DNA of 64,000 nucleotides from assembly GCF_028200735.1 (NCBI RefSeq), contig NZ_JAQKPV010000008.1, forward strand, positions 124,001-188,000. The letters run 5' to 3'. Source of the DNA: Streptomyces sp. ACA25 (GTDB lineage Bacteria; Actinomycetota; Actinomycetes; Streptomycetales; Streptomycetaceae). The notes under the pieces are model-generated. The model was not told the origin of the DNA and did not search any database. It saw only the letters and a list, made by a program, of their open reading frames with translations. How positions within the stretch are numbered: the first letter of the stretch is position 1; every line of letters begins with the position of its first letter. This document shows, one piece after another, positions 1 through 64,000 of this stretch. Position numbers and translations under genes: made by a program.

Positions 1-121
1 AACTACACCATTCCACCGGTTGCCGCCGGTGTGCCCGGTCGCGTTGATCCCCTGCCGGACGAGGGGTAGAGTGCCCGGCGTTCGTGTGATCCGGCTCGAG
101 GAATGTGGGGAGGTGAGGTTG

Positions 122-190
122 ATGACCGCGCCCAAGGCCACTGCTGTGCGCTTCCCCCGGACTCTCCTCACGTCCCGGGCTGTGGCCTGA
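122..190 (+). CDS. possible 22-aa small ORF
   Basis: An ATG preceded by a strong GGGGAGGTGAGGTTG ribosome-binding region opens a 22-codon frame that ends at TGA 188-190, about 90 bases before the likely acetyltransferase start. The peptide is basic, with no membrane segment or recognisable motif. The good Shine-Dalgarno match is the only support. It could be a leader peptide for the acetyltransferase or chance. Confidence 0.25.
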   Translation: MTAPKATAVRFPRTLLTSRAVA

Positions 191-278
191 CCTCTCCACC
201 GGATACGCCCTCGCTGGAAGCGTGAGCTCGCGGGGCACCACCCACACGAACCCCTCAGGAAACGGATCTTCATCCATC

Positions 279-788
279 GTGAGCATCAACTGGATCACGC
301 GCGCTGAGACCAGCGCCGACATCCCCGCCATTCGCGACATCGTCCTCGCCGCGTTCGACACTCCGCTGGAGGCCGACCTCGTCGACGCCCTGCGCGCCGA
401 CCCCGCGTGGATCGGCGGACTGTCCATCGTCGCCACCGACCGGGACGGGAAGCCCGCCGGGCACGCGCTGCTGACCCGCTGCCACATCGACGACACCCCG
501 GCCCTGTGCCTGGCGCCCGTCGCCGTCCGGCCCGAAACCCAGCGGGCCGGCGTCGGCTCCGCGGCGATCCGCGCCTCGTTGCGGGCCGCGAAGGAGCTGG
601 GCGAGCACTTCGTCACCGTCCTCGGGCACCCGTCGTACTACCCGAGGTTCGGCTTCACCCGCGCTTCCGCGTACGGCATCGGACTCAGCATCGACGTCCC
701 GGACGAGGCCATGATGGCCCTCACCCTCGACGCCGCTCACCCGCTGCCCGGCGGCACCGTGCACTACGCCGCACCATTCGGCATCTGA
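279..788 (+). CDS. GNAT-family N-acetyltransferase (YhbS-like)
   Basis: This is a predicted cytosolic acetyl-CoA-dependent N-acetyltransferase; its substrate cannot be read from the sequence. The middle of the protein carries the GNAT acetyl-CoA loop: LAPVAVRPETQRAGVGSA, with the Q/R-x-x-G-x-G/A pattern, preceded by a conserved beta strand. It is followed by VTVLGHPSYYPRFGF, typical of the YhbS/COG3153 branch, whose members end in a small mixed beta domain. GTG 279 begins just before the first conserved residues; an upstream in-frame GTG at 222 would add 19 low-complexity residues and is less likely. The gene stands alone and ends just before a long perfect hairpin (796-835). Confidence is high for the fold and low for the substrate. 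Confidence 0.85.
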   Translation: MSINWITRAETSADIPAIRDIVLAAFDTPLEADLVDALRADPAWIGGLSIVATDRDGKPAGHALLTRCHIDDTPALCLAPVAVRPETQRAGVGSAAIRASLRAAKELGEHFVTVLGHPSYYPRFGFTRASAYGIGLSIDVPDEAMMALTLDAAHPLPGGTVHYAAPFGI

Positions 789-795
789 GCGACTG

Positions 796-835
796 CCGCC
801 GTGCCGGGGCCCGCCGCTGGGCCCCGGCACGGCGG
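796..835. terminator. bidirectional hairpin terminator
   Basis: A perfect 17-bp inverted repeat (CCGCCGTGCCGGGGCCC and its complement) with a 6-base loop lies between the convergent acetyltransferase and dehydrogenase genes. There is no long U tract, as is common in Streptomyces. It should stop transcription from both sides. Confidence 0.75.
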
Positions 836-878
836 TTCCCGGCAGCTTCCACCGGAATCACGCCGTCCGGCTGCCGGG

Positions 879-1745
879 TCACCTGATGCTCTCGATGATG
901 CGGGCGAAGCCTTCCGCTCCGTGGCCCGCGTCGATCTGGCGCTGGATGAGCCGCTGCACCATGGCGACCACCTCGGTGCTGACGCCCTGGTCGGAGCTGG
1001 CGGCCAGAAGGTCACTGAGGTTGGAGAACGCGAGGCTCTGCTGCCCCTCGACGGTGTAGTCCCCGCCGTCGATGACCGCGGCGTACTCCGGCAGGGCCCC
1101 GGTCATGGCGGTCAGCCACGGCACTGCCAGAGCCGCGAACTCACCCGCCGTCACACCCTCCGGCGCGACCATGGCGGCACCGTGCATGAAGCCGGCGAAC
1201 ATGACGTACATGCCGGCGAGGAGGGCAAGGTCGTAGAGGGACGCCAGTCCGGCGTCCTCACCGAAGTAGGTACTGGTTCCCCACAGGTCGAGCAGCGGCT
1301 TGTGCTGATGGAACACATCGGCCGATCCGCTGTAGAGGATCGACGACCCGGGCCCACCGATCATCGCTGGCTCGGCCATGATGCCGCCGTCCAGATACGC
1401 GGCGCCGGCCCGGGCGGCCCAGGCCGCGGACTCCCGTGACTGAGCCGGCGTCGTCGTGGTCACGTTGACCAGGGTGCGGCCGGCCAGCTCGGGGGAGAGC
1501 GGATCGAGCACCTCATGGACCGAGGCGTGGTCCAGCAGGCAGACGATCACCAATTGGCCGGCCCGTACCGCGTCGCCGGCCGTGGCGGCGGCCACCGCTC
1601 CCTGCGCCACGAGTGCTTCTGCCTTCCCCGGCGAGCGGTTCCAGACGGTCGTCGGGTATCCGGCCTTCACCAGGGCACCCGCAAGGGCACTCCCCATCGC
1701 CCCCAGCCCGAGGACACTCACCTGGACGCTGTTGTCGGCTGTCAT
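879..1745 (-). CDS. NAD(P)-binding 6-phosphogluconate/beta-hydroxyacid dehydrogenase, imine-reductase-like
   Basis: This 288-aa oxidoreductase has an N-terminal Rossmann fold (VSVLGLGAMGSALAGALVKAG, residues about 9-29, followed by VWNRSPGKAE, whose R suggests NADPH preference) and an all-helical C-terminal half. The overall pattern, including the middle GGIMAEPAMIGGPGSSILYSG and the long C-terminal helices, resembles actinobacterial imine reductases rather than classic 3-hydroxyisobutyrate dehydrogenase, where a catalytic Lys would be expected. It would be cytosolic and reduce a small imine or keto substrate. The start has a good GGGAG site. It is transcribed away from an HxlR regulator across a 119-base gap, so it is probably that regulator's target. 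Substrate unknown. Confidence 0.8.
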   Translation of the reverse strand: MTADNSVQVSVLGLGAMGSALAGALVKAGYPTTVWNRSPGKAEALVAQGAVAAATAGDAVRAGQLVIVCLLDHASVHEVLDPLSPELAGRTLVNVTTTTPAQSRESAAWAARAGAAYLDGGIMAEPAMIGGPGSSILYSGSADVFHQHKPLLDLWGTSTYFGEDAGLASLYDLALLAGMYVMFAGFMHGAAMVAPEGVTAGEFAALAVPWLTAMTGALPEYAAVIDGGDYTVEGQQSLAFSNLSDLLAASSDQGVSTEVVAMVQRLIQRQIDAGHGAEGFARIIESIR

Positions 1746-1864
1746 TCGGGGGCTCCCTCAGTTGTTGGTCGGTCGGCTCAATCCTCTCCGGGGCCAGTAG
1801 AGTTGACCAGTACGGACTTAATAGTCAGGTACGCACTTGCGGGTAAGTACGCTCTGGGGGGCGG
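1746..1864. promoter_or_regulatory. divergent promoter/operator region between dehydrogenase and HxlR regulator
   Basis: This 119-base gap must hold both divergent promoters. It is more AT-rich than the flanking genes in its middle part. GACT-TAAT-AGTC (1815-1826) is a small perfect palindrome, and a looser repeat with ACTT/AAGT arms follows at about 1832-1852. Either could be an HxlR-type operator. The assignment is by position and symmetry only. Confidence 0.5.
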
Positions 1865-2245
1865 ATGGCGACATCAGGACGACGCGGTCCCTATTTCTGC
1901 GGAATCGACGCGGCGATGGACGTGGTCGCCGGCAAGTGGAAGTCGCTGATCCTGTGGGAGCTGGACCACCACGGGACCCGCCGGTTCGCCGAACTGCGCC
2001 GCGGTCTGCCGGGCGTCAGCGAGAAGATGCTGATCCAGCACCTCCGGGAGATGGAAGAAGACGGGCTCGTGCACCGCGAGGTGTACCCGGTGGTGCCGCC
2101 GAAGGTCGAGTACTCCCTCACGGAGCACGGCGCCTCGCTCAACGTGGCCCTGGCCTCATTGGGGGACTGGGGCACCGAACGCATACGGCGGATCGGGGCC
2201 GACAAGATTTCCGTGGACGACGTTGCCGTAACAGTGCCGCGGTAG
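1865..2245 (+). CDS. HxlR-family winged-helix transcriptional regulator
   Basis: This 126-aa DNA-binding protein is nearly all one MarR-like winged helix. It has the hallmark HxlR pattern: a Cys near the N-terminus (FCGID), then VVAGKWKSLILWEL, RRFAELRRGLPGVSEKMLIQHLREMEEDGLV and the wing segment VEYSLTEHG. HxlR proteins bind DNA as dimers and often control a divergently transcribed redox or detoxification gene, sometimes through the N-terminal Cys. Here the divergent neighbour is the imine-reductase-like gene. The ATG has a G-rich site (GGGGGGCGG) directly upstream. The effector cannot be predicted. Confidence 0.9.
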   Translation: MATSGRRGPYFCGIDAAMDVVAGKWKSLILWELDHHGTRRFAELRRGLPGVSEKMLIQHLREMEEDGLVHREVYPVVPPKVEYSLTEHGASLNVALASLGDWGTERIRRIGADKISVDDVAVTVPR

Positions 2246-2400
2246 CGCAGCGGACGGGCTCGAATCCAGCTCTTTTCCGGGACCCGCGCCGACCGATCCG
2301 GTGCAGGGCGAGCTCGGACGAACCCCGCCGGCACGACGGATGCCCGCCGGACACCGGGGCTGGGCCGGGATGACCGTGACCCGGCACAGCCCTGGTGTCG

Positions 2401-3321
2401 TCAGCTGCGGGCCTGAGGGGCCTTGTCCAGCGCATGCAGCAGGCCATGCGGCAGGTAGCCGGACCTGAGGTGCAACTGCCAGCCATGCACCTGGACGGCC
2501 AGCGCCGCCGGTGCGAGCGCACCCAGCGGCAACAGGCTCCGGGGTGCCGCATCGGCCGACGCGCCCTCGCGGTGCTGCACGAGTCGACCGGCCAGCGCCT
2601 GCTCGAAAGCCGGCTGGTCGTCCTCCAGGAGCACCCGGAGCAGCAGTTGGTCGGGGGTCAGTGCGCTGAGGGCGTCCAGGCACCGGGCTGCCTCCCGCCG
2701 TTCGTCGCCGTCCGGCTTGCGCACCGTCACCACGGGCCAGTCGCGCGGCAGGTGACCGGGTGACGGTGTCAGGTAGCGGCACAGCACGTCCATCTCCACC
2801 AGCTCCGCCGGATCCGAGACGGACGTGAGACGTGAGTACGGCAGGCCCTTGTGGATGGCGGGCGCGTAGTCCTTCCGCATCACCAGACCGATCGCCCGCT
2901 TCCACTCCCCGAGTACACCGCTGACGACGCACAGCCTGAACGCGTCCACCCACGTCCGCGCGGTCGGCGCAAGATCCACCGCGTCCGTGAGATCCATGTC
3001 TTCGCTGGTGAGCTCTTCGTCGATCAGAGGGAAGGGAACGCCGAAGTCACCACCGGGGAAGCAGCCGATGGTCAGCACCCCCAGCGCGCACTCTGCCGCG
3101 GTCCGCAGGGCAAGCTGCTCGGAAGCACCGCTGAGGGTCGGGTCCTGCGTGGAGCAGGCAGCCACGTGATCGACGAGATCGTCGGCGAGTATCAGAAGTT
3201 CGTTGAGTAACCCGTCGCCGTAGCGCACCCCGTGCCATTGAGCGAACGAGCGACTCCAGATGTCCTCCAGGGCGCGGGCGATCCGATGTTCTTCGACGCG
3301 GTGACACGTCACTTCATGCAC
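2401..3321 (-). CDS. Imm49-family immunity protein
   Basis: This 306-aa soluble protein matches the pattern I know for Streptomyces immunity-49 proteins: an N-terminal HxVxExRIAxALEDI helix, the stretch TAAECALGVLTIGCFPGGDF, then a region rich in DPAELVEMDVLC and LTPDQLLLRVLLEDDQPAFEQAL, ending in LAVQVHGWQLHLRSGYLP. Imm49 proteins were defined as polymorphic-toxin immunity proteins, but in Streptomyces they are abundant and often orphan. No toxin, secretion gene or related neighbour is visible within 10 kb, so immunity in the strict sense is not supported by context. It is followed on the same strand, after 158 bases, by nothing obviously co-transcribed. Family call good, role uncertain. Confidence 0.75.
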   Translation of the reverse strand: MHEVTCHRVEEHRIARALEDIWSRSFAQWHGVRYGDGLLNELLILADDLVDHVAACSTQDPTLSGASEQLALRTAAECALGVLTIGCFPGGDFGVPFPLIDEELTSEDMDLTDAVDLAPTARTWVDAFRLCVVSGVLGEWKRAIGLVMRKDYAPAIHKGLPYSRLTSVSDPAELVEMDVLCRYLTPSPGHLPRDWPVVTVRKPDGDERREAARCLDALSALTPDQLLLRVLLEDDQPAFEQALAGRLVQHREGASADAAPRSLLPLGALAPAALAVQVHGWQLHLRSGYLPHGLLHALDKAPQARS

Positions 3322-3479
3322 AGGGGTGTCCTTTCCTGGTCATACCGTGGGCGGCGGCGTCCTACGGACGTCTCCATGAGAAGCCCGCGACATTCTCCGG
3401 GATCGTTTCCGATCGGATACGGCATCTCGTCCGGCACTACGGCCGTTCGGTGGGAACAGGTGCCGCGGCCGCCGGGGTG

Positions 3480-3851
3480 TCAGCCCGGTTCCCGGCCGCC
3501 GGCCGCTCCGGGAGGGGCCGGGAAGCGCAGCTCGTTGCGGTCGATCTTGGCCGCGAGCGCGCGGGCCGGGTCGACGTCCAGCACGGTGCACAGTTGCAGC
3601 AGGTAGGCGAGGACGTCGGCGATCTCGTCCTCCACCCGGCTCGCGCTGTCCGCCTCGCGCATCACCGCCCGGGACTGCTCGGGAGTCATCCACTGGAAGA
3701 TCTCCAGCAGTTCCCCCGCTTCCACGGTGAGCGCGGCGGTCAGGTTCTTCGGCGTGTGGAACGGTTCCCAGCCGCGCGCCGCGGCGAAGCCGGCGAGGCG
3801 GCGTTGCAGCGCCTCCAGGGTGTGGGCGGACGTGCCCTCGGGGTCGGTCAT
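3480..3851 (-). CDS. MazG-like nucleotide pyrophosphohydrolase
   Basis: This 123-aa all-alpha NTP pyrophosphatase is of the small MazG/dCTPase (XTP3TPA-like) class, which hydrolyses non-canonical or excess (d)NTPs to the monophosphate. The metal-binding signature is complete: LTVEAGELLEIFQW (E-x-x-E) in the first helix pair and VEDEIADVLAYLLQLC (E-x-x-D) in the second. The N-terminal RGWEPFHTPKNLTAAL is typical of this class. The start ATG 3851 gives the usual family length of 110-125 residues; an upstream in-frame extension to 4145 is arginine/proline-rich shadow sequence and was excluded. It is a cytosolic housekeeping-type gene with no clear partner here. Confidence 0.9.
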   Translation of the reverse strand: MTDPEGTSAHTLEALQRRLAGFAAARGWEPFHTPKNLTAALTVEAGELLEIFQWMTPEQSRAVMREADSASRVEDEIADVLAYLLQLCTVLDVDPARALAAKIDRNELRFPAPPGAAGGREPG

Positions 3852-3955
3852 TGCAGCAGGTCTACCACGGCCGCCGGCCACGGGCGTGTCGGCCCGAACC
3901 CGGGCCCGGTAGCAGTGGCCCCGGCCCGGCGGTGGGCGCGGGCCCGGCCGGGCGG

Positions 3956-4684
3956 TCAGCCGTGTGCTTCGCCCCGCCCGGACCGAGCGAGGCGGAAGCC
4001 GAGGTCGTCGATGCGGAGGGTCGGGTGGCTCTTGCGGCGGCATGACGCCCGGCAGGCCCGGGGCGGGTCGTAGGCGCCCCCGCCACGGAACACCCGGTAG
4101 GGGCCGTAGACCCTGGGGTCGTAGAGGTCCCAGCACCACTCCCACACGTTGCCGATCATGTCGTGGAAGCCCCAGGCATTCGGCTCCCGGGTCGCGACAT
4201 CGTGCACCTGCTCACCGGAGTTCCCCCGGTACCAGGCGATCTCCTCCAGCTCCCCGTGGCGCACGTCCGGGCTCCCTGCCCGGCAGGCGTACTCCCACTC
4301 CGCCTCGGACGGGAGGCGGTAGCCGTCGGCCTCCCAGTCGCAGACCACGCCCTCCGCGTCGGGGTTGTCGCCCCCCGCGTAGCAGGGGGCGAGACCCATG
4401 GCCTCCGACAGCAGATTGCAGAACCGGACGGCATCCTTCCAGGACACCTCGGTCACCGGTGTCCGCGGCCCGGCCGTGCTCACGGGGGCCTCTCGCCAGA
4501 CGGCGGTATACAGCTCGCGGGTCACCGGGTGCGGCGCCAGGCGGAAGGACCCGACCTCGGCCTTCCAGTCCGTCCTCGTCCCCTCGTCCCGCAGGACGAT
4601 CTCCCCGGCCGGCACGCCGATCAGGGACCCGGCGGCACGCAGGCCCAGCGTTGCTTCGCGGCTCCTCGCGGCCTCGCGCGTCAT
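3956..4684 (-). CDS. SUMF1/formylglycine-generating-enzyme-domain protein
   Basis: The protein consists of one C-type-lectin-like SUMF1 domain: PVTEVSWKDAVRFCNLLSEAMGL, then YRLPSEAEWEYACRAG, NAWGFHDMIGNVWEWCWDLYDP and a terminal FRGGGAYDPPRACRASCRR...LGFRLAR. True formylglycine-generating enzymes carry two copper-binding catalytic cysteines near the C-terminus. The two Cys here (ACRASC) are close but not in the canonical arrangement, so this is more likely one of the many non-FGE SUMF1 proteins with unknown activity. No sulfatase or maturation partner is nearby. ATG 4684 was chosen because AAGGAG lies 9 bases upstream; ATG 4711 is the alternative. Length is about 242 aa. Confidence 0.8.
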   Translation of the reverse strand: MTREAARSREATLGLRAAGSLIGVPAGEIVLRDEGTRTDWKAEVGSFRLAPHPVTRELYTAVWREAPVSTAGPRTPVTEVSWKDAVRFCNLLSEAMGLAPCYAGGDNPDAEGVVCDWEADGYRLPSEAEWEYACRAGSPDVRHGELEEIAWYRGNSGEQVHDVATREPNAWGFHDMIGNVWEWCWDLYDPRVYGPYRVFRGGGAYDPPRACRASCRRKSHPTLRIDDLGFRLARSGRGEAHG

Positions 4685-4863
4685 GCGGTGATACTCCTTG
4701 CTCCGGCTCAAGACGTTCTGGACGCTCGGATCGATACGTGGGGGCGGGTCCAGGTCGGCACGATACGAACCGCCAAGTCACGCGTCCGCCGAGGCAATGG
4801 ACCCACCTCGCCACCTCGTCACCGCGCCCGAGCACGGCGGAAGGGGCAGCACCACGGACACGG

Positions 4864-5064
4864 TCAGCTCGGCCGCTCCCGCCCGACGCCAGCGACAAAC
4901 CCGGCCCACGTGACGCTTGAGAAGGCGAGCTGTGGGCCGCCGCGCTTCTTCGAGTCGCGTACACGGATCGCCGCTCCGTCGGCGGCGACCTCCACGCAGG
5001 CACCGCCTTCTCCACTGCTGTAGCTGCTCTTCAACCACTGGAGCTGCGCGTGCTCGTACTTCAT
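4864..5064 (-). CDS. DUF397 small protein
   Basis: This 66-aa protein is of the actinobacterial DUF397 family: QWLKSSYSSGEGGACVEVA at the N-terminus, then the conserved VRDSKKRGGPQLAFSSVTWAGFVAG. DUF397 proteins are nearly always encoded just after an XRE regulator with a DUF5753 domain, as here, and the pairs behave like regulator/antagonist modules in developmental or antibiotic control. It overlaps the upstream regulator frame by 4 bases, so it was translationally coupled. That regulator is frameshifted, so the partner may no longer be made. Confidence 0.9.
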   Translation of the reverse strand: MKYEHAQLQWLKSSYSSGEGGACVEVAADGAAIRVRDSKKRGGPQLAFSSVTWAGFVAGVGRERPS

Positions 5065-5913
5065 CGTTCCCCCAGCATCGTGTCGATCAATGCCCCGCTC
5101 TCACCAAGAGTGAGGGCCCGGGCTCTGAGGCTGCCGTAGCGTGCCGCCAGGATTCGCACCTCGTCGGGATCGGTGATCAGGCGGCTGACGTGATGCACCT
5201 CAAGATACGCCAACTGTTGCCGCCCCTTGGGAGTCAGCATGATGAAGGGCCCACCCAGACCTGGGTGTTCGGTGCGATCCATCGACAGCACCTGGAGCGC
5301 GACATTGCGTAGATGACTGAATCCGAGCAGTGCCTCCAATTGTTTGTCCCACCCTCCGAGGGGGCGCCGCAATACCGATTCCTCGATGGTCAACGTGACG
5401 AACGGTGCGGGCCAACGTTCGAGCAACCGCTGCCGGTCCAGACGGGCCGCCACTCTCTGTTCGACGGTCTCCTCGTCCAGCAGTGGTTGCCCCGCGCTGA
5501 AAACCGCACGTGCGTGCACCTCGGTCTGGAGCAGACCGGGAAGGGCAAGGCAGCTGTAGTCATGCAGTTCCACGGCCTGGGCCTCCAGCGCAGCCCAGTC
5601 CCGGAACCACTCCGGATGCCTCACCCGTCTGCGTTCTTTGCCTCTTCCACATCCTCAGCCGCGACCGCGAGCAGTACCCCGTAATCCCGCAGTTCGTCGG
5701 CGACCTTCAGAAACTCCGGCTGCGGGGTCCGCCGCCCGCACTCCATCGACGAGATCTGTTCCATGCTGTATCCGACCCGCCCGCCCACTCCTTCTGGCTC
5801 AGGCCGGCCCGCTCCCGTACGGTCCTGATCTGTCGGCCGAGGGCGCGGAACAGATCCGCAGCCTCCTCCGAGCCCGCCGGGTCCTCTGCGCTCCACTCCG
5901 GTCGTGTTGACAT
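5061..5913 (-). pseudogene. XRE helix-turn-helix regulator with DUF5753, broken by two frameshifts
   Basis: Read through its three frames, this encodes a typical Streptomyces XRE-DUF5753 regulator. MSTRPEWSAEDP...GLSQKEW (start 5913) is in one frame; RVGYSMEQISSMECGRRTPQPEFLKVADEL continues in a second; RHPEWFRDWAALEAQAVEL and the rest of DUF5753 lie in a third. The first break is in a G-rich run near 5785 and the second in the GCAAAGAACGC stretch near 5635. Each fits loss of one base. The C-terminal part (5061-5624) remains open from a GTG and could be expressed as a DUF5753 fragment without the DNA-binding domain. Sequencing error in homopolymer-like runs is possible, but two independent events make real decay more likely. 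Confidence 0.75.
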
Positions 5914-6377
5914 CCCGTACCACCGCTCCGTCAGTCCGTGCCCGTACTCATCCCGTCTCCGACCTGGCAACCCGCCAAGGACCGCTCACGTCACGGCCGG
6001 ACACCCGGACAACACCGCCCCGCACCCGGGCAGAAGTCCCCCGACAGCAACACTCACCCTGTGCAACAATTACGTCGCTACTGGTTATGAGTGCCCACGC
6101 CTGGCTCAGTGAGGGGAACCAGCAGTCCGGCCCCGCAACTCGTCACCCACCCTTCGAGGAGGTCGCGATCGTCGGCGTCCACTAGCCTGCGCGTTTCACT
6201 TGCTGCGGTGTCCGGATCTTGATCGGAAGCGCGAAAGTGCCCTCTGAACTGGGAAGATGAGGCTTGTCGAAGGTCTCTGTCATCCCAGCGAAACGGTGCA
6301 ACGCATCGCTCACCTGTCCATCTCAGCCGTGGAGAGTACGCCGTGCACCGTGACGGTAGCCCCACGGCTGATGCCGA
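5914..6377. other. gene-poor interval
   Basis: These 464 bases upstream of the broken regulator hold no convincing gene of normal length. The composition is visibly less GC-rich than the flanks in parts (for example around 6050-6100 and 6200-6290). A short minus-strand frame at 6182-6283 is listed separately. Confidence 0.4.
6182..6283 (-). CDS. possible 33-aa small peptide
   Basis: ATG 6283 opens a 33-codon frame ending at TAG 6182, too short for routine gene calling. The peptide is balanced in composition and does not look like random high-GC shadow: it starts MTETFDKPHLPSSEG and continues with FALPIKIRTPQQVKR. No motif I recognise matches a known peptide family, and the upstream ribosome site (GCTGGG) is weak. 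No modifying enzyme is adjacent. This could be a small regulator, a peptide precursor, or a remnant of a longer decayed gene. Confidence 0.3.
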   Translation of the reverse strand: MTETFDKPHLPSSEGTFALPIKIRTPQQVKRAG

Positions 6378-8609
6378 TCATGCCTCTCTCAGGGCGGCGG
6401 CGGTGACGGTTCCCTCGATCCGGGTGACCGGCCCCTGGTAGAGAATCCGGCCACCGTGCCTGCCGGGGCCCGGGCCGAGGTCGATCAGCTGGTCCGCCCG
6501 CCGGATGACGTCGAGGTTGTGCTCGATGACGACCACGGTGTGGCGCTGGTCGAGTAACCGGTCCAGGACGTCGAGCAGGACGCTGATGTCGCGGAGGTGG
6601 AGGCCGGTGGTGGGTTCGTCGAGGACGTAGAGGGCCGGTTCGGCGGCAACGCGCAGTTCTTTCGCCGTCTTGAGGCGCTGGCATTCGCCGCCGGAGAGCG
6701 TCGTGAGCGGCTGGCCGAGGCGGAGGTAGCCGAGTCCGACCCGCTCCAGGTGCTGGAGCGCCTCCCGGATGCGCTTGTCCGGCAGTTGTCCGAGGGCGTC
6801 GGTGACGGTCAGGTCGTCCAGGTCCGCGATGGACAGCCCGTTGACGCGGTGGCGGAGCACCTCCTCGGTGAACCGCCGTCCCTCACAGGTCTCGCAGACG
6901 GTCTCCTGGCCGTCCATGAAGGCCAGATCTGTCCGGATGACGCCCAGCCCATTGCAATCCGGGCAGCCGCCCTCGGAGTTGGCGCTGAACTGGCCGGCGG
7001 GCACGCCACTGTGCCGGGCGAAGAGCTTGCGGACAGCGGGGGCGATTCCGGTGTAGGTGACGGGGGTGGAGCGGCGGTTGGTGCTGACCGGCTTCTGGTC
7101 GATCACCACCGCGTCGTGCTGTGCGACCAGTTCCGCCGCCAGGCTGGACTTGCCCGACCCCGCGACTCCGGTGAGGACGGTCAGCACCCCGGCCGGGATG
7201 TCGACGGTCAGGTTCCTGAGGTTGTTGCGGGTGGCGTCGGCCACGGTGATCGTGCCGCTGGCCGTCCGCGGGCTGGTGGTGACCGGTGTGCGCCGGTCCA
7301 GGGCGGTGGATGTCGCTGTCCTTGCCGCGCGCAGCTCTTCGAAGGTGCCCTGGAAGACGAGTTGTCCGCCGTCGGCACCCGCGTCGGGACCGATCTCGAT
7401 GATCTGGTCGGCGATCGCCATGATGGCGGGGTCGTGCTCGACGACGAGGACGGTGTTGCCCTTGTCGCGCAGTTGCCGCAGCAGGCCGGCCATCGAGTCG
7501 ATGTCGTGCGGGTGGAGGCCGACGGTGGGCTCGTCGAAGACATAGAGCAACTCGATGAGGCTGCTGCCGAGATGCTTGACGGTCTTGATGCGCTGCGATT
7601 CCCCGCCGGAGAGGCTGGTGGTGGCTCGGCCCAGGTGAAGGTATCCGAGCCCGATGGTGTCCATGGCCCGCAGCCGGTCCCCCAGGGCGGCTGCGACCGG
7701 GGCGACGGTGGGGTCGGTCACCTGCTGGAGGAGGCCGGTGAGTTCGGTGATCTCCATCCGGGCCATCCCGCCGATGGTGTGCCCCAGGACGGTCGCGGTG
7801 CGGCCCGCCTCGTTGAGGCGGTCGCCGAGACAGTCGGGGCACGTCTCGGAACGGGTGAACCGGGCGATGATCTCGCGCTTGCGGTCGGAGAGGTTGTCGG
7901 TGGTGCGCAGGTGGATCCGCTCGAACCGCTCCACGATGCCCTCGTAATCCTTCGGGGTCTTCGTTCCCAGGCGTGCGGCGTGCTCACCGCCGTGGAGCAG
8001 GGCCTGGCGCTCGTCCGCTGTCCATTCGCGCAGCGGAGTGCCGGCGTCGAAAGCGCCGATGTCGGCGTACTGGGCGTACCAGTAGCCACCGTCGCCGAAC
8101 CCGGGCAGCCGGATCGCCCCCTGGGCGAGGGACTTGTCCAGGTCCAGGAACCGGTCGACGGCACTGACCACGACCTCGCCGATCCCCGAGCAGGTCAGGC
8201 ACATGCCGGTGGGGTCGTTGAACGAGAAGCGGTTCGATTCCCCCACGTGCGGCGAGCTGATGCGGGAGAACAGCAGCCGCAGATAGGTCCAGGTATCCGT
8301 GACCGTGCCCACCGTGGACCGGGCGTTTCCACCCATCCTGCGCTGGTCGATCACCACCACCGGCGAGAGCCCTGCGATGCCCTCGGTCTCGGGGCGTGTC
8401 CACTTGGGCAGCCGGTTCCGCACGAACGGCGGGTAGGTCTCGTTGAGCTGGTGGCCCGCTTCCGCCGCGATCGTGTCGAACACCAGGGACGACTTGCCCG
8501 ACCCGGACACACCGACGAACACGACCAGCCGGCCGCGCGGGATGTCCACGTCCAGTCGCTTGAGGTTGTTGGTTCGCGCGCCCCGGATGCGAATCGTGTG
8601 TTCTGGCAT
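6378..8609 (-). CDS. UvrA-like ABC ATPase (DrrC/excinuclease-A-like)
   Basis: This is a duplicated ABC ATPase of the UvrA family, about 743 aa against about 950 for true UvrA. Each half has a Walker A (GVSGSGKSS near residue 33; GVAGSGKSS in the second half), zinc-type CxxC pairs (CLTCSGIG, CPDCLGDR, CPDCNGLG, CETCEGRR), an ABC signature (LSGGESQR and LSGGECQR) and a Walker B ending in DEPT. Short UvrA paralogues of this kind, exemplified by DrrC of the daunorubicin cluster, bind DNA and confer resistance to intercalating drugs. No antibiotic cluster adjoins it, so self-resistance is inference; damage repair is an alternative. ATG 8609 gives the family-like N-terminus PEHTIRIRGARTNNLK; GTG 8636 would add nine residues. 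Confidence 0.85.
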   Translation of the reverse strand: MPEHTIRIRGARTNNLKRLDVDIPRGRLVVFVGVSGSGKSSLVFDTIAAEAGHQLNETYPPFVRNRLPKWTRPETEGIAGLSPVVVIDQRRMGGNARSTVGTVTDTWTYLRLLFSRISSPHVGESNRFSFNDPTGMCLTCSGIGEVVVSAVDRFLDLDKSLAQGAIRLPGFGDGGYWYAQYADIGAFDAGTPLREWTADERQALLHGGEHAARLGTKTPKDYEGIVERFERIHLRTTDNLSDRKREIIARFTRSETCPDCLGDRLNEAGRTATVLGHTIGGMARMEITELTGLLQQVTDPTVAPVAAALGDRLRAMDTIGLGYLHLGRATTSLSGGESQRIKTVKHLGSSLIELLYVFDEPTVGLHPHDIDSMAGLLRQLRDKGNTVLVVEHDPAIMAIADQIIEIGPDAGADGGQLVFQGTFEELRAARTATSTALDRRTPVTTSPRTASGTITVADATRNNLRNLTVDIPAGVLTVLTGVAGSGKSSLAAELVAQHDAVVIDQKPVSTNRRSTPVTYTGIAPAVRKLFARHSGVPAGQFSANSEGGCPDCNGLGVIRTDLAFMDGQETVCETCEGRRFTEEVLRHRVNGLSIADLDDLTVTDALGQLPDKRIREALQHLERVGLGYLRLGQPLTTLSGGECQRLKTAKELRVAAEPALYVLDEPTTGLHLRDISVLLDVLDRLLDQRHTVVVIEHNLDVIRRADQLIDLGPGPGRHGGRILYQGPVTRIEGTVTAAALREA

Positions 8610-8749
8610 AGGGCCGAGGCTACGCAGAGAGGTCACCAGGTTCTGCAGCCTGGAGCAGGCGCTCCGGCGTACTTACCCGGTCTCCCGTTCCTGATGCGCC
8701 GTGGGCGAACGGCCGCATGGCGGTGCGGGCGACCGTACAGGCTGGGGGC

Positions 8750-9430
8750 ATGGATGTGATCGAAGTACTGCCGAGGCTACGGATGCTGGCCTTCCCCGTG
8801 GGGGCGGCGTATCTGTGGCGGGACGGCGAGCAGCTGACCCTGATCGACACAGGGACGGTCGGCTGCGCGGCGGGTATCGAGGAGGTGCTGGACGGCGAGC
8901 TGCGGCGGATCGTGCTGACGCACTGGCACGAGGACCACACCGGTTCGGCCGCCGAGCTGGCCGCCCGGCACGGCGCGGAGGTCGTGGCGCACCGGTTGGA
9001 GGCACCGGTGATCCGGGGGGAGGTGACCGGAGCGCCCCCCGTGCTGGAGGAGTTCGAAGTGCCGATCCGGGCGGCGATCCCGGCGCTCCCACCGGCCCCG
9101 CCGTGCACAGTGGACCGGGAGGTGACCGACGGCGATGTGCTGGATTTCGGCGGCGGGGCAGTGATCGTCGCGGTGCCCGGGCACACGGACGGCTCGATCG
9201 CGCTTCACCTGCCCGGGCCGAAGGTGCTGTTCACCGGCGATGCGGTGGCCAACGTCGGACACACCATGCTGGGGGTTTTCAACACCGATCGCGCCCGGGC
9301 CGTCGACTCGCTTCACCGGCTGGCCGAACTGGACATCGACACGGCGGTCTTCGGGCACGGTGACCCCCTCCTGCACGGTGCATCGGCCGCCCTCCGGCAG
9401 GCAGCAGCAGACGCGGACGGCGGACAGTGA
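8750..9430 (+). CDS. MBL-fold metallo-hydrolase
   Basis: This 226-aa metallo-beta-lactamase-fold hydrolase carries the full metal signature THWHEDH (HxHxDH, residues about 58-63), a later VPGHTDGSIALHL (third His) and FTGDAV (bridging Asp), with FGHGDP near the end. It is close in size to the glyoxalase II/general MBL proteins of actinomycetes, so hydrolysis of a small ester, thioester or lactone in the cytosol is expected; the substrate is not predictable. ATG 8750 has a GGGGG site and begins directly at the first beta strand; ATG 8717 is an alternative giving 11 more residues. It is divergent from the UvrA-like gene. Confidence 0.88.
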   Translation: MDVIEVLPRLRMLAFPVGAAYLWRDGEQLTLIDTGTVGCAAGIEEVLDGELRRIVLTHWHEDHTGSAAELAARHGAEVVAHRLEAPVIRGEVTGAPPVLEEFEVPIRAAIPALPPAPPCTVDREVTDGDVLDFGGGAVIVAVPGHTDGSIALHLPGPKVLFTGDAVANVGHTMLGVFNTDRARAVDSLHRLAELDIDTAVFGHGDPLLHGASAALRQAAADADGGQ

Positions 9431-9458
9431 GCGGGGTTGAGGGCGTCTCGGTGCGGGA

Positions 9459-10295
9459 TCACTCTCCAGTACCGAGAATCCCTTCGAGGTCGGCGTAGGG
9501 CAGCGCGTCCGCCCCGAAGGTGAAGGTCGCCTGGTCACGGATCTCCTCGGCGGCACGTACGAGGGCGCCGTACGCGGCGCGCGACATCGCCGAGCCGACA
9601 CTGACACGGCGCACACCCAGCCTCCCGAGCTGTGCGACGGACAGCCGCAGGGCACCACCCATGAGGACGTTGACCGGGCTGCTGACCGACGCGCACACCG
9701 CACGCACGGCATCCGCGTCAGGCAGCGCCGGCGCGTACAGGACATCGGCACCCGCGTCCTCGTACGCCTGCAAGCGGCGGATCGTGTCGGGCAGGTCGGG
9801 CCGGCCGTGGAAGAAGTTCTCGGCACGCGCGGTCACCGTGAAAGGGAAGTCCATTTCGCAGGCGACGGCGGCGGCTTCTTCGATGCGCTCCACGGCCTCC
9901 TCCAGCGGGCGGATGGGATCGTCGGGCCGGCCGGTGGAGTCCTCGATCGACGCTCCGACCAGTCCTGCGGCGGCGGCGAGCCGGATGGTCTCAGCCACTT
10001 CTTCGGGGGTCTCCCCGAAGCCGCTCTCCAGGTCGGCGGAGACCGGTAGAGGGGTGGCGGCGGCGATCGCCGCCGCGTTGTCCAGCAACTCCTCACGGGT
10101 GACGTGGCCGTCCCGTCTGCCGAGACTGTGGGCGAAGCCGGCACCGGTGGTGGCGAGCGCGGCGAACCCGAGCCCTGTGAGCACGCGGGCAGAGCCCGCG
10201 TCCCAGGGGTTGGCGATGACGAACGGCCGGTCAGCGGCGTGCAGCGCGCGGAAAGCCTCCGCCTTGCGGATCCGGTCGGTGGTGGCGGCGATCAT
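9459..10295 (-). CDS. isocitrate lyase/PEP mutase-family protein
   Basis: This 278-aa (beta/alpha)8 protein belongs to the PEP mutase/isocitrate lyase superfamily. It has the N-terminal KAEAFRALH...FVIANPWDAGSARVLTGLGFAALATTG, the metal-binding region SADLESGFG, then GASIEDSTG and TARAENFF. These fit the ICL/PEPM beta-barrel, but the KKCGH loop of true isocitrate lyase is absent, so it is one of the many C-C or P-C bond lyases of unknown substrate (carboxyphosphonoenolpyruvate or oxaloacetate-like). ATG 10295 has an AGGGGAA site; an upstream extension to 10466 was rejected. It is convergent with the MBL gene. Confidence 0.85.
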   Translation of the reverse strand: MIAATTDRIRKAEAFRALHAADRPFVIANPWDAGSARVLTGLGFAALATTGAGFAHSLGRRDGHVTREELLDNAAAIAAATPLPVSADLESGFGETPEEVAETIRLAAAAGLVGASIEDSTGRPDDPIRPLEEAVERIEEAAAVACEMDFPFTVTARAENFFHGRPDLPDTIRRLQAYEDAGADVLYAPALPDADAVRAVCASVSSPVNVLMGGALRLSVAQLGRLGVRRVSVGSAMSRAAYGALVRAAEEIRDQATFTFGADALPYADLEGILGTGE

Positions 10296-10668
10296 AATGG
10301 TTCCCCTCGTGGTCCGGTGACGGTGACCTGACCGCTGTCGGACCACGGCAAGGTGGCCGGCGGCCGGGTCGAGGACACCGTCACACACCCCTCGGACAAG
10401 CGGTCCGAAACGGAGGTGGCCGCCGTCAGGTGGTCTGTCCCCCCTGGCGCAGGACGGACCACCCACCCCGTGCCACGCTCAGGGACGGCCGGGGCAGGTT
10501 CACGAGCAAGCGCACTCGAACGCCTCGGAACCCGCGCGCTTCCGGTACCTGCGAAGATGGCCGCACGTTGCTGAACACCACTTCACCGGGAGACACCCCC
10601 GAGAGATCGCCCGACGTGACGCCGCCGCTCGGAAGCAGGCTCCTACCGGCGGACAGGAGCTACAGCTG
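10296..10668. promoter_or_regulatory. divergent intergenic region with an imperfect hairpin
   Basis: These 373 bases separate the divergent PEP-mutase-like gene and the 155-aa hypothetical, so both promoters should be here. An imperfect inverted repeat (GGTGGTCTGTCC against GGACGGACCACC, 10429-10463) is the only structure I see. No reliable gene is present. Confidence 0.4.
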
Positions 10669-11136
10669 ATGAACTTCACCTTCACCGTATCGCCGCAGGA
10701 AGTCCCGCCTCCCAGCGGCTTCGACATGGGAGATGTACGAGTCGAAGGCAGCCACACCACCGCGTCCTCCACGGACGGCGGGCCCCGGCATCTCATGATG
10801 ATCCACCTCTCCGTCGCCCAGCTGCTTGACAGGCTGAGCCGACTGGCTTCGAGGGCGGACCGTGAGTGCGAGTTCATGGGGGTGGACGGTTCGTTTGTGC
10901 TGCACTTCAGCCGACGCGGGGACGGGACCCTGGTCACCCGGCGGAAACGGCAGGTCATTGACGAGTCCGCGGCGTGGGAAGTCCTGCGTGCAGCCGTGAC
11001 CGAGGCCCAGCGGTTCGCGGATGTCTGGCTGCCACAGCTTCCGGTCGACGACGCCGGTGCTGAAGATCTGGCGCTGTCGTTGAGCGAGGCGAAGCGGCTC
11101 CTGGTTTCGCAGCAGTCCGCGTGCGGTGGGAGATGA
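10669..11136 (+). CDS. hypothetical protein (155 aa)
   Basis: I do not recognise this protein. It is soluble and acidic-to-neutral, with no signal peptide or membrane segment, and looks like a single alpha/beta domain: FTFTVSPQEVPP at the start, a leucine-rich helix (LSVAQLLDRLSRLASRADRECEF) in the middle, then GSFVLHFSRRGDGTLVTRR, which reads like two beta strands. The start has a GGAGC site at a good distance. It is the last gene before the BREX locus and is convergent with brxHI. Nothing links it functionally to BREX. It could be a small immunity-like or regulatory protein, but that is only a guess from size and location. Confidence 0.6.
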   Translation: MNFTFTVSPQEVPPPSGFDMGDVRVEGSHTTASSTDGGPRHLMMIHLSVAQLLDRLSRLASRADRECEFMGVDGSFVLHFSRRGDGTLVTRRKRQVIDESAAWEVLRAAVTEAQRFADVWLPQLPVDDAGAEDLALSLSEAKRLLVSQQSACGGR

Positions 11137-11268
11137 GTACCAGCCTCCTCAAGCCAAGCGCGTCAGCACACGTGCCGTCTCCTCGGGCATCGTGATCATG
11201 GCATCGTGCATCTCCGCGCTCGCGCTGCTCATGTCTGCTGCCCGTCCACTCGCGACTGAACGACGCGG

Positions 11269-13431
11269 TCACCGTTCGCCCCGGACGAAACGCACCGGTT
11301 CGGCGAGCACGGCGGCAGCGGACTCGGTGTCGGCCAGCCTGGCCGACAGGGTGGCCTCCGCGAGACGAAGCGGCAGGGCCTCGGCGAACTTCATTCCCCG
11401 CACAGCGCGTTCGTCGACGTCTGGCAGACACAATCGGTCCGTCGCATCCCGTGTCGCGTCGCTCCAGATGCGCGCGGTGACGTCCTCCCGCAGCCGTATC
11501 CAGCGCTCGTTGATGTGCTGCCCGGGTACGACGACCGGGTCGAGGGTCGCGGCGAGAGTCGCGTTCGCACGGTGGCCCGCCCAGGTCCACCAGCGCAGCC
11601 GGCCTCTCTTGTCCTGCACGATCAGGGTGCCCCCGGGGTGCACCCGCTCCACATACTCCTCGCGGGCCCGGTGCAGGGCACCGGCCGCCCGTCTCGTCAT
11701 CCGCACGGGCGGGTCCTCGCCCAGCAGTACCCGGCGTTCGGCACGCGTCAGCTTGTGGGAACCCACGGGGCCGAACCGCGTGCTGTTCCACTTCGCTTTG
11801 CCTCCCCCGTCGACGGGCTCGACGAAGCAGCGTCTGCGTCGCCAGTCGATGTAGGTGATCTGCCAGCTCCGGCCGCCCAGCAGCAGTCGGCGCGGGCCGT
11901 CGACCCGTTGAGTGAGCAGGCTGGGGTCCGTACGACCGATCTCCGCGCGCCCCTGCAGGACGGTGAACTGCGGGGGTGCGGTGAAGACGGCAGTGAGGTT
12001 CATGAAGTGCCGGTGCCCGAAGCGCCGCTCCGCCTCCGGACCGATGAACAGCATCCCGCTGTCACGTTCCAGATACCCCTGGTCGACGAGGTGGCGCACG
12101 ATCGGCTCGGCCGATGTGCCGAAGGGCCCGAGGCCGTTCCACCATTCCTGCCACAGGTGCTCACCGACGCGCTTCTCCTGCAGGCACAGCGCGAGGAGTT
12201 GCTGGGCGACGATGTGCCGGGGCTCCGGCGGGGCCACGACCGGTTCCACCCAGCCCTGCGCCCATGCGAGCAGCAGTCCGGCCGCGCTCAGCAGACCGTC
12301 CTCGTCCAGGGCGAGGAACAGGCAGTTGCGTGGCGCCTCCTCGCGGCGTCCGGAGCGGCCCAGGCGCTGGAGGAAGGAGGCGACCGAGACTGGGGCGTCG
12401 ATCTGAATGACGCGGTCCAGGTCTCCGACGTCGATGCCGAGTTCCAGGGTGCTGGTGGAGATGATCACGCAGTCGCGGGCGTCGGCGAAGGCTGCCTCGG
12501 CCCGTCGGCGCTCGTCGAGGGAGAGGGAGGCGTGCGACAGGAAGGTGGTGACGCCCTTCGCGCGGAGCTTCTCGCCGAGTTCCTCCACGTACCGCCGGGA
12601 CTCGCAGAAGACGAGGCGCTTCTCTCCGCGGTGCAGCGCGGCGATGACGGTGGCCGCGTTGTCGAGCGAGCCGACGTGGTCGAGCTGGACATTGCCTGGC
12701 GGGACGGCGGTCGGGACGCGGGTTGCGGGGGGCGGGGCCCCGGCCCCGGTTGTCGTCGTGGCCGCGGGCCCACCGGGGTCAGGGGCGATCACCTGCCCCG
12801 GTCGGTTGCCTGCCCCAGAGCCCTGCAACCAGGTGAGCAGCGTCTCCGGATTGCCGACGGTCGCCGAGAGGCCGACGCGTTGCACCGGTCGGCCGGCGAC
12901 GCGCTGGAGCCGTTCGAGGACGGCGAGCAGGTGCCATCCCCGGTCGTCGCCTGCGAAGGCGTGCACCTCGTCCACCACGACGGCCCGCAGCCCGGAGAAG
13001 AACGAGGTGTGGTCTACGTTGGCGCTCACCAGCATCGCCTCAAGCGATTCCGGGGTGGTGAGGAGGACGTCGGGCCGTGCGGCGAGGATGCGCTTGCGGG
13101 CACCGGACGTGGTGTCGCCGTGCCACAGGGCGGCGGTGCGGCCGAGCCAGGACGTGTAGTTCTCCAGCCGTGGCAGCAGGTTGTTGAGCAGGGCTCTTAG
13201 CGGGCAGATGTAGAGGACGGAGGTGCCGCTCCACCGCCCGCCCCCCATCCGGGTCAGCAGCGGGAAGGCTGCCGCCTCGGTCTTGCCGCCTGCGGTGGGA
13301 GCGAGCAGGACAGCGTCGTCCCCGCAGAGCAGCGGGGTGACGGCGGCCTCCTGGAGCGGACGCAGGCTCCGCCAGCCCAGGGTGTTGGCGAGGTGGTGGA
13401 TGAGCACCGGGTCCAGGTCCCCGCCGCTCAC
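11269..13431 (-). CDS. brxHI: BrxHI, Lhr-type DEAD/DEAH helicase of type 2 BREX
   Basis: This 720-aa superfamily 2 helicase is the last gene of the pglY-pglZ-brxD-brxHI operon. Motifs are clear: a Q-like motif (RPLQEAAV), Walker A LLAPTAGGKTEAA (residues about 43-55), DEVHAFAGDDRGWHL (motif II, Lhr-like DEVH), SATVGNP (motif III), and a C-terminal helicase lobe with STSTLELGIDVGDLDRVIQ and LQRLGRSGRR (motif VI). Lhr-family helicases translocate 3' to 5' on single-stranded nucleic acid, and BrxHI is the characteristic helicase of type 2 BREX. Its exact role in blocking phage is not known. The start overlaps the brxD stop by 4 bases, so translation is coupled. Confidence 0.9.
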   Translation of the reverse strand: MSGGDLDPVLIHHLANTLGWRSLRPLQEAAVTPLLCGDDAVLLAPTAGGKTEAAAFPLLTRMGGGRWSGTSVLYICPLRALLNNLLPRLENYTSWLGRTAALWHGDTTSGARKRILAARPDVLLTTPESLEAMLVSANVDHTSFFSGLRAVVVDEVHAFAGDDRGWHLLAVLERLQRVAGRPVQRVGLSATVGNPETLLTWLQGSGAGNRPGQVIAPDPGGPAATTTTGAGAPPPATRVPTAVPPGNVQLDHVGSLDNAATVIAALHRGEKRLVFCESRRYVEELGEKLRAKGVTTFLSHASLSLDERRRAEAAFADARDCVIISTSTLELGIDVGDLDRVIQIDAPVSVASFLQRLGRSGRREEAPRNCLFLALDEDGLLSAAGLLLAWAQGWVEPVVAPPEPRHIVAQQLLALCLQEKRVGEHLWQEWWNGLGPFGTSAEPIVRHLVDQGYLERDSGMLFIGPEAERRFGHRHFMNLTAVFTAPPQFTVLQGRAEIGRTDPSLLTQRVDGPRRLLLGGRSWQITYIDWRRRRCFVEPVDGGGKAKWNSTRFGPVGSHKLTRAERRVLLGEDPPVRMTRRAAGALHRAREEYVERVHPGGTLIVQDKRGRLRWWTWAGHRANATLAATLDPVVVPGQHINERWIRLREDVTARIWSDATRDATDRLCLPDVDERAVRGMKFAEALPLRLAEATLSARLADTESAAAVLAEPVRFVRGER

Positions 13432-14762
13432 GGCAACTCCAGTTCCACGTCGCCGGCGTCCCCGGACGCGACCGCGTTCCGCTCGGTATCGGTGAGTTCC
13501 GACGAGGTGAGGGTGAGCGCGTAGTGCGTGCGCGGGTCGAAGTCCTCGAACTCGTCGACGCGGTCGAGCACGTCGGCCACCAGCTTGCGCAGGAACACCC
13601 GGGGTGCGATGCCGACCTTGCCGCCGAGTCCGCCGGTGACAGCCCTGGCCAGCTCTGCCAGATACGCGTCGTCGACCCGCTCGGTCACCCGCTCGGGATG
13701 GCGGGCGATCTGCGTGTACAGACTGCGTACGGTGCGGCCGAGTTCGCTGAGCTGGGGCAGATCGAAGCCCGGCAGCCGGAGCTGGACGGCGCGCGGGGAG
13801 TCGAAGCGCGGGTCGGTCGTGAAGTCGGTGGCCAGCCGTTGGGCGAGCGGTGGCAGCCGCTGCGCGCCCTGCTGTCCGTCGTAGAACGCCGGGGTCCCGG
13901 TGATGACAAGGAACAGCCCCGGGAAACGGCCGGCGTCGATCTCGTCCAGGAGCTGCCTCAGCGCGTTGAGGCCCTTCTCCCGGACATCACCGCGTACCCG
14001 TTGCAGGGTTTCGATCTCGTCGAGGACGAGGAGGAGGCCGGGGTGGCCGCAGTCACGCAGGACGGTGAGCAGCCCCTGCAGGAAGCCGAGGGCGGCGAAG
14101 TGGTCGAGGTCGCCGCGGACGCCGGCGCTACGGCGGGCGGAGGCCGCGACCGACTTCTGGCCGCCGAGCCAGGCGATGAGTGCTTCCGCCGTCGCCCCGT
14201 CCCCGGCGGCCACGGCCCGGCGGTAGCCGCGCAGGGCTGCGGCGAACGCGGGGGTGGTCCTGGCGACGTCAGCGAGTCTACGTTCCATGAGTGCGTCGAC
14301 GGCCACCGCGAGCGCCGCCTCGTCCTCCTCGTCCGCCTCCCCGGCGTCGAGAACTTCCTCCTCCAGCGTGTAGAACCAGGAGTCGACGACCGCACGCAGT
14401 GCGCTGGGCTGGTGGGTGGCGGTCGTCAGGCGCTCGGTGAGTCTGCGGTAGACCGTTTCCAGCCGGTGCAGCGGAGTCTCGGTCTCGGAGATCTGGACCT
14501 CTGCCGTGGCGAGTCCGGCTCGCTTGGCGCGTTCGGCGAGCCACCGCGCGAAGAACGTCTTCCCGGAGCCGTACTCGCCGCGGATGGCGTGGAACGCCGC
14601 TCCGCCTCGTGCCGCCCCGGCCAGGTCGTCCTCCAGCGCTGCCTCGAACCTGCCCAGGCCGACGGCGAGCAGGTCCAGCCCGGCCTGCGGCACGGTGCCG
14701 CGCCGCAACGCGTCCACGACCTCGCGCAGGCGGACAGGGCTGGCGGGTGCCGACGCGTTCAT
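13428..14762 (-). CDS. brxD: BrxD, BREX ATP-binding protein (DUF2791)
   Basis: This 444-aa P-loop ATPase has Walker A RGEYGSGKTFF (residues about 61-71), Walker B LLLVLDEIETL (about 240), and the ATPase-family sensor VITGTPAFYDGQQG. This is the BrxD/DUF2791 signature, an AAA+-like protein found only with type 2 and type 3-like BREX loci and some related islands. Its helix-rich C-terminus includes a conserved PRVFLRKLVADVLD segment. It probably assembles on DNA or with the PglY ATPase. It overlaps pglZ upstream and brxHI downstream by 4 bases each (ATGA), so the four genes form one tightly coupled transcription unit. Confidence 0.92.
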   Translation of the reverse strand: MNASAPASPVRLREVVDALRRGTVPQAGLDLLAVGLGRFEAALEDDLAGAARGGAAFHAIRGEYGSGKTFFARWLAERAKRAGLATAEVQISETETPLHRLETVYRRLTERLTTATHQPSALRAVVDSWFYTLEEEVLDAGEADEEDEAALAVAVDALMERRLADVARTTPAFAAALRGYRRAVAAGDGATAEALIAWLGGQKSVAASARRSAGVRGDLDHFAALGFLQGLLTVLRDCGHPGLLLVLDEIETLQRVRGDVREKGLNALRQLLDEIDAGRFPGLFLVITGTPAFYDGQQGAQRLPPLAQRLATDFTTDPRFDSPRAVQLRLPGFDLPQLSELGRTVRSLYTQIARHPERVTERVDDAYLAELARAVTGGLGGKVGIAPRVFLRKLVADVLDRVDEFEDFDPRTHYALTLTSSELTDTERNAVASGDAGDVELELP

Positions 14763-17560
14763 GGGGTGTCCTTGCTCGGCGGCCGGGCCTTGGCCCCGGC
14801 GGTCAGGAACTGTTCGCGCAGCAGGGCGAGGTCGAGCTTGACCGCGTGACCGGCGTCGACGAAGCCGAGCACCGGGTACCCCTCGACGTTGAGGAGACGC
14901 TGCACGGTGGCGACGAATCCCTCGATGTTGCGCCGCACCCGGCCGGTCGCCGAGATGGCGGCGGCCAGGGCGGCGGGCGACATGGTGCCTCCGGCGGCGG
15001 CCAGGGCGTCGATGACGGCGGCGACGACCTTGCCTTCGGGGGCCTTGCGGACGTACTCCTTCTGCGCCTCGTACACCTCGCTCGCCACTACGCGCCCGCC
15101 GAGGGTCACGGGAGCAGGGGCTGCCTCGGGCACTCCTGCGGGCATCAGGACGTCGTCGGCGCCGAACAGCTCCTCGTCCTGCCGGCGCGAAAGTCCTGGC
15201 GGTCTCCCGGCGCGTGGCGCGGGGCGTTCCGGGCGGGGTTCAGGCATCTCGACGGGTGCCGAGGTGGTGGCCTTCCACCAGGAGGGCGCGGCCTGTTCAC
15301 GCGGCAGCGGATCCCAGCCGCGTGGGGCGAGCTCCTTCGACGGGAGGAGAACGAGGAGCGGGACGGTCACCTCGGCCAGGGAGGCCCCGCCGTGGTAGCC
15401 AGCCCGGCGGGCAGCGTACCGGATGTCCTCGTGCCAGGCTGCGGTGATCGTGCCGTCTCCTTCGAGCACGCGCGGCCCGCTCAACACGACCTCACCGTCG
15501 CCGGTGTCGGTGCCCGGCTGCCAGCGTGCCGATCCGCCACCGTCCGCGGCGGGCTTGATGCGGCCACGGCCACGGTCGAGGATGTGTCCGTGGTCGGCGA
15601 CGAGGACGACGGGGCGTGCGTAGCTGCGGGCGGCGGCCAGCAGTTCCCGCAGGTAGGTGATGTCGCCCAGGGACCACACAGTGCGCTGTCCTTGCTGGCC
15701 GGAGTCGAGCGCATCGTCGATGGTGTTGAGGACGACGCCGACGACAGCATCGGAGGCAAGCGCGGAGGCGAGTTCCGGGGCGAGGAAGTGACCCGCGTCT
15801 CCTCCTATCGACGCCTTGTGGAAGAGGACCGCGTCCTTGCGCCGCTTCGTCCAGAAGGACGTGAAACCGAAGACCTCGGTGGACTGGCCTCCCTGGGTGG
15901 CCGCGCCGCTGAGCAGGGAGGCGCGGCTCGTCCGGGTGAGGGAGGGCAGCATGGAGACAGCGGCGAGGCGGGCGCGCCGTTCGCCCTCGTCGGGCCGGGG
16001 GACGAACTCCTGCCAGCCTTCGCGTTCGGCTTGTTCGCCCAGTTGCGCGGCGACGGCACTGCTCATCCCGTCGAGCACGAGCACCAGCGGCGGTGCGGCG
16101 GCGGCCAGCGGGCGGACGACGGTGTCGAGGACGTTTTCGACGACCAGGCAGCCGCCCGGCTGCCCGGCGGTGGCGTTCGGGGCCCAGCCTGCGAGGTGCC
16201 GGGCGAACTGCTCATCGAGTCGTTCACGCCGGGCCCGGCCGTCCTCGAAGAGGTCGCGCAGGCTCCGTGCGACGGCCGGGTCGCCGCCGGGATCGCCGGC
16301 CCAGAGCACGGACAGCGCCCGGTCGGCCCAGCCCCATTCGGCGACATGCTCGCGTACGCCCATGGCGACGGACGTCACGGCCGGTGATTCCCGGCGCAGC
16401 CAGCGGGCGAGCCGCACGGCCATCTCCGCGACGCGCACCCGGTCGGGGAAGAGCCCTGCCAGGGCGTGCCCGGCCAGCTCGGCGAGCGCGGCCTCCCCGT
16501 GGGCGGGGGACCTGTGCGCGCCCTCGACGACGACGGCGAGCTGGGCGGCGAAGCTGGACATGAGGAAGCGGCTGCTGGTGAGGCCCGCGGCGAGTCCCGC
16601 GTCCCGCGCCAGCTCGTCGGCGCGCTGCAGCACGGCGAACACCTTCTGCCGTGCGTCGACCGACCCCGTGGCCTCTCCGATCCAGCGCAGCAGGGTGCCC
16701 TCCACCGCGTCGGTGAAGGCGCCGATCTCGCCCCGGCGCGGACCGGCCTTGCCGAAGAGTCCTCCGACGGCGAGGGCCACGTCGGGGTCCACTGCGGGGT
16801 CGCGCAGCGCAGCTCCGAGCAGGCCGAGGGCCATCGCGTCGGGGCCTTGCCCGGTCTCGGCGAGGGTGAGCAGGACGGGTACGGCGGGCCCGGCGACCTC
16901 GCCGAGCCATGTCTTCAGTTCCCTGCGTTCGGTTTCGGGGAGTTCGGCGAACCGGTGGGGCCCGGCGGGGGTGCGTGACCAGGCGAGCAGCACGTCCGCG
17001 TCGACGGCCGCGTCCGCCGTGGTGTGGGGCGAGATGTCCGGGTGGTGGAGCCCGAGCCGTTCGACGACCAGGGCACGCAGGGCGGCGTCCCGGGTGAGAA
17101 CGCCCGCGCTGCGCGGCCATCCCCCTCCGGCGGGTTCGGCGTCGACGAGGGCCTGGAGCAGCCAGTCCTCCCGGTACATGCGCAGGTCCAGGCCGGCGGC
17201 CCCGAAGCGCTGCGCCACGATCTCGGCCTTCTCCACGGTGAGGGTGCGGCGCTGCACCGCGTGCCCGCGCAGGTCCCAGCCCAGCTGGTCGTCGTCGACA
17301 CCGGTGGTGACCACGAGCAGGTCGCCGGGCGCGGCCTCATCGCGGTGGTTGTGCCAGGCAGCGAGGATGCCGAGGACGGAGGACTCGTCGCGGACGGTGA
17401 CGCGTCGGGTCCGCTCACCGACCTCGGTGGTGAAGGTGGTGGCCGAGCCGGCCGCGTACTGGCCGTGGATCAGCACCAGGCTGTGCTCGGCCAGTTTCCT
17501 GGCGTGCCGGTCGAGGAGTGCCTCTACGGAGCGCCGTCCCACCTGGGGCAGGAGCGCCAT
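14759..17560 (-). CDS. pglZ: PglZ, alkaline-phosphatase-fold BREX protein
   Basis: This 933-aa protein has the PglZ alkaline-phosphatase-superfamily core in the middle of the chain: LVLVLDGMSSAVAAQLG (metal/nucleophile region, about residue 490), the TSRASLLSG strand, and VVLVADHGHILDRGRG (His/Asp metal ligands, about residue 650). The N-terminal 450 residues are a helical BREX-2-specific region. PglZ is the one protein shared by all BREX types; in other BREX systems it is a metal-dependent nuclease or phosphodiesterase and is essential for phage exclusion. In S. coelicolor Pgl it moderates PglX toxicity. Its start abuts the pglY stop with a 1-base overlap. Full length, no truncation. Confidence 0.93.
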   Translation of the reverse strand: MALLPQVGRRSVEALLDRHARKLAEHSLVLIHGQYAAGSATTFTTEVGERTRRVTVRDESSVLGILAAWHNHRDEAAPGDLLVVTTGVDDDQLGWDLRGHAVQRRTLTVEKAEIVAQRFGAAGLDLRMYREDWLLQALVDAEPAGGGWPRSAGVLTRDAALRALVVERLGLHHPDISPHTTADAAVDADVLLAWSRTPAGPHRFAELPETERRELKTWLGEVAGPAVPVLLTLAETGQGPDAMALGLLGAALRDPAVDPDVALAVGGLFGKAGPRRGEIGAFTDAVEGTLLRWIGEATGSVDARQKVFAVLQRADELARDAGLAAGLTSSRFLMSSFAAQLAVVVEGAHRSPAHGEAALAELAGHALAGLFPDRVRVAEMAVRLARWLRRESPAVTSVAMGVREHVAEWGWADRALSVLWAGDPGGDPAVARSLRDLFEDGRARRERLDEQFARHLAGWAPNATAGQPGGCLVVENVLDTVVRPLAAAAPPLVLVLDGMSSAVAAQLGEQAEREGWQEFVPRPDEGERRARLAAVSMLPSLTRTSRASLLSGAATQGGQSTEVFGFTSFWTKRRKDAVLFHKASIGGDAGHFLAPELASALASDAVVGVVLNTIDDALDSGQQGQRTVWSLGDITYLRELLAAARSYARPVVLVADHGHILDRGRGRIKPAADGGGSARWQPGTDTGDGEVVLSGPRVLEGDGTITAAWHEDIRYAARRAGYHGGASLAEVTVPLLVLLPSKELAPRGWDPLPREQAAPSWWKATTSAPVEMPEPRPERPAPRAGRPPGLSRRQDEELFGADDVLMPAGVPEAAPAPVTLGGRVVASEVYEAQKEYVRKAPEGKVVAAVIDALAAAGGTMSPAALAAAISATGRVRRNIEGFVATVQRLLNVEGYPVLGFVDAGHAVKLDLALLREQFLTAGAKARPPSKDTP

Positions 17561-20500
17561 CAGCGTTCGGTCCCCTTCTCGTCGCCGCCGGCCGCGTCAG
17601 CCGCGTCGGCCCGGTCGTGGGCGTCCTCGATCACCTGCCAGGTGACTTGGACCCGGGTGCCGGGATGCGCGGTGAGGAAGCGGCGGATGTCGGCGCCGAG
17701 TCCGTCGACGGTCGCCGCGAGCGTGCTCTCCAGCCGGGTGGGTTCGACGATGTACCCGGCGGAGCCGCGGGCAGCCGTTGCCGCGTACCCCGTACGCGGG
17801 TCCTGCGCGGGAGGCCCCGAGTGCTGGGCGTCGCCGGCCGGTTCCGCGGGGACGGCGGGCACGGGAGGCGTGCCGTGCGCGGTGAGCCGTACGTCTTCCG
17901 CTGTCGGTGCGACGTCCGGCTGCGCGCGGGGGGCGGGCTCGACGGGCCGGGCCGCCTGGGCGAGCCGGGTGGCCTCCCGCATGAGGGCCACGGCCGACTC
18001 CTGCAGCGAGTCCAGCACCGGGACGAGGGACTCATCCTCCTCGTGGGCGTTCGCCGCCCGCCGGACGGATTCGAGCAGCCGCTCGGCCCGGTCGCCGACG
18101 CCGTCGTCGCGGGTCGCGAGTTCGCGCACCATGTCCAGGTCGGACCAGCGGGTGTCCCGCAGGGTTCGCAGCACCCGGAGCACTTCGGGGGCCTGCTTGA
18201 GGGCGGCGCCGACCTGCCGGTCCGTCACGTCATAGGCCGCGTTGGCCAGTTCGTCCGTGAGGAGGGTGGCGTCGGTGGTGCGCAGCAGGCGGGCGATCAG
18301 GTCGGCGGCGGCCTTGGTGGACGTCAGCCGTGGTGCGTCCGCGCCGCCGGGCCCTGCGAGGCCGAGTCGTGCGGCGTTTTCCTGGAGCAGTGTCCGGGCC
18401 TCCCCCACCGCGGCGCGGTGTTCTTCGGCGACGGCGCGCACCTGCGCGGCGAGCCGCGAGACATTCCTGGCGAAGAGGACGGGCGACACGCTCTGCCCGA
18501 AGACCGCTCCGGCACGGCGCAGTGCGGTGGCGAAGGTGTCCTCGTCGGGGAGGGCGACGGCGCGCAGACCGTAGCCGGGGACGATGCGGTCCAGGTCAGG
18601 TGCTTGCGGCACCACCTGGGTCTGGTAGATCCAGGTGCGGTCGTCGAGGAGCGCGTACGTCGCGATGATCAAATTGGTGACGTTGCGGTCCAGGCCCTCG
18701 TAGCCGAGGTCGGTGATCCACTCACGGATCGTCTCGACGGCCAGGTCCTCACCGGCGTCGGCGCTTTCGGCGGCCTTCTTGTTGATGCGCAGCCGCCAGT
18801 CGTTGCTGACGTTGAGCGGTCCGTCGTGCACCTCTCCGAGGCCGAGGGCGTGCACGATCTTCCTGACGACGGGCAGCTGATGGCTGTCCACCACGACCCG
18901 CCGGGAGCCGTCCTCCATCGCCCTGGCGATCCACTCCATGGTGGTCTTCAGTTCCCGCGCGGTGATGGCCTTGCGGGTCAGCCGCGGGTCGAAGTCGGGG
19001 TGCTTGGGGTAGCGGGCGGCGAACATGCCGTCGGCGAGCAGCAGCAGGTTCTGCTCGAACCCGACGGACGGCTCGGGGCGGGTGCGGGTGAAGCCCGGCA
19101 GCAGGGACACCAGGTGCTGCCCGTCGGGCACGGTCGCCCCGACGATGTCCGGCTCGGCGCGGTTGATCCCGTAGAGCTGGAGCAGGACCTCCGTGAGATG
19201 GCCGCTGATGTTGTCGCGGGATGCCTTGAGCTGGTTGCGGATCTGGGTCCGCTCCTCGGCGGGGCGGGTGGCCGTGTGCTCGTCGAGCCGGTCGCGCTCC
19301 AGCAGGTAGTTGATTTTCAGCAGGCGGCCGAGCTGCCGGGAGGTCTGCTCGGAGAAGAAGTCGGGCAGCCAGACGAGCGTGGGTTCGGTGCGGCCCGCTC
19401 CCCGCAGCCGGTTGACGCGCTGGAGGTCGTCGATGGGGCCGTGGTCACCGTCGTCGAAGGGGTAGTCGAAGACGATGCGGAGATTTCCGGGCTGCTGGGG
19501 AGCGAACTCGTCCTCGGGCAGATGCGTGTCGCGCACGTTGCCGAAGATGAACTCGACGGTGCGCCTGGTGCCGCGCCAGACGACATCCCGTTCACACACG
19601 AACGGCTGGGTGTCCTGGATGCCGAGTTCGCGCCAGAGCTGGTCCTTGATCCACTGGCGTCGGTAGCCGAGCTGGTCGGCGACGCCCTGCACCTCTTCGA
19701 GGAGCGGTTCGACGTCGATGTCGGAGAGGTGCAGGTGGAAGACGGGGTCGGCGCGGTCGCCGTCGCTGCGCAGCTCGCCGTCGAAGGAGACCTGGAGTTC
19801 CCGCAGCCGCTTGGCGGCGACGGAACCGGCGTCTCCCACGCGCGTGCGGATCGACCCGTGGTTCAGCGCGGCGAGCCGGGTGCCGGTGAGCCGGGTCAGT
19901 GCGGGCACGTTGGGCGCGAGCGAAGCCAGCAGCAGGGTCTTGACCAGCCGCTCGTCGGCCCGGAACCGCTTGTCGTCGGGGGTCTTGTACTTGCGCAGCA
20001 GTTCCTCGCGCACCCGCGCGTGGAACTGGTCGGCGGTCTCCGCGTCCTTGCGCAGCCGGGGCGTGAACGCGGCACCGGAGCGGTGCGCGATGACGTCCCA
20101 CAGGTCGCCGATCGGGATGAGTTCGCCGAGCTTCAGGTCCTCGCGGCGCCGGCGCAGCAGCTCCTGGACGAGTTTGAGACCGGTGCGCTCCCGCTGGAGG
20201 GCGCCGGAGAGGTCGACGAGGACGTTGAGGAGCGCCGGCGAGAGCGGGTACAGCTCTCGGAAGTCGTCCCAGGACGCTTCGGTGCGCCCCTGCCCGTCCA
20301 GGAGGATCTGGCGCACGTCGTCGTTTGACGACTCGACAAGTTTGAAGGCGTCGTCGCGCACGGACTCCATGCCGGGCTTCGGAGCGAGCACCCGGTGCTT
20401 GATGATCTCGACGAGATTGCTGTCCTCCAGGTCGACGACGTTGAAGCGCTCGGCCAGGTATTCGATCTGGCTTTCGAGGTTGGTCACATCGGCGCCGACC

Positions 20501-21540
20501 ACGTCCGAGCCGATCAGCTGCGACAGGTCGCGCTGACGGGAGATGAACGACACGATCGGCACCGGCCGGCCGCTGTCCCCCGACTCGATCAGCTTCACCA
20601 GCCGCTGGACCTGGTCGCGCACGAAGTCCTGGTTGCCCATTTTGGCCTGGAGCCACAGGACCAGTTCGTCAAGGAAGAGAACCACTCCGGTGTAGCCGAG
20701 GGACTGGGCATGCTGGGAGATGACCTTGAGGCCGTTCTCCAGCGGCAGGTACGCGCTGGCCTCCCCACGCATACCCTGCGCGTAGGCGGCCATGGGGCCG
20801 GTGAGCAGGGCGGAGACCAGCCGTTCGCGGTAGGGGTCGTCAGGCCCGCCCGCGAAGGCCCGGTCGAAGTCGGCGCCGGTCCACGTTCCGGCGGGCAGCT
20901 CCCCGGCGCCACCGTCCAGCATCGGCATGTCATCGGGATCCGCCTGCACCGGCGCAGTGGCGTCCGGCGTGAGCGCGGCGCCTCCCTTGCCCAGCCACCG
21001 CAGGAACTTGACGTCGTCGCCGAGGAACTCCCGCTGGGTGCGGGCGTCGGCGAGCAGGGCGTCGGCCCGGTACACGGCGGGCACCGGCTGGTCGGGGTGG
21101 ACTTCGCGCACCGTGTGCACGTAGCCGCCGAGCAGCGCCGAGTCGAGGTCGGCGGAGCCGACCAGGTGGTAGGGCACCATCAGGAACCGGCTGCGCCGCA
21201 GCCACTCGTCGTGCGGGGCCACGACCTCCACCAGCCGGGGCTTGGTGCGGACGGCCGGGTGGTTGTTAAGCACGGCGTGCAGCACGGTCAGGAAGTGGCT
21301 CTTACCGGAGCCGAAGGAACCGTGCAGGTACGACGCCTCCGAGTGACCCGATCTTGCACAGGCCGCCACGATGTCCAGCGCCTGCCGGAACGCCCCTTGG
21401 AGCTGCTCGGTGACGACGTACTCGGCCACCCGGGCGTCGGTCTCGCTGAAGCCCTGGGAGAGCTCGATCTTGAAGTCGCCGGCATGGACGTCTTCCTTTA
21501 TGTCGATGACGTCCTTCAGCAGGAGCTCGCTCGTGGGCAT
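17560..21540 (-). CDS. pglY: PglY, large BREX ATPase (BrxC family)
   Basis: This 1326-aa ATPase is the first gene of the minus-strand BREX operon. Walker A is HGSFGSGKSHF (residues about 73-83) and Walker B VVLFLDELVLWLQ (about residue 285), followed by PIVSFISRQRDL as a sensor strand. The remainder is a long helical region typical of BrxC/PglY, which are distantly AAA+/ORC-like and form oligomers with PglZ and the methyltransferase. In S. coelicolor PglY ATP hydrolysis is required for the Pgl phenotype. The length matches the family (1,200-1,350 aa). The promoter must lie in the 243-base divergent gap shared with the helicase-PLD gene at 21784. Confidence 0.93.
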   Translation of the reverse strand: MPTSELLLKDVIDIKEDVHAGDFKIELSQGFSETDARVAEYVVTEQLQGAFRQALDIVAACARSGHSEASYLHGSFGSGKSHFLTVLHAVLNNHPAVRTKPRLVEVVAPHDEWLRRSRFLMVPYHLVGSADLDSALLGGYVHTVREVHPDQPVPAVYRADALLADARTQREFLGDDVKFLRWLGKGGAALTPDATAPVQADPDDMPMLDGGAGELPAGTWTGADFDRAFAGGPDDPYRERLVSALLTGPMAAYAQGMRGEASAYLPLENGLKVISQHAQSLGYTGVVLFLDELVLWLQAKMGNQDFVRDQVQRLVKLIESGDSGRPVPIVSFISRQRDLSQLIGSDVVGADVTNLESQIEYLAERFNVVDLEDSNLVEIIKHRVLAPKPGMESVRDDAFKLVESSNDDVRQILLDGQGRTEASWDDFRELYPLSPALLNVLVDLSGALQRERTGLKLVQELLRRRREDLKLGELIPIGDLWDVIAHRSGAAFTPRLRKDAETADQFHARVREELLRKYKTPDDKRFRADERLVKTLLLASLAPNVPALTRLTGTRLAALNHGSIRTRVGDAGSVAAKRLRELQVSFDGELRSDGDRADPVFHLHLSDIDVEPLLEEVQGVADQLGYRRQWIKDQLWRELGIQDTQPFVCERDVVWRGTRRTVEFIFGNVRDTHLPEDEFAPQQPGNLRIVFDYPFDDGDHGPIDDLQRVNRLRGAGRTEPTLVWLPDFFSEQTSRQLGRLLKINYLLERDRLDEHTATRPAEERTQIRNQLKASRDNISGHLTEVLLQLYGINRAEPDIVGATVPDGQHLVSLLPGFTRTRPEPSVGFEQNLLLLADGMFAARYPKHPDFDPRLTRKAITARELKTTMEWIARAMEDGSRRVVVDSHQLPVVRKIVHALGLGEVHDGPLNVSNDWRLRINKKAAESADAGEDLAVETIREWITDLGYEGLDRNVTNLIIATYALLDDRTWIYQTQVVPQAPDLDRIVPGYGLRAVALPDEDTFATALRRAGAVFGQSVSPVLFARNVSRLAAQVRAVAEEHRAAVGEARTLLQENAARLGLAGPGGADAPRLTSTKAAADLIARLLRTTDATLLTDELANAAYDVTDRQVGAALKQAPEVLRVLRTLRDTRWSDLDMVRELATRDDGVGDRAERLLESVRRAANAHEEDESLVPVLDSLQESAVALMREATRLAQAARPVEPAPRAQPDVAPTAEDVRLTAHGTPPVPAVPAEPAGDAQHSGPPAQDPRTGYAATAARGSAGYIVEPTRLESTLAATVDGLGADIRRFLTAHPGTRVQVTWQVIEDAHDRADAADAAGGDEKGTER

Positions 21541-21783
21541 CAGGCGGATCAGTCCTTCTCTCGGCTCGCGGTTCGGCTGGAGGGCTCACGTGCTGGTCGA
21601 CGCCCTCCAATCCTGCCAGCTGGAGCCGACGCGCATGCCCCTCGTTCCGGAATCGTCGTGCCGTACGGTGCCCGTCGGATCACTGCTGGTGCCCGTTGGG
21701 TAGGGTCGGCACCGGATCCGGGCGGTAGACCGGATCCGGGGGCCAGGGGATCAGTCCGGGGCGGGGAGCGGAGGCGACTGCCG
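21541..21783. promoter_or_regulatory. divergent promoter region of pglY and the helicase-PLD gene
   Basis: This 243-base gap separates two oppositely transcribed defence genes and so should carry both promoters. A GGAGG ribosome site at 21770-21774 serves the rightward gene. I see no strong palindrome that would identify a shared repressor site. Confidence 0.45.
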
Positions 21784-24700
21784 GTGGGGTGGCGAGAGGA
21801 GATCGTCACGGCTCTGGGGGAGCTTGTGGCGATCACGGGCGGCGCGGGCAGGCCACCGCGCTGGCGGCGCGTGGGGCGGGCAGTGCCCACCAGGGAGGCC
21901 GGCTGGTACGCGGTGGATCTGCGCGGCTCCGACATCGGACCGGACCAGCTCGACGCGTTGCGCCTCGCGGGCCCGGAGCCGGACGACATGGAGACGACGG
22001 GCTTCGCCGTTGCGGAGACCGTGCAGAACGGCTCCCTCCTCACACTGAAGATCGCCGAGTTCGCCGAACTCACGGACGCACACCTGTGGCTGCTCAAGCA
22101 GCCACCGACCTTCCTCGTGGAGGCCCTGCGCGACGGCATCGCCGGGCTGGGCGAGGCACCACTGGCGAGCGTCCTGGCCACAGGCGCGATCGGCGGCACG
22201 TCCTCGCCCGACCCCGACCCTCCCGGGTTCCATCCCACGCAGGGCGATGCCTACCGCGCGTGCCTGGGCCAGGGCGTGCACCTGGTGTGGGGCCCGCCGG
22301 GCACCGGCAAGACGACGATGCTGAAGCGTGCCATCGGCGACCTGATCGCCCGCGGCGACCGGGTGCTGCTGGTGTCCGCCACGAACATCGCCGTCGACAA
22401 CGCCCTGTGGGGCGTGATGAAGGAGAACCGGCACGGCCCGGGTGACATCGTCCGCGTGGGCCCGCCGCAGTTGCGGGAGGTAGCCGACGACCCAGGCGTG
22501 TCACTGCCGCTCATGGTCCGTGAGCGGCTGGCCGAGACGGCCGAGCGCAGACGACTCATCGAGACCACACTGCTGGACATCCGCACCCGCGCGGCAGAAC
22601 TCGCCGCGCTGGACAGCTCCCTCGTCCGCTTCGACGCGGCGGCCCATTCCGAGGCGCTGAAGCTGCTGCGCACGCCCGGCCACGATCCGGTGACCGCCCG
22701 GCAGCGCGCGGAGACGGCGGCGGCCGACCTGGATGACGCCCTGGCGGACCACGAGGCAGCACAGCGGGCCGTGGCCGAGGCTCAGCGGCGACGGGACGGG
22801 GCCCAGAAGTCGCGCCGGAAGTGGGCGGAGGTCGACGGGCTGCGTCAGGAGCAGTCCCGCATCCTCAAGGCAGCGGAGCGGAAGGAGGCCGAGGCCCTGC
22901 TCTCCGAGGATCACGCCGAACGCCTGCGCGCGGAGTGGCAGCAGCTCGACGCCCATCGGTCCGTGGCCCGGTGGCGCTCCCGGGAGAAACGGCAGAGACT
23001 CCGCGAGCGTCTGGCCGCCGCCGAAGAGGACGCCATCCGGAGCGGCCGCGCGGCCCAGGCCGCGCGCACCACGGCCGGGGCTCATGTCGTCGCGCTGGAG
23101 AAGGACCTGGCGGGCCTGGTCGCCGGTATCACCCACCCGCGTGAGCGGATCACCGCCCTGGAACAGGCACTCGTCCGGGCCCAGACCACGTACACGTCCG
23201 CCCTGCATCGCGTGACCACCCGCCGCGAGGCAGCGACCCGGCTGGAACGGGCCGTTGTCCGCGTCCTGGACGCGGCGGAACTCACCTCCCGGGCCGAACA
23301 GCAGGACTGGCCGGCCCGCCACGCCAGCGCCGAGCGCTTACGGCCCCAGGTCACGGCCGACGCCGCCCGACGTCCCACCCTGGAGAAGCAGTTCCAGCAG
23401 GTGCAGGAGGAGTACGAGCGCCTCGCCCGCAACGCACAGGGTGAAATCATCAAAAGCGCGAAGCTGGTGGCCACCACGCTCGCCCGGTTCCGCACCAACA
23501 AGGCGGTCTTCGAGGGCCCCTACGACGTGGTCCTGGTCGACGAGGCGGGCGCGGCGACGCTGCCCGAGGTGATCCTCGCGGCAGCGAAGGCCACCCGAAC
23601 CGCCGTCCTGCTCGGGGATTTCATGCAACTCGGCCCGGTCATCGAGGAAGGGCTGAAGAGTCTCGACCGACCGGACGTCAAGCGCTGGCTGCTGCCCGAT
23701 GTCTTCCAGCACTCCGGTATCCAGGACCCCGCAGACGCCCAGCGGCATCCGGCCTGCGTCACCCTGACCGAACAGCACCGCTTCGGTCCGGCGGTGATGC
23801 GCCTGGCCAACTCCCTCGCGTACGGGGGAATGCTGCGGGGCGGCAGGCAGACCGTGGCGCCCCGGCCCGACGACGACCCCGAAATCGTCCTCGTCGACAC
23901 CGACGGACTTCGCGAACTCGCCAGACCCCACCTGACCGGTCGCCGCAGCGGCTGGTGGCCGGCCGGATCACTGATCGCCAGGGCACTCGCGGAGTACCAC
24001 GACGCTATGGGCGAGGACACGGGCATCGTCACGCCCTACGGAGTCCAGGCGGAGGCGACCCTGGAGGCATTGCGGGACGTGGAGAGCAGTGACCCACTGG
24101 CGGAGGTGGGCACCGCGCACCGGTTCCAGGGACGGGAGTTCCCCGTGGTCGTCTTCGACACGGTCGAGGGCGCGGACGGGCACGACCTGTGGATGTCGAT
24201 GGCACATCGAGGGCCGGGCGCCTCGGACTGGACACGCAGCGGTGTGCGCCTGTTCAACGTGGCGGCCACCCGCGCGCAGACCCGCCTCTACGTCATCGGA
24301 AGCTGGGAGCGCATCAGCACCGCGAAGAACGGCACAGCCTTCACCCACCTGGCCGCGCTGGTCGGCTCCCCCGGCGTCCGGCGCCTGCGGGCCGCGCAGC
24401 TGATCACCCCGCCGCACGAGAACGCACGGGAACTCGGCGTCTTCGGAACCGCCCTCGCCGACGTCCTGGCCCGGCACGTCGAGGTGACGGACATCCATGA
24501 CGAGACGACGTTCTTCGGCACCTTCGAGGACGAGATCCGCGACGCGCGCACCTCGGTCTGGCTGTGGGCTCCGTGGGTCGCCAACCGAGTGCGCGGCATC
24601 CTTCCGCTGCTGCGCGAGGCGGCCGGGCGGGGCGTACGCGTCACGGTGTTCATCCGCGACGACACGGACTGGATCCAGGCCCGCCCGAACAGTCAGGGCC

Positions 24701-25068
24701 TCATCGCGGACCTCCGGGCCGCCGTCCACACGGTCGTGCCCGTCAACGTCATGCACCAGAAGATCGCGGTGATTGACGAGCGGACGGTGATGGTCGGCAG
24801 CCTCAACAGCCTGTCCCAGTCGTGGACCCGCGAGGTCATGGTGACCATGCGGGGCAGCCACTTCGCCCGGAAGCTGCTGGAGCATGAACACGCGGAACTG
24901 TTCGCCCGTCCGCCGAAGTGCGCCCGCTGCGCCGGCACCAGCATCGAACTGCGCCGCCGCAAGAACGGCACCTGGTTCTGGCGCTGCTACGACACGGTCT
25001 GCAAGACCGACCGCAACGGCCGGAGCAACGCCTGGAACCAGAACATCCGGCTGGGCGGCAGGCGCTGA
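21784..25068 (+). CDS. mkoC: SF1 helicase fused to phospholipase D nuclease, type II Mokosh-like (MkoC)
   Basis: This 1094-aa protein has two parts. Residues about 150-860 form an Upf1/Dna2-type superfamily 1 helicase (COG1112): Walker A VWGPPGTGKTTMLK (about 168-180), DEAGAATLPEV (motif II, about 586), LLGDFMQLGPV (motif III), EQHRFGP, and AHRFQGREFPVVVF with FNVAATRAQTRLYVIG (motifs V-VI); a 250-residue coiled coil (about 260-530) is inserted between motifs Ia and II. Residues about 880-1040 hold one PLD domain with HQKIAVID (HxKx4D, about 990) and GSLN, then a four-Cys ribbon (CARC...CYDTVC). Helicase plus C-terminal PLD in one chain is the hallmark of type II Mokosh defence. GTG 21784 has GGAGG nine bases upstream. 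Confidence 0.8.
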   Translation: MGWREEIVTALGELVAITGGAGRPPRWRRVGRAVPTREAGWYAVDLRGSDIGPDQLDALRLAGPEPDDMETTGFAVAETVQNGSLLTLKIAEFAELTDAHLWLLKQPPTFLVEALRDGIAGLGEAPLASVLATGAIGGTSSPDPDPPGFHPTQGDAYRACLGQGVHLVWGPPGTGKTTMLKRAIGDLIARGDRVLLVSATNIAVDNALWGVMKENRHGPGDIVRVGPPQLREVADDPGVSLPLMVRERLAETAERRRLIETTLLDIRTRAAELAALDSSLVRFDAAAHSEALKLLRTPGHDPVTARQRAETAAADLDDALADHEAAQRAVAEAQRRRDGAQKSRRKWAEVDGLRQEQSRILKAAERKEAEALLSEDHAERLRAEWQQLDAHRSVARWRSREKRQRLRERLAAAEEDAIRSGRAAQAARTTAGAHVVALEKDLAGLVAGITHPRERITALEQALVRAQTTYTSALHRVTTRREAATRLERAVVRVLDAAELTSRAEQQDWPARHASAERLRPQVTADAARRPTLEKQFQQVQEEYERLARNAQGEIIKSAKLVATTLARFRTNKAVFEGPYDVVLVDEAGAATLPEVILAAAKATRTAVLLGDFMQLGPVIEEGLKSLDRPDVKRWLLPDVFQHSGIQDPADAQRHPACVTLTEQHRFGPAVMRLANSLAYGGMLRGGRQTVAPRPDDDPEIVLVDTDGLRELARPHLTGRRSGWWPAGSLIARALAEYHDAMGEDTGIVTPYGVQAEATLEALRDVESSDPLAEVGTAHRFQGREFPVVVFDTVEGADGHDLWMSMAHRGPGASDWTRSGVRLFNVAATRAQTRLYVIGSWERISTAKNGTAFTHLAALVGSPGVRRLRAAQLITPPHENARELGVFGTALADVLARHVEVTDIHDETTFFGTFEDEIRDARTSVWLWAPWVANRVRGILPLLREAAGRGVRVTVFIRDDTDWIQARPNSQGLIADLRAAVHTVVPVNVMHQKIAVIDERTVMVGSLNSLSQSWTREVMVTMRGSHFARKLLEHEHAELFARPPKCARCAGTSIELRRRKNGTWFWRCYDTVCKTDRNGRSNAWNQNIRLGGRR

Positions 25069-25341
25069 GCATGTGCGCAACATCTCACCTCCACCACAAC
25101 TGAGTTCGGCGAACCGCTGCTGGCGTTCCGGCCACCGCCTGTGACAGACTTGGACGTACCAGCAACGGGATCTCGCTCGTCGCCAGATCACCAGCTGTGT
25201 TTTCGCCAAGGAGTCCGCGGACGCACCCGGACCACCGGCTTCTCTCACCTCATCTGTCACGCCATAGGTACGAGTCCGCAGCGGCGGCGCTCCACGCGCA
25301 TGCCCGCGCTCGATGCCTGTGCACCACTCGGAGGCACATCC

Positions 25342-26313
25342 ATGTCGAATATCTCCTCCCCATCGCAATCGCAATTCTATCTGACTCAGCCCAAGGGCGA
25401 AGGCGCCATGCTTTTCGTCATGCAGGCGACGCCCCGCGGCCCCGAGCTCTCGAAGATCGGGACGTTCGATAACCGCGACGAATGCCAACTGCTCGCCGCC
25501 GGCCTCAACGCGGCACTCCAGGGAGGAGCAGGCGTGCTCTCGGAGGTTCGTCGGCGCACAGCTTCCCTGCCGGGGCCCCTTGGGAAGGCTATCACCGACG
25601 CTGCGGACGCGATCGAGTACAGGCATCGAAATGATTCGGAAGCCAAGAGATCCTACAAGACCGTGCGCGCTTTCACCGAAAATCTGGAACAGCCCAATGT
25701 ATCCATTTTCTCCCTCTTCGACACCACCGCTTGCGGAGATTGCCCCGACTGCGGGTGCGCCGTGGACGACGACTGCGCGATGTGCCGCGTCTGCGAGCCC
25801 GACGGCCGCGGATGCGAGAACTGTGGCACGGTCGAGGTGACGCCCAGGACCGCGTTCGCCCTTCATCGTCAGCTGAGGAGCCTTGCCGATATGACGTACG
25901 TAACCGTCCAGTGCGGTTTCTGGGAAAGCGGCGTTCCGGACAGTGCGGAAACCCAGACGGACTGGTTCCTGCTTCACTGCGCCCGCGCCTACGACGATCT
26001 CGCGGCCGATCTACTCACCGGCGAGGTCCCCACACCGCGGTGCCTGGCCGAGAGTGTGGCACTCGGCTACGCGATGCAATACATCGGTTGGAACGACACC
26101 GAGTTCATTGACACGGACGAAGCGTACCGGGCCCTACCGATCTCCCGGTTCGACAACGACTGGGAATTCCTCAAGAGTGGCCTGTTCGCCGCGGGTGAGA
26201 GGGCGCGTACGTTTCTGACGGCGGATGCAATGGAGGAAAGCCTTTGGGAGGAGTGGTTCCACCCCTACCCGGGCGCCACGCCCCGGCACGGAAGCCGTGG
26301 ATTCCGCTGCTGA
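25342..26313 (+). CDS. orphan Cys-rich protein (323 aa)
   Basis: I do not recognise this protein. Its N-terminal third reads as a small alpha/beta domain (FYLTQPKGEGAMLFVMQATP, FDNRDECQLLAAGLNAAL). Near residue 130-160 there is a dense cysteine cluster, CGDCPDCGCAVDDDCAMC followed by C, CENC, spaced like two treble-clef zinc ribbons. The C-terminal half is acidic and helical with many aromatic residues (WFLLHCARAYDDLAADLLTG, YIGWNDTEF). GGAGG lies 7 bases before ATG 25342. The base composition is lower than its neighbours (one line near 25621 has 31 G+C of 60), suggesting recent transfer. It sits directly after the mkoC-like gene, same strand, 273 bases away, so a defence role is possible but unproven. 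Confidence 0.6.
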   Translation: MSNISSPSQSQFYLTQPKGEGAMLFVMQATPRGPELSKIGTFDNRDECQLLAAGLNAALQGGAGVLSEVRRRTASLPGPLGKAITDAADAIEYRHRNDSEAKRSYKTVRAFTENLEQPNVSIFSLFDTTACGDCPDCGCAVDDDCAMCRVCEPDGRGCENCGTVEVTPRTAFALHRQLRSLADMTYVTVQCGFWESGVPDSAETQTDWFLLHCARAYDDLAADLLTGEVPTPRCLAESVALGYAMQYIGWNDTEFIDTDEAYRALPISRFDNDWEFLKSGLFAAGERARTFLTADAMEESLWEEWFHPYPGATPRHGSRGFRC

Positions 26314-26336
26314 TCTTCGCTTCCAGACCCCGCGGC

Positions 26337-26729
26337 TGACAGAGAATCCGACAACGCCGTGGCTCCGCCGCCTGAGGCAGGGCGCACTCCGCATGGACCG
26401 TCTTGCCGGAGCAGAGGCGATCGCGTACGCCCCAGTCGGCGGCGAGCGGTGTCGATGGCAGCAGTGGCCACAGCCCCCGTCCTCGTCCAGCCCGGAGCCA
26501 GCCGCGCCGGCCGGGCGGGATGGGTGCCGGTCACCTCGGTCCGCACGACGCCCCGACTCTCGTCGCGGGACAGGGAGAAGGCGAAGCCCCGTCCCGCGAC
26601 GCGACCGTGAAGGACTGCGTTCGCCGTGAGTTCGGCAACGGCCAGAACGACGGTCTCGTGCGCCTCAGTGCCGCGCGGATGGCCCCACTCGGTGAGCTGG
26701 TGAGCGGCCAGCAACCGAGCCAGGCGGCT
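26337..26729 (-). pseudogene. decayed HATPase anti-sigma-type kinase (copy of the gene at 28591-29046)
   Basis: The minus strand matches the intact ATPase gene at 28591-29046 but is broken. RLARLLAAHQLTEWGHPRGTEAHETVV...AELTANAVLHGRVAGRGFAFSLSRDESRGVVRTEV is colinear with it. The frame then slips after ARLAPG, and the end (RDRLCSGKTVHAECALPQAAEPRR) is in another frame. The N-terminal 26 or so residues of the intact protein are missing: the homology starts right at the DUF397 remnant's ATG. It is one part of a larger decayed duplicate. Confidence 0.85.
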
Positions 26730-26878
26730 ATGAGAACCAGTGAGCTGGCCTGGTACAAGAGCCGCTACAGCGGTGGTGACGGTGACAACTGTGTCGAGGT
26801 TTCAGTGCAGTCCAGCGCCGTATTCTCTCGATGCCTGGTCGGCGTTCAACGACGCTGGTGGCCGACTCATACGTGTGA
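26730..26878 (+). pseudogene. DUF397 remnant (copy of the gene at 30126-30317)
   Basis: ATG 26730 begins a near copy of the intact DUF397 gene (SELAWYKSRYSGGDGDNCVEV), then about 45 internal bases are missing and the frame is lost before the TGA at 26876-26878. The downstream sequence, including the hairpin, also matches. The XRE gene that normally precedes DUF397 has been deleted, leaving DUF397 head to head with the ATPase remnant. Confidence 0.85.
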
Positions 26879-26885
26879 CCTCCCG

Positions 26886-26913
26886 GTGGGACAGCGCCTG
26901 ACGCTGCCCCACC
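26886..26913. terminator. decayed copy of the DUF397 terminator hairpin
   Basis: GGTGGGACAGCG-CCTGA-CGCTGCCCCACC has one mismatch against the perfect hairpin at 30324-30352. It shows that the duplicated segment ran past the DUF397 gene. Confidence 0.75.
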
Positions 26914-26936
26914 GAACGCATCACGTCCTACTCCTC

Positions 26937-27067
26937 CGGGCCACCGTCCACACGATCGTGCCCGTCCACGTCATGCACCAGAAAATCGCCGTGATCGACG
27001 AACGGACGGTGATGCTCGGCAGCCTCAACACGCAGGACATCCGGCTGGGTGGCGGCAGGCGCTGAGG
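26937..27067 (+). pseudogene. fragment of a second mkoC-like gene (PLD motif and C-terminus)
   Basis: This fragment matches the 3' end of the gene at 21784-25068: VHTIVPVHVMHQKIAVIDERTVMLGSLN (PLD HxKx4D box intact), then an internal deletion of about 75 residues, then DIRLGGGRR, which is the last segment of the parent, followed by TGA. It joins the DUF397/terminator remnant directly. The differences from the parent are scattered and mostly synonymous, so it is an old diverged copy rather than a recent repeat. Confidence 0.88.
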
Positions 27068-27176
27068 AGGTACCTCATCTCGTAGCGGACCGGGCTGTCG
27101 CACCTGGTCCGCTGAGGCGGTCCGGAGCGAGGGGTCGGACCACAACGTTCTACTCGTCACGGGAGTGGCTGACGCC

Positions 27177-28292
27177 TCAAGCCTGACCACGCACGGGGTG
27201 GCCGGGGGTGTCGAGCCAGGCCGTCCAGCCGGTCGCCGTGATGGTGATGCCGAGCCGGTCGAGGTCAGGTTCCCCGGCGGTTCGCCACCAGGTGTGGGCG
27301 GCGGTGAGTTCGTCCCACAACCGCCGGTCGCCGACCTGCCGGACGGTGGCCGTAGTGCTGTCGGCCGGAAGGACCGCGGCGGTCCAGGCGCTGCCGTCCA
27401 GGGCGAACAGCCACAGGGTGCGGTCACTGCTGTCGTGCTGTTGCACGGCGTGGGTCATGCCGTACAGCAGCAGCCCGGCGGCGAAGGCGAAAGGGTGCCA
27501 CCGCTCGAAGAGCGAGGGGTCCACCTCGCAGGTGGAGTCGGCCACCGGTTCCAGGTCCGGGGCGAAGGCCGGGTGGGCGTAGCGCTGGGAGCGGGCCTTC
27601 ATGAACTCCAGCTGCTGGAGGAACCGGCCGGTCGCGGTGCCGTCGTCGTTGACGGTGAGCACGGTGAGGACGTCGCCGTTGCTGTAGCGCGTGCCCCAGG
27701 GGGTGACGATCAGCCCGCCGGGCCGGACCTGGTGCAGCCAGGCCGCGGGGATGTCGCGGAGGCCCATGGTGGAGATCAGCCGGTCGTACGGTGCGCCGTC
27801 CGGGTGCCCGGCGAGGCCGTCGCCGACGAGAAGCCGCGGGTGCAGACCGGCGGCGCCGAGCGCCGACTTCGCTGCGGCGGCCACGTCCAGGTCGATCTCG
27901 ATGCTGGTAACCGCCTGGTCGCCGAGCCGCCGTGCCATCAGGGCGGCGGTCCAGCCGGTTCCGGTGCCGATCTCCAGCACCCGATGCCCGGGTTTCAGCT
28001 CGGCGGCGGCGAGCATCGCGGCCACCACGGACGGCATGGACGCGGAGCTGGTCGGCTCAGTGCCCGGCGCGGTGCCGGAGTGCCGGCCGTCGTCCCACTG
28101 CGTGACCACCGGCATGTTGGCGTCGGCAGCGGACCGCCAACCGTCGGGGTCGGTACGGCGGTCCACCGGCCGCGCGGTGCGGGTGGCCATGTCGTGCGGC
28201 CACATCAGGTCCGGCAGGAACCGGGCACGCGGGAGCGCGGCGAACTCACACTGCCAGAACGCCGCGGCCCACCGCGTGGTGCGCACGGTCAC
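27177..28292 (-). CDS. protein-L-isoaspartate-type methyltransferase, probably peptide-modifying
   Basis: This 371-aa SAM-dependent methyltransferase has a PCMT-like core. Motif I is VLEIGTGTG (residues about 105-113), followed by SIEIDLDVAAAAKSALGAAG, LLVGDGLAGHPDGAPYDRLIST and the post-motif RPGGLIVTPWG. The family hallmark TSSASMPSVVAAML precedes motif I. A C-terminal extension of about 150 residues is not present in housekeeping PCMT but occurs in RiPP-associated members (ATP-grasp and FxLD-type methyltransferases, and pathways that form aspartimides). No ATP-grasp or lanthionine gene is visible. Its GTG start overlaps the stop of a 47-aa peptide gene by 4 bases, so the peptide is the likely substrate. 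It would methylate Asp/isoAsp side chains. Confidence 0.8.
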   Translation of the reverse strand: MTVRTTRWAAAFWQCEFAALPRARFLPDLMWPHDMATRTARPVDRRTDPDGWRSAADANMPVVTQWDDGRHSGTAPGTEPTSSASMPSVVAAMLAAAELKPGHRVLEIGTGTGWTAALMARRLGDQAVTSIEIDLDVAAAAKSALGAAGLHPRLLVGDGLAGHPDGAPYDRLISTMGLRDIPAAWLHQVRPGGLIVTPWGTRYSNGDVLTVLTVNDDGTATGRFLQQLEFMKARSQRYAHPAFAPDLEPVADSTCEVDPSLFERWHPFAFAAGLLLYGMTHAVQQHDSSDRTLWLFALDGSAWTAAVLPADSTTATVRQVGDRRLWDELTAAHTWWRTAGEPDLDRLGITITATGWTAWLDTPGHPVRGQA

Positions 28293-28432
28293 TTACTGTC
28301 GTCCTTGTTGCCGTCGTCCTTGCGGTGCTTGCCATCCCCGGGCGGCGCGTCACCGTCCGGCGCAGGCGTGGGGGGACTCCACGGGGTGCCCGGTAACTTG
28401 TCCTCACCGCGCGTGCTGTGCTGACTGGCCAT
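28289..28432 (-). CDS. 47-aa putative precursor peptide coupled to the methyltransferase
   Basis: ATG 28432 opens a 47-codon frame that stops at 28289 with a 4-base overlap (GTGA) with the methyltransferase. It is hydrophilic, with no membrane segment. The centre is proline-rich (PGTPWSPPTPAPDGDAPPGDG) and the tail strongly charged: GKHRKDDGNKDDSK. It has three Asp-Gly pairs (DGD, GDG, DDGN), which are the sites most prone to aspartimide formation and therefore good PCMT substrates. There is no other role for so short a coupled frame that I can see. It does not match a named peptide family I recognise; pamtide- or imiditide-like RiPP precursor is inference. Confidence 0.5.
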   Translation of the reverse strand: MASQHSTRGEDKLPGTPWSPPTPAPDGDAPPGDGKHRKDDGNKDDSK

Positions 28433-28590
28433 CAGTATCCCGCCGCAGCAGGTCCGTCACTCCATAATGCTGCCCCGCCAGCCAGGCCGGTAGACGCCAC
28501 GTCGGCCCAACTCTGCCAGGCAGTCCTGCTCAGCTCCGGGCGCCGGTGCTGGCCCGACCGTTCTCGTTGAGAAGCCCCGAGCGGCTAGGG

Positions 28591-29046
28591 TCATCGACGC
28601 TGTGGCTTCGCAGCCTGAGGCAGTGCGCACTCGGCCCAGACCGTCTTGCCGGGGCCGAGGCGGTCGCGTACACCCCAGTGGGTGGCGAGCGCGTCGACGA
28701 GAAGCAGGCCACGGCCCCCGGCCTCGTCCGGCCCGGGAGCCAGCCGCGCCGGCCGGACGGGATGAGTGTCGGTCACCTCGATCCGAACGACGCCCCGACT
28801 CTCGTCGCGGGACAGGGAGAAGGCGAAGTCTCGTCCCACGACACGGCCGTGGAGGACGGCATTCGCCGTGAGTTCGGCGACCACCAGTACGACGGTGTCG
28901 TGCGCTTCGCTGCCGCGCGGATGGCCCCACTGCGCGAGCTGGTGAGCGGCGAGCAACCGGGCTAGGCGCGCACCGCGCCGGGTGGCGGCAAAGCACTGCG
29001 CAAACGTGCCGGTGGGGGTCGTGCTTGGGGCGCGTGGGGCTGACAT
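28591..29046 (-). CDS. HATPase-domain anti-sigma-type kinase (RsbW-like)
   Basis: This 151-aa single-domain ATP-binding protein is of the HATPase_c_2 family. N box: VVLVVAELTANAVLHGR. G1/G2 boxes: LLLVDALATHWGVRD, with a degenerate G1 region and GGRG preceding. It matches the many small actinobacterial anti-sigma/anti-anti-sigma kinases. It would act in the cytosol, probably through an unseen partner. It is divergent from the XRE/DUF397 pair across 200 bases that contain a palindrome (29095-29114); such HATPase/XRE/DUF397 trios are common in Streptomyces. ATG 29046 has AGGGTGG upstream; GTG 29055 is possible. Confidence 0.85.
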   Translation of the reverse strand: MSAPRAPSTTPTGTFAQCFAATRRGARLARLLAAHQLAQWGHPRGSEAHDTVVLVVAELTANAVLHGRVVGRDFAFSLSRDESRGVVRIEVTDTHPVRPARLAPGPDEAGGRGLLLVDALATHWGVRDRLGPGKTVWAECALPQAAKPQRR

Positions 29047-29094
29047 GGCGGCCACCCTGTCAGGAGTGCAGGCCCTGTCGGCAGGTCCGGCGCT

Positions 29095-29114
29095 GATACA
29101 GATGACGCTGTATC
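29095..29114. promoter_or_regulatory. 20-bp palindrome, candidate operator
   Basis: GATACAG-ATGACG-CTGTATC is a perfect 7-bp inverted repeat with a 6-base spacer in the divergent gap between the HATPase and XRE genes. TTGACT (29117-29122), a fair -35 hexamer for the rightward promoter, starts two bases after it, so binding here could block RNA polymerase. The XRE regulator is the obvious candidate. Confidence 0.5.
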
Positions 29115-29247
29115 GGTTGACTCACTGGCCTCGACCTGTCGCTGTACGTGACGATGGGCGGGTCGCGCGTGGCGCAGCGCGCACAGTACGGCAAGCGTCC
29201 GGGCACAGAACGGGTACGGCCCGGCGGCACAGGGGAAGGCGGCTGCG

Positions 29248-30129
29248 ATGGCGACGGACAACGGCGGCGGGTCGGGTGCGAACGTCGGTCAAGGCGGGGG
29301 CGGGGGAGGCAACTGCGAGTCAGAACTGTCGGACAGCCTGAAGACCTTCGGCGCGGTCCTCAAGGCCTTGCGGGAGGAAGCACGCCTGACACAGGAGCAA
29401 CTGGCTTCGCTGGTGGGGTACTCGGCCGCCTACGTCGCCAAGATCGAACAGGGCAGGCGCTTCCCACCACGGGAGCTTCTGGACCGGTCGGAGCAGGCGC
29501 TGGGAGCGGTCGCGGCACGGGTTCTGGGCGCAGCGGCGAAAAGTCTGACCCGGAAAGCGGGGTTGGCATCGTGGTTCCTGCAGTGGGCGGGGATCGAAGA
29601 GGCTGCGATCTCGCTGTATGCATACGAGGGCCGAGTCGTACCAGGTCTGTTGCAGCCCGAGCCCTATATTCGAGCTCTCTTCGACCGGTACCTTCCCCCT
29701 CTCACCGAGGAGCAGTCCGAACAGCAAGTGGCGGCACGGCTGGCCAGGCAGCAACTTCTCATCGATCGGCCCAATACGACATTCAGCTTCGTCATCGAAC
29801 AGGCACTGCTGGAGCGTCGCATGGGAGGGGCTGCCGTAACGAAGGCACTCCTCGACCGCCTCATCGCAGTGGGCCAGCATCGCAACGTGGAGCTTCAGGT
29901 CATGCCCCTGCTCCAAGAGGAGCACTCCGGCTTCGAGGGGGAGATGTACCTTGCCGAGACGGCCGATCACCGCTGGGTCGGTTACGTGGAGGGCCACGGC
30001 ACCAGCATGCTCATCAGCGACCCAAAATCGGTGAGTCACGTGCTCCAGCGCTATGGCAAGATGCGCTCGCAGGCTCTGAGCCATCAAGCCACGGTGAGCC
30101 TGCTGGAAGAGATGCGAGGAGCGCTATGA
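29248..30129 (+). CDS. XRE-family regulator with DUF5753
   Basis: This 293-aa transcription factor has an N-terminal helix-turn-helix: FGAVLKALREEARLTQEQLASLVGYSAAYVAKIEQGRRFPP (residues about 32-72), preceded by a glycine-rich tail. The C-terminal DUF5753 domain carries its typical EGRVVPGLLQPEPYIRALF and LVERQL-type helix (VAARLARQQLL) and DPKSVSHVLQRYGKMRSQALSH. Such proteins pair with a DUF397 protein, encoded here immediately downstream with a 4-base overlap. They act as developmental or cluster-specific regulators. Likely self-regulated through the 29095-29114 palindrome. Confidence 0.92.
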   Translation: MATDNGGGSGANVGQGGGGGGNCESELSDSLKTFGAVLKALREEARLTQEQLASLVGYSAAYVAKIEQGRRFPPRELLDRSEQALGAVAARVLGAAAKSLTRKAGLASWFLQWAGIEEAAISLYAYEGRVVPGLLQPEPYIRALFDRYLPPLTEEQSEQQVAARLARQQLLIDRPNTTFSFVIEQALLERRMGGAAVTKALLDRLIAVGQHRNVELQVMPLLQEEHSGFEGEMYLAETADHRWVGYVEGHGTSMLISDPKSVSHVLQRYGKMRSQALSHQATVSLLEEMRGAL

Positions 30130-30317
30130 GCACCAGCGAGCTGGCCTGGTTCAAGAGCAGCTATAGCGGCGGTGGCGGTGACAACTGTATCGAGGTCGCT
30201 GTACGCCCGGAGACCGTGCTTGTCCGCGACTCGAAGGACACCGAGCGGCCGTCCTTGGCCGTCTCCCGCGATGCCTGGTCAGCGTTCACGACGCTGGCGA
30301 CCGACTCGCGCGCGTGA
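30126..30317 (+). CDS. DUF397 small protein
   Basis: This 63-aa DUF397 protein (SELAWFKSSYSGGGGDNCIEVAV, then VRDSKDTERPSLAVSRDAWSAFTT) starts inside the stop of the XRE regulator (ATGA overlap) and so is translationally coupled to it. DUF397 products are thought to modulate their cognate regulator. A near-identical but deleted copy exists at 26730-26878. It is followed 7 bases later by a perfect hairpin and then by the convergent pglX. Confidence 0.9.
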   Translation: MSTSELAWFKSSYSGGGGDNCIEVAVRPETVLVRDSKDTERPSLAVSRDAWSAFTTLATDSRA

Positions 30318-30323
30318 CCTTCC

Positions 30324-30352
30324 GGTGGGGCAGCGCCTGTCGCTGCCCCACC
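30324..30352. terminator. bidirectional terminator hairpin between DUF397 and pglX
   Basis: GGTGGGGCAGCG-CCTGT-CGCTGCCCCACC is a perfect 12-bp stem with a 5-base loop lying between the stop codons of the two convergent genes. Confidence 0.8.
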
Positions 30353-30365
30353 TGACGCGTCGCGG

Positions 30366-33300
30366 CTACTCCACGTCCACGGCAGGCCGCTTCGTCGCGG
30401 CCTTGCGGCCACGTGTCTTCCGCACTGGACGCCAGGCCTTCAGCTCCTCGACGCCGACCTGTCGCTTGCGGAGCTGGTTCTCGTACTCGGCCTCCAGCTC
30501 GTCGGCCGGTACGTCACCCCACTCGTCGTCGTACTCGCCGTGCCACTGCTTGACCCACGGCATGACCTCATGAAGCCCGGCGAGCAGCGGAACGATCCGC
30601 TCGGAATTCCAGCCGTCCCGCGTCGTACGGGCGGCCAGCAGCTCGAAGAGCGCCTGCGCCTGGTCCTTGTGGTCCCAGCCGGCCCACCCCAGCATCAGCG
30701 TCGAGTCGCTGTCGGGCCCCGCCTCGGGGTAGGAGATGAACCGCTCCTTAGGCACGTCGAGCTTGCCTCGGTTCGACCAGTAGGACGCACGGGCAAAGTC
30801 GGCGGACGTGTACTTCGGCGGTACCGGGATGTCGAGCCGCTCCCCGGTACGGTCCTCCTCGCGCTGCTGCCGCCAGACCTCCTCCCACTGGGCTCGCTTG
30901 CGTAGGCCGGGGTCCTTGTAGCGCATCGCGGCGAGGTAGGGCACGTGCTCGTCGGCGATCACTTCGCTGAGAGTCTGCGCGAGGGGCAGGTCGGGCTTAC
31001 CGAGGTGGTCGGAGGCGTAGAGCGCGGCGACGGAGACAAAATCCACGTCTGTGCTGAGCTGGTCGGCAAGGTAGTTGACGGTCATCGGACGAGGCCGCTT
31101 GAGCCCTTCGCGAACCTCGTACCAAAGCTCCTGCTTCTCGCACCTGTCCAGCAGCCAGTTCCGCAGCGCGGTACGTTCCTTCTTTTCCCACGGTTCGGCT
31201 GACCAGCGCCGCTTGCACTCGGGGCGCTCGATGAGGGCGATGTCCTTGTGGGAGTTGATAATTTCGATACGCGCCTGCACAATATCGCGGTACCAGTCGG
31301 GCCAGTGAGCAGGGATTTCGGTGACGGGAGTGGACCCGTGCCGGGTGAACCAAACAGTCTCCGCCTCTCCTGAGGCCATCTTCCGCGCGAGCACAATCTC
31401 AAAAGCCCGCTCACCTAGCTGCACCTCGGGCAGATAAGCACTGTGGTCGGACACGACGGTACGAGCCACCTCTGACGGAGTGAGCAATCCGTACTGACCG
31501 TAGACCTCCCAGTCCAGCTCTTCCTGCTTGGCAATCATCCGGTTCCGCGTGGCGGCATAGCTGGTACGTGCCGCGTCAAGAGTGCCCCGCATGGGGACAC
31601 TCGCCTCACTCACAGCGGATGGCTCATAACCCGCCAATTCGCATGCAAGAAGATCCAGATCCCGACCGAGCTTCAACGGAAGTTGTTCGGGCAAGGGATA
31701 TTCTCGGAGCTTAGTTCCGGTGAATTCGTAACGCTCCTCCCAGTCCTCGTCCTGTAGACCGCGCCCGAGACCACTCCCCCCCTTGCTCTGGCTCACTTGC
31801 TTCAGCCAGAAACAGGCAGTCGAAGAGTTCAGCACGCCCAACAACTCCAGGTGCTGATCCTCGCTAGCCTCCTCGGGCAGCTTGATCACGGGCGCAGACT
31901 GCTTGAAAACCTTCCCTCCTCGGTCCAGCACGAAATGGTTATGCGTCGCCACGAAGGCAAAAGAAATCGACAAAGGAGTCCGGAGTTTACTCTTCGTCAA
32001 GCGGCCATACTCAGACCACTTGAGACCGCCTTCTACTTTTGTTTTTCTACCGAAGAGGAAGTTGTTCGAGATCGTAGTCCGGCATGGCCACATGAAGCGA
32101 AGCAACTGAGGTTGCTCCTCAACAGCTATTGGAGTCATATCAACGGTGTACGGAAAAATCGCGTATTCGAAACCACCACCCGCCCAATCTCGGAGCATAT
32201 CACCGGTCACCATGGGGCGAGTCCAAGCAGCACTAAGACCACACCGTCTGGCACTGCGCTCAGGCAGAAGGTACAGGTCATCTTCCAAAGTAAAACTCGT
32301 AATACCCAGTGATTCAGCACGATCCCCGAGAGTCGCAAGTGCCAATGCAACGCGGCTTTGCAGATCTCCTGCGCCACCACCACTTACAGACCAGGGGTGT
32401 GATCTGAACACTTGAGCTGGCGCGTCCTCTACAGAAACCCACTGGGACTCCGACCCCGGCACCCTCACCTGCTTGACGATCGACTGCCATACGGACCCCT
32501 GCGCCGCGTCTTCCGGCTGCGAAGGCTCACCCCGCACGCCCAGCACGGCTCGGAGCTTCCGGTCCGGATTGGGTACACGATTCCGACCCACGAGGACAAC
32601 CGTCGGAGTCCCGTGGCCGGGGATAAAGGCACCAGACGTATCGATGACGTGGGACAGTTCAACCCGGTTCCAGAAAAAATCCTGGATAAGGTTCTTACCG
32701 AACTCCCTCTTCATAAACGAGTTCGCGGTGATCTGCCCCACGAATCCACCTCCCCCCGCACGCCCACCCGCGCCCTTCACCGCAAGCTCGAACATCCGCT
32801 GAGCAAACGGCACCGAGAGCGCGTACTTACCCGCGCAAGCGTCGTAGGACAGACGGTAATTGTCGTTCTCCTGCTTATCTTTGACCGTAATATAAGGCGG
32901 ATTCCCCACCACCACGTGATAAGAACCTCGTCCCAGCAAATCAACCCGCTTCGCATACTCCCACACATCCTCCGTGGAATAGGCGAACGCCCCTTCTTTA
33001 CGCCCGATCTGCACCTCGGCGAACAGCGTGTCCAGGTCCGTCTGGATACCCGCCGCGTCCCGCCCGTGCAGCAGCGAGTCCCCGACCGCCACGTTGATCG
33101 GGAACGGTGGCGCGTCCTTCAGTCTCCGCGCCCCCGCCACCCGCATGGCGGCCACGAGCAACCGGAAGCGTGCGATGCTCACCGCATACGGGTTCTTGTC
33201 GCAGCCGTGGACCGACTCCAGGGAGCGTCGTACCAACGTCCAGATGTCCGTCCCCGGCTCTGCGGCGCGCCACTTGTCCATCAGGCGGTGGAAGATGCCC

Positions 33301-34088
33301 AGCAGAAAGTGGCCCGAGCCGCAGGCCGGGTCAATGGTGCGCAGGCCGCGCCGTTCTTCCCCATCAGGGCCCTCCCACACCGGGTCCAGACCGAACGCGT
33401 CTGTGGAGACGGCCGGTTCGAGCGTGAGGTCGAGGATGAACTCCTCCACAAACACCGGGGTCTGGAGCAGCGCGTAGGTCTTGCGGGCGTGCTCGCTGAG
33501 GTCCTGGTACAGGTCGCCGAGGAAGCGGGTATCCCACTCAGGATCGGTGAAGTCGTAGCGGATCTCCCCCTCGGCGCCCCACCGCCGCCAGAACGACAGC
33601 AGTTCGGTCGCCGCCTCATAGCCGGGCGTGATGTCCCACAGTGGGTTGTGGGCCTCGTCGAAGAGGCCGGCCGCAGTGTCGTTGGCGGTGGCGACGGCGT
33701 GGAAAGCGGCGAACAGCCAGTCCCGGTTGTTCTTGGTCGGGTGGTCTCGGAAGAACGCCTCATGCCGGGCCTCGGCCTCCGCGAGCCGCTCCCCCGGGCC
33801 GGCAATGAACGGTTCGTCGATAAGGCTGTTGTCCTCGCAGAAGCGGACGAAGACGCAGGCCAGCACCCAGGCCGCCGCGGACTGGGTGACCCGCTCGTCA
33901 CGCCAGGCACCGTATGTCGCCGCGGTGCGCCGGGCAGCCCGGGACCGCTGGTACTCCGCCTTCAGGCGTTCGCGGAACTCGTCCACGGACTCGGCCCGCG
34001 CCCGCAGATCATCCTCCAGCGCCGTGACCTGGCGCTTGAGGTCCTTGAGCAGGGCCGCCGGGTCCACACCAGCCTTGACGTCCGTCAC
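30366..34088 (-). CDS. pglX: PglX, BREX-2 adenine-specific DNA methyltransferase
   Basis: This protein of about 1240 aa is the modification subunit of type 2 BREX, predicted to methylate the N6 position of adenine at the host's BREX sites and also needed for exclusion. SAM motif I is [14 protein letters not shown] (about residue 250) and catalytic motif IV is NPPY ([12 protein letters not shown], about residue 390). A long N-terminal helical region and the C-terminal specificity/helical segments match the family's length. GTG 34088 has a good GGAAGC site; ATG 34169 would add 27 residues of doubtful sequence. Its middle, about 31550-32950 (residues roughly 380-840, covering the specificity region), is much poorer in GC than the ends. 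A 7-G run lies at 31776-31782. Confidence 0.93.
31776..31782 (-). repeat. 7-base homopolymer G tract inside pglX
   Basis: The coding strand reads AAG followed by seven G and AGT, encoding K-G-G-S near residue 769. A second run of six G lies at 32752-32757. Gain or loss of one G would shift the frame of pglX. S. coelicolor pglX is known to vary in phase through a G tract, so this is a candidate, though the tract is short. Confidence 0.5.
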
Positions 34089-34244
34089 GTACCGCTTCCT
34101 TCTCGATAGCACTGCCCGTCTTTCACAGCTCTCTCGTCCACCGTGGTCAACCGCGCTCAGACCCCTCATCCTGCCAGGCCACGCCCACAGGCCACACCCA
34201 ATGGGCGCAGGGCGCCTCCGGTGCGGAAACGCTCCCTTCCCTGC

Positions 34245-34272
34245 CGATCACGCCGATAGGGTGATCGGCGTG
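34245..34272. promoter_or_regulatory. inverted repeats over the start of the HEPN-like gene
   Basis: CACGCCGAT-AGGGTG-ATCGGCGTG (34249-34272) is a perfect 9-bp inverted repeat. An alternative CGATCAC...GTGATCG (34245-34267) overlaps it. The repeat covers the AGGG ribosome site and the GTG start codon (34270) of the three-gene module, and lies in the 181-base gap to pglX. It could be an operator or a translation-blocking RNA hairpin. Confidence 0.6.
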
Positions 34273-34800
34273 ACGGCTCCGACAACTTCCGCCGCCCCTC
34301 CACCGGCCTTCCGGGATGCGAGCGGACATCACTACCACGCGGCCAGGCTGGCCGCCGACCGCCGGTTAACCATCGCCGCCGATCATTCTGCGGGACTGGC
34401 CGCCGAATGCGCGATCAAGGCGATCCTCCTCGACTACCTGGGGTCCCGGCTCAACGACAAGCAGCGGCCCTACAGCGAAGATCTGAAGCTGGACGCACAG
34501 CTGAACCCGCCCGGCGGCAAGAGGCGCAAGCAGCCCCGCACGGAGTACCTGCACGAGCACCTTCCGGAACTGTGGGGGCAGTTGACGACGCTTCTCGACC
34601 GCCGGCGAGCGCGCGAGACGGGGACCCTGTTCCTACGGCTGATCGGTCACAACCCGTTCCACGACTGGAACGTGGCCGACAGGTACGGCGACGGTACAGC
34701 GATCAGCGATGCTGATCTCCGCCGGCACCTCCGGGCGGCGTACGAGCTCCTCGCCGCGCACGAACAGGCACGGGTGCTGGGAACCGGGGCCCTCGCATGA
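34270..34800 (+). CDS. HEPN-like small protein, first gene of a three-gene ATPase module
   Basis: This 176-aa helical protein begins with HYHAARLAADRRLTIAADHSAGLAAECAIKAILLDYLG (residues about 21-58), a pattern seen in HEPN-domain proteins (A-x-x-Y/H...H-x-x-GLAAE-x-A-x-K). Later it has RTEYLH (R90-x4-H95), which fits the HEPN RNase motif, and FHDWNVADRYGDG, a W-x-x-x-x-RY segment common in this group. HEPN proteins in defence loci are often RNases or toxins, so a ribonuclease role is plausible but not shown. GTG 34270 has AGGG about 10 bases upstream. Its stop overlaps the next gene's start by 4 bases. No earlier name is known to me. Confidence 0.6.
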   Translation: MTAPTTSAAPPPAFRDASGHHYHAARLAADRRLTIAADHSAGLAAECAIKAILLDYLGSRLNDKQRPYSEDLKLDAQLNPPGGKRRKQPRTEYLHEHLPELWGQLTTLLDRRRARETGTLFLRLIGHNPFHDWNVADRYGDGTAISDADLRRHLRAAYELLAAHEQARVLGTGALA

Positions 34801-36173
34801 CGACACCCCACGCGGGCTTCGACAGCTCCTGGCTGGCCGCGCAGAAGGTGGCCGAGGAGGCCGCGGCGCTCGGCCAGGACGTCGTACTGGCCCGTGACCT
34901 GCTCGGCCGGTCCTCACTGCTCATCGACGACATACAACAAAAACTCCCGTCGGACTCCCCGCAACTCAACAAACTGCGCGTTCAGTTCGCCGAGGCGACA
35001 CGACCATTCACCGGAGTCGAACCGGTGCAGACCGCACACTCCATGTTCGCGCCGGAACTGTTCTTCGACGCACCGGAACTCACCGAGGTGAAGCCACGCG
35101 CCGACGGTGTCGGGAGGCTCTGCACGCTGGAACGCACGGTCGTAGGAACAGACTGGCTCCAGCGCGACGACGACAGCGCGACCGGCACTCCGGGCTCCCG
35201 ACGAAACCGGCGCGTTGCCCTGTACGGGTTCAAGGGCGGTGTCGGCCGCTCGACAGCGACCGCCGTCCTCGCCCGTCACCTGGCCGACCTGGGCCGGTGC
35301 GTGCTCGTCGTCGACCTCGACCTGGAGTCCCCCGGGGTGTCCAACCTGCTCTCGGACGAGGCGGGCCGACCGCAGCACGGCATCGTCGACCACCTCGTGG
35401 AGGCCGCAGTCAGCAACGCCGACAGCCTCGAACTCGTCGGGCGCGCCTCGCTGCTGAACTACCACGGCAACGGGGAGGTCTTCCTCGCCCCGGCCTGCGG
35501 GCTGCCGCTGGCCGGGCAGCCGTACAACTACCTATCGAAACTGAACCGCATCTACACCGATCTGCCGGCCACCGGCGAAAGCACCTCCCCACGTCCATTC
35601 GCCGTCCGGCTGGAGCAGGCGGTCGCCGCATGCGAGGACCAGGTCGAAAGGCTCGCGCGGCGCCCTGACCATGTCCTGCTCGACAGCCGCGCCGGAATAC
35701 ACGACATCGCCGCCGTCACGCTCACCCGGCTCAGCGGACTCGCCCTGCTGTTCGCCGTGGACAACCCGTCCACCTGGGAGGGCTACCGGATGCTGCTGTC
35801 CGAGTGGCAGCGCCGGCCCGACCGCGCCCGCGAACTCCGGGAAAGAATCAGGATTGTGGGCGCAATGTTCCACTCGGCGGGTGACACGGAACGGCTGGGT
35901 GCGCTCCGCAGACATGCCTACGACCTGTTCATGGACACCCTGTACAACCTCCCCGACGAGAACGAGGACGAGGAGGAGCCGTTCTACTCACCCGACGGCG
36001 ATGTGGACGACGCCCCCTACGCGGCAATCCCCATCCTCTTCGGCAACGACCTGGTGGGGCTCGACCCGCTGCGCAGCCGCCGCTGGCCCGAGCTGCCCTT
36101 CGTGGAAGCGGCATACAGCAAGTTCACGACTGCGGTGGAACGCCTGCTGCCCGAACCGCACGAGGACGCGTGA
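34797..36173 (+). CDS. KGGVGR-variant ParA/MinD-type ATPase
   Basis: This 458-aa deviant-Walker P-loop ATPase carries YGFKGGVGRSTATAVLARHLADLG (residues about 143-166, KGGVGR at 146-151, where true ParA has KGGxGKT), LVVDLDLESPGVSNLL (Walker A') and VLLDSRAGIHDIAAVTL (Walker B region, DSRAG instead of D-x-P-P-G). The N-terminal 140 residues are a helical domain not shared with ParA. The C-terminal part has DENEDEEEPFYSPDGD, an acidic loop, then AIPILFGNDLVGLDPLRS. KGGVGR-type ATPases are known from defence-associated loci, where they are thought to be regulatory switches rather than segregation factors. It overlaps both neighbours by 4 bases. Confidence 0.75.
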   Translation: MTTPHAGFDSSWLAAQKVAEEAAALGQDVVLARDLLGRSSLLIDDIQQKLPSDSPQLNKLRVQFAEATRPFTGVEPVQTAHSMFAPELFFDAPELTEVKPRADGVGRLCTLERTVVGTDWLQRDDDSATGTPGSRRNRRVALYGFKGGVGRSTATAVLARHLADLGRCVLVVDLDLESPGVSNLLSDEAGRPQHGIVDHLVEAAVSNADSLELVGRASLLNYHGNGEVFLAPACGLPLAGQPYNYLSKLNRIYTDLPATGESTSPRPFAVRLEQAVAACEDQVERLARRPDHVLLDSRAGIHDIAAVTLTRLSGLALLFAVDNPSTWEGYRMLLSEWQRRPDRARELRERIRIVGAMFHSAGDTERLGALRRHAYDLFMDTLYNLPDENEDEEEPFYSPDGDVDDAPYAAIPILFGNDLVGLDPLRSRRWPELPFVEAAYSKFTTAVERLLPEPHEDA

Positions 36174-37624
36174 TGAGCGAACCGACGCCCGCTGACTACC
36201 GCACGCTGCTGATCGACGCGCTCATCTCGGCTCCCGACGCGAACACGACCGAGCCCGATCTGCGGACCCTGTTCACTCCGTCCTCGCACCGGCTGGCGCT
36301 GGACCCGGACATCACCGTGGTGCGCGGAGCGCGTGGCACGGGTAAGACGTTCTGGGCCAAGGCCCTGGTCAACGAGCGGCTCAGGGAGATCGCTGCCTCC
36401 TCCTACATGATGCCCAGGCTCCGGCGCACCCGGGTGGTCACCGCCTTCGCGCTGGAGGACAAGGGGGAGGGTGAGCCCTGCTTTCCCATGAAGCGGACGC
36501 GGGAGAAGCTCGTCAACGACGGCGTGGACCCTGCGGACCTGTGGTCGGCGATCGTCCTGATGGCCCTGGACGTCCCCGAGGTCCAGGACATCAAGGGCTG
36601 GGCCGACCGCGTCCGGTGGGTGCGTGCGAACCCGGAGGAATATGACACAGCCATCGCCCAAGCCGATCGCCGCAGTCGCGAACGCGGGGAGACGCTGGTC
36701 CTGCTCTTCGACGCCCTCGATCACCTGCACCGCGAGCGAGGACAGACGGACCGGCTGCTGTCCGAGCTGTTCCGGCTGGCACTCGAACTGCGGCTCACCA
36801 CTGGAACGTTGCGAGCCAAAATTTTTGTACGGCCGGACATGTATGAAAACGCCCCGAAGATGTTCGCCGACGCCTCCAAACTCGGCGCGAACGCCGCAGA
36901 CCTGGAATGGAGCCGGGAGAACCTCTACGGGCTGCTCTTCCACCAGCTGGGCAACCACACCACTCCCGAGGCCGAGATGTTCCGTGCGGCGACCGGCAAC
37001 TGGACCGAACAGGGTGGCCGTCACGTCGCTCCCGTCCATGTCCTAGCGGACGGGAAACGTCAGGAGGAGGTGTTCATCACGCTCGCCGGTCCGTTCATGG
37101 GCACGGACCGGCGCAAGGGGCACACCTACACCTGGGTGCCCAACCACCTCCAGGACGGCAAGGGACGGGTCAGTCCCCGGACGTGGCTGAAGGCCCTGTG
37201 CAAAGCCGCGGTGCTGACCGGTGAACAGCACGCAGGCCACCCGACACCCCTGCACTACGAGGCCATCCGCGGGAGCATCCACTCCGCCGCCAAGAACCGG
37301 GTGGAGGAGCTGTGGGACGACATCGGCTGGGCGGCCCTCGCGGTAGAGCAGCTCAAGAACAGCCAGGTCCCCCTGGAACCCTCCGCCCTCTACTACGCCT
37401 GGCACCAGGGCTCGATGACCGCTGAGGTACGGGAACACCTGAAAGATTCGCGTTCCGGCAGCGGTCCACGGGACTTGGACAGCTCCGCCGCGGTGCTGGA
37501 GGAACTCATCGAGCTGGGCGTAATGACTCGACGCAGCGGAGGCGCGGTCGACATCCCGGACATCTACCGGCTGGCATTCAACATCAGCCGCAGGGGCGGA
37601 GTGCCACGTATGCCCAGCGGCTGA
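36170..37624 (+). CDS. P-loop ATPase with C-terminal winged-helix-like domain
   Basis: This 484-aa ATPase has Walker A VVRGARGTGKTFWAKAL (residues about 51-67), Walker B LVLLFDALDHLHRER (about 177-191), and sensor-like LRAKIFVRPDMYEN. The last 150 residues end in LEELIELGVMTRRSGGAVDIPDIYRLAFNI, which looks like a winged helix. It starts with GTG 36170 (ATG 36173 next) inside the preceding gene's stop. STAND-like AAA proteins of this shape are frequent in conflict systems as NTP-driven switches. No enzymatic effector domain is visible. It is followed by a hairpin, then the convergent pglW-linked gene. Family unrecognised in detail. Confidence 0.75.
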   Translation: MMSEPTPADYRTLLIDALISAPDANTTEPDLRTLFTPSSHRLALDPDITVVRGARGTGKTFWAKALVNERLREIAASSYMMPRLRRTRVVTAFALEDKGEGEPCFPMKRTREKLVNDGVDPADLWSAIVLMALDVPEVQDIKGWADRVRWVRANPEEYDTAIAQADRRSRERGETLVLLFDALDHLHRERGQTDRLLSELFRLALELRLTTGTLRAKIFVRPDMYENAPKMFADASKLGANAADLEWSRENLYGLLFHQLGNHTTPEAEMFRAATGNWTEQGGRHVAPVHVLADGKRQEEVFITLAGPFMGTDRRKGHTYTWVPNHLQDGKGRVSPRTWLKALCKAAVLTGEQHAGHPTPLHYEAIRGSIHSAAKNRVEELWDDIGWAALAVEQLKNSQVPLEPSALYYAWHQGSMTAEVREHLKDSRSGSGPRDLDSSAAVLEELIELGVMTRRSGGAVDIPDIYRLAFNISRRGGVPRMPSG

Positions 37625-37636
37625 CACCGAACTGCA

Positions 37637-37670
37637 GCCGCCGGGCGGGGCCCGCGTCCCACCCGGCGGC
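37637..37670. terminator. hairpin terminator after the three-gene module
   Basis: GCCGCCGGGCGGG and CCCACCCGGCGGC pair over 13 bp with one G-T mismatch, loop of 8. It lies in the convergent gap between the ATPase gene (ends 37624) and the minus-strand gene (ends 37730) and may serve both. Confidence 0.65.
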
Positions 37671-37729
37671 CCGCCGCCCCAGGGCCGCTACCGAGCAGCC
37701 GTCAATCGGAGCACTCGACGGTCAAAGCC

Positions 37730-39145
37730 TCAATACCCGCCCCGGCGCTGCGCGTTCCGCTTCGCCTGCGGCGGCTGCTCCCCACTCAGCGCCGCGAGGA
37801 CGAGGTTGCGCCGTCCGTGGAAGCTGCGGATGACCTGCTGGCGCACGAGGTCCGTGCTCGTACCGGTCGTGCCGATCTGACCGGTCTCCACCAGACGCGT
37901 GAACAGCGTGTTGTCGAGGTAGCCGGGGACGTTCTTGTAGCCGAACCGGACGGCGCCTTGGCGCCCGTCCTTCAGCCGCCCGTCGTCACGCAGTGCTTCG
38001 AACTGCCGCCGGGAGAAGTACATACCGTGGATCATCTCCGTCGTGTGCGGCAGCACGGAACGCGGATGGCAGAGCTTGATCCAGCTCGGGCTGGCGTCCA
38101 GCCGCTGCTCGTCGCCCAGACTGGCCTGCATCTCCGCATACCGGTCCAAGCTCCTCATCCGTATCAGCTCCTTGGCGAGGTTCCCATCGCTGTTCGGGTA
38201 GTAGTAGCCGCCTCGCGCGGCGTCGAGCTTCTTGTACTGCACGAGGACGAGGCTGTGGCGCGAGACGTTGTAGAAGATGACGTCGCAACCGAGGAGCTGC
38301 TCAGCCGGGGTGCGGTTGGCGTTCGCGACCAGCAGCGTGCGCCCGTGTTCACGGAACTCGCGCCAGGCCACATGGTTGGTCTCGTCGCTGAACCATCCGC
38401 GCATCGTGTGGGTGTCGTGCGTGACGAGATGGTCCTCAAGTGCCGGTTGCTCGCTCAGTATCTCGTCGGAAGAAGCGGACAGCTCCTGCTGAAACCCCCC
38501 TGATCGGTCCAGCGGCTCGTCAAGCCCATTGCCTTCACCCACGAGGTCGAGAAACAGCGGCGGCACCCTGTCGTCGTACAGCTCCTCGGCGGGCGGGTCC
38601 CACTCCGCCAGACGAGGAACCTGCATACCTGCCATGCGTGTCACGGCGAGCGTTGCGTCACGCTGCAGTGCCACTTCCTGCGCCGCGCGCGAGCTCCCGA
38701 AGCTCCAGGGTTCGGTGGCCCCCTCGATCAGCTTGACGGCCTCGGTGACTTCCGGCCGGAGTCGCAACAGCAGAGCGCGTAGCGCCTCACCCGTGCCCTT
38801 GGTCTGCTGGCCCTCCTCCACATGGTGGCGCCGCTGACTCGGGGTGAGTCCGTCGAGCAGCTCATCGAGCGCGAGGGGTCTGCGCAATTGCCGCACGTGG
38901 GTGACGCTCAGCTGCTGCTCCTGGTGCTTCGCCCCCCGTCGGCGGACGGACTTCCCCACGCGGGTGATCCGAAAGCGCCCGTGCGCGTCCAGGGAAGCGA
39001 TCAGGAGCAGATGGCTCCCCTTCGACCACTGGTCACGCCTACGTGTGAACGTCCACTCCCAGTCGTGCCGCCGGGCTTGATGCAGGCGCTCGAGAAGCCC
39101 GAGGTACTCGCTCTCGTCATCTCGACACTTGATGATCGCCACCAT
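37730..39145 (-). CDS. uncharacterised protein with PD-(D/E)XK-like motif, next to pglW
   Basis: I do not recognise this 471-aa protein by name. The central part carries WREFREHGRTLLVANANRTPAEQLLGCDVIFYNVSRHSLVLVQYKKLD (the segment near residues 261-308): a Glu (E282), an Asp (D288) followed by a hydrophobic strand, and Q-Y-K (303-305). This E-x5-D...Q-x-K pattern fits the PD-(D/E)XK nuclease fold with the Q-x-K variant. The N-terminal 100 residues are basic and helical; the C-terminal 150 have HGMYFSRRQFEALRDDGRL and YLDNTLFTRLVETGQIGTTG. It is on pglW's strand, 48 bases downstream, so probably co-transcribed with it. A DNA-cutting or DNA-binding role with BREX is inference. Confidence 0.6.
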   Translation of the reverse strand: MVAIIKCRDDESEYLGLLERLHQARRHDWEWTFTRRRDQWSKGSHLLLIASLDAHGRFRITRVGKSVRRRGAKHQEQQLSVTHVRQLRRPLALDELLDGLTPSQRRHHVEEGQQTKGTGEALRALLLRLRPEVTEAVKLIEGATEPWSFGSSRAAQEVALQRDATLAVTRMAGMQVPRLAEWDPPAEELYDDRVPPLFLDLVGEGNGLDEPLDRSGGFQQELSASSDEILSEQPALEDHLVTHDTHTMRGWFSDETNHVAWREFREHGRTLLVANANRTPAEQLLGCDVIFYNVSRHSLVLVQYKKLDAARGGYYYPNSDGNLAKELIRMRSLDRYAEMQASLGDEQRLDASPSWIKLCHPRSVLPHTTEMIHGMYFSRRQFEALRDDGRLKDGRQGAVRFGYKNVPGYLDNTLFTRLVETGQIGTTGTSTDLVRQQVIRSFHGRRNLVLAALSGEQPPQAKRNAQRRGGY

Positions 39146-39193
39146 GAGCGCATTCTTGCCGATCCCGCTGACAAGCGGACAGTCGTCGGCCTG

Positions 39194-42100
39194 CTACACC
39201 GGCTGTTTCAGGAAGCCACCGTCCAGGTAGGCCAGTTCGCCGTCGTTACGCAGTGCCTCCACCGGCTGTCCGTCCAGATGCGGGTCCTTGGTGCGGGACT
39301 CCATCGGGCACAGCAGCCACAGTCCGTGCGGCCCGCCGGAGGGCCGGCGGGCGGCGGCCTGGAGGGTGACCAGGAACGCACGGCCGCCCTCGTCCCAGTA
39401 CCGGGCGATCAGGCCCGCGTCGTGGAGGAAGAGGATTGTGCGCGGCTCGGTGGAGCGGGTGTCGAGGTCCTCGGCGACGCGCTGCCACACGACGCGGACG
39501 AAGGTGGCGAGGCCCGGCTTCACGCGGCCGGGCGCGGAGGCCGCGTCGGCACGCAGGACCGTCCGCCAGTCCTGGCCCCTCTCCTCGACGAGCTGCCGAA
39601 ACTCCCGCAGGAACAGCGCCCCGAGGTCGACGGGTACCACCGGGAAGCGGGCGGCGATCATCTCGGCCGTGCCCTGCAGGCGGGCGGCCTTGACCGTGAG
39701 CGCGAGGAAACCGCCGCGGTCGGCGCACTCGGTAAGTTGTTCGCGCAGCGCGCCGCAGGGGTCGTCGGACTCCCGGCGCGCACGGGGTCCTGCCGGGGGG
39801 AGCATGCTGGTGACCGAGCCGGTGGAGGACCAGGGGCCGGTCGATCTCGGCGCCGGAGGAAGGAACCGTCCGGCCTCGTCGTCGTGCCGCAGATCGAAGC
39901 GGGCCGCCTGGAGGGCATCCTCCAGCACCACGGGGGTCGGCTCCCGGCCGTCCTCCAGGACGTCGAGGTCGGGGAACCGGGCCCGCACCCGGGCGACGAG
40001 TTCTGTGGCGGTGATCCCGCGGTCCGCCCGGACACCGGCCCCGGCCTGCGAAATGCGCAGCGCGCGTTCCAGGCCCAGGTCGCGCCGGTACAGCTCCAGG
40101 CGGGGGGAGTGGCGCACCACGGACGAGGCCACGGCGGCGGCCAGGGTCACCAGACGAGTGTCGGCGAGCGGCGTGAACCCCTCCGGGGCGGGCACCGCGC
40201 GCAGCTCCCGCACTACCTCGGCACGCCCCGGCAAAGGTTCCCGGCCTGCCAGCTTCTCCGCGGTCGCGCCCAGCTCCGCCGCGTAGTCCGCCAGCTCCTG
40301 GGGGTTCGGGTCGTCGGTGCCGGGCAGGGACTCGGACGCCAGCAGCACCGTGTCGCCGCGCCGATGTACGGCGAGGCGGGGTTCGTGGCCTGCCTCCTCG
40401 CGGGTCTCCGCCTCGACAGCGGCACGGACCACCGCCAGTGACCGGGCCAGCACCCGCTCGGAGGTGTCGTCCCGCGCCCCGTGCAGGGCGCGCAGCTCCT
40501 GGGCGGCCTGCGAAGCGGTCATCACCCGGCCGAAGCCGGCGACGACCTCGACCAGTTCGTCGGACACCGCCCGCAGCCACTCGCCCTCGGCCCACAGCTT
40601 GATCTCCGCACGGTGGTGGCGGGAAACCTGCGGCTGCTTGATGCCCAGGTGTTCGGCGATGCGCGCCTGCACGGGCCAGGGGCCCAGCGGGGAGACGCCG
40701 CCGTCCTCGGGCGGCAGGCCGAGAGTGAGGCGCACGACGCCGGCGCGGTGCGAGCCCTTGCGGCCGGGTGGCGGGGTCAGCCGGCCGGCCATGTCGTCGA
40801 CCGACAGGATGCCCGTCACCCCGGCCCGCGGGTCCTCGTCCACCGCCGGAGAGGCGGCCTTGCGGGCGGCCGGTGCGGTGGCCTTCCCCCGCAGCGCGGC
40901 CGCCCACTGGTGGCGGCGGCGGTTCAGCTCCTTGCGCACCAGCGGACCGGCACCCCGGGCCTTGGAGATCACCGACGGCTGGATGTCCAGCAGCTGCCCC
41001 ACCGTGGTCGCGCCGAGCCCCGCAGCAACCGTGACGGCGCGCGGCGACAGGCCGGCCAGTTCCAGCTCGGTGGACGCGTCGGCGGCAAGCGCCGCACGGT
41101 CCCGTGCCTGCTCGGTGTCCTCCGCCTCGGCGCCGACCGTGGAAGGGGTGGTCGGCGGCCGGTCGGTGTCGGCGTCCCGGAAGACCTTCTGCCAGGCGTC
41201 CTTCATCTGCCGCAGCGTGTCGAAGCGGTGCTCGATGTCCCGGTGCAGGGCACGCCGGAAGAACGCGGTCAGGCCGGGCTGCAACGGCCGGTAGAAGACC
41301 TCACCGGCGATGTGCAGCTCGGCGGACTCGTTGGTGAGGGGATCGGTGCGGCCGTCGCCCCACAGCGGACGCTCACCGCTCGCCATCTCGTGCAGGGTGA
41401 CGGCCGCGGCGTAACGCTCGGCGTGGTCGTCGAAGTGCGGGCGGCGCACCGAGCCGAGGAACGGATCGAGATAGCCGCGGGTTCCGGCCTTCACATCACG
41501 GTCGGAGGCATCCGTCAGGGAGAAGTCGAACAGCTTCAGCTGCCAGGTGAAGTCCTTGCGGCGCTGAATGCCGAGGTTGTCGGGCTTGATATCCCGGTGG
41601 CGGACACCGTTCGCGGCAAGCTGGTCGAGCGCCAGGAACAAGTCCTCGCCGAAACGCTCCAGGTCGTCGTAGCTGAGCTGTCCCGCGCCGCGCAGCCGGG
41701 CGCCGAGGGACTGCTCCCCGGCGTACTCCAGCTGCAGGACCGTCCGCGGCCCGACCTCGCGCAGCCCGTCGCCGCGCAACTGGACCACGGCGCCGCCGCC
41801 GACCAGCTTCAGCGCGCGCTCCTCCGCTCGCAAGCGGTCGGCCTTCTGCTCGTCGAGCGCCACCTTGAACACGCGGTCCTCGACGCGGAGCGTGCCGTCG
41901 TCGTCCTCCACGGCGCGCTCCACCAGCAGGGCGCGGGCCGTGGCCCCCGTGCCGAGGACTCTGCGCACCGACCATTCGTCGTCCAGTGCCTGGCCGGGCA
42001 GCGCCTCCAGCGGGTCGAGAACCGGCGCTGCCGTGGAGTCGGGGACAGCGCCGGCCCGTTCCGCCTCGTCGAGGAGGTCCAGGAACTCCTCCGCGGAACT

Positions 42101-43627
42101 GAGCCGGTCATTGACATCCGCGCGGGTGGCCCGGAAGACCAGGGCGTCGAGTGCCTCGGAGACACCGTCGGCGACCGCGAACAGGTGCAGCCCCGCCTCG
42201 GTGCGCAGCCGCTCCTTCAGAACGCTGCGCTGCGGGGCCGGCGGCCTGCCGGTGAGGATCAGGTAGGAGATGGCACCCAGCCCGAAGACGTCCAGGTCCC
42301 CGGGGTCAGGGAAGGGCTGGTCGGTCTCGGGGGCGAGGTAGACATGCGCCGCGTCCTCGATCAGCGCCGCGTCCAACGCGGAACCGCCGAGGGAGCGGAA
42401 GAAGGTGGCGTTGCTGTCGAAGTCTCGGGCCGCGGTCTGCCAGTCGGTGATGCGCAGCTCGGGGCTGGCACCCTCGCCCCGGAACGACACATAGACGGAC
42501 CGGGCCGCCAGCGCACGGTGGTACAGCGAGCGGCTGTGGGCATGCCGGACGGCCTCCGCGAGCTGGCGGACGAGATCGAGGCGGATCTCGGGCGTGAGCC
42601 TGCTCCCGTAGGTGTCCAGGTACTGATCCAGGCGCAGGTCGTTGTGCCGGTGACGGAAGAGGATCGCCGGCCCGCCCTCGTGGTCGCGCAGCTCGACGGC
42701 GTCGACGATGCCCCGGTGCGTGATGCCCTGCAGGACCTGGTACTCGCGGCGGGCCGCGCGCTCCGTCTTTCTCCGGTCCGCGTCGGTCGCGCCCCGGCTG
42801 ACCAGGTAGATGCGGACGCGGCCCTCCTCCTGCGCCAGACCGTCGTCCCGCTTGGCGAGGCGGTCCTCCCATGACGCCCCTGCGTCGAGGGGGTGCGGCT
42901 CCATCCTCCACGCGTCCCCGAAACGCAGATGAGCGGTCGACTGGCGGATGCCGACGGTCTTCAGCAGCTCGGGCAGCCGGTGCCGGGAGAACTCCTCGGT
43001 GATGCGCCGCTCGGGCCGGTCGGGGGGCAGTCCGAGGAAGTCCTGCCAGATGCGGCTGAGGCCGCTCGCGCCGTCATCGCGCCCGTACACCCGTAGGCGC
43101 TGGACCTCGTCGAGGTGACTGACCAGGTCGGGGGCCGAAAGGAAGACGGCCGGCTCGATACGCGGAACCATCCGGTCGCTGCGGTAGAGCTTGCGGGCGG
43201 CCCACTGGAGCTGGCCGCGCAGCTCCTTGGACTTCACATCGTTGAAGTGCAACGGGTTATTGAGGGTGCGGGTGCGGTCCTGTCCGCGGAAGTTCCAGGT
43301 GGAACCGGTGTTGCGGAGCTCGCCGGGGTGGCTCTTGATCTCGATGAGGAAGAGGCCCGCGGGGACGGCGACCAGCAGGTCGCACTCGTTGACCCGGCCC
43401 GACCGGGCGGTGAAGGAGAAGGTCGCCCAGGCACGGTACGGCTCGGCCGCGGGCAGCAGACGCCTGACGTGGTCCAGCGCCTCCTGTTCCCAGGAGTACG
43501 GAGAGGGACGTGCCTGGAACCACCGCTGGGCGGGCTTGACCGGTCCAGGCTTGGGTGCTGCCGGGCCGGGCGTCCGCCGCGGCTCCCCTCCTGTTGCCAC
43601 CACTGCGCCGGCCTCCTCACCGTTCAT
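39194..43627 (-). CDS. pglW: PglW, NERD-domain protein kinase of type 2 BREX
   Basis: This protein of about 1477 aa is the signalling component of the Pgl system. The N-terminus (residues about 60-110) is a NERD nuclease-related domain (ECDLLVAVPAGLFLIEIKSHPGEL, with D...EIK). A first kinase-like domain (about 270-530) has HRALAARSVYV and ITDW in place of HRD and DFG, so it is a pseudokinase. A second (about 560-850) has HRDIKPDNLGI (about 676) and LFDFSL, so it should be active. The C-terminal third is helix-turn-helix-rich, with a SAM/RuvC-like HhH stretch (LELAGLSPRAVTVAAGLG). In S. coelicolor PglW phosphorylation is needed for exclusion. ATG 43627 fixes the start; an in-frame extension to 45097 was rejected. 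Confidence 0.9.
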   Translation of the reverse strand: MNGEEAGAVVATGGEPRRTPGPAAPKPGPVKPAQRWFQARPSPYSWEQEALDHVRRLLPAAEPYRAWATFSFTARSGRVNECDLLVAVPAGLFLIEIKSHPGELRNTGSTWNFRGQDRTRTLNNPLHFNDVKSKELRGQLQWAARKLYRSDRMVPRIEPAVFLSAPDLVSHLDEVQRLRVYGRDDGASGLSRIWQDFLGLPPDRPERRITEEFSRHRLPELLKTVGIRQSTAHLRFGDAWRMEPHPLDAGASWEDRLAKRDDGLAQEEGRVRIYLVSRGATDADRRKTERAARREYQVLQGITHRGIVDAVELRDHEGGPAILFRHRHNDLRLDQYLDTYGSRLTPEIRLDLVRQLAEAVRHAHSRSLYHRALAARSVYVSFRGEGASPELRITDWQTAARDFDSNATFFRSLGGSALDAALIEDAAHVYLAPETDQPFPDPGDLDVFGLGAISYLILTGRPPAPQRSVLKERLRTEAGLHLFAVADGVSEALDALVFRATRADVNDRLSSAEEFLDLLDEAERAGAVPDSTAAPVLDPLEALPGQALDDEWSVRRVLGTGATARALLVERAVEDDDGTLRVEDRVFKVALDEQKADRLRAEERALKLVGGGAVVQLRGDGLREVGPRTVLQLEYAGEQSLGARLRGAGQLSYDDLERFGEDLFLALDQLAANGVRHRDIKPDNLGIQRRKDFTWQLKLFDFSLTDASDRDVKAGTRGYLDPFLGSVRRPHFDDHAERYAAAVTLHEMASGERPLWGDGRTDPLTNESAELHIAGEVFYRPLQPGLTAFFRRALHRDIEHRFDTLRQMKDAWQKVFRDADTDRPPTTPSTVGAEAEDTEQARDRAALAADASTELELAGLSPRAVTVAAGLGATTVGQLLDIQPSVISKARGAGPLVRKELNRRRHQWAAALRGKATAPAARKAASPAVDEDPRAGVTGILSVDDMAGRLTPPPGRKGSHRAGVVRLTLGLPPEDGGVSPLGPWPVQARIAEHLGIKQPQVSRHHRAEIKLWAEGEWLRAVSDELVEVVAGFGRVMTASQAAQELRALHGARDDTSERVLARSLAVVRAAVEAETREEAGHEPRLAVHRRGDTVLLASESLPGTDDPNPQELADYAAELGATAEKLAGREPLPGRAEVVRELRAVPAPEGFTPLADTRLVTLAAAVASSVVRHSPRLELYRRDLGLERALRISQAGAGVRADRGITATELVARVRARFPDLDVLEDGREPTPVVLEDALQAARFDLRHDDEAGRFLPPAPRSTGPWSSTGSVTSMLPPAGPRARRESDDPCGALREQLTECADRGGFLALTVKAARLQGTAEMIAARFPVVPVDLGALFLREFRQLVEERGQDWRTVLRADAASAPGRVKPGLATFVRVVWQRVAEDLDTRSTEPRTILFLHDAGLIARYWDEGGRAFLVTLQAAARRPSGGPHGLWLLCPMESRTKDPHLDGQPVEALRNDGELAYLDGGFLKQPV

Positions 43628-43864
43628 CCCCCGGGGCCCGACAAGTCCCTGGTGGAGCCTACAGCCAAGGACCGGGCCGGCCAGGTGACTGCGAGGCCCG
43701 GGCCTTGCACCGGGAGCCGTGCCCGACCGCCGGACGCGGGGGCCGAAGGCGCGTGCGTCCAGGGGCTCTGTGGTGCAATGACATCTGCCCGGCACCGGGC
43801 TCGGCCCCGGCCTCCTCGCACAAGGGGGAAGGAGCCGGAGCACCAGCGAAGAAGAGGAGTCACC

Positions 43865-45268
43865 GTGACTGCAGGCGAGCCCGACGGGGACGGTGAGCCG
43901 GCCACCGGTACTCCGGAGACCGGGAACGGCCGGGGCCGGACGATGACCTTGGCGAAGACACTGGCGGCGGCGGAGACCGCGGCACCCGTGGAGTCGCTCG
44001 ACGTGGTCGCGCGCATGCTCAAGGACCAGCTCGGGGCCGCGTCGGTGTCCTTCCTCATCACCGACTTCACCGGCGGCTCGGTCGTACGGCTGGGGGCAGC
44101 GGGCAGTGTCGACACCGATGAACCCGCCAAACGCATCACGCTGCCGGGCACCCTGTACGACGACGTGATCCGCACCCAGCGGCCGAGCGTGGAGGACAAC
44201 GGCGAAGGCGCGCTGGTGCGGATCATCGCCCCGGTGACCAACCGCGGGGACGCCATCGGGCTCCTCGAACTGTTCCTGCCTGCGGCGCCGGACGCGGAGG
44301 TGATGCGGGAGATCGGCGAGACCGCGCACGCCCTGGCCTACATCGTCATCGCCAACCGGCCCTTCACCGACGTCTACCAGTGGGGCCGCCGGACCATTCC
44401 GCTGAGCCTGGCCGCGGAGATCCAGCACCGGCTGCTCCCGGCTTCGCTGGCGTGCGAGGCGGCGCAGTTCGCGGTGGCCGGGGCGCTGGAGCCGGCCGAC
44501 CACGTCGGGGGTGACACCTTCGACTACGTGATCGACCGGGACACCGTCCAGCTCTCCGTCTCCGACGCCATGGGGCACGATGTCGATGCCGCGCTGCTGG
44601 CCACTCTGCTGGTGGGTGCCCTGCGCCGGGCACGTCGGGCCGGTGCCGACCTCGCCGAGCAGGCCCGCCAGGCCGACCAGGCCATGGCCGAGCACGGCCG
44701 CGAGGGTTACGTCACCGGTCAGCTCCTCCGGATCAGCCTGATCGACGGCACGACCGAGTTCGTCAACGCCGGCCACACCTGGCCGATGCGGATGCGGAAC
44801 GGAGAAGTGCGGGAAATCGCTCCGGAGGTCGACATGCCGTTCGGGCTCCATGCCCCGCACACCTACCGGGTCCAGTCGCTGGACCTGCAGCCGGGCGACC
44901 GCCTGGTGATGCTGACCGACGGCATGCTGGAACGCAACGCCACCCGCCTCGATCTGTCCGACCTGATCGTGCGCACGCGCGCGCTGCATCCGCGCGAGGC
45001 CGCCCGCACCCTCGTCGCGACGATCGTCGACGCCAACGACGGTCACCTGCAGGACGACGCGACGGTCATGTGCCTGGACTGGCACGGCGTCGGCCAATCC
45101 CGGCGGGACGCCGACACCGGCGCCGCCCTCGCCGACGCCTCCGCGCCGTCACGGATGGGGCGGGCCACTCCTGGGCGATACGGCGGGCAGGAATGCGGGA
45201 GTGGGCGACCGCACGGCACAGAGCCGGGTTCGCGGACAGCCCGGACCCTCAACCCGACTGCCAGGTGA
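43865..45268 (+). CDS. SpoIIE-type PP2C phosphatase
   Basis: This 467-aa regulator has a GAF-like N-terminal half (KDQLGAASVSFLITDFTGGSVVRLGAAGSV...AIGLLELFLPAAPDAEV, residues about 50-160) and a C-terminal SpoIIE PP2C phosphatase: IQHRLLPASLACEAAQFAVAGALEPADHVGGDTFDYVID, then LSVSDAMGHDVDAALLATLLVG, FVNAGHTWPM and DDATVMCLDW (all PP2C metal-ligand Asp). Such proteins dephosphorylate STAS-type anti-anti-sigma factors, activating sigma factors in stress or development. GTG 43865 has GAGGAG upstream. It is divergent from pglW across 237 bases. Its 3' end overlaps the YwqG gene by 20 bases on the opposite strand. Confidence 0.9.
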   Translation: MTAGEPDGDGEPATGTPETGNGRGRTMTLAKTLAAAETAAPVESLDVVARMLKDQLGAASVSFLITDFTGGSVVRLGAAGSVDTDEPAKRITLPGTLYDDVIRTQRPSVEDNGEGALVRIIAPVTNRGDAIGLLELFLPAAPDAEVMREIGETAHALAYIVIANRPFTDVYQWGRRTIPLSLAAEIQHRLLPASLACEAAQFAVAGALEPADHVGGDTFDYVIDRDTVQLSVSDAMGHDVDAALLATLLVGALRRARRAGADLAEQARQADQAMAEHGREGYVTGQLLRISLIDGTTEFVNAGHTWPMRMRNGEVREIAPEVDMPFGLHAPHTYRVQSLDLQPGDRLVMLTDGMLERNATRLDLSDLIVRTRALHPREAARTLVATIVDANDGHLQDDATVMCLDWHGVGQSRRDADTGAALADASAPSRMGRATPGRYGGQECGSGRPHGTEPGSRTARTLNPTAR

Positions 45269-46112
45269 ACATGGCCCGGTCGAAGCGCCCGGCGGCCAAG
45301 TCCTCGCGACGCATCGTCCAGTAGATGACGCCGCCGTCCGCCCACTCCATGCCCGTCTCCGCATCGCTGTCGAACTGCGCCAGCAACAGCCACTCGCCGG
45401 CGTCCGGCAACAGCCGGGGGTCGTCCCAGTCGATGCCGAGGTCATCCCGGGAGGCCCACAGCTCCACGGCGGAGATGACGGGCCGCCCGTGCCCGCCGAC
45501 CTGGTGTTCCGGACCGAGCCGGAGTTCGTTCAAGGCGTGGGCGAACTCCATCTCACACACCGGGTGTTCGTACGGCAACCCGATCACGGCATCCCCCGGT
45601 GCGAAGGCGAGGTGCAGCGCCGGGGCCGTGGGGTCGCCGGCGGTCGGCTCGACCCGGGCGGCCAGTGCCCTCGCGGGATAGGGATCGGGACCGGGGGGTG
45701 CCGGGCGCTCGGCGGTCACCGTCCCGGCGGGCAGGTACAGCACGCGGGCACCGTCCCGGGTGGCCGGGTCCGCGTAGTCGACACAGGCCTCATGCTCGTC
45801 CGCCCGACCGTCGAACCAGAAGAACAGCAGCGTGCCGGAGCCCGGCAGCGGGATGTCCAGCTCCCCCGTGGGCAACGCGGCACAGTCCAGCGAGGCCACG
45901 AACGAGAGCGGCCCGTGCCCCTCCCACACCGGCCACTCCACGTCCGCGGGCAACCGGGGCAACCCGCCCAGTCGACCGACGGCCCGCTCCCCCGGCGACG
46001 GTCCGGTAACGAGTCGCGCCGCCGGCCGCAGCAACGCGGTCCAGCGGTCGGCGGCCTCGGCGGGCAGATGCCGGGAGGCCAGGGCGGCGAGCGCTTCCTC
46101 GGTGACGACCAT
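45249..46112 (-). CDS. YwqG-family protein (DUF1963)
   Basis: This 287-aa protein has the DUF1963 signature: SRLGGLPRLPADVEWP (here GRLGGLPRLPADVEWPVWEGHGPLSFVASLDCAALP), GTLLFFWFDGRADE, HLAFAPGDAV and LLLAQFDSDAETGMEWADGGVIYWTM. The family is common in bacteria (YwqG of Bacillus subtilis) and its biochemical role is not established; some members are encoded in stress or antiphage contexts. Predicted to be cytosolic with no signal peptide. Convergent with the phosphatase, overlapping it by 20 bases, which makes antisense effects between the two mRNAs possible. Confidence 0.88.
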   Translation of the reverse strand: MVVTEEALAALASRHLPAEAADRWTALLRPAARLVTGPSPGERAVGRLGGLPRLPADVEWPVWEGHGPLSFVASLDCAALPTGELDIPLPGSGTLLFFWFDGRADEHEACVDYADPATRDGARVLYLPAGTVTAERPAPPGPDPYPARALAARVEPTAGDPTAPALHLAFAPGDAVIGLPYEHPVCEMEFAHALNELRLGPEHQVGGHGRPVISAVELWASRDDLGIDWDDPRLLPDAGEWLLLAQFDSDAETGMEWADGGVIYWTMRREDLAAGRFDRAMFTWQSG

Positions 46113-46191
46113 GGCAACGATGATGCCCCAGGGGACACCATCGCCAGGCGCGCGCCGGTCGCGCCGGTCGCGCCTCCTGCCCGGGCTTCCG

Positions 46192-46716
46192 CTACCAGCC
46201 GGCCTTCACCGCGTTGTAGGCCGTACGGCAATCGGCGTTGACGGCATCCGCGGCCAGCTTCTCCATGGAGTTCCTCCAGACCTTCTTGGCCACGTTCTCC
46301 AGCTCCCGCGTCTCGGCGGGCAGGTTCGGGGCGTACTTCTTGATCGTCGCGAGCGAGGACCTGGCGAACTTGTTGCACACGGGACCGGCGGCGTTCCGGT
46401 AGCGGTTGTCCAGGTCCGTGGCGACCGCCTGGCCGTTCTCGGTCGCCCACGTGTTCCAGGCCGCGCACGCCGCCTCGGTGAATGCCTCGCGGTCGGCCTC
46501 GCTCAGCCCGAGGACCTCGCTCAGAACGGCGTTCTGGACCCTGGTGGGGACCGTGAAGTCCGTGACGGGGAACTTGTCGAGGGACTGGAACAGCGCCTCC
46601 TGACACGCGGGGGGCATGGGGGCCGCCGCCTGTGCGGTGGAGGGGCCGGCCAGTGCGGAGGCGGAGAGGAAAGCCGCCGCCAGGACAGTGCGCTGAACGG
46701 TACGAGAAACGGTCAT
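46192..46716 (-). CDS. secreted hypothetical protein (174 aa)
   Basis: The N-terminus MTVSRTVQRTVLAAAFLSASALAGPSTAQAAAPMPP is a Sec signal peptide with a basic n-region, a hydrophobic core and an AQA-A type cleavage site (about residue 30). The mature part is helical, with four cysteines (C38-like, AACAAW, VCNKFA, DCRTAY) that could make two disulfides. I do not recognise the family. GGAGCAC precedes the start. It is on the same strand as, but 150 bases downstream of, the ABC genes, and may be independent. Confidence 0.8.
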   Translation of the reverse strand: MTVSRTVQRTVLAAAFLSASALAGPSTAQAAAPMPPACQEALFQSLDKFPVTDFTVPTRVQNAVLSEVLGLSEADREAFTEAACAAWNTWATENGQAVATDLDNRYRNAAGPVCNKFARSSLATIKKYAPNLPAETRELENVAKKVWRNSMEKLAADAVNADCRTAYNAVKAGW

Positions 46717-46866
46717 GAAGGTAGTGCTCCTTGCACGGGGGGTTGGGCCGGGGCGCCGTGGCAGCGCCCGCCGACGGGAGAACGATCACCACCATGCCCA
46801 GGTCACGGCTCCTGTCGGCCATCCGTGAGAGGAGCCAGGGCCCACAGGCGGCCGAAGGGCCGGCGA

Positions 46867-47748
46867 TCACCCGGGCCGGGCGCGGCGCTCCGCGGCCGGG
46901 GCGGGCCCCGCCGGGGGTGGCGGTCCGTGTATGTCCTCGGTGGTCGCGGGCCCGGAAGGAGCCGGCGGCACCCCTGGCGTCCGTTCCTGTGCGAGCGCGT
47001 TGCGGGTGCGGCGGCGGAAGACCAGGAACGCGGCTGACGCGGCGCCGAGCAGCCAGAGGAGCTGGATCACCAGGCCGTGGGCCGCCGACGCGCCGGAGAA
47101 GGCCGCGGACATGCTGGACTGCACAGCTCCGTACGTCGGCAGGAAGCGCACGACGGCGCTGTCCGACCCGGAGCTGGACAGGGGATTCTGCAGGGCGGAG
47201 TCCAGGATGCTGATCATCAGGATGGCGAACATGCCTTCCACCTCCCGCCGCAGTACCGATCCGAGGACCACGCCGAGCGCGCCGTATGTCAGGGCGGCGC
47301 AGAACAGCGCGGCGGCGAGCAGGAACGGCTGCTGCGGCGGCCAGACGAAGCTGATCACGACCGTGGCGTACGCGGCGACGGCGGCACACAGCAGCGTGAG
47401 CGCGGAGAGTTTGGCGAGGACGAGGTGATACCGCGGGTATCCCGCCATGGCCAGGCGGCGGTCGAAGGCACCTCCGGTGAAGGTGGCCGCGAACATCATG
47501 AACCCGGCGATCAGGGTGACCGCGTTCAGCGCGCCGGTGACCTGGGTGAGGTGGTTGCCGGGCGGGGACAGGACGTCGCCGGTGGCCCGCAGCCGGAAGG
47601 GGGCGGCCTGGTCGGGAATGGCCAGGTAGGCCAGCGTGATCCATAGCGGGATGTACACCACCACGAGCAGCATCGCGAACCGGTTGCGGGCATGTCCGAT
47701 CAGCGCGTACCGGGTCGCCGTGGCGAACAGTGCCCAGTGCCGCCTCAT
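46867..47748 (-). CDS. ABC-2-type exporter permease
   Basis: This 293-aa integral membrane protein has about six hydrophobic segments, for example FAMLLVVVYIPLWITLAYLA, NAVTLIAGFMMFAATFTGG and VIQLLWLLGAASAAFLVF. The tail is cytosolic and proline-rich. The topology fits ABC-2/drug exporters. It is encoded downstream of its ATPase with a 4-base overlap, so the two are made together. The substrate is not evident; resistance or lipid export is possible. Confidence 0.85.
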   Translation of the reverse strand: MRRHWALFATATRYALIGHARNRFAMLLVVVYIPLWITLAYLAIPDQAAPFRLRATGDVLSPPGNHLTQVTGALNAVTLIAGFMMFAATFTGGAFDRRLAMAGYPRYHLVLAKLSALTLLCAAVAAYATVVISFVWPPQQPFLLAAALFCAALTYGALGVVLGSVLRREVEGMFAILMISILDSALQNPLSSSGSDSAVVRFLPTYGAVQSSMSAAFSGASAAHGLVIQLLWLLGAASAAFLVFRRRTRNALAQERTPGVPPAPSGPATTEDIHGPPPPAGPAPAAERRARPG

Positions 47749-48359
47749 GCCGCCGTCCCCGCACGCCGCTCCTGCCGGTGGAGGTGCCCGCCCTCCAGGC
47801 GCCAGAGCAGGTCCAGCCGGTCGATGTCGTACGCCAGGTGGGAGACGACCAGCACCGAGCGCCCGGCGTCACGCAGCTTCGTCGCCAGCTCCCAGAAACG
47901 CAGGTAGGTCTCCCAGTCGAAGCCCTGGTAGGGCTCGTCCAGCAGGAGGACGTCCGGATCGTGCATGAGCGCCAGGGTCAGATTCAGTTTCTGCCGCGAG
48001 CCACCGCTGAGCAGGCCCGCACGCTGGTCGAGGTACTCCGTGAAGGCCAGGACCTCCATCACTTCCTCGGCCCGCCGCAGGTCCGCGAGCCCGAACGCGT
48101 GCTGGAAGAAGTCGAGGTGCTGGCGGACGGTGAAGGAGTCGTCCAGAACCACGGACTGCGGGCAGTAGCCGAACCTGCCGTGGTGACGCACCGCACCGCG
48201 GTCCGGCTTGAGCTCACCGGACAGGATCTTCAGCAGAGTCGACTTGCCCGCGCCGTTCTCCCCGACGATTCCGGCGAGGGTGCCGGGTGGTAACCGCAGG
48301 TCGACGCCCCGGAGAACGGCGTGCCGTCGGTAGGAGTGGTGCACATCGGTGACGTCCAT
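47745..48359 (-). CDS. ABC transporter ATP-binding protein
   Basis: This 204-aa nucleotide-binding subunit has Walker A GENGAGKSTLLK (residues about 35-46), a Q-loop (YCPQSVVL), ABC signature LLSGGSRQKLNL, Walker B DVLLLDEPYQGFD and H-loop VVSHLAYD. It pairs with the ABC-2 permease encoded just downstream with a 4-base overlap. Start ATG 48359 has a GGAG site; a longer in-frame extension to 48476 was rejected because it lacks conservation. Substrate unknown. Confidence 0.92.
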   Translation of the reverse strand: MDVTDVHHSYRRHAVLRGVDLRLPPGTLAGIVGENGAGKSTLLKILSGELKPDRGAVRHHGRFGYCPQSVVLDDSFTVRQHLDFFQHAFGLADLRRAEEVMEVLAFTEYLDQRAGLLSGGSRQKLNLTLALMHDPDVLLLDEPYQGFDWETYLRFWELATKLRDAGRSVLVVSHLAYDIDRLDLLWRLEGGHLHRQERRAGTAA

Positions 48360-48658
48360 CGTGTCGCTCCGTCGTACCAGGTCTGGCTGGGGGCCGCGGA
48401 ACCGGTCCGCTCGTGCCCAACGAGCACAACGGGCAGCGGAAACGGTGCGCGAAGCGCGCCCGCTTCCTGCCGTCAACTCTGTGCACGTTGTGTCATCCGC
48501 ACGACGGGTCCACCGCCGGAAGCGGGCCCTGGAGGCCGCGGCGTCGCTAGCGTGGCCCGGGCCGGAGTTCCGCGATCAGGTCCACGGAGGTTCGTCCCCA
48601 TGGTTCCGTCAGGGCCTTCCGGCGATGTCGCGCGCACCAGGGAGAAGGTCGGTCAGCC
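48360..48658. promoter_or_regulatory. divergent intergenic region
   Basis: This 299-base gap separates the ABC operon (minus) from the FMO gene (plus). It must hold both promoters; an AGGGAGAAGG site near 48639-48650 serves the FMO. No gene or strong palindrome is seen. Confidence 0.45.
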
Positions 48659-50044
48659 ATGCGGAGAACGTGCGTGATCGGAGCAGGCCCGTCCGGTCTG
48701 GCCGCGAGCAAGGTCCTTGCCTCGCGCGGCATTCCCTTCGACTGTTTCGAGGCCGGCTCGGGTATCGGCGGGCTGTGGCGGTACGGCAACGACAACGGCA
48801 TGTCGGGGATCTACGCCTCGCTGCACGCGAACCTCTCGAAGGAGGGCATGTCCTTCTCCTCGCTGGCCATGCCGGAGACCTACCCGGTCTTTCCGCACCA
48901 CAGCAAGGTCCTCGCCTACCTGGAGGACTACGCCACCTCGTTCGGTCTGCGCCCCCACCTCACGCTCGGCACGGAGGTCACCTCGGTGCGGCCCCTGGAC
49001 GAAGGCGGCTGGGAGGTCGCCCACCGACGCCGCGGGGACGCGCCTGCCACCGAGGTGAGGACGCAGCGCTACACCGAGGTGGTGGTGGCCAATGGGCATC
49101 ACTGGAACCCCCGTCTCCCGGACCCCGCCGTGCCCGGGGCCGAAACCTTCGAGGGGCCCACCGTCCACTCGCACGGCTACCGCTCCCCCGAGCCGTACGC
49201 CGGCCTGCGGGTGCTGGTCATCGGCATGGGCAACTCGGCGTGCGAGATCGCGGCGGAGATTTCCCGAACGGCGGCACGCACGTTCCTCTCCGCACGCGAC
49301 GCGGCCCATGTGTTCCCCAAGATGCTGCTCGGCCGGCCGGCGGACCACTTGGTGCAGAGCCCGCTGTCCGGCCTCCCGCGATTCCTCAAGGGCCCGGCGA
49401 CGGCGCTTCTTCTGCGGCTGACCCGTGGCGCCCCCGCTCAGTACGGGCTCCCGGATCCGGTGCGTGGGCCCCTCGCCGCGCACCCCTCCAGCTCGGACGA
49501 ACTCCTCGTGCAGCTGGCCCGGGGCGCGATCACACCGAAGCCCGGCGTCAGCTCCTTCGGCCGGGACACGGCTGCCTTCACGGACGGCACCCGCGAAGCC
49601 GTGGACGCCGTGGTGTACGCCACCGGGTACTCCCTCTCCTTCCCGTTCCTGGACCCGTCCGTCTTCGCCGCTCCGCACGGCCGCACGGAGCTCTATCTGC
49701 GCACGGTGCCGCCCCGGCTCCCCGGTCTCTACTTCATGGGGCTCGCTCAACCCGCCGGGGTGGCGTTCCCGTTGCTCGAACCACAGGCGGAATGGGTCGC
49801 CGACCTGATCGCCGGCACGGCCGCCCTGCCGTCGCCGTCGGACATGACGCGGGCGATCACCCGCGAGTGGCAACGTCATGAGAAGACCTATGTGTCCACC
49901 TACCGGCACGGCATCGAGATCGACGTCCGCGCCTACCGAAGAGCTCTCCGCCGGGAGCTCCGCGCGGGCCGACGCCGAGCTCGCGGGGTGGTCCCGCAGC
50001 CGTCCGCCGTGACCGGTCCCGCTCCGGCAGCCGAAGCGGTGTGA
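48659..50044 (+). CDS. flavin-containing monooxygenase-like oxidoreductase
   Basis: This 461-aa FAD/NADPH enzyme has the FAD site CVIGAGPSGLAASK (about residues 5-18), the FMO signature FEGPTVHSHGY (about 163-173, F-x-G-x-x-x-H-x-x-x-Y), and the NADPH site VIGMGNSACEIAAEIS (about 183-198). VVYATGYSLSFPF is the second dinucleotide-binding signature. Such enzymes hydroxylate or sulfoxidise small, often lipid-like, molecules. The neighbour is a wax-ester synthase convergent with it, then the Pfa-like genes; the enzyme could oxidise a lipid of that cluster. The ribosome site (GGGAGAAGG) is strong. Confidence 0.85.
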   Translation: MRRTCVIGAGPSGLAASKVLASRGIPFDCFEAGSGIGGLWRYGNDNGMSGIYASLHANLSKEGMSFSSLAMPETYPVFPHHSKVLAYLEDYATSFGLRPHLTLGTEVTSVRPLDEGGWEVAHRRRGDAPATEVRTQRYTEVVVANGHHWNPRLPDPAVPGAETFEGPTVHSHGYRSPEPYAGLRVLVIGMGNSACEIAAEISRTAARTFLSARDAAHVFPKMLLGRPADHLVQSPLSGLPRFLKGPATALLLRLTRGAPAQYGLPDPVRGPLAAHPSSSDELLVQLARGAITPKPGVSSFGRDTAAFTDGTREAVDAVVYATGYSLSFPFLDPSVFAAPHGRTELYLRTVPPRLPGLYFMGLAQPAGVAFPLLEPQAEWVADLIAGTAALPSPSDMTRAITREWQRHEKTYVSTYRHGIEIDVRAYRRALRRELRAGRRRARGVVPQPSAVTGPAPAAEAV

Positions 50045-50141
50045 TCCCACGGCGACCGCACCGGCCACCGTGGGCAGCCATCGCCGGGCCGAGCCGGGAG
50101 CCCGCCCGGACCGGCCGGTACGGGTCGAGCGCCCTACCTGC

Positions 50142-51509
50142 TCACCCCGGCGCCGAGCTCTCCTCCAGCTCACCCACGGCCTGTTCCCACAGCTCCGGCA
50201 GCAGTTCTCCCAGCGGCAGGGCGCGGTCGGCGAGGAAGGACACCTCGGCCCAGTCGCCGAAGAACGACAGCCCCACCCCGAGGAGGTGCCCGGGCACGAG
50301 CAGGGGCAGCAGGGCGGTGCCCGTCACCCGCGTCTCCCCCAGGCTCCCCTTGTCGGCGAGCGGCATGGAGGTGGCCATGACGTTGGTGACACGTGGCGAG
50401 AGCACCCTGCGGAGGTACCACTCGGTGAGGTGGCCCGGCATGAAGCGGACCAGGTCCTGCACGGCCTGCCGCCATGTCTCACCCCGCAGCTTCCGGGTCG
50501 CCGCCATGACCTGTTCCAGTCGCCGCAGGGACGCGTCACCGTCCCGGGACCCGTCCGGCTGTGCCGGGGCGATGCGCACGGGCAGCTTCAGCGGCAGGCC
50601 AAAGCAGCGGTTCCCCCACGTCTGTTCCTCGTCGGGGCGGCGGGCGTCGACGGGCAGCACGGCCGTCACCCGGGGGAGCGGTACCCCGGAGCGGGCCGAC
50701 CAGGCTGACAACGCCCCGGCAAGTGCCGCCAGATGCACGTCGTGGGCCGAACCGCCGGACGCGGTACCGATCCGGCGGAGAGTGCCTGCCGGTACGCGGC
50801 CCCGCCACAGCCGCCGTTCGCCGGAGGGTGTGAAGGCGGTGTCCGGACGGTGCCTTTGTACGGCGAGGGTGTCGGCCGCGCACTTCGCCGCCAGGCCGAC
50901 CGCCGCACCCACCCGCCGGGGCGCCCCGGCCCGGCGGCTCCGGCCCGGCACCGGGCGCGCCGACGGCTCCCCCTTCCCCAGCAGGACGCGGAAGGTCAGG
51001 GCGGCGGCCGAACCGTCCTGGCAGGCGTGGTGGAAGCGGTAGCACAAGGCGTACGCGTCGGGTGCGTGGCCGTGGACCAGCCACATTCCCCAGTAGGCGC
51101 CGGGCGCGAACGGGGCGTCGAGGGCGGTGTCCAGGGCGGAGTCCCATCCGGCGGGGCCGTCGGCGACCACCTCGTGCACATGCCGGTCCACGGCGAAATC
51201 CGCGTCCGGTTGCCACCATGACCGCCGGCCCCCTTGGACCCGGCTGGTGAGCAGCGGCAGCTCGCCGAGTCGGTGGCCCACATACGCGCGAAGGTCAGCC
51301 AGGGCCGGGGGTGGACCGCTCAGGTACGCGACGCCCCCGGAATCCCAGCGCACGTCGGGCCGACAGCGCCCCAGGTTGAGGAAGGCGCGGTCGACCGGGG
51401 TGGTGGGGTGGCGCGGAGAAGGAACGGACGGACCGGGCCGGACGGATCGAGCAGACCGGTCGGACGGTTCGGGCCGGGTGGGCGGGGTGGTTTGTGCGGA
51501 ATCAGGCAT
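50142..51509 (-). CDS. wax ester synthase/diacylglycerol acyltransferase (WS/DGAT)
   Basis: This 455-aa enzyme belongs to the bifunctional WS/DGAT family. The active-site motif HHACQDG (HHxxxDG, residues 160-166) is intact, as are the conserved VTAVLPVDARRPDEEQTWGNRCFGLPLKLPV region and NVMATSMPLADKG (PLW/ND-like). It joins an acyl-CoA or acyl carrier to a fatty alcohol or diacylglycerol. It is not membrane-spanning but is expected to associate with lipid surfaces. It lies divergent from the thioester reductase/PUFA-like genes across 839 bases and likely belongs to that cluster. S. coelicolor has a WS/DGAT homologue next to a PUFA-like synthase too (from memory). Confidence 0.88.
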   Translation of the reverse strand: MPDSAQTTPPTRPEPSDRSARSVRPGPSVPSPRHPTTPVDRAFLNLGRCRPDVRWDSGGVAYLSGPPPALADLRAYVGHRLGELPLLTSRVQGGRRSWWQPDADFAVDRHVHEVVADGPAGWDSALDTALDAPFAPGAYWGMWLVHGHAPDAYALCYRFHHACQDGSAAALTFRVLLGKGEPSARPVPGRSRRAGAPRRVGAAVGLAAKCAADTLAVQRHRPDTAFTPSGERRLWRGRVPAGTLRRIGTASGGSAHDVHLAALAGALSAWSARSGVPLPRVTAVLPVDARRPDEEQTWGNRCFGLPLKLPVRIAPAQPDGSRDGDASLRRLEQVMAATRKLRGETWRQAVQDLVRFMPGHLTEWYLRRVLSPRVTNVMATSMPLADKGSLGETRVTGTALLPLLVPGHLLGVGLSFFGDWAEVSFLADRALPLGELLPELWEQAVGELEESSAPG

Positions 51510-52348
51510 GGGGCTTCAAAGCTCCCGTTCAATCCAGGGGTGAGGGCGCTGACGGCAGGAGGGGCAGGGGGAACGCGAGGGGACGGACCGCACCGGGCCA
51601 CGGCCGCCGAGCAGCCGGTCCGCCCCCGGCCGAACTGTGGCGCACCGCCGCACCTGACCGGCCGTCCCTCAGGATGACCACCGGCCGGAGGGGGCCCGTC
51701 CGGCACACGCACGCCCGCCCGGGCCTCAGCAGCCGTACCCAGGCGGCCGGCAGCACTCGCTTCCGGGCTCCGGCGGCTCCTGATGCTCCGGCCCTGAGCT
51801 GGCCTGCTGTCCCACGCTGCCCGCAGCCGCCGACACGGCGAACCCTGGCGGGACGCTTCGAGGCCCCCGCAATCAAGTTCCCTCGAAAGGAGGACGGGTT
51901 CGACCACGTGGGAGGGCTGTAGCCGTGCCCCCTCGCCCGTATGACCGAGTGGCCCGGTCTGCGGCGGGTTTCCACCGCATCGGGGCGGGCGTGCACGGGT
52001 CACGGTCTCGCGTACTTCGTTCGGGTGAGAAGGGAGAAATTCGGGGTTGCGCCCCGCTCACCTTCTGACATTGTGTGCCGTGCACCGGAGGTCGGCGGGC
52101 CCCGTGAGGGCCTGAGGAACTCCCGGCGGAACGGCGGGCGTCGGAGGGTCGGCGCGGCCGGTAAGCACAGTCCGGACCGGCCGGGCCGGGCCGTGTGTGG
52201 TGCGACCGCGCCAGTGACACTCCGCGTCGCAGGACCGCCGGTGGCGTCCCGTTCCCCGGCCTCAGGCGCCGCCACGGCGGCGCACCCCGCACCCGCCCCC
52301 GCACGCGGTCGCGGGCCCGCCCCTCTCACTGCCCTTGGAGCCACGCTC
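51510..52348. promoter_or_regulatory. long divergent intergenic region of the lipid cluster
   Basis: These 839 bases separate the WS/DGAT gene (minus) and the thioester reductase (plus). Six-frame reading gives only Arg/Pro-rich shadow frames without a convincing start. A TTGGAG site (about 52335) precedes the reductase. Both promoters and any regulatory RNA must be here, but I see no clear element. Confidence 0.4.
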
Positions 52349-53503
52349 GTGCACGTCGCCCTCACCGGCGCCACCGGTTTTCTCGGACTGCGGCTGTTAC
52401 GTCGCCTGCTCGACACGCACCGGTCGGTGACGGTCCTGGCCCACGCGGGGTCGGGGAACGCCCTGCACCGCATCACCCGGTTTTTCGAACTGACGGACTC
52501 ACCCGTAGCGTTCACCGCTGGGCTTCCCGGCCGGTTGCGGGTGGTGGAGACCGAGCTGGCCCTGCCGCGGCTGGGGCTGTCCGGACGGACGTTCCAGCAG
52601 CTGGCCGATGGCCTCGACGCGATCTGGCACAGCGCGGGCAGCATCCACCTGGAGGGGAGCCTTCCCGAGCTGCGCCGGATGAATGTCGAGGGGACCCGGC
52701 ACGTGCTGGAGCTGGCGGCCGCGGGCCGGCGGACACCCGTGGTCCATCACGTGAGCACCGCGTTCGTGGCCGGTACGCGGCGGGACGGAGTGGTGTACGA
52801 GGACGAGCTGGACGACACCTGCGGCTTCGAAAACGCCTACGAACAGTCAAAGTACGAAGCAGAGTTGCTGGTACAAGCCTGGTCCCGGGAGCACGGCCGC
52901 CCGGTCCTGATCCTGCGGCCGAGCATCCTGGTCACGGACCTGCCGCCGCACCCCGCGCTGCCCCCACATCCGCTGCTGGTCGTCGAGCGGATCCTGCGTG
53001 ACGCACAACGTGCCGCCGTCCCCACGAGCCCGGGCCCGGACGGCCCGCCCCGCGTTCGAACGGTGGGGCATCCGCACGGCCGACTGAACCTGTTGCAGGT
53101 GGAGCACGCGGCCGAGGTCATGGTGCGGCTGGCCGGCCTGGCGCCCTCGGGCGGGGTCGACACGTACCACGTCGTCCATGACCGCGACGTACCCGTACCT
53201 ACCGTCGTGACCCTCCTGGAACGGCTGGCCCCGCTCTCGATCGACCTGGTCGCCACCAAGCCCGACGCCCCGTCGGCGCTGGAGGCGCTGCTGGATTTCT
53301 ACCCGGGCCTGACGGCCTATCTCACCCATCGGCGGCGGTTCGACGACACCCGGGTCAGGACCCGGCTGGGGCGATCGGCGGCCTCCGCCCCGGTGGGCCT
53401 CGACTACCTCTGGTCCGGTCTGGCCCAGCGGGGCAGGGCCCTCCCCGGGCCGCCGGACACCCTCCGGGCGTCTTGCCGTCCGCCCCGTGACTCGTACGCC
53501 TGA
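52349..53503 (+). CDS. thioester reductase-like NAD(P)-binding protein
   Basis: This 384-aa extended SDR is of the thioester-reductase class, which releases acyl chains from carrier proteins as aldehyde or alcohol. The NADP site is VHVALTGATGFLGLRLLRRLL (GATGFLG, residues about 6-12), and the catalytic motif is YEQSKYEAELLVQAWS (Y-x3-K, about residue 168). WHSAGSIHLEGSL and the PSILVTDLP loop are typical. There is no adenylation or carrier domain, so the substrate must come from elsewhere, most likely the ACP of the synthase two genes on. GTG 52349 has a TTGGAG site; an in-frame extension upstream was rejected. It is the first gene of a plus-strand operon. Confidence 0.85.
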   Translation: MHVALTGATGFLGLRLLRRLLDTHRSVTVLAHAGSGNALHRITRFFELTDSPVAFTAGLPGRLRVVETELALPRLGLSGRTFQQLADGLDAIWHSAGSIHLEGSLPELRRMNVEGTRHVLELAAAGRRTPVVHHVSTAFVAGTRRDGVVYEDELDDTCGFENAYEQSKYEAELLVQAWSREHGRPVLILRPSILVTDLPPHPALPPHPLLVVERILRDAQRAAVPTSPGPDGPPRVRTVGHPHGRLNLLQVEHAAEVMVRLAGLAPSGGVDTYHVVHDRDVPVPTVVTLLERLAPLSIDLVATKPDAPSALEALLDFYPGLTAYLTHRRRFDDTRVRTRLGRSAASAPVGLDYLWSGLAQRGRALPGPPDTLRASCRPPRDSYA

Positions 53504-53535
53504 CCAGCAGACGTCCTCTCCCGTTGGAGCCTTCC

Positions 53536-55119
53536 GTGTCCCTCCTCGCAGCCCCCGGCTCCCCCGCCGCGTCCCCGCCGGTCTTCTCGCCCGAGGGGAT
53601 CACGACCCGTGCCCGGCGGATCCGGGAACCCGTCCACGTCGTCAGTGGGCCGGACGGCCGTGAGCTGGGGCTCGCGACCGGTCCCGTGCCCGGGGGCCCG
53701 GTGCTCGGCACGCTGCCGCCGCTGTACCCCGAGTGGCTCGGCGGTCGCACCTTCTGCGAGGCACACGGTGTCCGCTTCCCCTATGTCGCCGGTGAGATGG
53801 CGAACGGTATCGCGACCACCCGGATGGTCTCGGCGATGGCCCGGGCCGACATGATCGGCTTCTTCGGCGCCGGCGGTCTGGCCTACCCCGACGTCGAGCG
53901 GGCCGTGCACACCCTGGCGCACGAGCTGGAGCCCCGCCCGAACTGGGGCGTCAACCTGATCCACTCACCGGCCGAACCGGCGCTGGAATCACGCGTCGCC
54001 GAGCTGCTGCTGCGCTGCGGTGTTCCTCGGATCTCCGCGTCGGCGTTCATGGAGCTGACCCCGGCGGTCGTGCTGTGCTCGGCCCACGGACTGCGCCGGG
54101 GCGCGGACGGCGGCATCGTCCGGCGTACACGTCTGTTCGCGAAGGTCTCCCGGCCCGAGGTGGCCGAGCGGTTCCTCTCCCCCGCCCCGCCCGCGCTACT
54201 CGGTCCCCTCGTCGCTCAGGGGAAGCTGACCCGGGAGGAGGCGGAGCTGGCGGCCCTGGTGCCGGTGGCCGAGGACATCACCGTGGAGGCGGACAGCGGT
54301 GGGCACACCGACAACCGGCCGTTGTCGGTCCTGCTGCCGAGGATCACCGCCCTGCGCGACGCACTGTGCCGCCGGTTCGGCTACCGCCGGCCGGTCCGGC
54401 TCGGCGCGGCCGGCGGCCTCGGCACCCCGGACGCGGTGGCCGCCGCCTTCGCCCTCGGCGCGTCCTACGTGGTCGTCGGATCGGTGAACCAGACGGCCAC
54501 CGAGGCCGGCCTGTCAGACGAGGCGAAGGCGATGCTCTGCGACGCGGACATCTCCGATGTGGCCATGGCACCGGCTGCCGACATGTTCGAACTCGGCGTG
54601 AAGCTGCAAGTGCTCTCCCGGGGAACGATGTTCGCCCAGCGGGCTACCCGGCTCCAGGCGGCATACCGGGCCCATGGTTCGCTGGAGGAGATCCCGTCCG
54701 TGCTGCGCACCCCGATCGAGCGCGACGTGCTGCGCGCCCCGTTCGACGAGATCTGGCAGCGTACGCGCGCGTTCTGGGAGCAGCGCGATCCCGCGGAGAT
54801 CACCCGTGCGGAGACCGATCCGAAGCACCGCATGGCCTTGGTCTTCCGCTGGTATCTGGGCAGTTCCAGCCGGTGGGCAATCACCGGGGAGGGGTCGCGG
54901 CGGGCCGACTACCAGATCTGGTGCGGGCCGGCGATGGGCGCGTTCAACCAGTGGGTGGCGGGCACGTTCCTGGCCGAGCCGGCCCACCGGTCCGTGGTGC
55001 AGATCGCGCTCAACCTGCTCGAAGGGGCTGCCGTGCTCACCCGCGCCCATCAACTGCGGACGTACGGGGTTCCGTTGCCGGCCGAAGCGTTCACCCACGC
55101 GCCGTGCGAGCTGGCGTGA
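53536..55119 (+). CDS. pfaD: PfaD-family trans-acting enoyl reductase
   Basis: This 527-aa flavin-dependent enoyl reductase is of the PfaD/FabI-like (2-nitropropane dioxygenase fold) group that works in trans on PUFA and related synthases. FCEAHGVRFPYVAGEMANGIA and RLGAAGGLGTPDAVAAAFALGASYVVVGSVNQTATEAGLS (FMN-binding and phosphate loop) are the landmarks; GFFGAGGL lies near the start of the barrel. C-terminal DIWQRTRAFW-like and helical tail segments match the PfaD length. GTG 53536 has a GGAG site; TTG 53524 is less likely. Spacing to the reductase is 32 bases and to the synthase 56 bases, so one operon. Confidence 0.9.
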   Translation: MSLLAAPGSPAASPPVFSPEGITTRARRIREPVHVVSGPDGRELGLATGPVPGGPVLGTLPPLYPEWLGGRTFCEAHGVRFPYVAGEMANGIATTRMVSAMARADMIGFFGAGGLAYPDVERAVHTLAHELEPRPNWGVNLIHSPAEPALESRVAELLLRCGVPRISASAFMELTPAVVLCSAHGLRRGADGGIVRRTRLFAKVSRPEVAERFLSPAPPALLGPLVAQGKLTREEAELAALVPVAEDITVEADSGGHTDNRPLSVLLPRITALRDALCRRFGYRRPVRLGAAGGLGTPDAVAAAFALGASYVVVGSVNQTATEAGLSDEAKAMLCDADISDVAMAPAADMFELGVKLQVLSRGTMFAQRATRLQAAYRAHGSLEEIPSVLRTPIERDVLRAPFDEIWQRTRAFWEQRDPAEITRAETDPKHRMALVFRWYLGSSSRWAITGEGSRRADYQIWCGPAMGAFNQWVAGTFLAEPAHRSVVQIALNLLEGAAVLTRAHQLRTYGVPLPAEAFTHAPCELA

Positions 55120-55175
55120 GCGGCACCGGCGCCGCCGACGCGTCAGCAACGACCGCCCGACCTCGAGGAGAGACC

Positions 55176-58100
55176 GTGTCCGGCTCCACCCCTCGCCAGG
55201 CCCCCATCGCCGTGGTCGGCGTGGGCGCCCTGGTGCCCGGCGCGACGGACGCGGCCGGTTTCTGGCGGATCATGGTCGGCGGCCGGGACCTGATCACCGA
55301 GGTGCCTGCCTCCCGCTGGCGCGTGGAGGACCACTACGACCCGGACCCGGCCGCCCCCGACAAGACGTACGCCCGCCGGGGCGCTTTCCTCCCCGAGGTG
55401 GACTTCGACCCGATGGCATACGGGGTGCCCCCCGCCAATCTGCCGGCGACGGACACCGCCCAGCTGCTTGCCCTGATGGTCGCCGATCAGGTGCTGACGG
55501 ATGCCGGCGGCCTGGCCGGGGTGGACCGGGACCGGACCGGCGTCGTCCTCGGCGCGGCCGCCCTCGAACTCCTTCCGCACATGTACGGGCGCGCCCAGCG
55601 CCCCGTGTGGCTCGCGGGGCTGCGGGAGAGCGGACTCGGTGAGTCCGAGGCGCAGGCGGTGTGCGACCGCATCGCGGCCCGTTTCACGCCGTGGCGCGAA
55701 TCGACCTTCCCCGGACTGCTCGGCAACGTGGTCGCGGGCCGGATCGCCAACCGGTTCGATCTGCACGGCATCAACCACACCACCGACGCTGCCTGTGCCA
55801 GCTCCCTGGCGGCCCTGTCGACGGCGGTCGGTGAGCTGTCCCTGGGCCGGGCCGACCTGGTGATCAGCGGAGGCGTGGACACCGGGAACGACATCGGCAT
55901 GTTCCTGTGCTTCTCCAAGACACCCGCGCTGTCCCCCAGCGGGGACTGCCGGCCGTTCTCGGCCGCGGCCGACGGCACCCTGCTCGGCGAAGCGGTCGTC
56001 ATGTACGCACTGAAGCGGTTGTGCGACGCGGAGCGTGACGGGGACCGGATCCACGCGGTGATCCGGGGCGTCGGCACCTCGTCGGACGGCAGGAGTACGA
56101 CCATCTACGCCCCGCTGCCCGACGGCCAGGCGCGGGCCCTGCGACGGGCCTACGAGGAGGCGGGCTACGGGCCGGAGACCGTGGAGCTGGTCGAGGCCCA
56201 CGGGACCGGCACAAAGGCCGGGGACACCGCTGAACTGGCGGCGCTGGGCGAAGTGTTCGGCGCGACAGGTCGTACGGACGGGCAGTGGTGTGCGATCGGC
56301 TCGGTCAAGTCGCAGATCGGCCACACCAAGTGCGCGGCAGGTGCGGCAGGACTGCTCAAGGCGGTCATGGCCCTGCACCACAAGGTGCTGCCACCGACGG
56401 TCAAGGTCGAACGGCCGAACCCGGCGGCCGCCGCACCGGACGGCCCGTTCTACGTCAACACGGAGGCCCGCCCGTGGGTACGGCCGGCCGGTCATCCGCG
56501 CCGTGCGGCGGTGTCGAGTTTCGGCTTCGGAGGCAGCAACTTCCACGTCACGCTGGAGGAGTACACGCCCTCCGGCACCCGGGGCCGTGCGGCCCCGCGT
56601 CACCGCTCGGCACCGAGCGAGCTCGTCCTGTTCAGCGGCGCGTCCCCCTCGGACCTGGTCCCGCCACGGCCGGACGACGGACGTCCGCTGGCCGCGCTGG
56701 CACGGGAGAGCCACGCCTCCTTCTCCCCCGCCGCCCCGGTGCGACTGGCCGTCGTCGCCGCCGATGCCGAGGACCTGCGGGAGAAGTACGCGCAGGCGGT
56801 CGCACTGATCCGGCAGCGTCCTGGCGCGGCGTTCTCCACGCCCTCCGGCGTCCGGTACGCCTGCGGGGAGGCCGCACCGGGCCGCGTCGGCTTCCTCTTC
56901 CCGGGACAGGGTTCCCAGTACGTCGGGATGGGAGCTGATCTCGCGATGCTGGTGCCGGCCGCTCAGGGTGTGTGGGACCGGCTGGGCGGCTCCCGCTTCG
57001 GCGGGCAGCCCTTGCACCGGGTCGTGTACCCGCCACCCGCCTTCACCGAGGAGGAACGCACCGCCCGGCGGGCCCTGCTGGATGCCACCGAGTGGGCGCA
57101 GCCCGCGCTGGCGGTGCACGCGCTCGCGTTGCTGGAGGTGGTGCGGGAGCTGGGGCTGCGGCCGGACTGCGTGGCGGGCCACAGCTTCGGTGAACTGGTG
57201 GCGCTGCACTGTGCGGGTGCGCTGGACGCCGGGTCGCTGGTGGGTCTGGCCCGTCGCCGCGGCGAGCTGATGCGGGACGCGGCGGTCACCCCGGGCGCGA
57301 TGCTGGCGGTGGCGGCGGACCGCGCACACGTGGGGAAGGTGCTGGCCGGTGGCGGGTACGGCGACATCTGGCCGGCCAACCACAACTCCCCGTGCCAAGT
57401 GGTGCTTTCGGGGTCGGTGGAGGCGGTCGTGCGTGCCGAGGAGGCATTCTCCGCGGAGGGGGTCGGCACCCGTCGGCTGGCCACGTCGACCGCCTTCCAC
57501 AGCCCGCTGGTCGCCCCGGCCGTCGAGCCGCTCGCCGCGTACCTGCGCACGGTGCCGGTCGCGGAGCCCCGGATCGAGGTCTACGGCAACACGGACGCGG
57601 CGCCGTACCCGTCGTCCCCCGGCGAGGTGCGCCACCGGATCGCCGGTCATCTCGCCTCTCCGGTGCTTTTCCAGGAGCAGGTCGAGGCGATGTACGCGGC
57701 GGGGGTGCGCACCTTCGTCGAGGTCGGTGCGGGCACCGCGCTGACCGGTCTGGTCGGGCAGATCCTCGGTGACCGCGAGCACGCGGCCGTTCCCCTGGAC
57801 CGGCCGGCCCGGCCCGGTGCCGACACCCTGCACGCCGCGCTCGGCGAACTCGCCGTACGCGGTGTTCCCCTCGATTTCGACACCCTCTGGGCACCGTACG
57901 CCCCGCCCGGAACCTCAGCGAAGGAGCGCGAGCCCCGAATGACCGTGAAGATCAGCGGAGCCAACTACGGTCAGTGCCCCCCACCCCGGGCCGCGTCCGC
58001 CGAACCGCCGCCCGCTTCGGAACGTGAGCCGGAACGCCCGCCTCAGCCTGCCCCCGTCCCCGTATCCGCGTCCGGCACCACGGCGGTCCCCGTGTCCGCG

Positions 58101-61100
58101 TACGCCCCCTCCCCGGTCCACACCCCGCAGCCATCGGTGTACGGGACGGCTTCCGCACCCTGGCGGCCGGAGCCCCCGCACGACGCCGTACCGGCGCCGG
58201 AGCACAAGCCGGTGCACGAGGCCGGTGCTCCTCACGACGCCGGGGCCGGGGCCGGGGCCGGGGATGCTGTCGGTGGCGACTGGTTCGCCGCCGTCGAGAG
58301 TGTCCAGCGGCAGACGGCGGAGGCCCACGCGGCCTGCCAACGCATGCTGACGGACAGCCATATGGCCTTTCTGCGGATGACCGAGGCGACCCTGGCCGCG
58401 ATGCTCGGGGTGCCGCACGCGGGTGGGGCCATGGACGTACCGGCTCCCGCGGCACCGCTGCCGCACCCCCGCTCCTCGGCACCGCGGCACGCCCCGGCAC
58501 CGGTGGCGCCGCCGGCTCCGGCCACGACCGGGGTTCCGGCACCCGTGCCCGTAGCCGCCCCCGCAGCTCCCGGGCCCGTCGAAGCCGTCGAAGCCGTCGG
58601 GGCCGGAGCGGCGGCCTCCCCCGCCCCCGCCGATGATGCGGTGCCCCTGTCGGCTTCGGAGCTGGAGGAGTTGCTCCTGTCGGTGGTGGCCCGGCTCACC
58701 GGATACCCCACCGCCATGCTCAACATCGACATGGAGCTGGAGGCGGATCTGGGCGTCGACTCCATCAAGCGTGTCGAGATCCTGTCAGCCGTGCGCCGGC
58801 AGGTGGGTGACATGGCGACGGGAGACGCCGGGCAGCTCGGCAAGCTCCGTACGCTGCGGGAAATCGTCGAGGCGCTCACCGGCGGTGCCCAGCCTCCCGG
58901 GACGCCGGGCACCCTCGCGGACGTGGCCGCCCCCGCCGTCGCAGAGGCCCGAGAGCACGCCGGGCTTCCCGGAACTGCCGAAGCCTCCGCCGTCCCCGAC
59001 GTCCCCGGGCCGCCCGCCTCACGCACCGGGTCCGGCGAGCGGACGCCGCTGACGCGACTGGTACCGCGCGCGGTGGAGGCACCGGCGTCCGGGCTGGCCA
59101 CGGCCGGCCTGCTGGACGGGCCCGTCATGGTGACCGGCGGAAGCTCCGGTGAGTGCGGGATCGCCGGGCTCCTCGCCCGGAAGCTGACGGAACGCGGGGT
59201 GGACGCCACCGCCGTGGCGGAGGTGCCCGAGGACGCACGCGGTGTCGTCCATCTCGGCGGGCTCACCGCGAGCGGCGCCCCGCACGAGGCGCGGGAGGTC
59301 CACCGGTCGGCACTCCGCGCGGCACGCGCGGTAGCGGCACAAGCGGCCGAAGGCGGCGCGCTGTTCGTGACCGTTCAGGACACCGGGGGCGACTTCGGGC
59401 TCGGAGGCCGCGTGCCCGGCCGTGCATGGGCGGGAGGGGTCGCCGGTCTGGCCAGGACGGCGGCGAAGGAGTGGCCGGACGCCTCGGTCAAGGTCATGGA
59501 CTGCGAGCGGGGCGGCCGGGACGACGAGGAGGTCACCGAAGCGATCGCGCGGGAACTGCTTGAAGGCGGAGCCGACGTGGAGGTCGGCCTCCGCGCGGAC
59601 GGCACCCGCTCCCTCCTGCGGCTGGTGCCCGAGCCGATGACGCCCGGCGGCACAGGGCGGATCTCCTCCGCGTCGGTGATCGTGGCCACCGGAGGGGCCC
59701 GCGGGGTGACCGCCGCGGCGTTGCTCGACCTGGCCAGGACCCACCGTCCGCGGATCGTGCTGCTGGGCAGGACGGACCTGGCCGCCGAGCCTGCCGGACT
59801 GGCGTCGGCGACCGGCGAACCGGCCCTCACCCGTCTGCTCGCGGAGCGCTCCGCCGGGGACGCGGCGGACTCCTCACCCGCCCGGATCGCGGCGCGGGCC
59901 CGGGAGATCCTGGCCGCGCGTGAGGTACGGGCGACGCTGGCGGGGTTGGAGGCCGCGGGGGCGCCCGCCCGGTACGTCCAGGTGGACGCCCGCGACGGCG
60001 AGGCCCTCGCCGCGGCCCTGCGCGACGTGCGCGAGACGTGGGGGCCGGTCACCGGCATCGTGCACGGTGCGGGAGTGCTGGCCGACAAGCGGATCGCCGA
60101 CAAGACCGACGAGCAGGCCGAGCTGGTGATGTCCACCAAGGTGGACGGTCTCCGGGCGCTGCTGGCGGCGACAGCGGACGATCCCCTGGACACGATCTGC
60201 CTGTTCTCCTCGGTGGCTGCCGTGTTCGGGAACCCGGGGCAGAGCGACTACGCCATGGCCAACGAGGTCCTCCACCAGGTCGCGTCGGCCGAGCAGGCCC
60301 GCCGCCCCGGCTGCCTGGTGCGGTGCGTGGCCTGGGGTCCCTGGCAGGGCGGCATGGTCACCCCGGCCCTGGCCGCGCACTTCGACCGGTCCGGGGTCCC
60401 GCTCATCCCTCTGGATCAGGGCGCCGCGGCCTTCACGGCCGAGCTGGACGGCACCACCGGTGAGGCCCGCGTCATCCTGACGGCCGGGGACGACCCGGCC
60501 GCCCTGTCTCCGGCCGGTGATCCGTGTCGCGCCCAGCTGCTGGTCCGCTCGGACACCCTGCCGCAGCTGGCCGACCACGCACCCGCCGGGGTTCCCGTGC
60601 TGCCCGTGGCCATGGTCCTGAACTGGTTCGCGGGTGCGGCCACCGCATGGCTGCCGGCTGCCGGACCGCTCGTCCTGCGCGATCTGCGGGTGTACAAGAA
60701 GTGCGCCCTGCCGGAACTGCCCGGCGCGGGCCACCGGATCACTGTCCTCGGCAGCCGGGGCGCGCCGGGGTCACCGTCGGGTCTGGAGGCGGAGCTGCGG
60801 GCCGAGGACGGCCTGGTGCACTTCCGGGCCGTCCTCGGCAACGGGGACGGGGAACCGGATGCGGCCGCGTGGGACACCCCGGACGGCCTGAAGCGGATCG
60901 ACCGGGCCTCGTTGTACGACGGGGAGGTCCTCTTCCACGGCCCCCGGTTCCACGCCCTGCGCACGGTGCGCGGTGTCTCGGAGCACGGCGCCGAGGCGAC
61001 CGTCGCGGGCCTGCGCGCCCTGGACTGGGCGGGTGAGCACTGGCCGCTCGACGCGGCCGCCGTGGACGGCGCACTCCAACTCGCCCTGCTGTGGGGTGCG

Positions 61101-61307
61101 GAGGTGCTCGGGGCGGCGACGCTGCCGATGGCGGTCGCCGAGTGCAGGGTGCACCGGCAAGGCCCGGTGGACGGCACCGTGCGATGTGTGGTGCGGGGAC
61201 GGAAGACGCACGACGCGGGGGCGCGCTGCGACGCGGCACTGATCGACGCCGACGGGTCCGTCCGGCTGGAGCTGATCGGTGTCGAACTCGTCCGCCGCCC
61301 CTCCTGA
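55176..61307 (+). CDS. PUFA-type multidomain synthase, KS-AT-ACP-KR-DH (PfaA-like)
   Basis: This 2043-aa iterative megasynthase has the following order. KS: DACASS (C about residue 206), HGTGTKAGD (about 341) and GHTKCAAG (about 382). AT: FLFPGQGSQYVGMG (about 572) and GHSFGE (about 668). A Pro/Ala-rich linker follows (about 925-1155). One ACP: LGVDSIKRVEIL, with the phosphopantetheine Ser about 1194. KR: IVATGGARGVTAAALL (about 1500) and NEVLHQ with YAMANE (about 1691). The C-terminal hot-dog DH/product-template region holds DHAPAGVPVLPVAMVLNW. GTG 55176 has AGGAGAG upstream. Typical PfaA proteins carry four to nine tandem ACPs; this one has a single ACP, so it may make a shorter or different chain. 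Confidence 0.92.
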   Translation: MSGSTPRQAPIAVVGVGALVPGATDAAGFWRIMVGGRDLITEVPASRWRVEDHYDPDPAAPDKTYARRGAFLPEVDFDPMAYGVPPANLPATDTAQLLALMVADQVLTDAGGLAGVDRDRTGVVLGAAALELLPHMYGRAQRPVWLAGLRESGLGESEAQAVCDRIAARFTPWRESTFPGLLGNVVAGRIANRFDLHGINHTTDAACASSLAALSTAVGELSLGRADLVISGGVDTGNDIGMFLCFSKTPALSPSGDCRPFSAAADGTLLGEAVVMYALKRLCDAERDGDRIHAVIRGVGTSSDGRSTTIYAPLPDGQARALRRAYEEAGYGPETVELVEAHGTGTKAGDTAELAALGEVFGATGRTDGQWCAIGSVKSQIGHTKCAAGAAGLLKAVMALHHKVLPPTVKVERPNPAAAAPDGPFYVNTEARPWVRPAGHPRRAAVSSFGFGGSNFHVTLEEYTPSGTRGRAAPRHRSAPSELVLFSGASPSDLVPPRPDDGRPLAALARESHASFSPAAPVRLAVVAADAEDLREKYAQAVALIRQRPGAAFSTPSGVRYACGEAAPGRVGFLFPGQGSQYVGMGADLAMLVPAAQGVWDRLGGSRFGGQPLHRVVYPPPAFTEEERTARRALLDATEWAQPALAVHALALLEVVRELGLRPDCVAGHSFGELVALHCAGALDAGSLVGLARRRGELMRDAAVTPGAMLAVAADRAHVGKVLAGGGYGDIWPANHNSPCQVVLSGSVEAVVRAEEAFSAEGVGTRRLATSTAFHSPLVAPAVEPLAAYLRTVPVAEPRIEVYGNTDAAPYPSSPGEVRHRIAGHLASPVLFQEQVEAMYAAGVRTFVEVGAGTALTGLVGQILGDREHAAVPLDRPARPGADTLHAALGELAVRGVPLDFDTLWAPYAPPGTSAKEREPRMTVKISGANYGQCPPPRAASAEPPPASEREPERPPQPAPVPVSASGTTAVPVSAYAPSPVHTPQPSVYGTASAPWRPEPPHDAVPAPEHKPVHEAGAPHDAGAGAGAGDAVGGDWFAAVESVQRQTAEAHAACQRMLTDSHMAFLRMTEATLAAMLGVPHAGGAMDVPAPAAPLPHPRSSAPRHAPAPVAPPAPATTGVPAPVPVAAPAAPGPVEAVEAVGAGAAASPAPADDAVPLSASELEELLLSVVARLTGYPTAMLNIDMELEADLGVDSIKRVEILSAVRRQVGDMATGDAGQLGKLRTLREIVEALTGGAQPPGTPGTLADVAAPAVAEAREHAGLPGTAEASAVPDVPGPPASRTGSGERTPLTRLVPRAVEAPASGLATAGLLDGPVMVTGGSSGECGIAGLLARKLTERGVDATAVAEVPEDARGVVHLGGLTASGAPHEAREVHRSALRAARAVAAQAAEGGALFVTVQDTGGDFGLGGRVPGRAWAGGVAGLARTAAKEWPDASVKVMDCERGGRDDEEVTEAIARELLEGGADVEVGLRADGTRSLLRLVPEPMTPGGTGRISSASVIVATGGARGVTAAALLDLARTHRPRIVLLGRTDLAAEPAGLASATGEPALTRLLAERSAGDAADSSPARIAARAREILAAREVRATLAGLEAAGAPARYVQVDARDGEALAAALRDVRETWGPVTGIVHGAGVLADKRIADKTDEQAELVMSTKVDGLRALLAATADDPLDTICLFSSVAAVFGNPGQSDYAMANEVLHQVASAEQARRPGCLVRCVAWGPWQGGMVTPALAAHFDRSGVPLIPLDQGAAAFTAELDGTTGEARVILTAGDDPAALSPAGDPCRAQLLVRSDTLPQLADHAPAGVPVLPVAMVLNWFAGAATAWLPAAGPLVLRDLRVYKKCALPELPGAGHRITVLGSRGAPGSPSGLEAELRAEDGLVHFRAVLGNGDGEPDAAAWDTPDGLKRIDRASLYDGEVLFHGPRFHALRTVRGVSEHGAEATVAGLRALDWAGEHWPLDAAAVDGALQLALLWGAEVLGAATLPMAVAECRVHRQGPVDGTVRCVVRGRKTHDAGARCDAALIDADGSVRLELIGVELVRRPS

Positions 61308-61348
61308 CCCCGTTCCCGGATTCCGCCCTGCTCTGAAGTGAGACCCGC

Positions 61349-64000
61349 ATGCGTGGTGAACCGATCGCCGTCGTCGGCCGGGGCTGTGTGCTGCCCGGCG
61401 CGCTCGACCCGGACACGTTCTGGCAGAACATCGCCGCCGGCCGCATGAGCCTGTCGGCCGCCCCGGCGGGCCGATGGCGGCTGCCGCCCCGCTGGGCCAT
61501 GGGCTCGGTGGACGACCACCTCGACCGCACCTGGACCGATGTCGGCGGCTACGTCCGGGGGTTCGAGTCCGTCTTTGATCCGGGCGGCTTCCGGATCGCC
61601 CCGGAACGGATCACCTCGCTGGACCCGCTGTTCCACTGGGTCCTGTACGGGGTGCGGCAGGCGCTCACCGAGGCGGGCCGCACGGGCCCACTGCCGCGCG
61701 GGGGTCTGGTGCTGGGGAACCTGTCGTACCCCAGCACCGCCGGGTCGGCCTTCGCCGAACACGTCTGGCTGTCCGCGCAGCGGCCCCCGCTGCGGGACGC
61801 CCTCCTGGCGGGTGAGCGCCGTGCGCGCCCGGACGCCCGCAACCGCTTCTCCTCCGGGCTGCCCGCCCGGCTCGCGGCCCGCGCGCTCGGGCTCGGGGCG
61901 GGGGCGTGGTCCCTCGACGCCGCCTGCGCGTCCTCGTTGTACGCGATCAAGCTGGCGTGCGACCGGCTGCACGACGGCACGGCCGACCTGATGGTGGCCG
62001 GTGCGGTCAGCCGCCCCGACCCCCTCTTCCTGCACGTGGGGTTCTGCGGGCTGTCCGCGACGAGCCGCACGGGACGCAGCCGCCCCTTCCACCGGGACGC
62101 GGACGGGCTGGTGCACGGCGAGGGCGCCGGGTTCCTCGCCCTGATGCGGCTGTCCGAGGCCCGCGCCGCCGGCCTGCCCGTGCTCGGTGTGATCCGCGGG
62201 GTCGGGCTGTCCAACGACGGGCGTGGTTCCGGGCTGATCAGCCCGTCGGAGGAGGGCCAGGTGCGGGCGATGCGCCTGGCGTACGACGTGGCGGGCGTCG
62301 CTCCGGAGTCGGTGTCGCTCATCGAGTGCCACGCGACGGGGACGCCGGTGGGTGATGCAGTGGAGGCGCGCGGCATGGCCCGGGTCTTCGGGGCGGGTGA
62401 CGACGTGGCCATCGGTTCGGTGAAGTCGAACGTCGGGCACCTGCTGGCCTCGGCGGGCGTGGCGGGGCTGCTGAAGGTGCTCGGCGCGATGCGTGCGGGG
62501 GTCCGTCCGGCGACACTCGGCGCACCACGCCCGCTGGACGTGCTGGCGGGCACGCCGTTGCGGGTGCTGACCGCGCCGGAGGAGTGGGTGGGGCCGCGCA
62601 GGGCGGCGGTGAGCGCCTTCGGTTTCGGCGGGACCAACGCCCACGTGGTCGTCGACCCTCCGGACGACGCTCCCCCGTCCGCCGCTCCGGGGCCGGCGCG
62701 CGGCCCGGTGCCCGCCGTACGGCGAGGCGGACCGGCCGCCCACACGCCGGACCAGGACCCGGATCCCAAGCCCGGCGCGCCGGGCGCCCGCACACCGGTG
62801 GCGATCGTCGCCGTCGGTGCCCGGGTCGGCCAGGGGACGTCCGCCGAGGACTTGCGCCGGGCGGTGCTGAGCGGTGAACGGCGCGGTCCCGCCACGGAGA
62901 TCGCCGTGGAACTGACGGATCTGTGCTTCCCGCCGCTGGCCCTGGAGCGGACCGTGCGTCATCAGCTCCTGGTGCTGGAGGCCGCCCGGGAGGCCGCCCG
63001 GGAGGTGAGCCTGCCCCGCGAGCGGACCATGGTGGTCATCGGTACGGGGGTGGACCCCGAGGTGGCCCGCGCGGGTGCCCGCTGGCGGGTTCCGTACTGG
63101 CTTGATCAGTCGGGGACGGCCGCCACCGGTCCGGCGGCGGATCACGCTCGGGATGCCTTCACTCCGCCGATGACGGCGGAAGGGGTGGTGGGCAGCATGC
63201 CGAACCTCGCGGCGAACCGCATCAGCACCCAACTGGATCTGGCCGGACCCGGGTTCACGGTCTCCGCGGAGGAGGCTTCCGGGCTCGTCGCGCTGGAACT
63301 CGCGGCGCGGGCCGTCCGGTCGGGGGAGGCCGACGCCGCTCTCGTCGGCGCCACCGACATGTCCTGCGAGGCGGTCCACCGGGCCGCCCTGCGGGAGCTC
63401 GGCCGCCAGGACGAGCCCGGGGACGCGGCCGTCGTCCTGGTGCTCAAGCCCTTGGACGCCGCGCGCAGGGACGGCGACACCGTCGTCGCTCTGCTGGACG
63501 AGGAGGCCGCCGACGAGCCCGACATGGTCATCGGCGACGGCCCCGACGCGGTGTTCGATCCGGCGTCGGCCTTCGGGCGTGCTCATGCCGCGTCCGGGCT
63601 GGTCTCCGTCGCGGTCGCGGCACTGTCGCTCCAGCACCGCGCGGTACCCCGTCCGGGCGGACCCGCGGACACCGCGGCCGTCGCCCGCACCGCGCGGGCC
63701 GTGGTCACGCCGCTGGAGGGGCCGGCCGCGAGCGTACGGCTGCGCACGGGGGACGCCCGGCCGTGGCTGCCGGGCCCGGCTCCGCGCCTGCACGTCTTCT
63801 CCGGAGCCGACCGCCAGGAAGTACTGGCCGCGCTGGACTCCGGTACGGAGTCCTCGGCCGGCCCGGCCCGGCTGGCGCTCGTGGTCGACGGCGACACCAC
63901 GCCGGCGGACCGCAAGGAAGCCGCCCGCCGCTGGCTGACACGGGGTGGGGTCCGCCCGGCCGACGTGCTCTACCGTGACGGGCCGGTCACCGGCCGGACC
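61349..64000 (+). CDS. KS-chain-length-factor protein (PfaC-like N-terminus), runs off the window
   Basis: This frame is open for 884 codons to the last base and is truncated by the window edge, so the C-terminus is unknown. The first KS is intact: LDAACASSLYAIK (C about residue 193), CHATGTPVGDAVE (about 327) and VKSNVGHLLASAGV (about 360). A second KS-like domain (about residue 485 on) keeps the fold but has a Glu where the catalytic Cys should be (FTVSAEEASGLVAL, about 640), as in chain-length factors. KS-CLF is how PfaC begins; DH domains should follow beyond the window. ATG 61349 starts 41 bases after the synthase stop. Confidence 0.88.
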   Translation, partial: MRGEPIAVVGRGCVLPGALDPDTFWQNIAAGRMSLSAAPAGRWRLPPRWAMGSVDDHLDRTWTDVGGYVRGFESVFDPGGFRIAPERITSLDPLFHWVLYGVRQALTEAGRTGPLPRGGLVLGNLSYPSTAGSAFAEHVWLSAQRPPLRDALLAGERRARPDARNRFSSGLPARLAARALGLGAGAWSLDAACASSLYAIKLACDRLHDGTADLMVAGAVSRPDPLFLHVGFCGLSATSRTGRSRPFHRDADGLVHGEGAGFLALMRLSEARAAGLPVLGVIRGVGLSNDGRGSGLISPSEEGQVRAMRLAYDVAGVAPESVSLIECHATGTPVGDAVEARGMARVFGAGDDVAIGSVKSNVGHLLASAGVAGLLKVLGAMRAGVRPATLGAPRPLDVLAGTPLRVLTAPEEWVGPRRAAVSAFGFGGTNAHVVVDPPDDAPPSAAPGPARGPVPAVRRGGPAAHTPDQDPDPKPGAPGARTPVAIVAVGARVGQGTSAEDLRRAVLSGERRGPATEIAVELTDLCFPPLALERTVRHQLLVLEAAREAAREVSLPRERTMVVIGTGVDPEVARAGARWRVPYWLDQSGTAATGPAADHARDAFTPPMTAEGVVGSMPNLAANRISTQLDLAGPGFTVSAEEASGLVALELAARAVRSGEADAALVGATDMSCEAVHRAALRELGRQDEPGDAAVVLVLKPLDAARRDGDTVVALLDEEAADEPDMVIGDGPDAVFDPASAFGRAHAASGLVSVAVAALSLQHRAVPRPGGPADTAAVARTARAVVTPLEGPAASVRLRTGDARPWLPGPAPRLHVFSGADRQEVLAALDSGTESSAGPARLALVVDGDTTPADRKEAARRWLTRGGVRPADVLYRDGPVTGRT

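Follow-up and report, generated by a model that had tools for sequence, protein, structure and literature searches.

Results

A 47-codon gene overlaps the start of a methyltransferase gene

In the genome of Streptomyces sp. ACA25, a 47-codon peptide gene and the methyltransferase gene adjoining it very probably constitute a type I pamtide (imiditide) locus, in which Asp26 of the peptide would be methylated and converted to an aspartimide. The pair is located in a BREX type 2 (Pgl) phage-defence locus, between pglX and pglY, in the 64,000-nucleotide stretch of DNA that we analyzed as a whole (hereafter, the window). The pair would be a further member of the already published pamtide family, to which it would add a naturally occurring precursor whose probable recognition end is extended by an acidic tail and which has a single predicted target, Asp26.

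The peptide gene (28432..28289, minus strand) starts with ATG, stops with TGA and encodes the putative 47-aa precursor MASQHSTRGEDKLPGTPWSPPTPAPDGDAPPGDGKHRKDDGNKDDSK. The ORF of the putative peptide L-aspartyl O-methyltransferase (PAMT; 28292..27177, minus strand; 371 aa) opens with GTG at 28292, and the four bases GTGA (28289..28292, minus strand) are common to the peptide stop and the methyltransferase start, an overlap that would couple the translation of the two genes. A preliminary description of this DNA had reported a 47-aa frame overlapping the methyltransferase start by four bases, which the ORFs confirm, and homologous peptides occur at the starts of related methyltransferase genes (see below). 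The GC contents at the three codon positions of the peptide gene were 0.66, 0.57 and 0.83. By eye, the Shine-Dalgarno-like stretch ahead of the ATG was weak, and a search for sigma-70-type promoters and direct repeats around the pair returned nothing persuasive. The peptide matched no Pfam or NCBIfam model up to E = 1 and nothing in a plasmid collection. It had been described as uncatalogued, which holds with respect to the Pfam and NCBIfam models, but not with respect to the peptide class, which has been published (PMC10787088; PMC13001092).

The precursor peptide is conserved at related methyltransferase loci

The preliminary description would have been contradicted by a peptide frame that was not conserved upstream of orthologous methyltransferases, and the frame proved to be conserved. 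We compared 124 loci, comprising the best 80 of 113 confirmed related loci together with loci from further genomes of the same genus and the paralogues of the ACA25 genome; a methyltransferase was matched in 123 of them, and these were assigned to peptide classes. A PGxxW-like/PD[GST] peptide was present at the methyltransferase start in 57 of the 123 loci (window included), and 48 of these 57 pairs had exactly the same four-base overlap. Within the best 80 of 113, the corresponding numbers were 30 and 27. Of the remaining loci, 14 had a DDS[DN]SG-type peptide, 18 were assigned to a mixed class and 34 to no class. The mixed class includes ORFs that are clearly not precursors (for example, those of L060, L077 and L083) and was excluded from the conservation counts. 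Among the 34 unclassed loci, 25 had no chosen peptide at all, and some had other short Pro/Gly/Asp peptides at the methyltransferase start.

In 56 of the 124 loci, a strict motif, PG-x-P-[WYF]-x(3,16)-PDG, lay close to the methyltransferase start; elsewhere in the 1,446,820 translated residues of these loci, it was encountered only four times. Two of these four matches are one and the same paralogue of the ACA25 genome, seen in the overlapping loci L002 and L004; of the other two, one looks like a second copy of the peptide in L079 and one looks like a chance match. The strict motif did not occur in 799,920 residues of control sequence (20 stretches of 20 kb from ten genomes of the genus). A loose PD[GST] motif was dropped as too permissive, as it gave 64 matches near methyltransferase starts and 69 elsewhere.

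These data bear on a different reading of the pair, in which the methyltransferase has a different substrate, for example a second peptide or a protein encoded nearby, and the 47-codon frame serves only as a leader that sets the rate at which the enzyme is translated. We consider this quite improbable. The four-base overlap would suit translational coupling, and the 34 loci in none of the three peptide classes would fit a leader as well, albeit some of them carry other Pro/Gly/Asp peptides; however, a leader would have no need of the conservation observed in the peptide sequence, which keeps PDG invariant and has a dN/dS of approximately 0.25 (159 pairs with at least 70% identity, the pairs not being independent), and published relatives of the enzyme modify the adjoining peptide (PMC10787088).

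Two other kinds of precursor were observed in front of the same enzyme family. A class with the pattern QDDS[DN]SG..HGGGGSDEGGN, without PDG, was present at 14 loci, among them L003, L045, L047, L050, L058, L109, L110, L111, L112, L114 and L115. In Actinomadura sp. GC306 (L066), the ORF that runs up to the methyltransferase start encodes a Cys-rich peptide of the form CxxCxGxG...CxxCxGxG, which resembles the precursors of type II pamtides.

Asp26 of the PDG motif is the likely target

Forty-nine distinct peptides from 54 loci, picked by PG-x-P-[WYF], were aligned. The window peptide shares the conserved motif PGTPW at residues 14–18 (28379..28393, minus strand) and, downstream of it, the PDG motif that contains Asp26 (codon at 28355..28357, minus strand). 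The PDG residue is Asp in 49 of the 49 distinct peptides, a count that is perhaps slightly flattering because the choice of candidate ORFs favoured those bearing PDG where several existed, whereas the next Asp, that of G-D-G, is kept in 30 of 49. On the basis of this alignment, Asp26 is the likely site of methylation and aspartimide formation.

The preliminary description had instead proposed the Asp-Gly and Asp-Asp sites of the charged tail as the substrate. We abandoned this proposal, because the tail is not conserved: the sequence DDGNKDDSK (residues 39–47; 28292..28318, minus strand) is a lineage-specific extension, and although 37 peptides of the class have an HRK-like end, further residues follow it in four of them, among which the L090 peptide alone carries a comparable tail (DDGEDEEK). 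The basic HRK itself (residues 36–38; 28319..28327, minus strand) lies in columns occupied by H in 35, R in 31 and K in 40 of the 49 peptides. By analogy with the results for SpaA and NmaA in PMC13001092, it is probably part of the end recognized by the enzyme. SpaA was no longer modified when its last five residues were replaced with alanine (PMC13001092), and the acidic tail that follows HRK in the window peptide could for this reason weaken recognition.

The methyltransferase has the architecture of RiPP-associated PAMTs

Against Pfam, the methyltransferase matched PF01135 (PCMT) with 92.6 bits; against NCBIfam, it matched TIGR04188 with 298.6 bits, under the cut-off of 380. A structure model built from 43 sequences had a mean pLDDT of 92, with values mostly above 90. 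In this model, a PCMT core is followed by a C-terminal domain (residues 249–360; 27213..27548, minus strand), which runs strand-helix-four strands-helix over residues 249–338 (E249–256, a short H259–262, H267–275, E279–285, E291–297, E303–308, E314–320 and H325–338) and then adds two short strands. The modelled order matches the beta-alpha-beta4-alpha arrangement reported for PAMTs in PMC10787088, in which a clade of 9408 PAMT-type enzymes with a C-terminal extension of more than 100 aa was described. When the model was searched with Foldseek, the first PDB match was 1DL5 (E 3.1e-18), a loose fit with a TM of 0.53–0.61 and an rmsd of 8.2; this is a T. maritima enzyme, the one member of the clade with a solved structure according to PMC10787088. 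When PDB entries were ranked by sequence, 1jg1 came first, with a match confined to the core.

A tree of 113 enzymes was computed by a quick method, with SH-aLRT support and no bootstrap, after removal of duplicate rows, of L002 and L004, in which the gene is broken, and of L067 and L078, which are shorter than 250 aa. The window enzyme paired with that of L090 (SH-aLRT 89) in a group of five rows (99), the other three being L036 and two Kitasatospora enzymes. It fell within a 65-row clade (SH-aLRT 95) containing all 53 PGxxW/PDG rows and the Streptomyces sparsogenes L049 enzyme. Five enzymes that we take to be ATP-grasp-linked from an upstream sequence motif, and for L005 also from a partial TIGR04187 match under the cut-off, formed a separate group (SH-aLRT 96). 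Among the matches listed, the closest full-length relative of the window enzyme was that of L009, with 58% identity.

A motif search and the alignment located WXXXGXP at W336–P342 (27267..27287, minus strand); W336 and P342 were invariant across the 43 sequences. The motif, which has been described for RiPP-associated methyltransferases (PMC13001092), was present in 45 of 53 PDG-class enzymes and also in four of the five ATP-grasp-linked ones, and it is not decisive for pamtides because other RiPP methyltransferases share it. The C-terminal domain and this motif nevertheless separate the enzyme from an ordinary protein-repair methyltransferase (PIMT) preceded by a chance ORF, a reading that we find hardly tenable. 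It would account for the PF01135 score and for the best PDB matches, which are PIMT structures, but the scores against the PIMT equivalog models were far under their cut-offs (NF001453, 95.6 against 188 bits; TIGR00080, 69.2 against 159 bits), and the precursor is conserved.

The pair resembles characterized type I pamtide loci

Type I pamtides, of which 1414 have been counted (PMC13001092), have precursors of approximately 45 aa with 17.3% Gly, 16.8% Pro and 10.2% Asp and a conserved Asp near Pro or Gly (PMC10787088). The 47-aa window peptide has 8 Pro (17%), 8 Asp (17%), 6 Gly (13%) and no Cys. Like SpaA-SpaM of S. sparsogenes and NmaA-NmaM of Nonomuraea maritima, the locus consists of two genes, a Pro/Gly/Asp-rich precursor of approximately this length without Cys and a PAMT with the C-terminal domain and WXXXGXP; the precursor likewise has its conserved Asp near Pro and Gly and charged residues toward the C-terminus, and the enzyme belongs to the clade of the S. 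sparsogenes L049 enzyme. The +14/–18 Da chemistry has been demonstrated for SpaA/SpaM (PMC10787088). The window pair differs from type I pamtides in the extra tail DDGNKDDSK after HRK and in its position inside a BREX-2 locus.

The S. sparsogenes genome that contains L049 gave seven matches to the L049 enzyme at E 1e-20. The upstream regions of five were read, and three of these (L187, L188 and L190) contained PDG peptides. Strains ATCC 25498 and DSM 40356 of this species are presumably the same strain, and SpaA is probably identical to one of these PDG peptides.

Other RiPP classes that use related methyltransferases were compared and rejected. The type II pamtides/cysimiditides (FcaA-FcaM) have the enzyme family and the two-gene logic in common with the window pair, but the window peptide lacks Cys and hence the two CXXCXGXG zinc motifs. 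The methyltransferases of group 13 graspetides (SsfM and AmdM; TIGR04188) are homologous to the window enzyme over nearly the full length; the TIGR04188 score is, however, under 380 bits, there is no ATP-grasp maturase on the contig and the enzyme lies outside the ATP-grasp-linked group of the tree. A class I lanthipeptide or FxLD assignment was rejected on the TIGR04364 score (117.9 bits against a cut-off of 320), the absence of LanC from the contig and the absence of Cys from the peptide.

The preliminary description had noted that no ATP-grasp or lanthionine enzyme was present and had proposed a two-gene pathway of the pamtide/imiditide sort. Both points were upheld. TIGR04187 and PF05147 (LanC) had no match on the 293.5-kb contig of the window (C78), and the only TIGR04187 match of the genome, on contig C1, scored 41.2 bits, under the cut-off. 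The two-gene pathway agrees with the conserved precursor, the C-terminal domain, WXXXGXP and the grouping of the enzyme with those of pamtide-type loci. A Pfam scan of 12 neighbouring genes in the window recognized no RiPP enzyme; two of the 12 (25141–26313 and 37730–39145) had no Pfam match of any kind, and four more genes were covered by PADLOC only.

Proposed course of the modification

In the scheme we propose, the peptide would be translated first and the methyltransferase would follow by coupling through the GTGA overlap. The enzyme would then bind the linear peptide, with no ring-forming enzyme acting beforehand, probably by charge contacts with the basic HRK; modification of a linear peptide has been demonstrated for relatives, and we extend it to this pair by analogy. 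The Asp26 side chain, within the Pro-rich PDG motif, would receive a methyl group from S-adenosylmethionine, and the resulting ester would close to an aspartimide (–18 Da), which would open mostly to isoaspartate. The Pfam scan of the 12 neighbouring genes recognized neither an exporter nor a protease; the product is therefore just as likely to act inside the cell or as a regulator as it is to be secreted.

The pair was probably inserted into the BREX-2 locus

The order of genes in the locus is BrxHI, BrxD, PglZ, PglY (17560..21540, minus strand), a helicase-PLD gene, a gene without known identity, the pair, an ATPase gene, an XRE gene, a DUF397 gene and PglX (30366..34169, minus strand). Beyond PglX lie two PDC-M28 genes, another gene and PglW (39194..45097, minus strand). 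The two PDC-M28 genes (PDC-M28B/C; window 34797–37624) are candidate defence genes, and homologues of them were observed in the pglX-pglY slot of L230.

Next to the pair, at 26354–27030, rearranged pieces of the ATPase, DUF397 and PLD-helicase regions adjoin one another and have the appearance of a recombination scar. They consist of a partial second copy of the ATPase gene (26354..26726), a remnant copy of the DUF397 region (26727..26925) and a remnant copy of the helicase PLD-domain region (26933..27030; 92% identical to 24711–24808). Approximately 350 bp of the ATPase gene are repeated on both sides of the insert, as a direct duplication with 85–88% identity, and the insert itself includes the pieces from the DUF397 and PLD regions. 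In G016 and G350, whose pglX loci are closest to that of the window among the 40 others read (PglX identity approximately 92% over the last 390 residues), the genes stand in the same order without the pair. The pair therefore probably entered the BREX-2 locus by recombination at the ATPase gene, as a late insertion or capture. It lies on the strand of the ATPase gene, 158 bases downstream of it, and may be read from its promoter.

Is the pair a functional partner of BREX-2?

The position of the pair raises the question of whether it is a functional part of BREX-2, with the modified peptide acting as a defence signal or effector, or as a regulator together with the ATPase, XRE and DUF397 proteins, a role that would be compatible with its identity as a pamtide. 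We see only a slight chance of this. Apart from the location between pglX and pglY, two observations favour it: a second, divergent pair occupies the same slot in the second BREX-2 locus of the ACA25 genome, and a Wenjunlia vitaminophila pair lies between pglX and pglW. On the other side, the pair is absent from the two loci that most resemble that of the window among the 40 other BREX-2 loci, and no such methyltransferase was present in 40 stretches covering 20 kb downstream of pglX (these slots being 40 of 112, hand-picked for long contigs). Of 127 methyltransferase matches in the 100 other PglX-positive genomes, 1 was no more than 20 kb from PglX, against 0.73 expected for genomes of 8.5 Mb, and this one is on the pglW side.

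These numbers derive from a search of 392 genomes, of which 101 have PglX, some of the PglX matches being so near contig ends that the slot is not visible. Among methyltransferase matches, 130 of 131 were used, the second piece of the broken paralogue of the ACA25 genome being left out. In the 101 genomes, the methyltransferase scan took no more than 28 of up to 82 first-look candidates per genome in one search and no more than 64 of up to 81 in the other, and weak methyltransferases may for this reason be missed. Among the candidates scored, no pair was seen within 20 kb on the pglY side of the 112 pglX genes of the 100 other genomes.

On the 0 of 40 slots and the 1 of 127 matches, we reject the pair as a BREX-2 component as a general rule, although two of the three pairs of the ACA25 genome are in BREX-2 loci. 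Considering that 1 of 127 compares with 0.73 expected and that the 40 slots are empty of such enzymes, we treat the location of the pair as that of cargo, with a small chance of function. A related idea is that the variable pglX-pglY slot accepts pamtide pairs as its cargo and that a peptide containing aspartimide or isoAsp contributes to phage defence or to signalling via the ATPase, XRE and DUF397 genes often present there. To us this is a long shot; if it were true, the presence of two different pamtide classes in the slots of two divergent BREX-2 loci of one genome would suggest such a contribution.

Other pairs in the ACA25 genome and in relatives

The ACA25 genome contains three pamtide-type pairs, two of them inside BREX-2 loci and one with a broken enzyme gene. 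The second BREX-2 locus (C78:81.7–112.8 kb; L194, L195 and L197) is divergent, with a PglX 48% identical to that of the window, and its pair (L003), with a precursor of the DDSDSG class, is located between pglX and pglY. The third pair (C78:51725–52943; L002, L004 and L146) has its methyltransferase in two different open frames, as a result of either a broken gene or a sequencing error. This paralogue is 64% identical to the window enzyme over residues 9–126, and its peptide (C78:52848–52943) is 67% identical to that of the window over residues 13–42 (E 0.0022). In Wenjunlia vitaminophila (L016), the pamtide-type pair between pglX and pglW spans 2696–4179, and its peptide ends with PDSGPPPGNGGHRR. 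The function of the change from Asp to isoAsp is described as largely unknown in PMC10787088, and the role of the aspartimide in imiditides as unclear in PMC13001092. One genome with three pairs, two of them in phage-defence loci, offers a concrete setting for the question of a role in defence or development.

A triad of regulator-like genes accompanies pglX

The three genes between the pair and pglX encode an AbaA-like HATPase_c_2 protein (28591..29055, minus strand), a WhiJ-like XRE regulator with HTH_31 and DUF5753 (29248..30129, plus strand) and a BldB-like DUF397 protein (30126..30317, plus strand), all recognized by Pfam. They look like the families of the WhiJ/BldB/AbaA paralogue loci of S. 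venezuelae (PMC10294661), and the names are given by analogy; a difference is that triads of the window type also occur in BREX-2 loci without a pair. We had considered the triad, including its ATPase, as part of the pamtide pair and withdrew this for the same reason.

Many Streptomyces BREX-2 loci (L199–L238) carry such a triad downstream of pglX. In the 20 higher-ranked pglX stretches of 20 kb, the ATPase was found in 16, the HTH protein in 16 and the DUF397 protein in 18; the counts for the 20 lower-ranked stretches were 8, 9 and 12, with the HTH and DUF397 genes of L238 being 19 kb away, and those for 20 control stretches at the same threshold were 2, 0 and 0. PglY is visible in 37 of the stretches, and in 23 of these the entire triad precedes it. 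Elsewhere, such triads are developmental and antibiotic regulators (PMC10294661, PMC10364602), and given these roles the triad downstream of pglX may matter more than the pair. Among the literature matches listed, none linked BREX or pglX with DUF397 or WhiJ, apart from a proteomics paper that mentions both separately.

Models grown from the three proteins of the window were also searched near pamtide-type methyltransferases. The ATPase was not enriched there, being found in 9 of 80 loci (approximately 7 kb each) versus 3 of 20 controls (20 kb each). The HTH protein was found in 40 of the 80 loci of approximately 7 kb versus 1 of the 20 controls of 20 kb, and the DUF397 protein in 20 of 80 versus 0 of 20 over the same respective lengths. 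Graspetide groups 11 and 13 have been reported to co-occur with DUF397/DUF5753 genes (PMC13097080).
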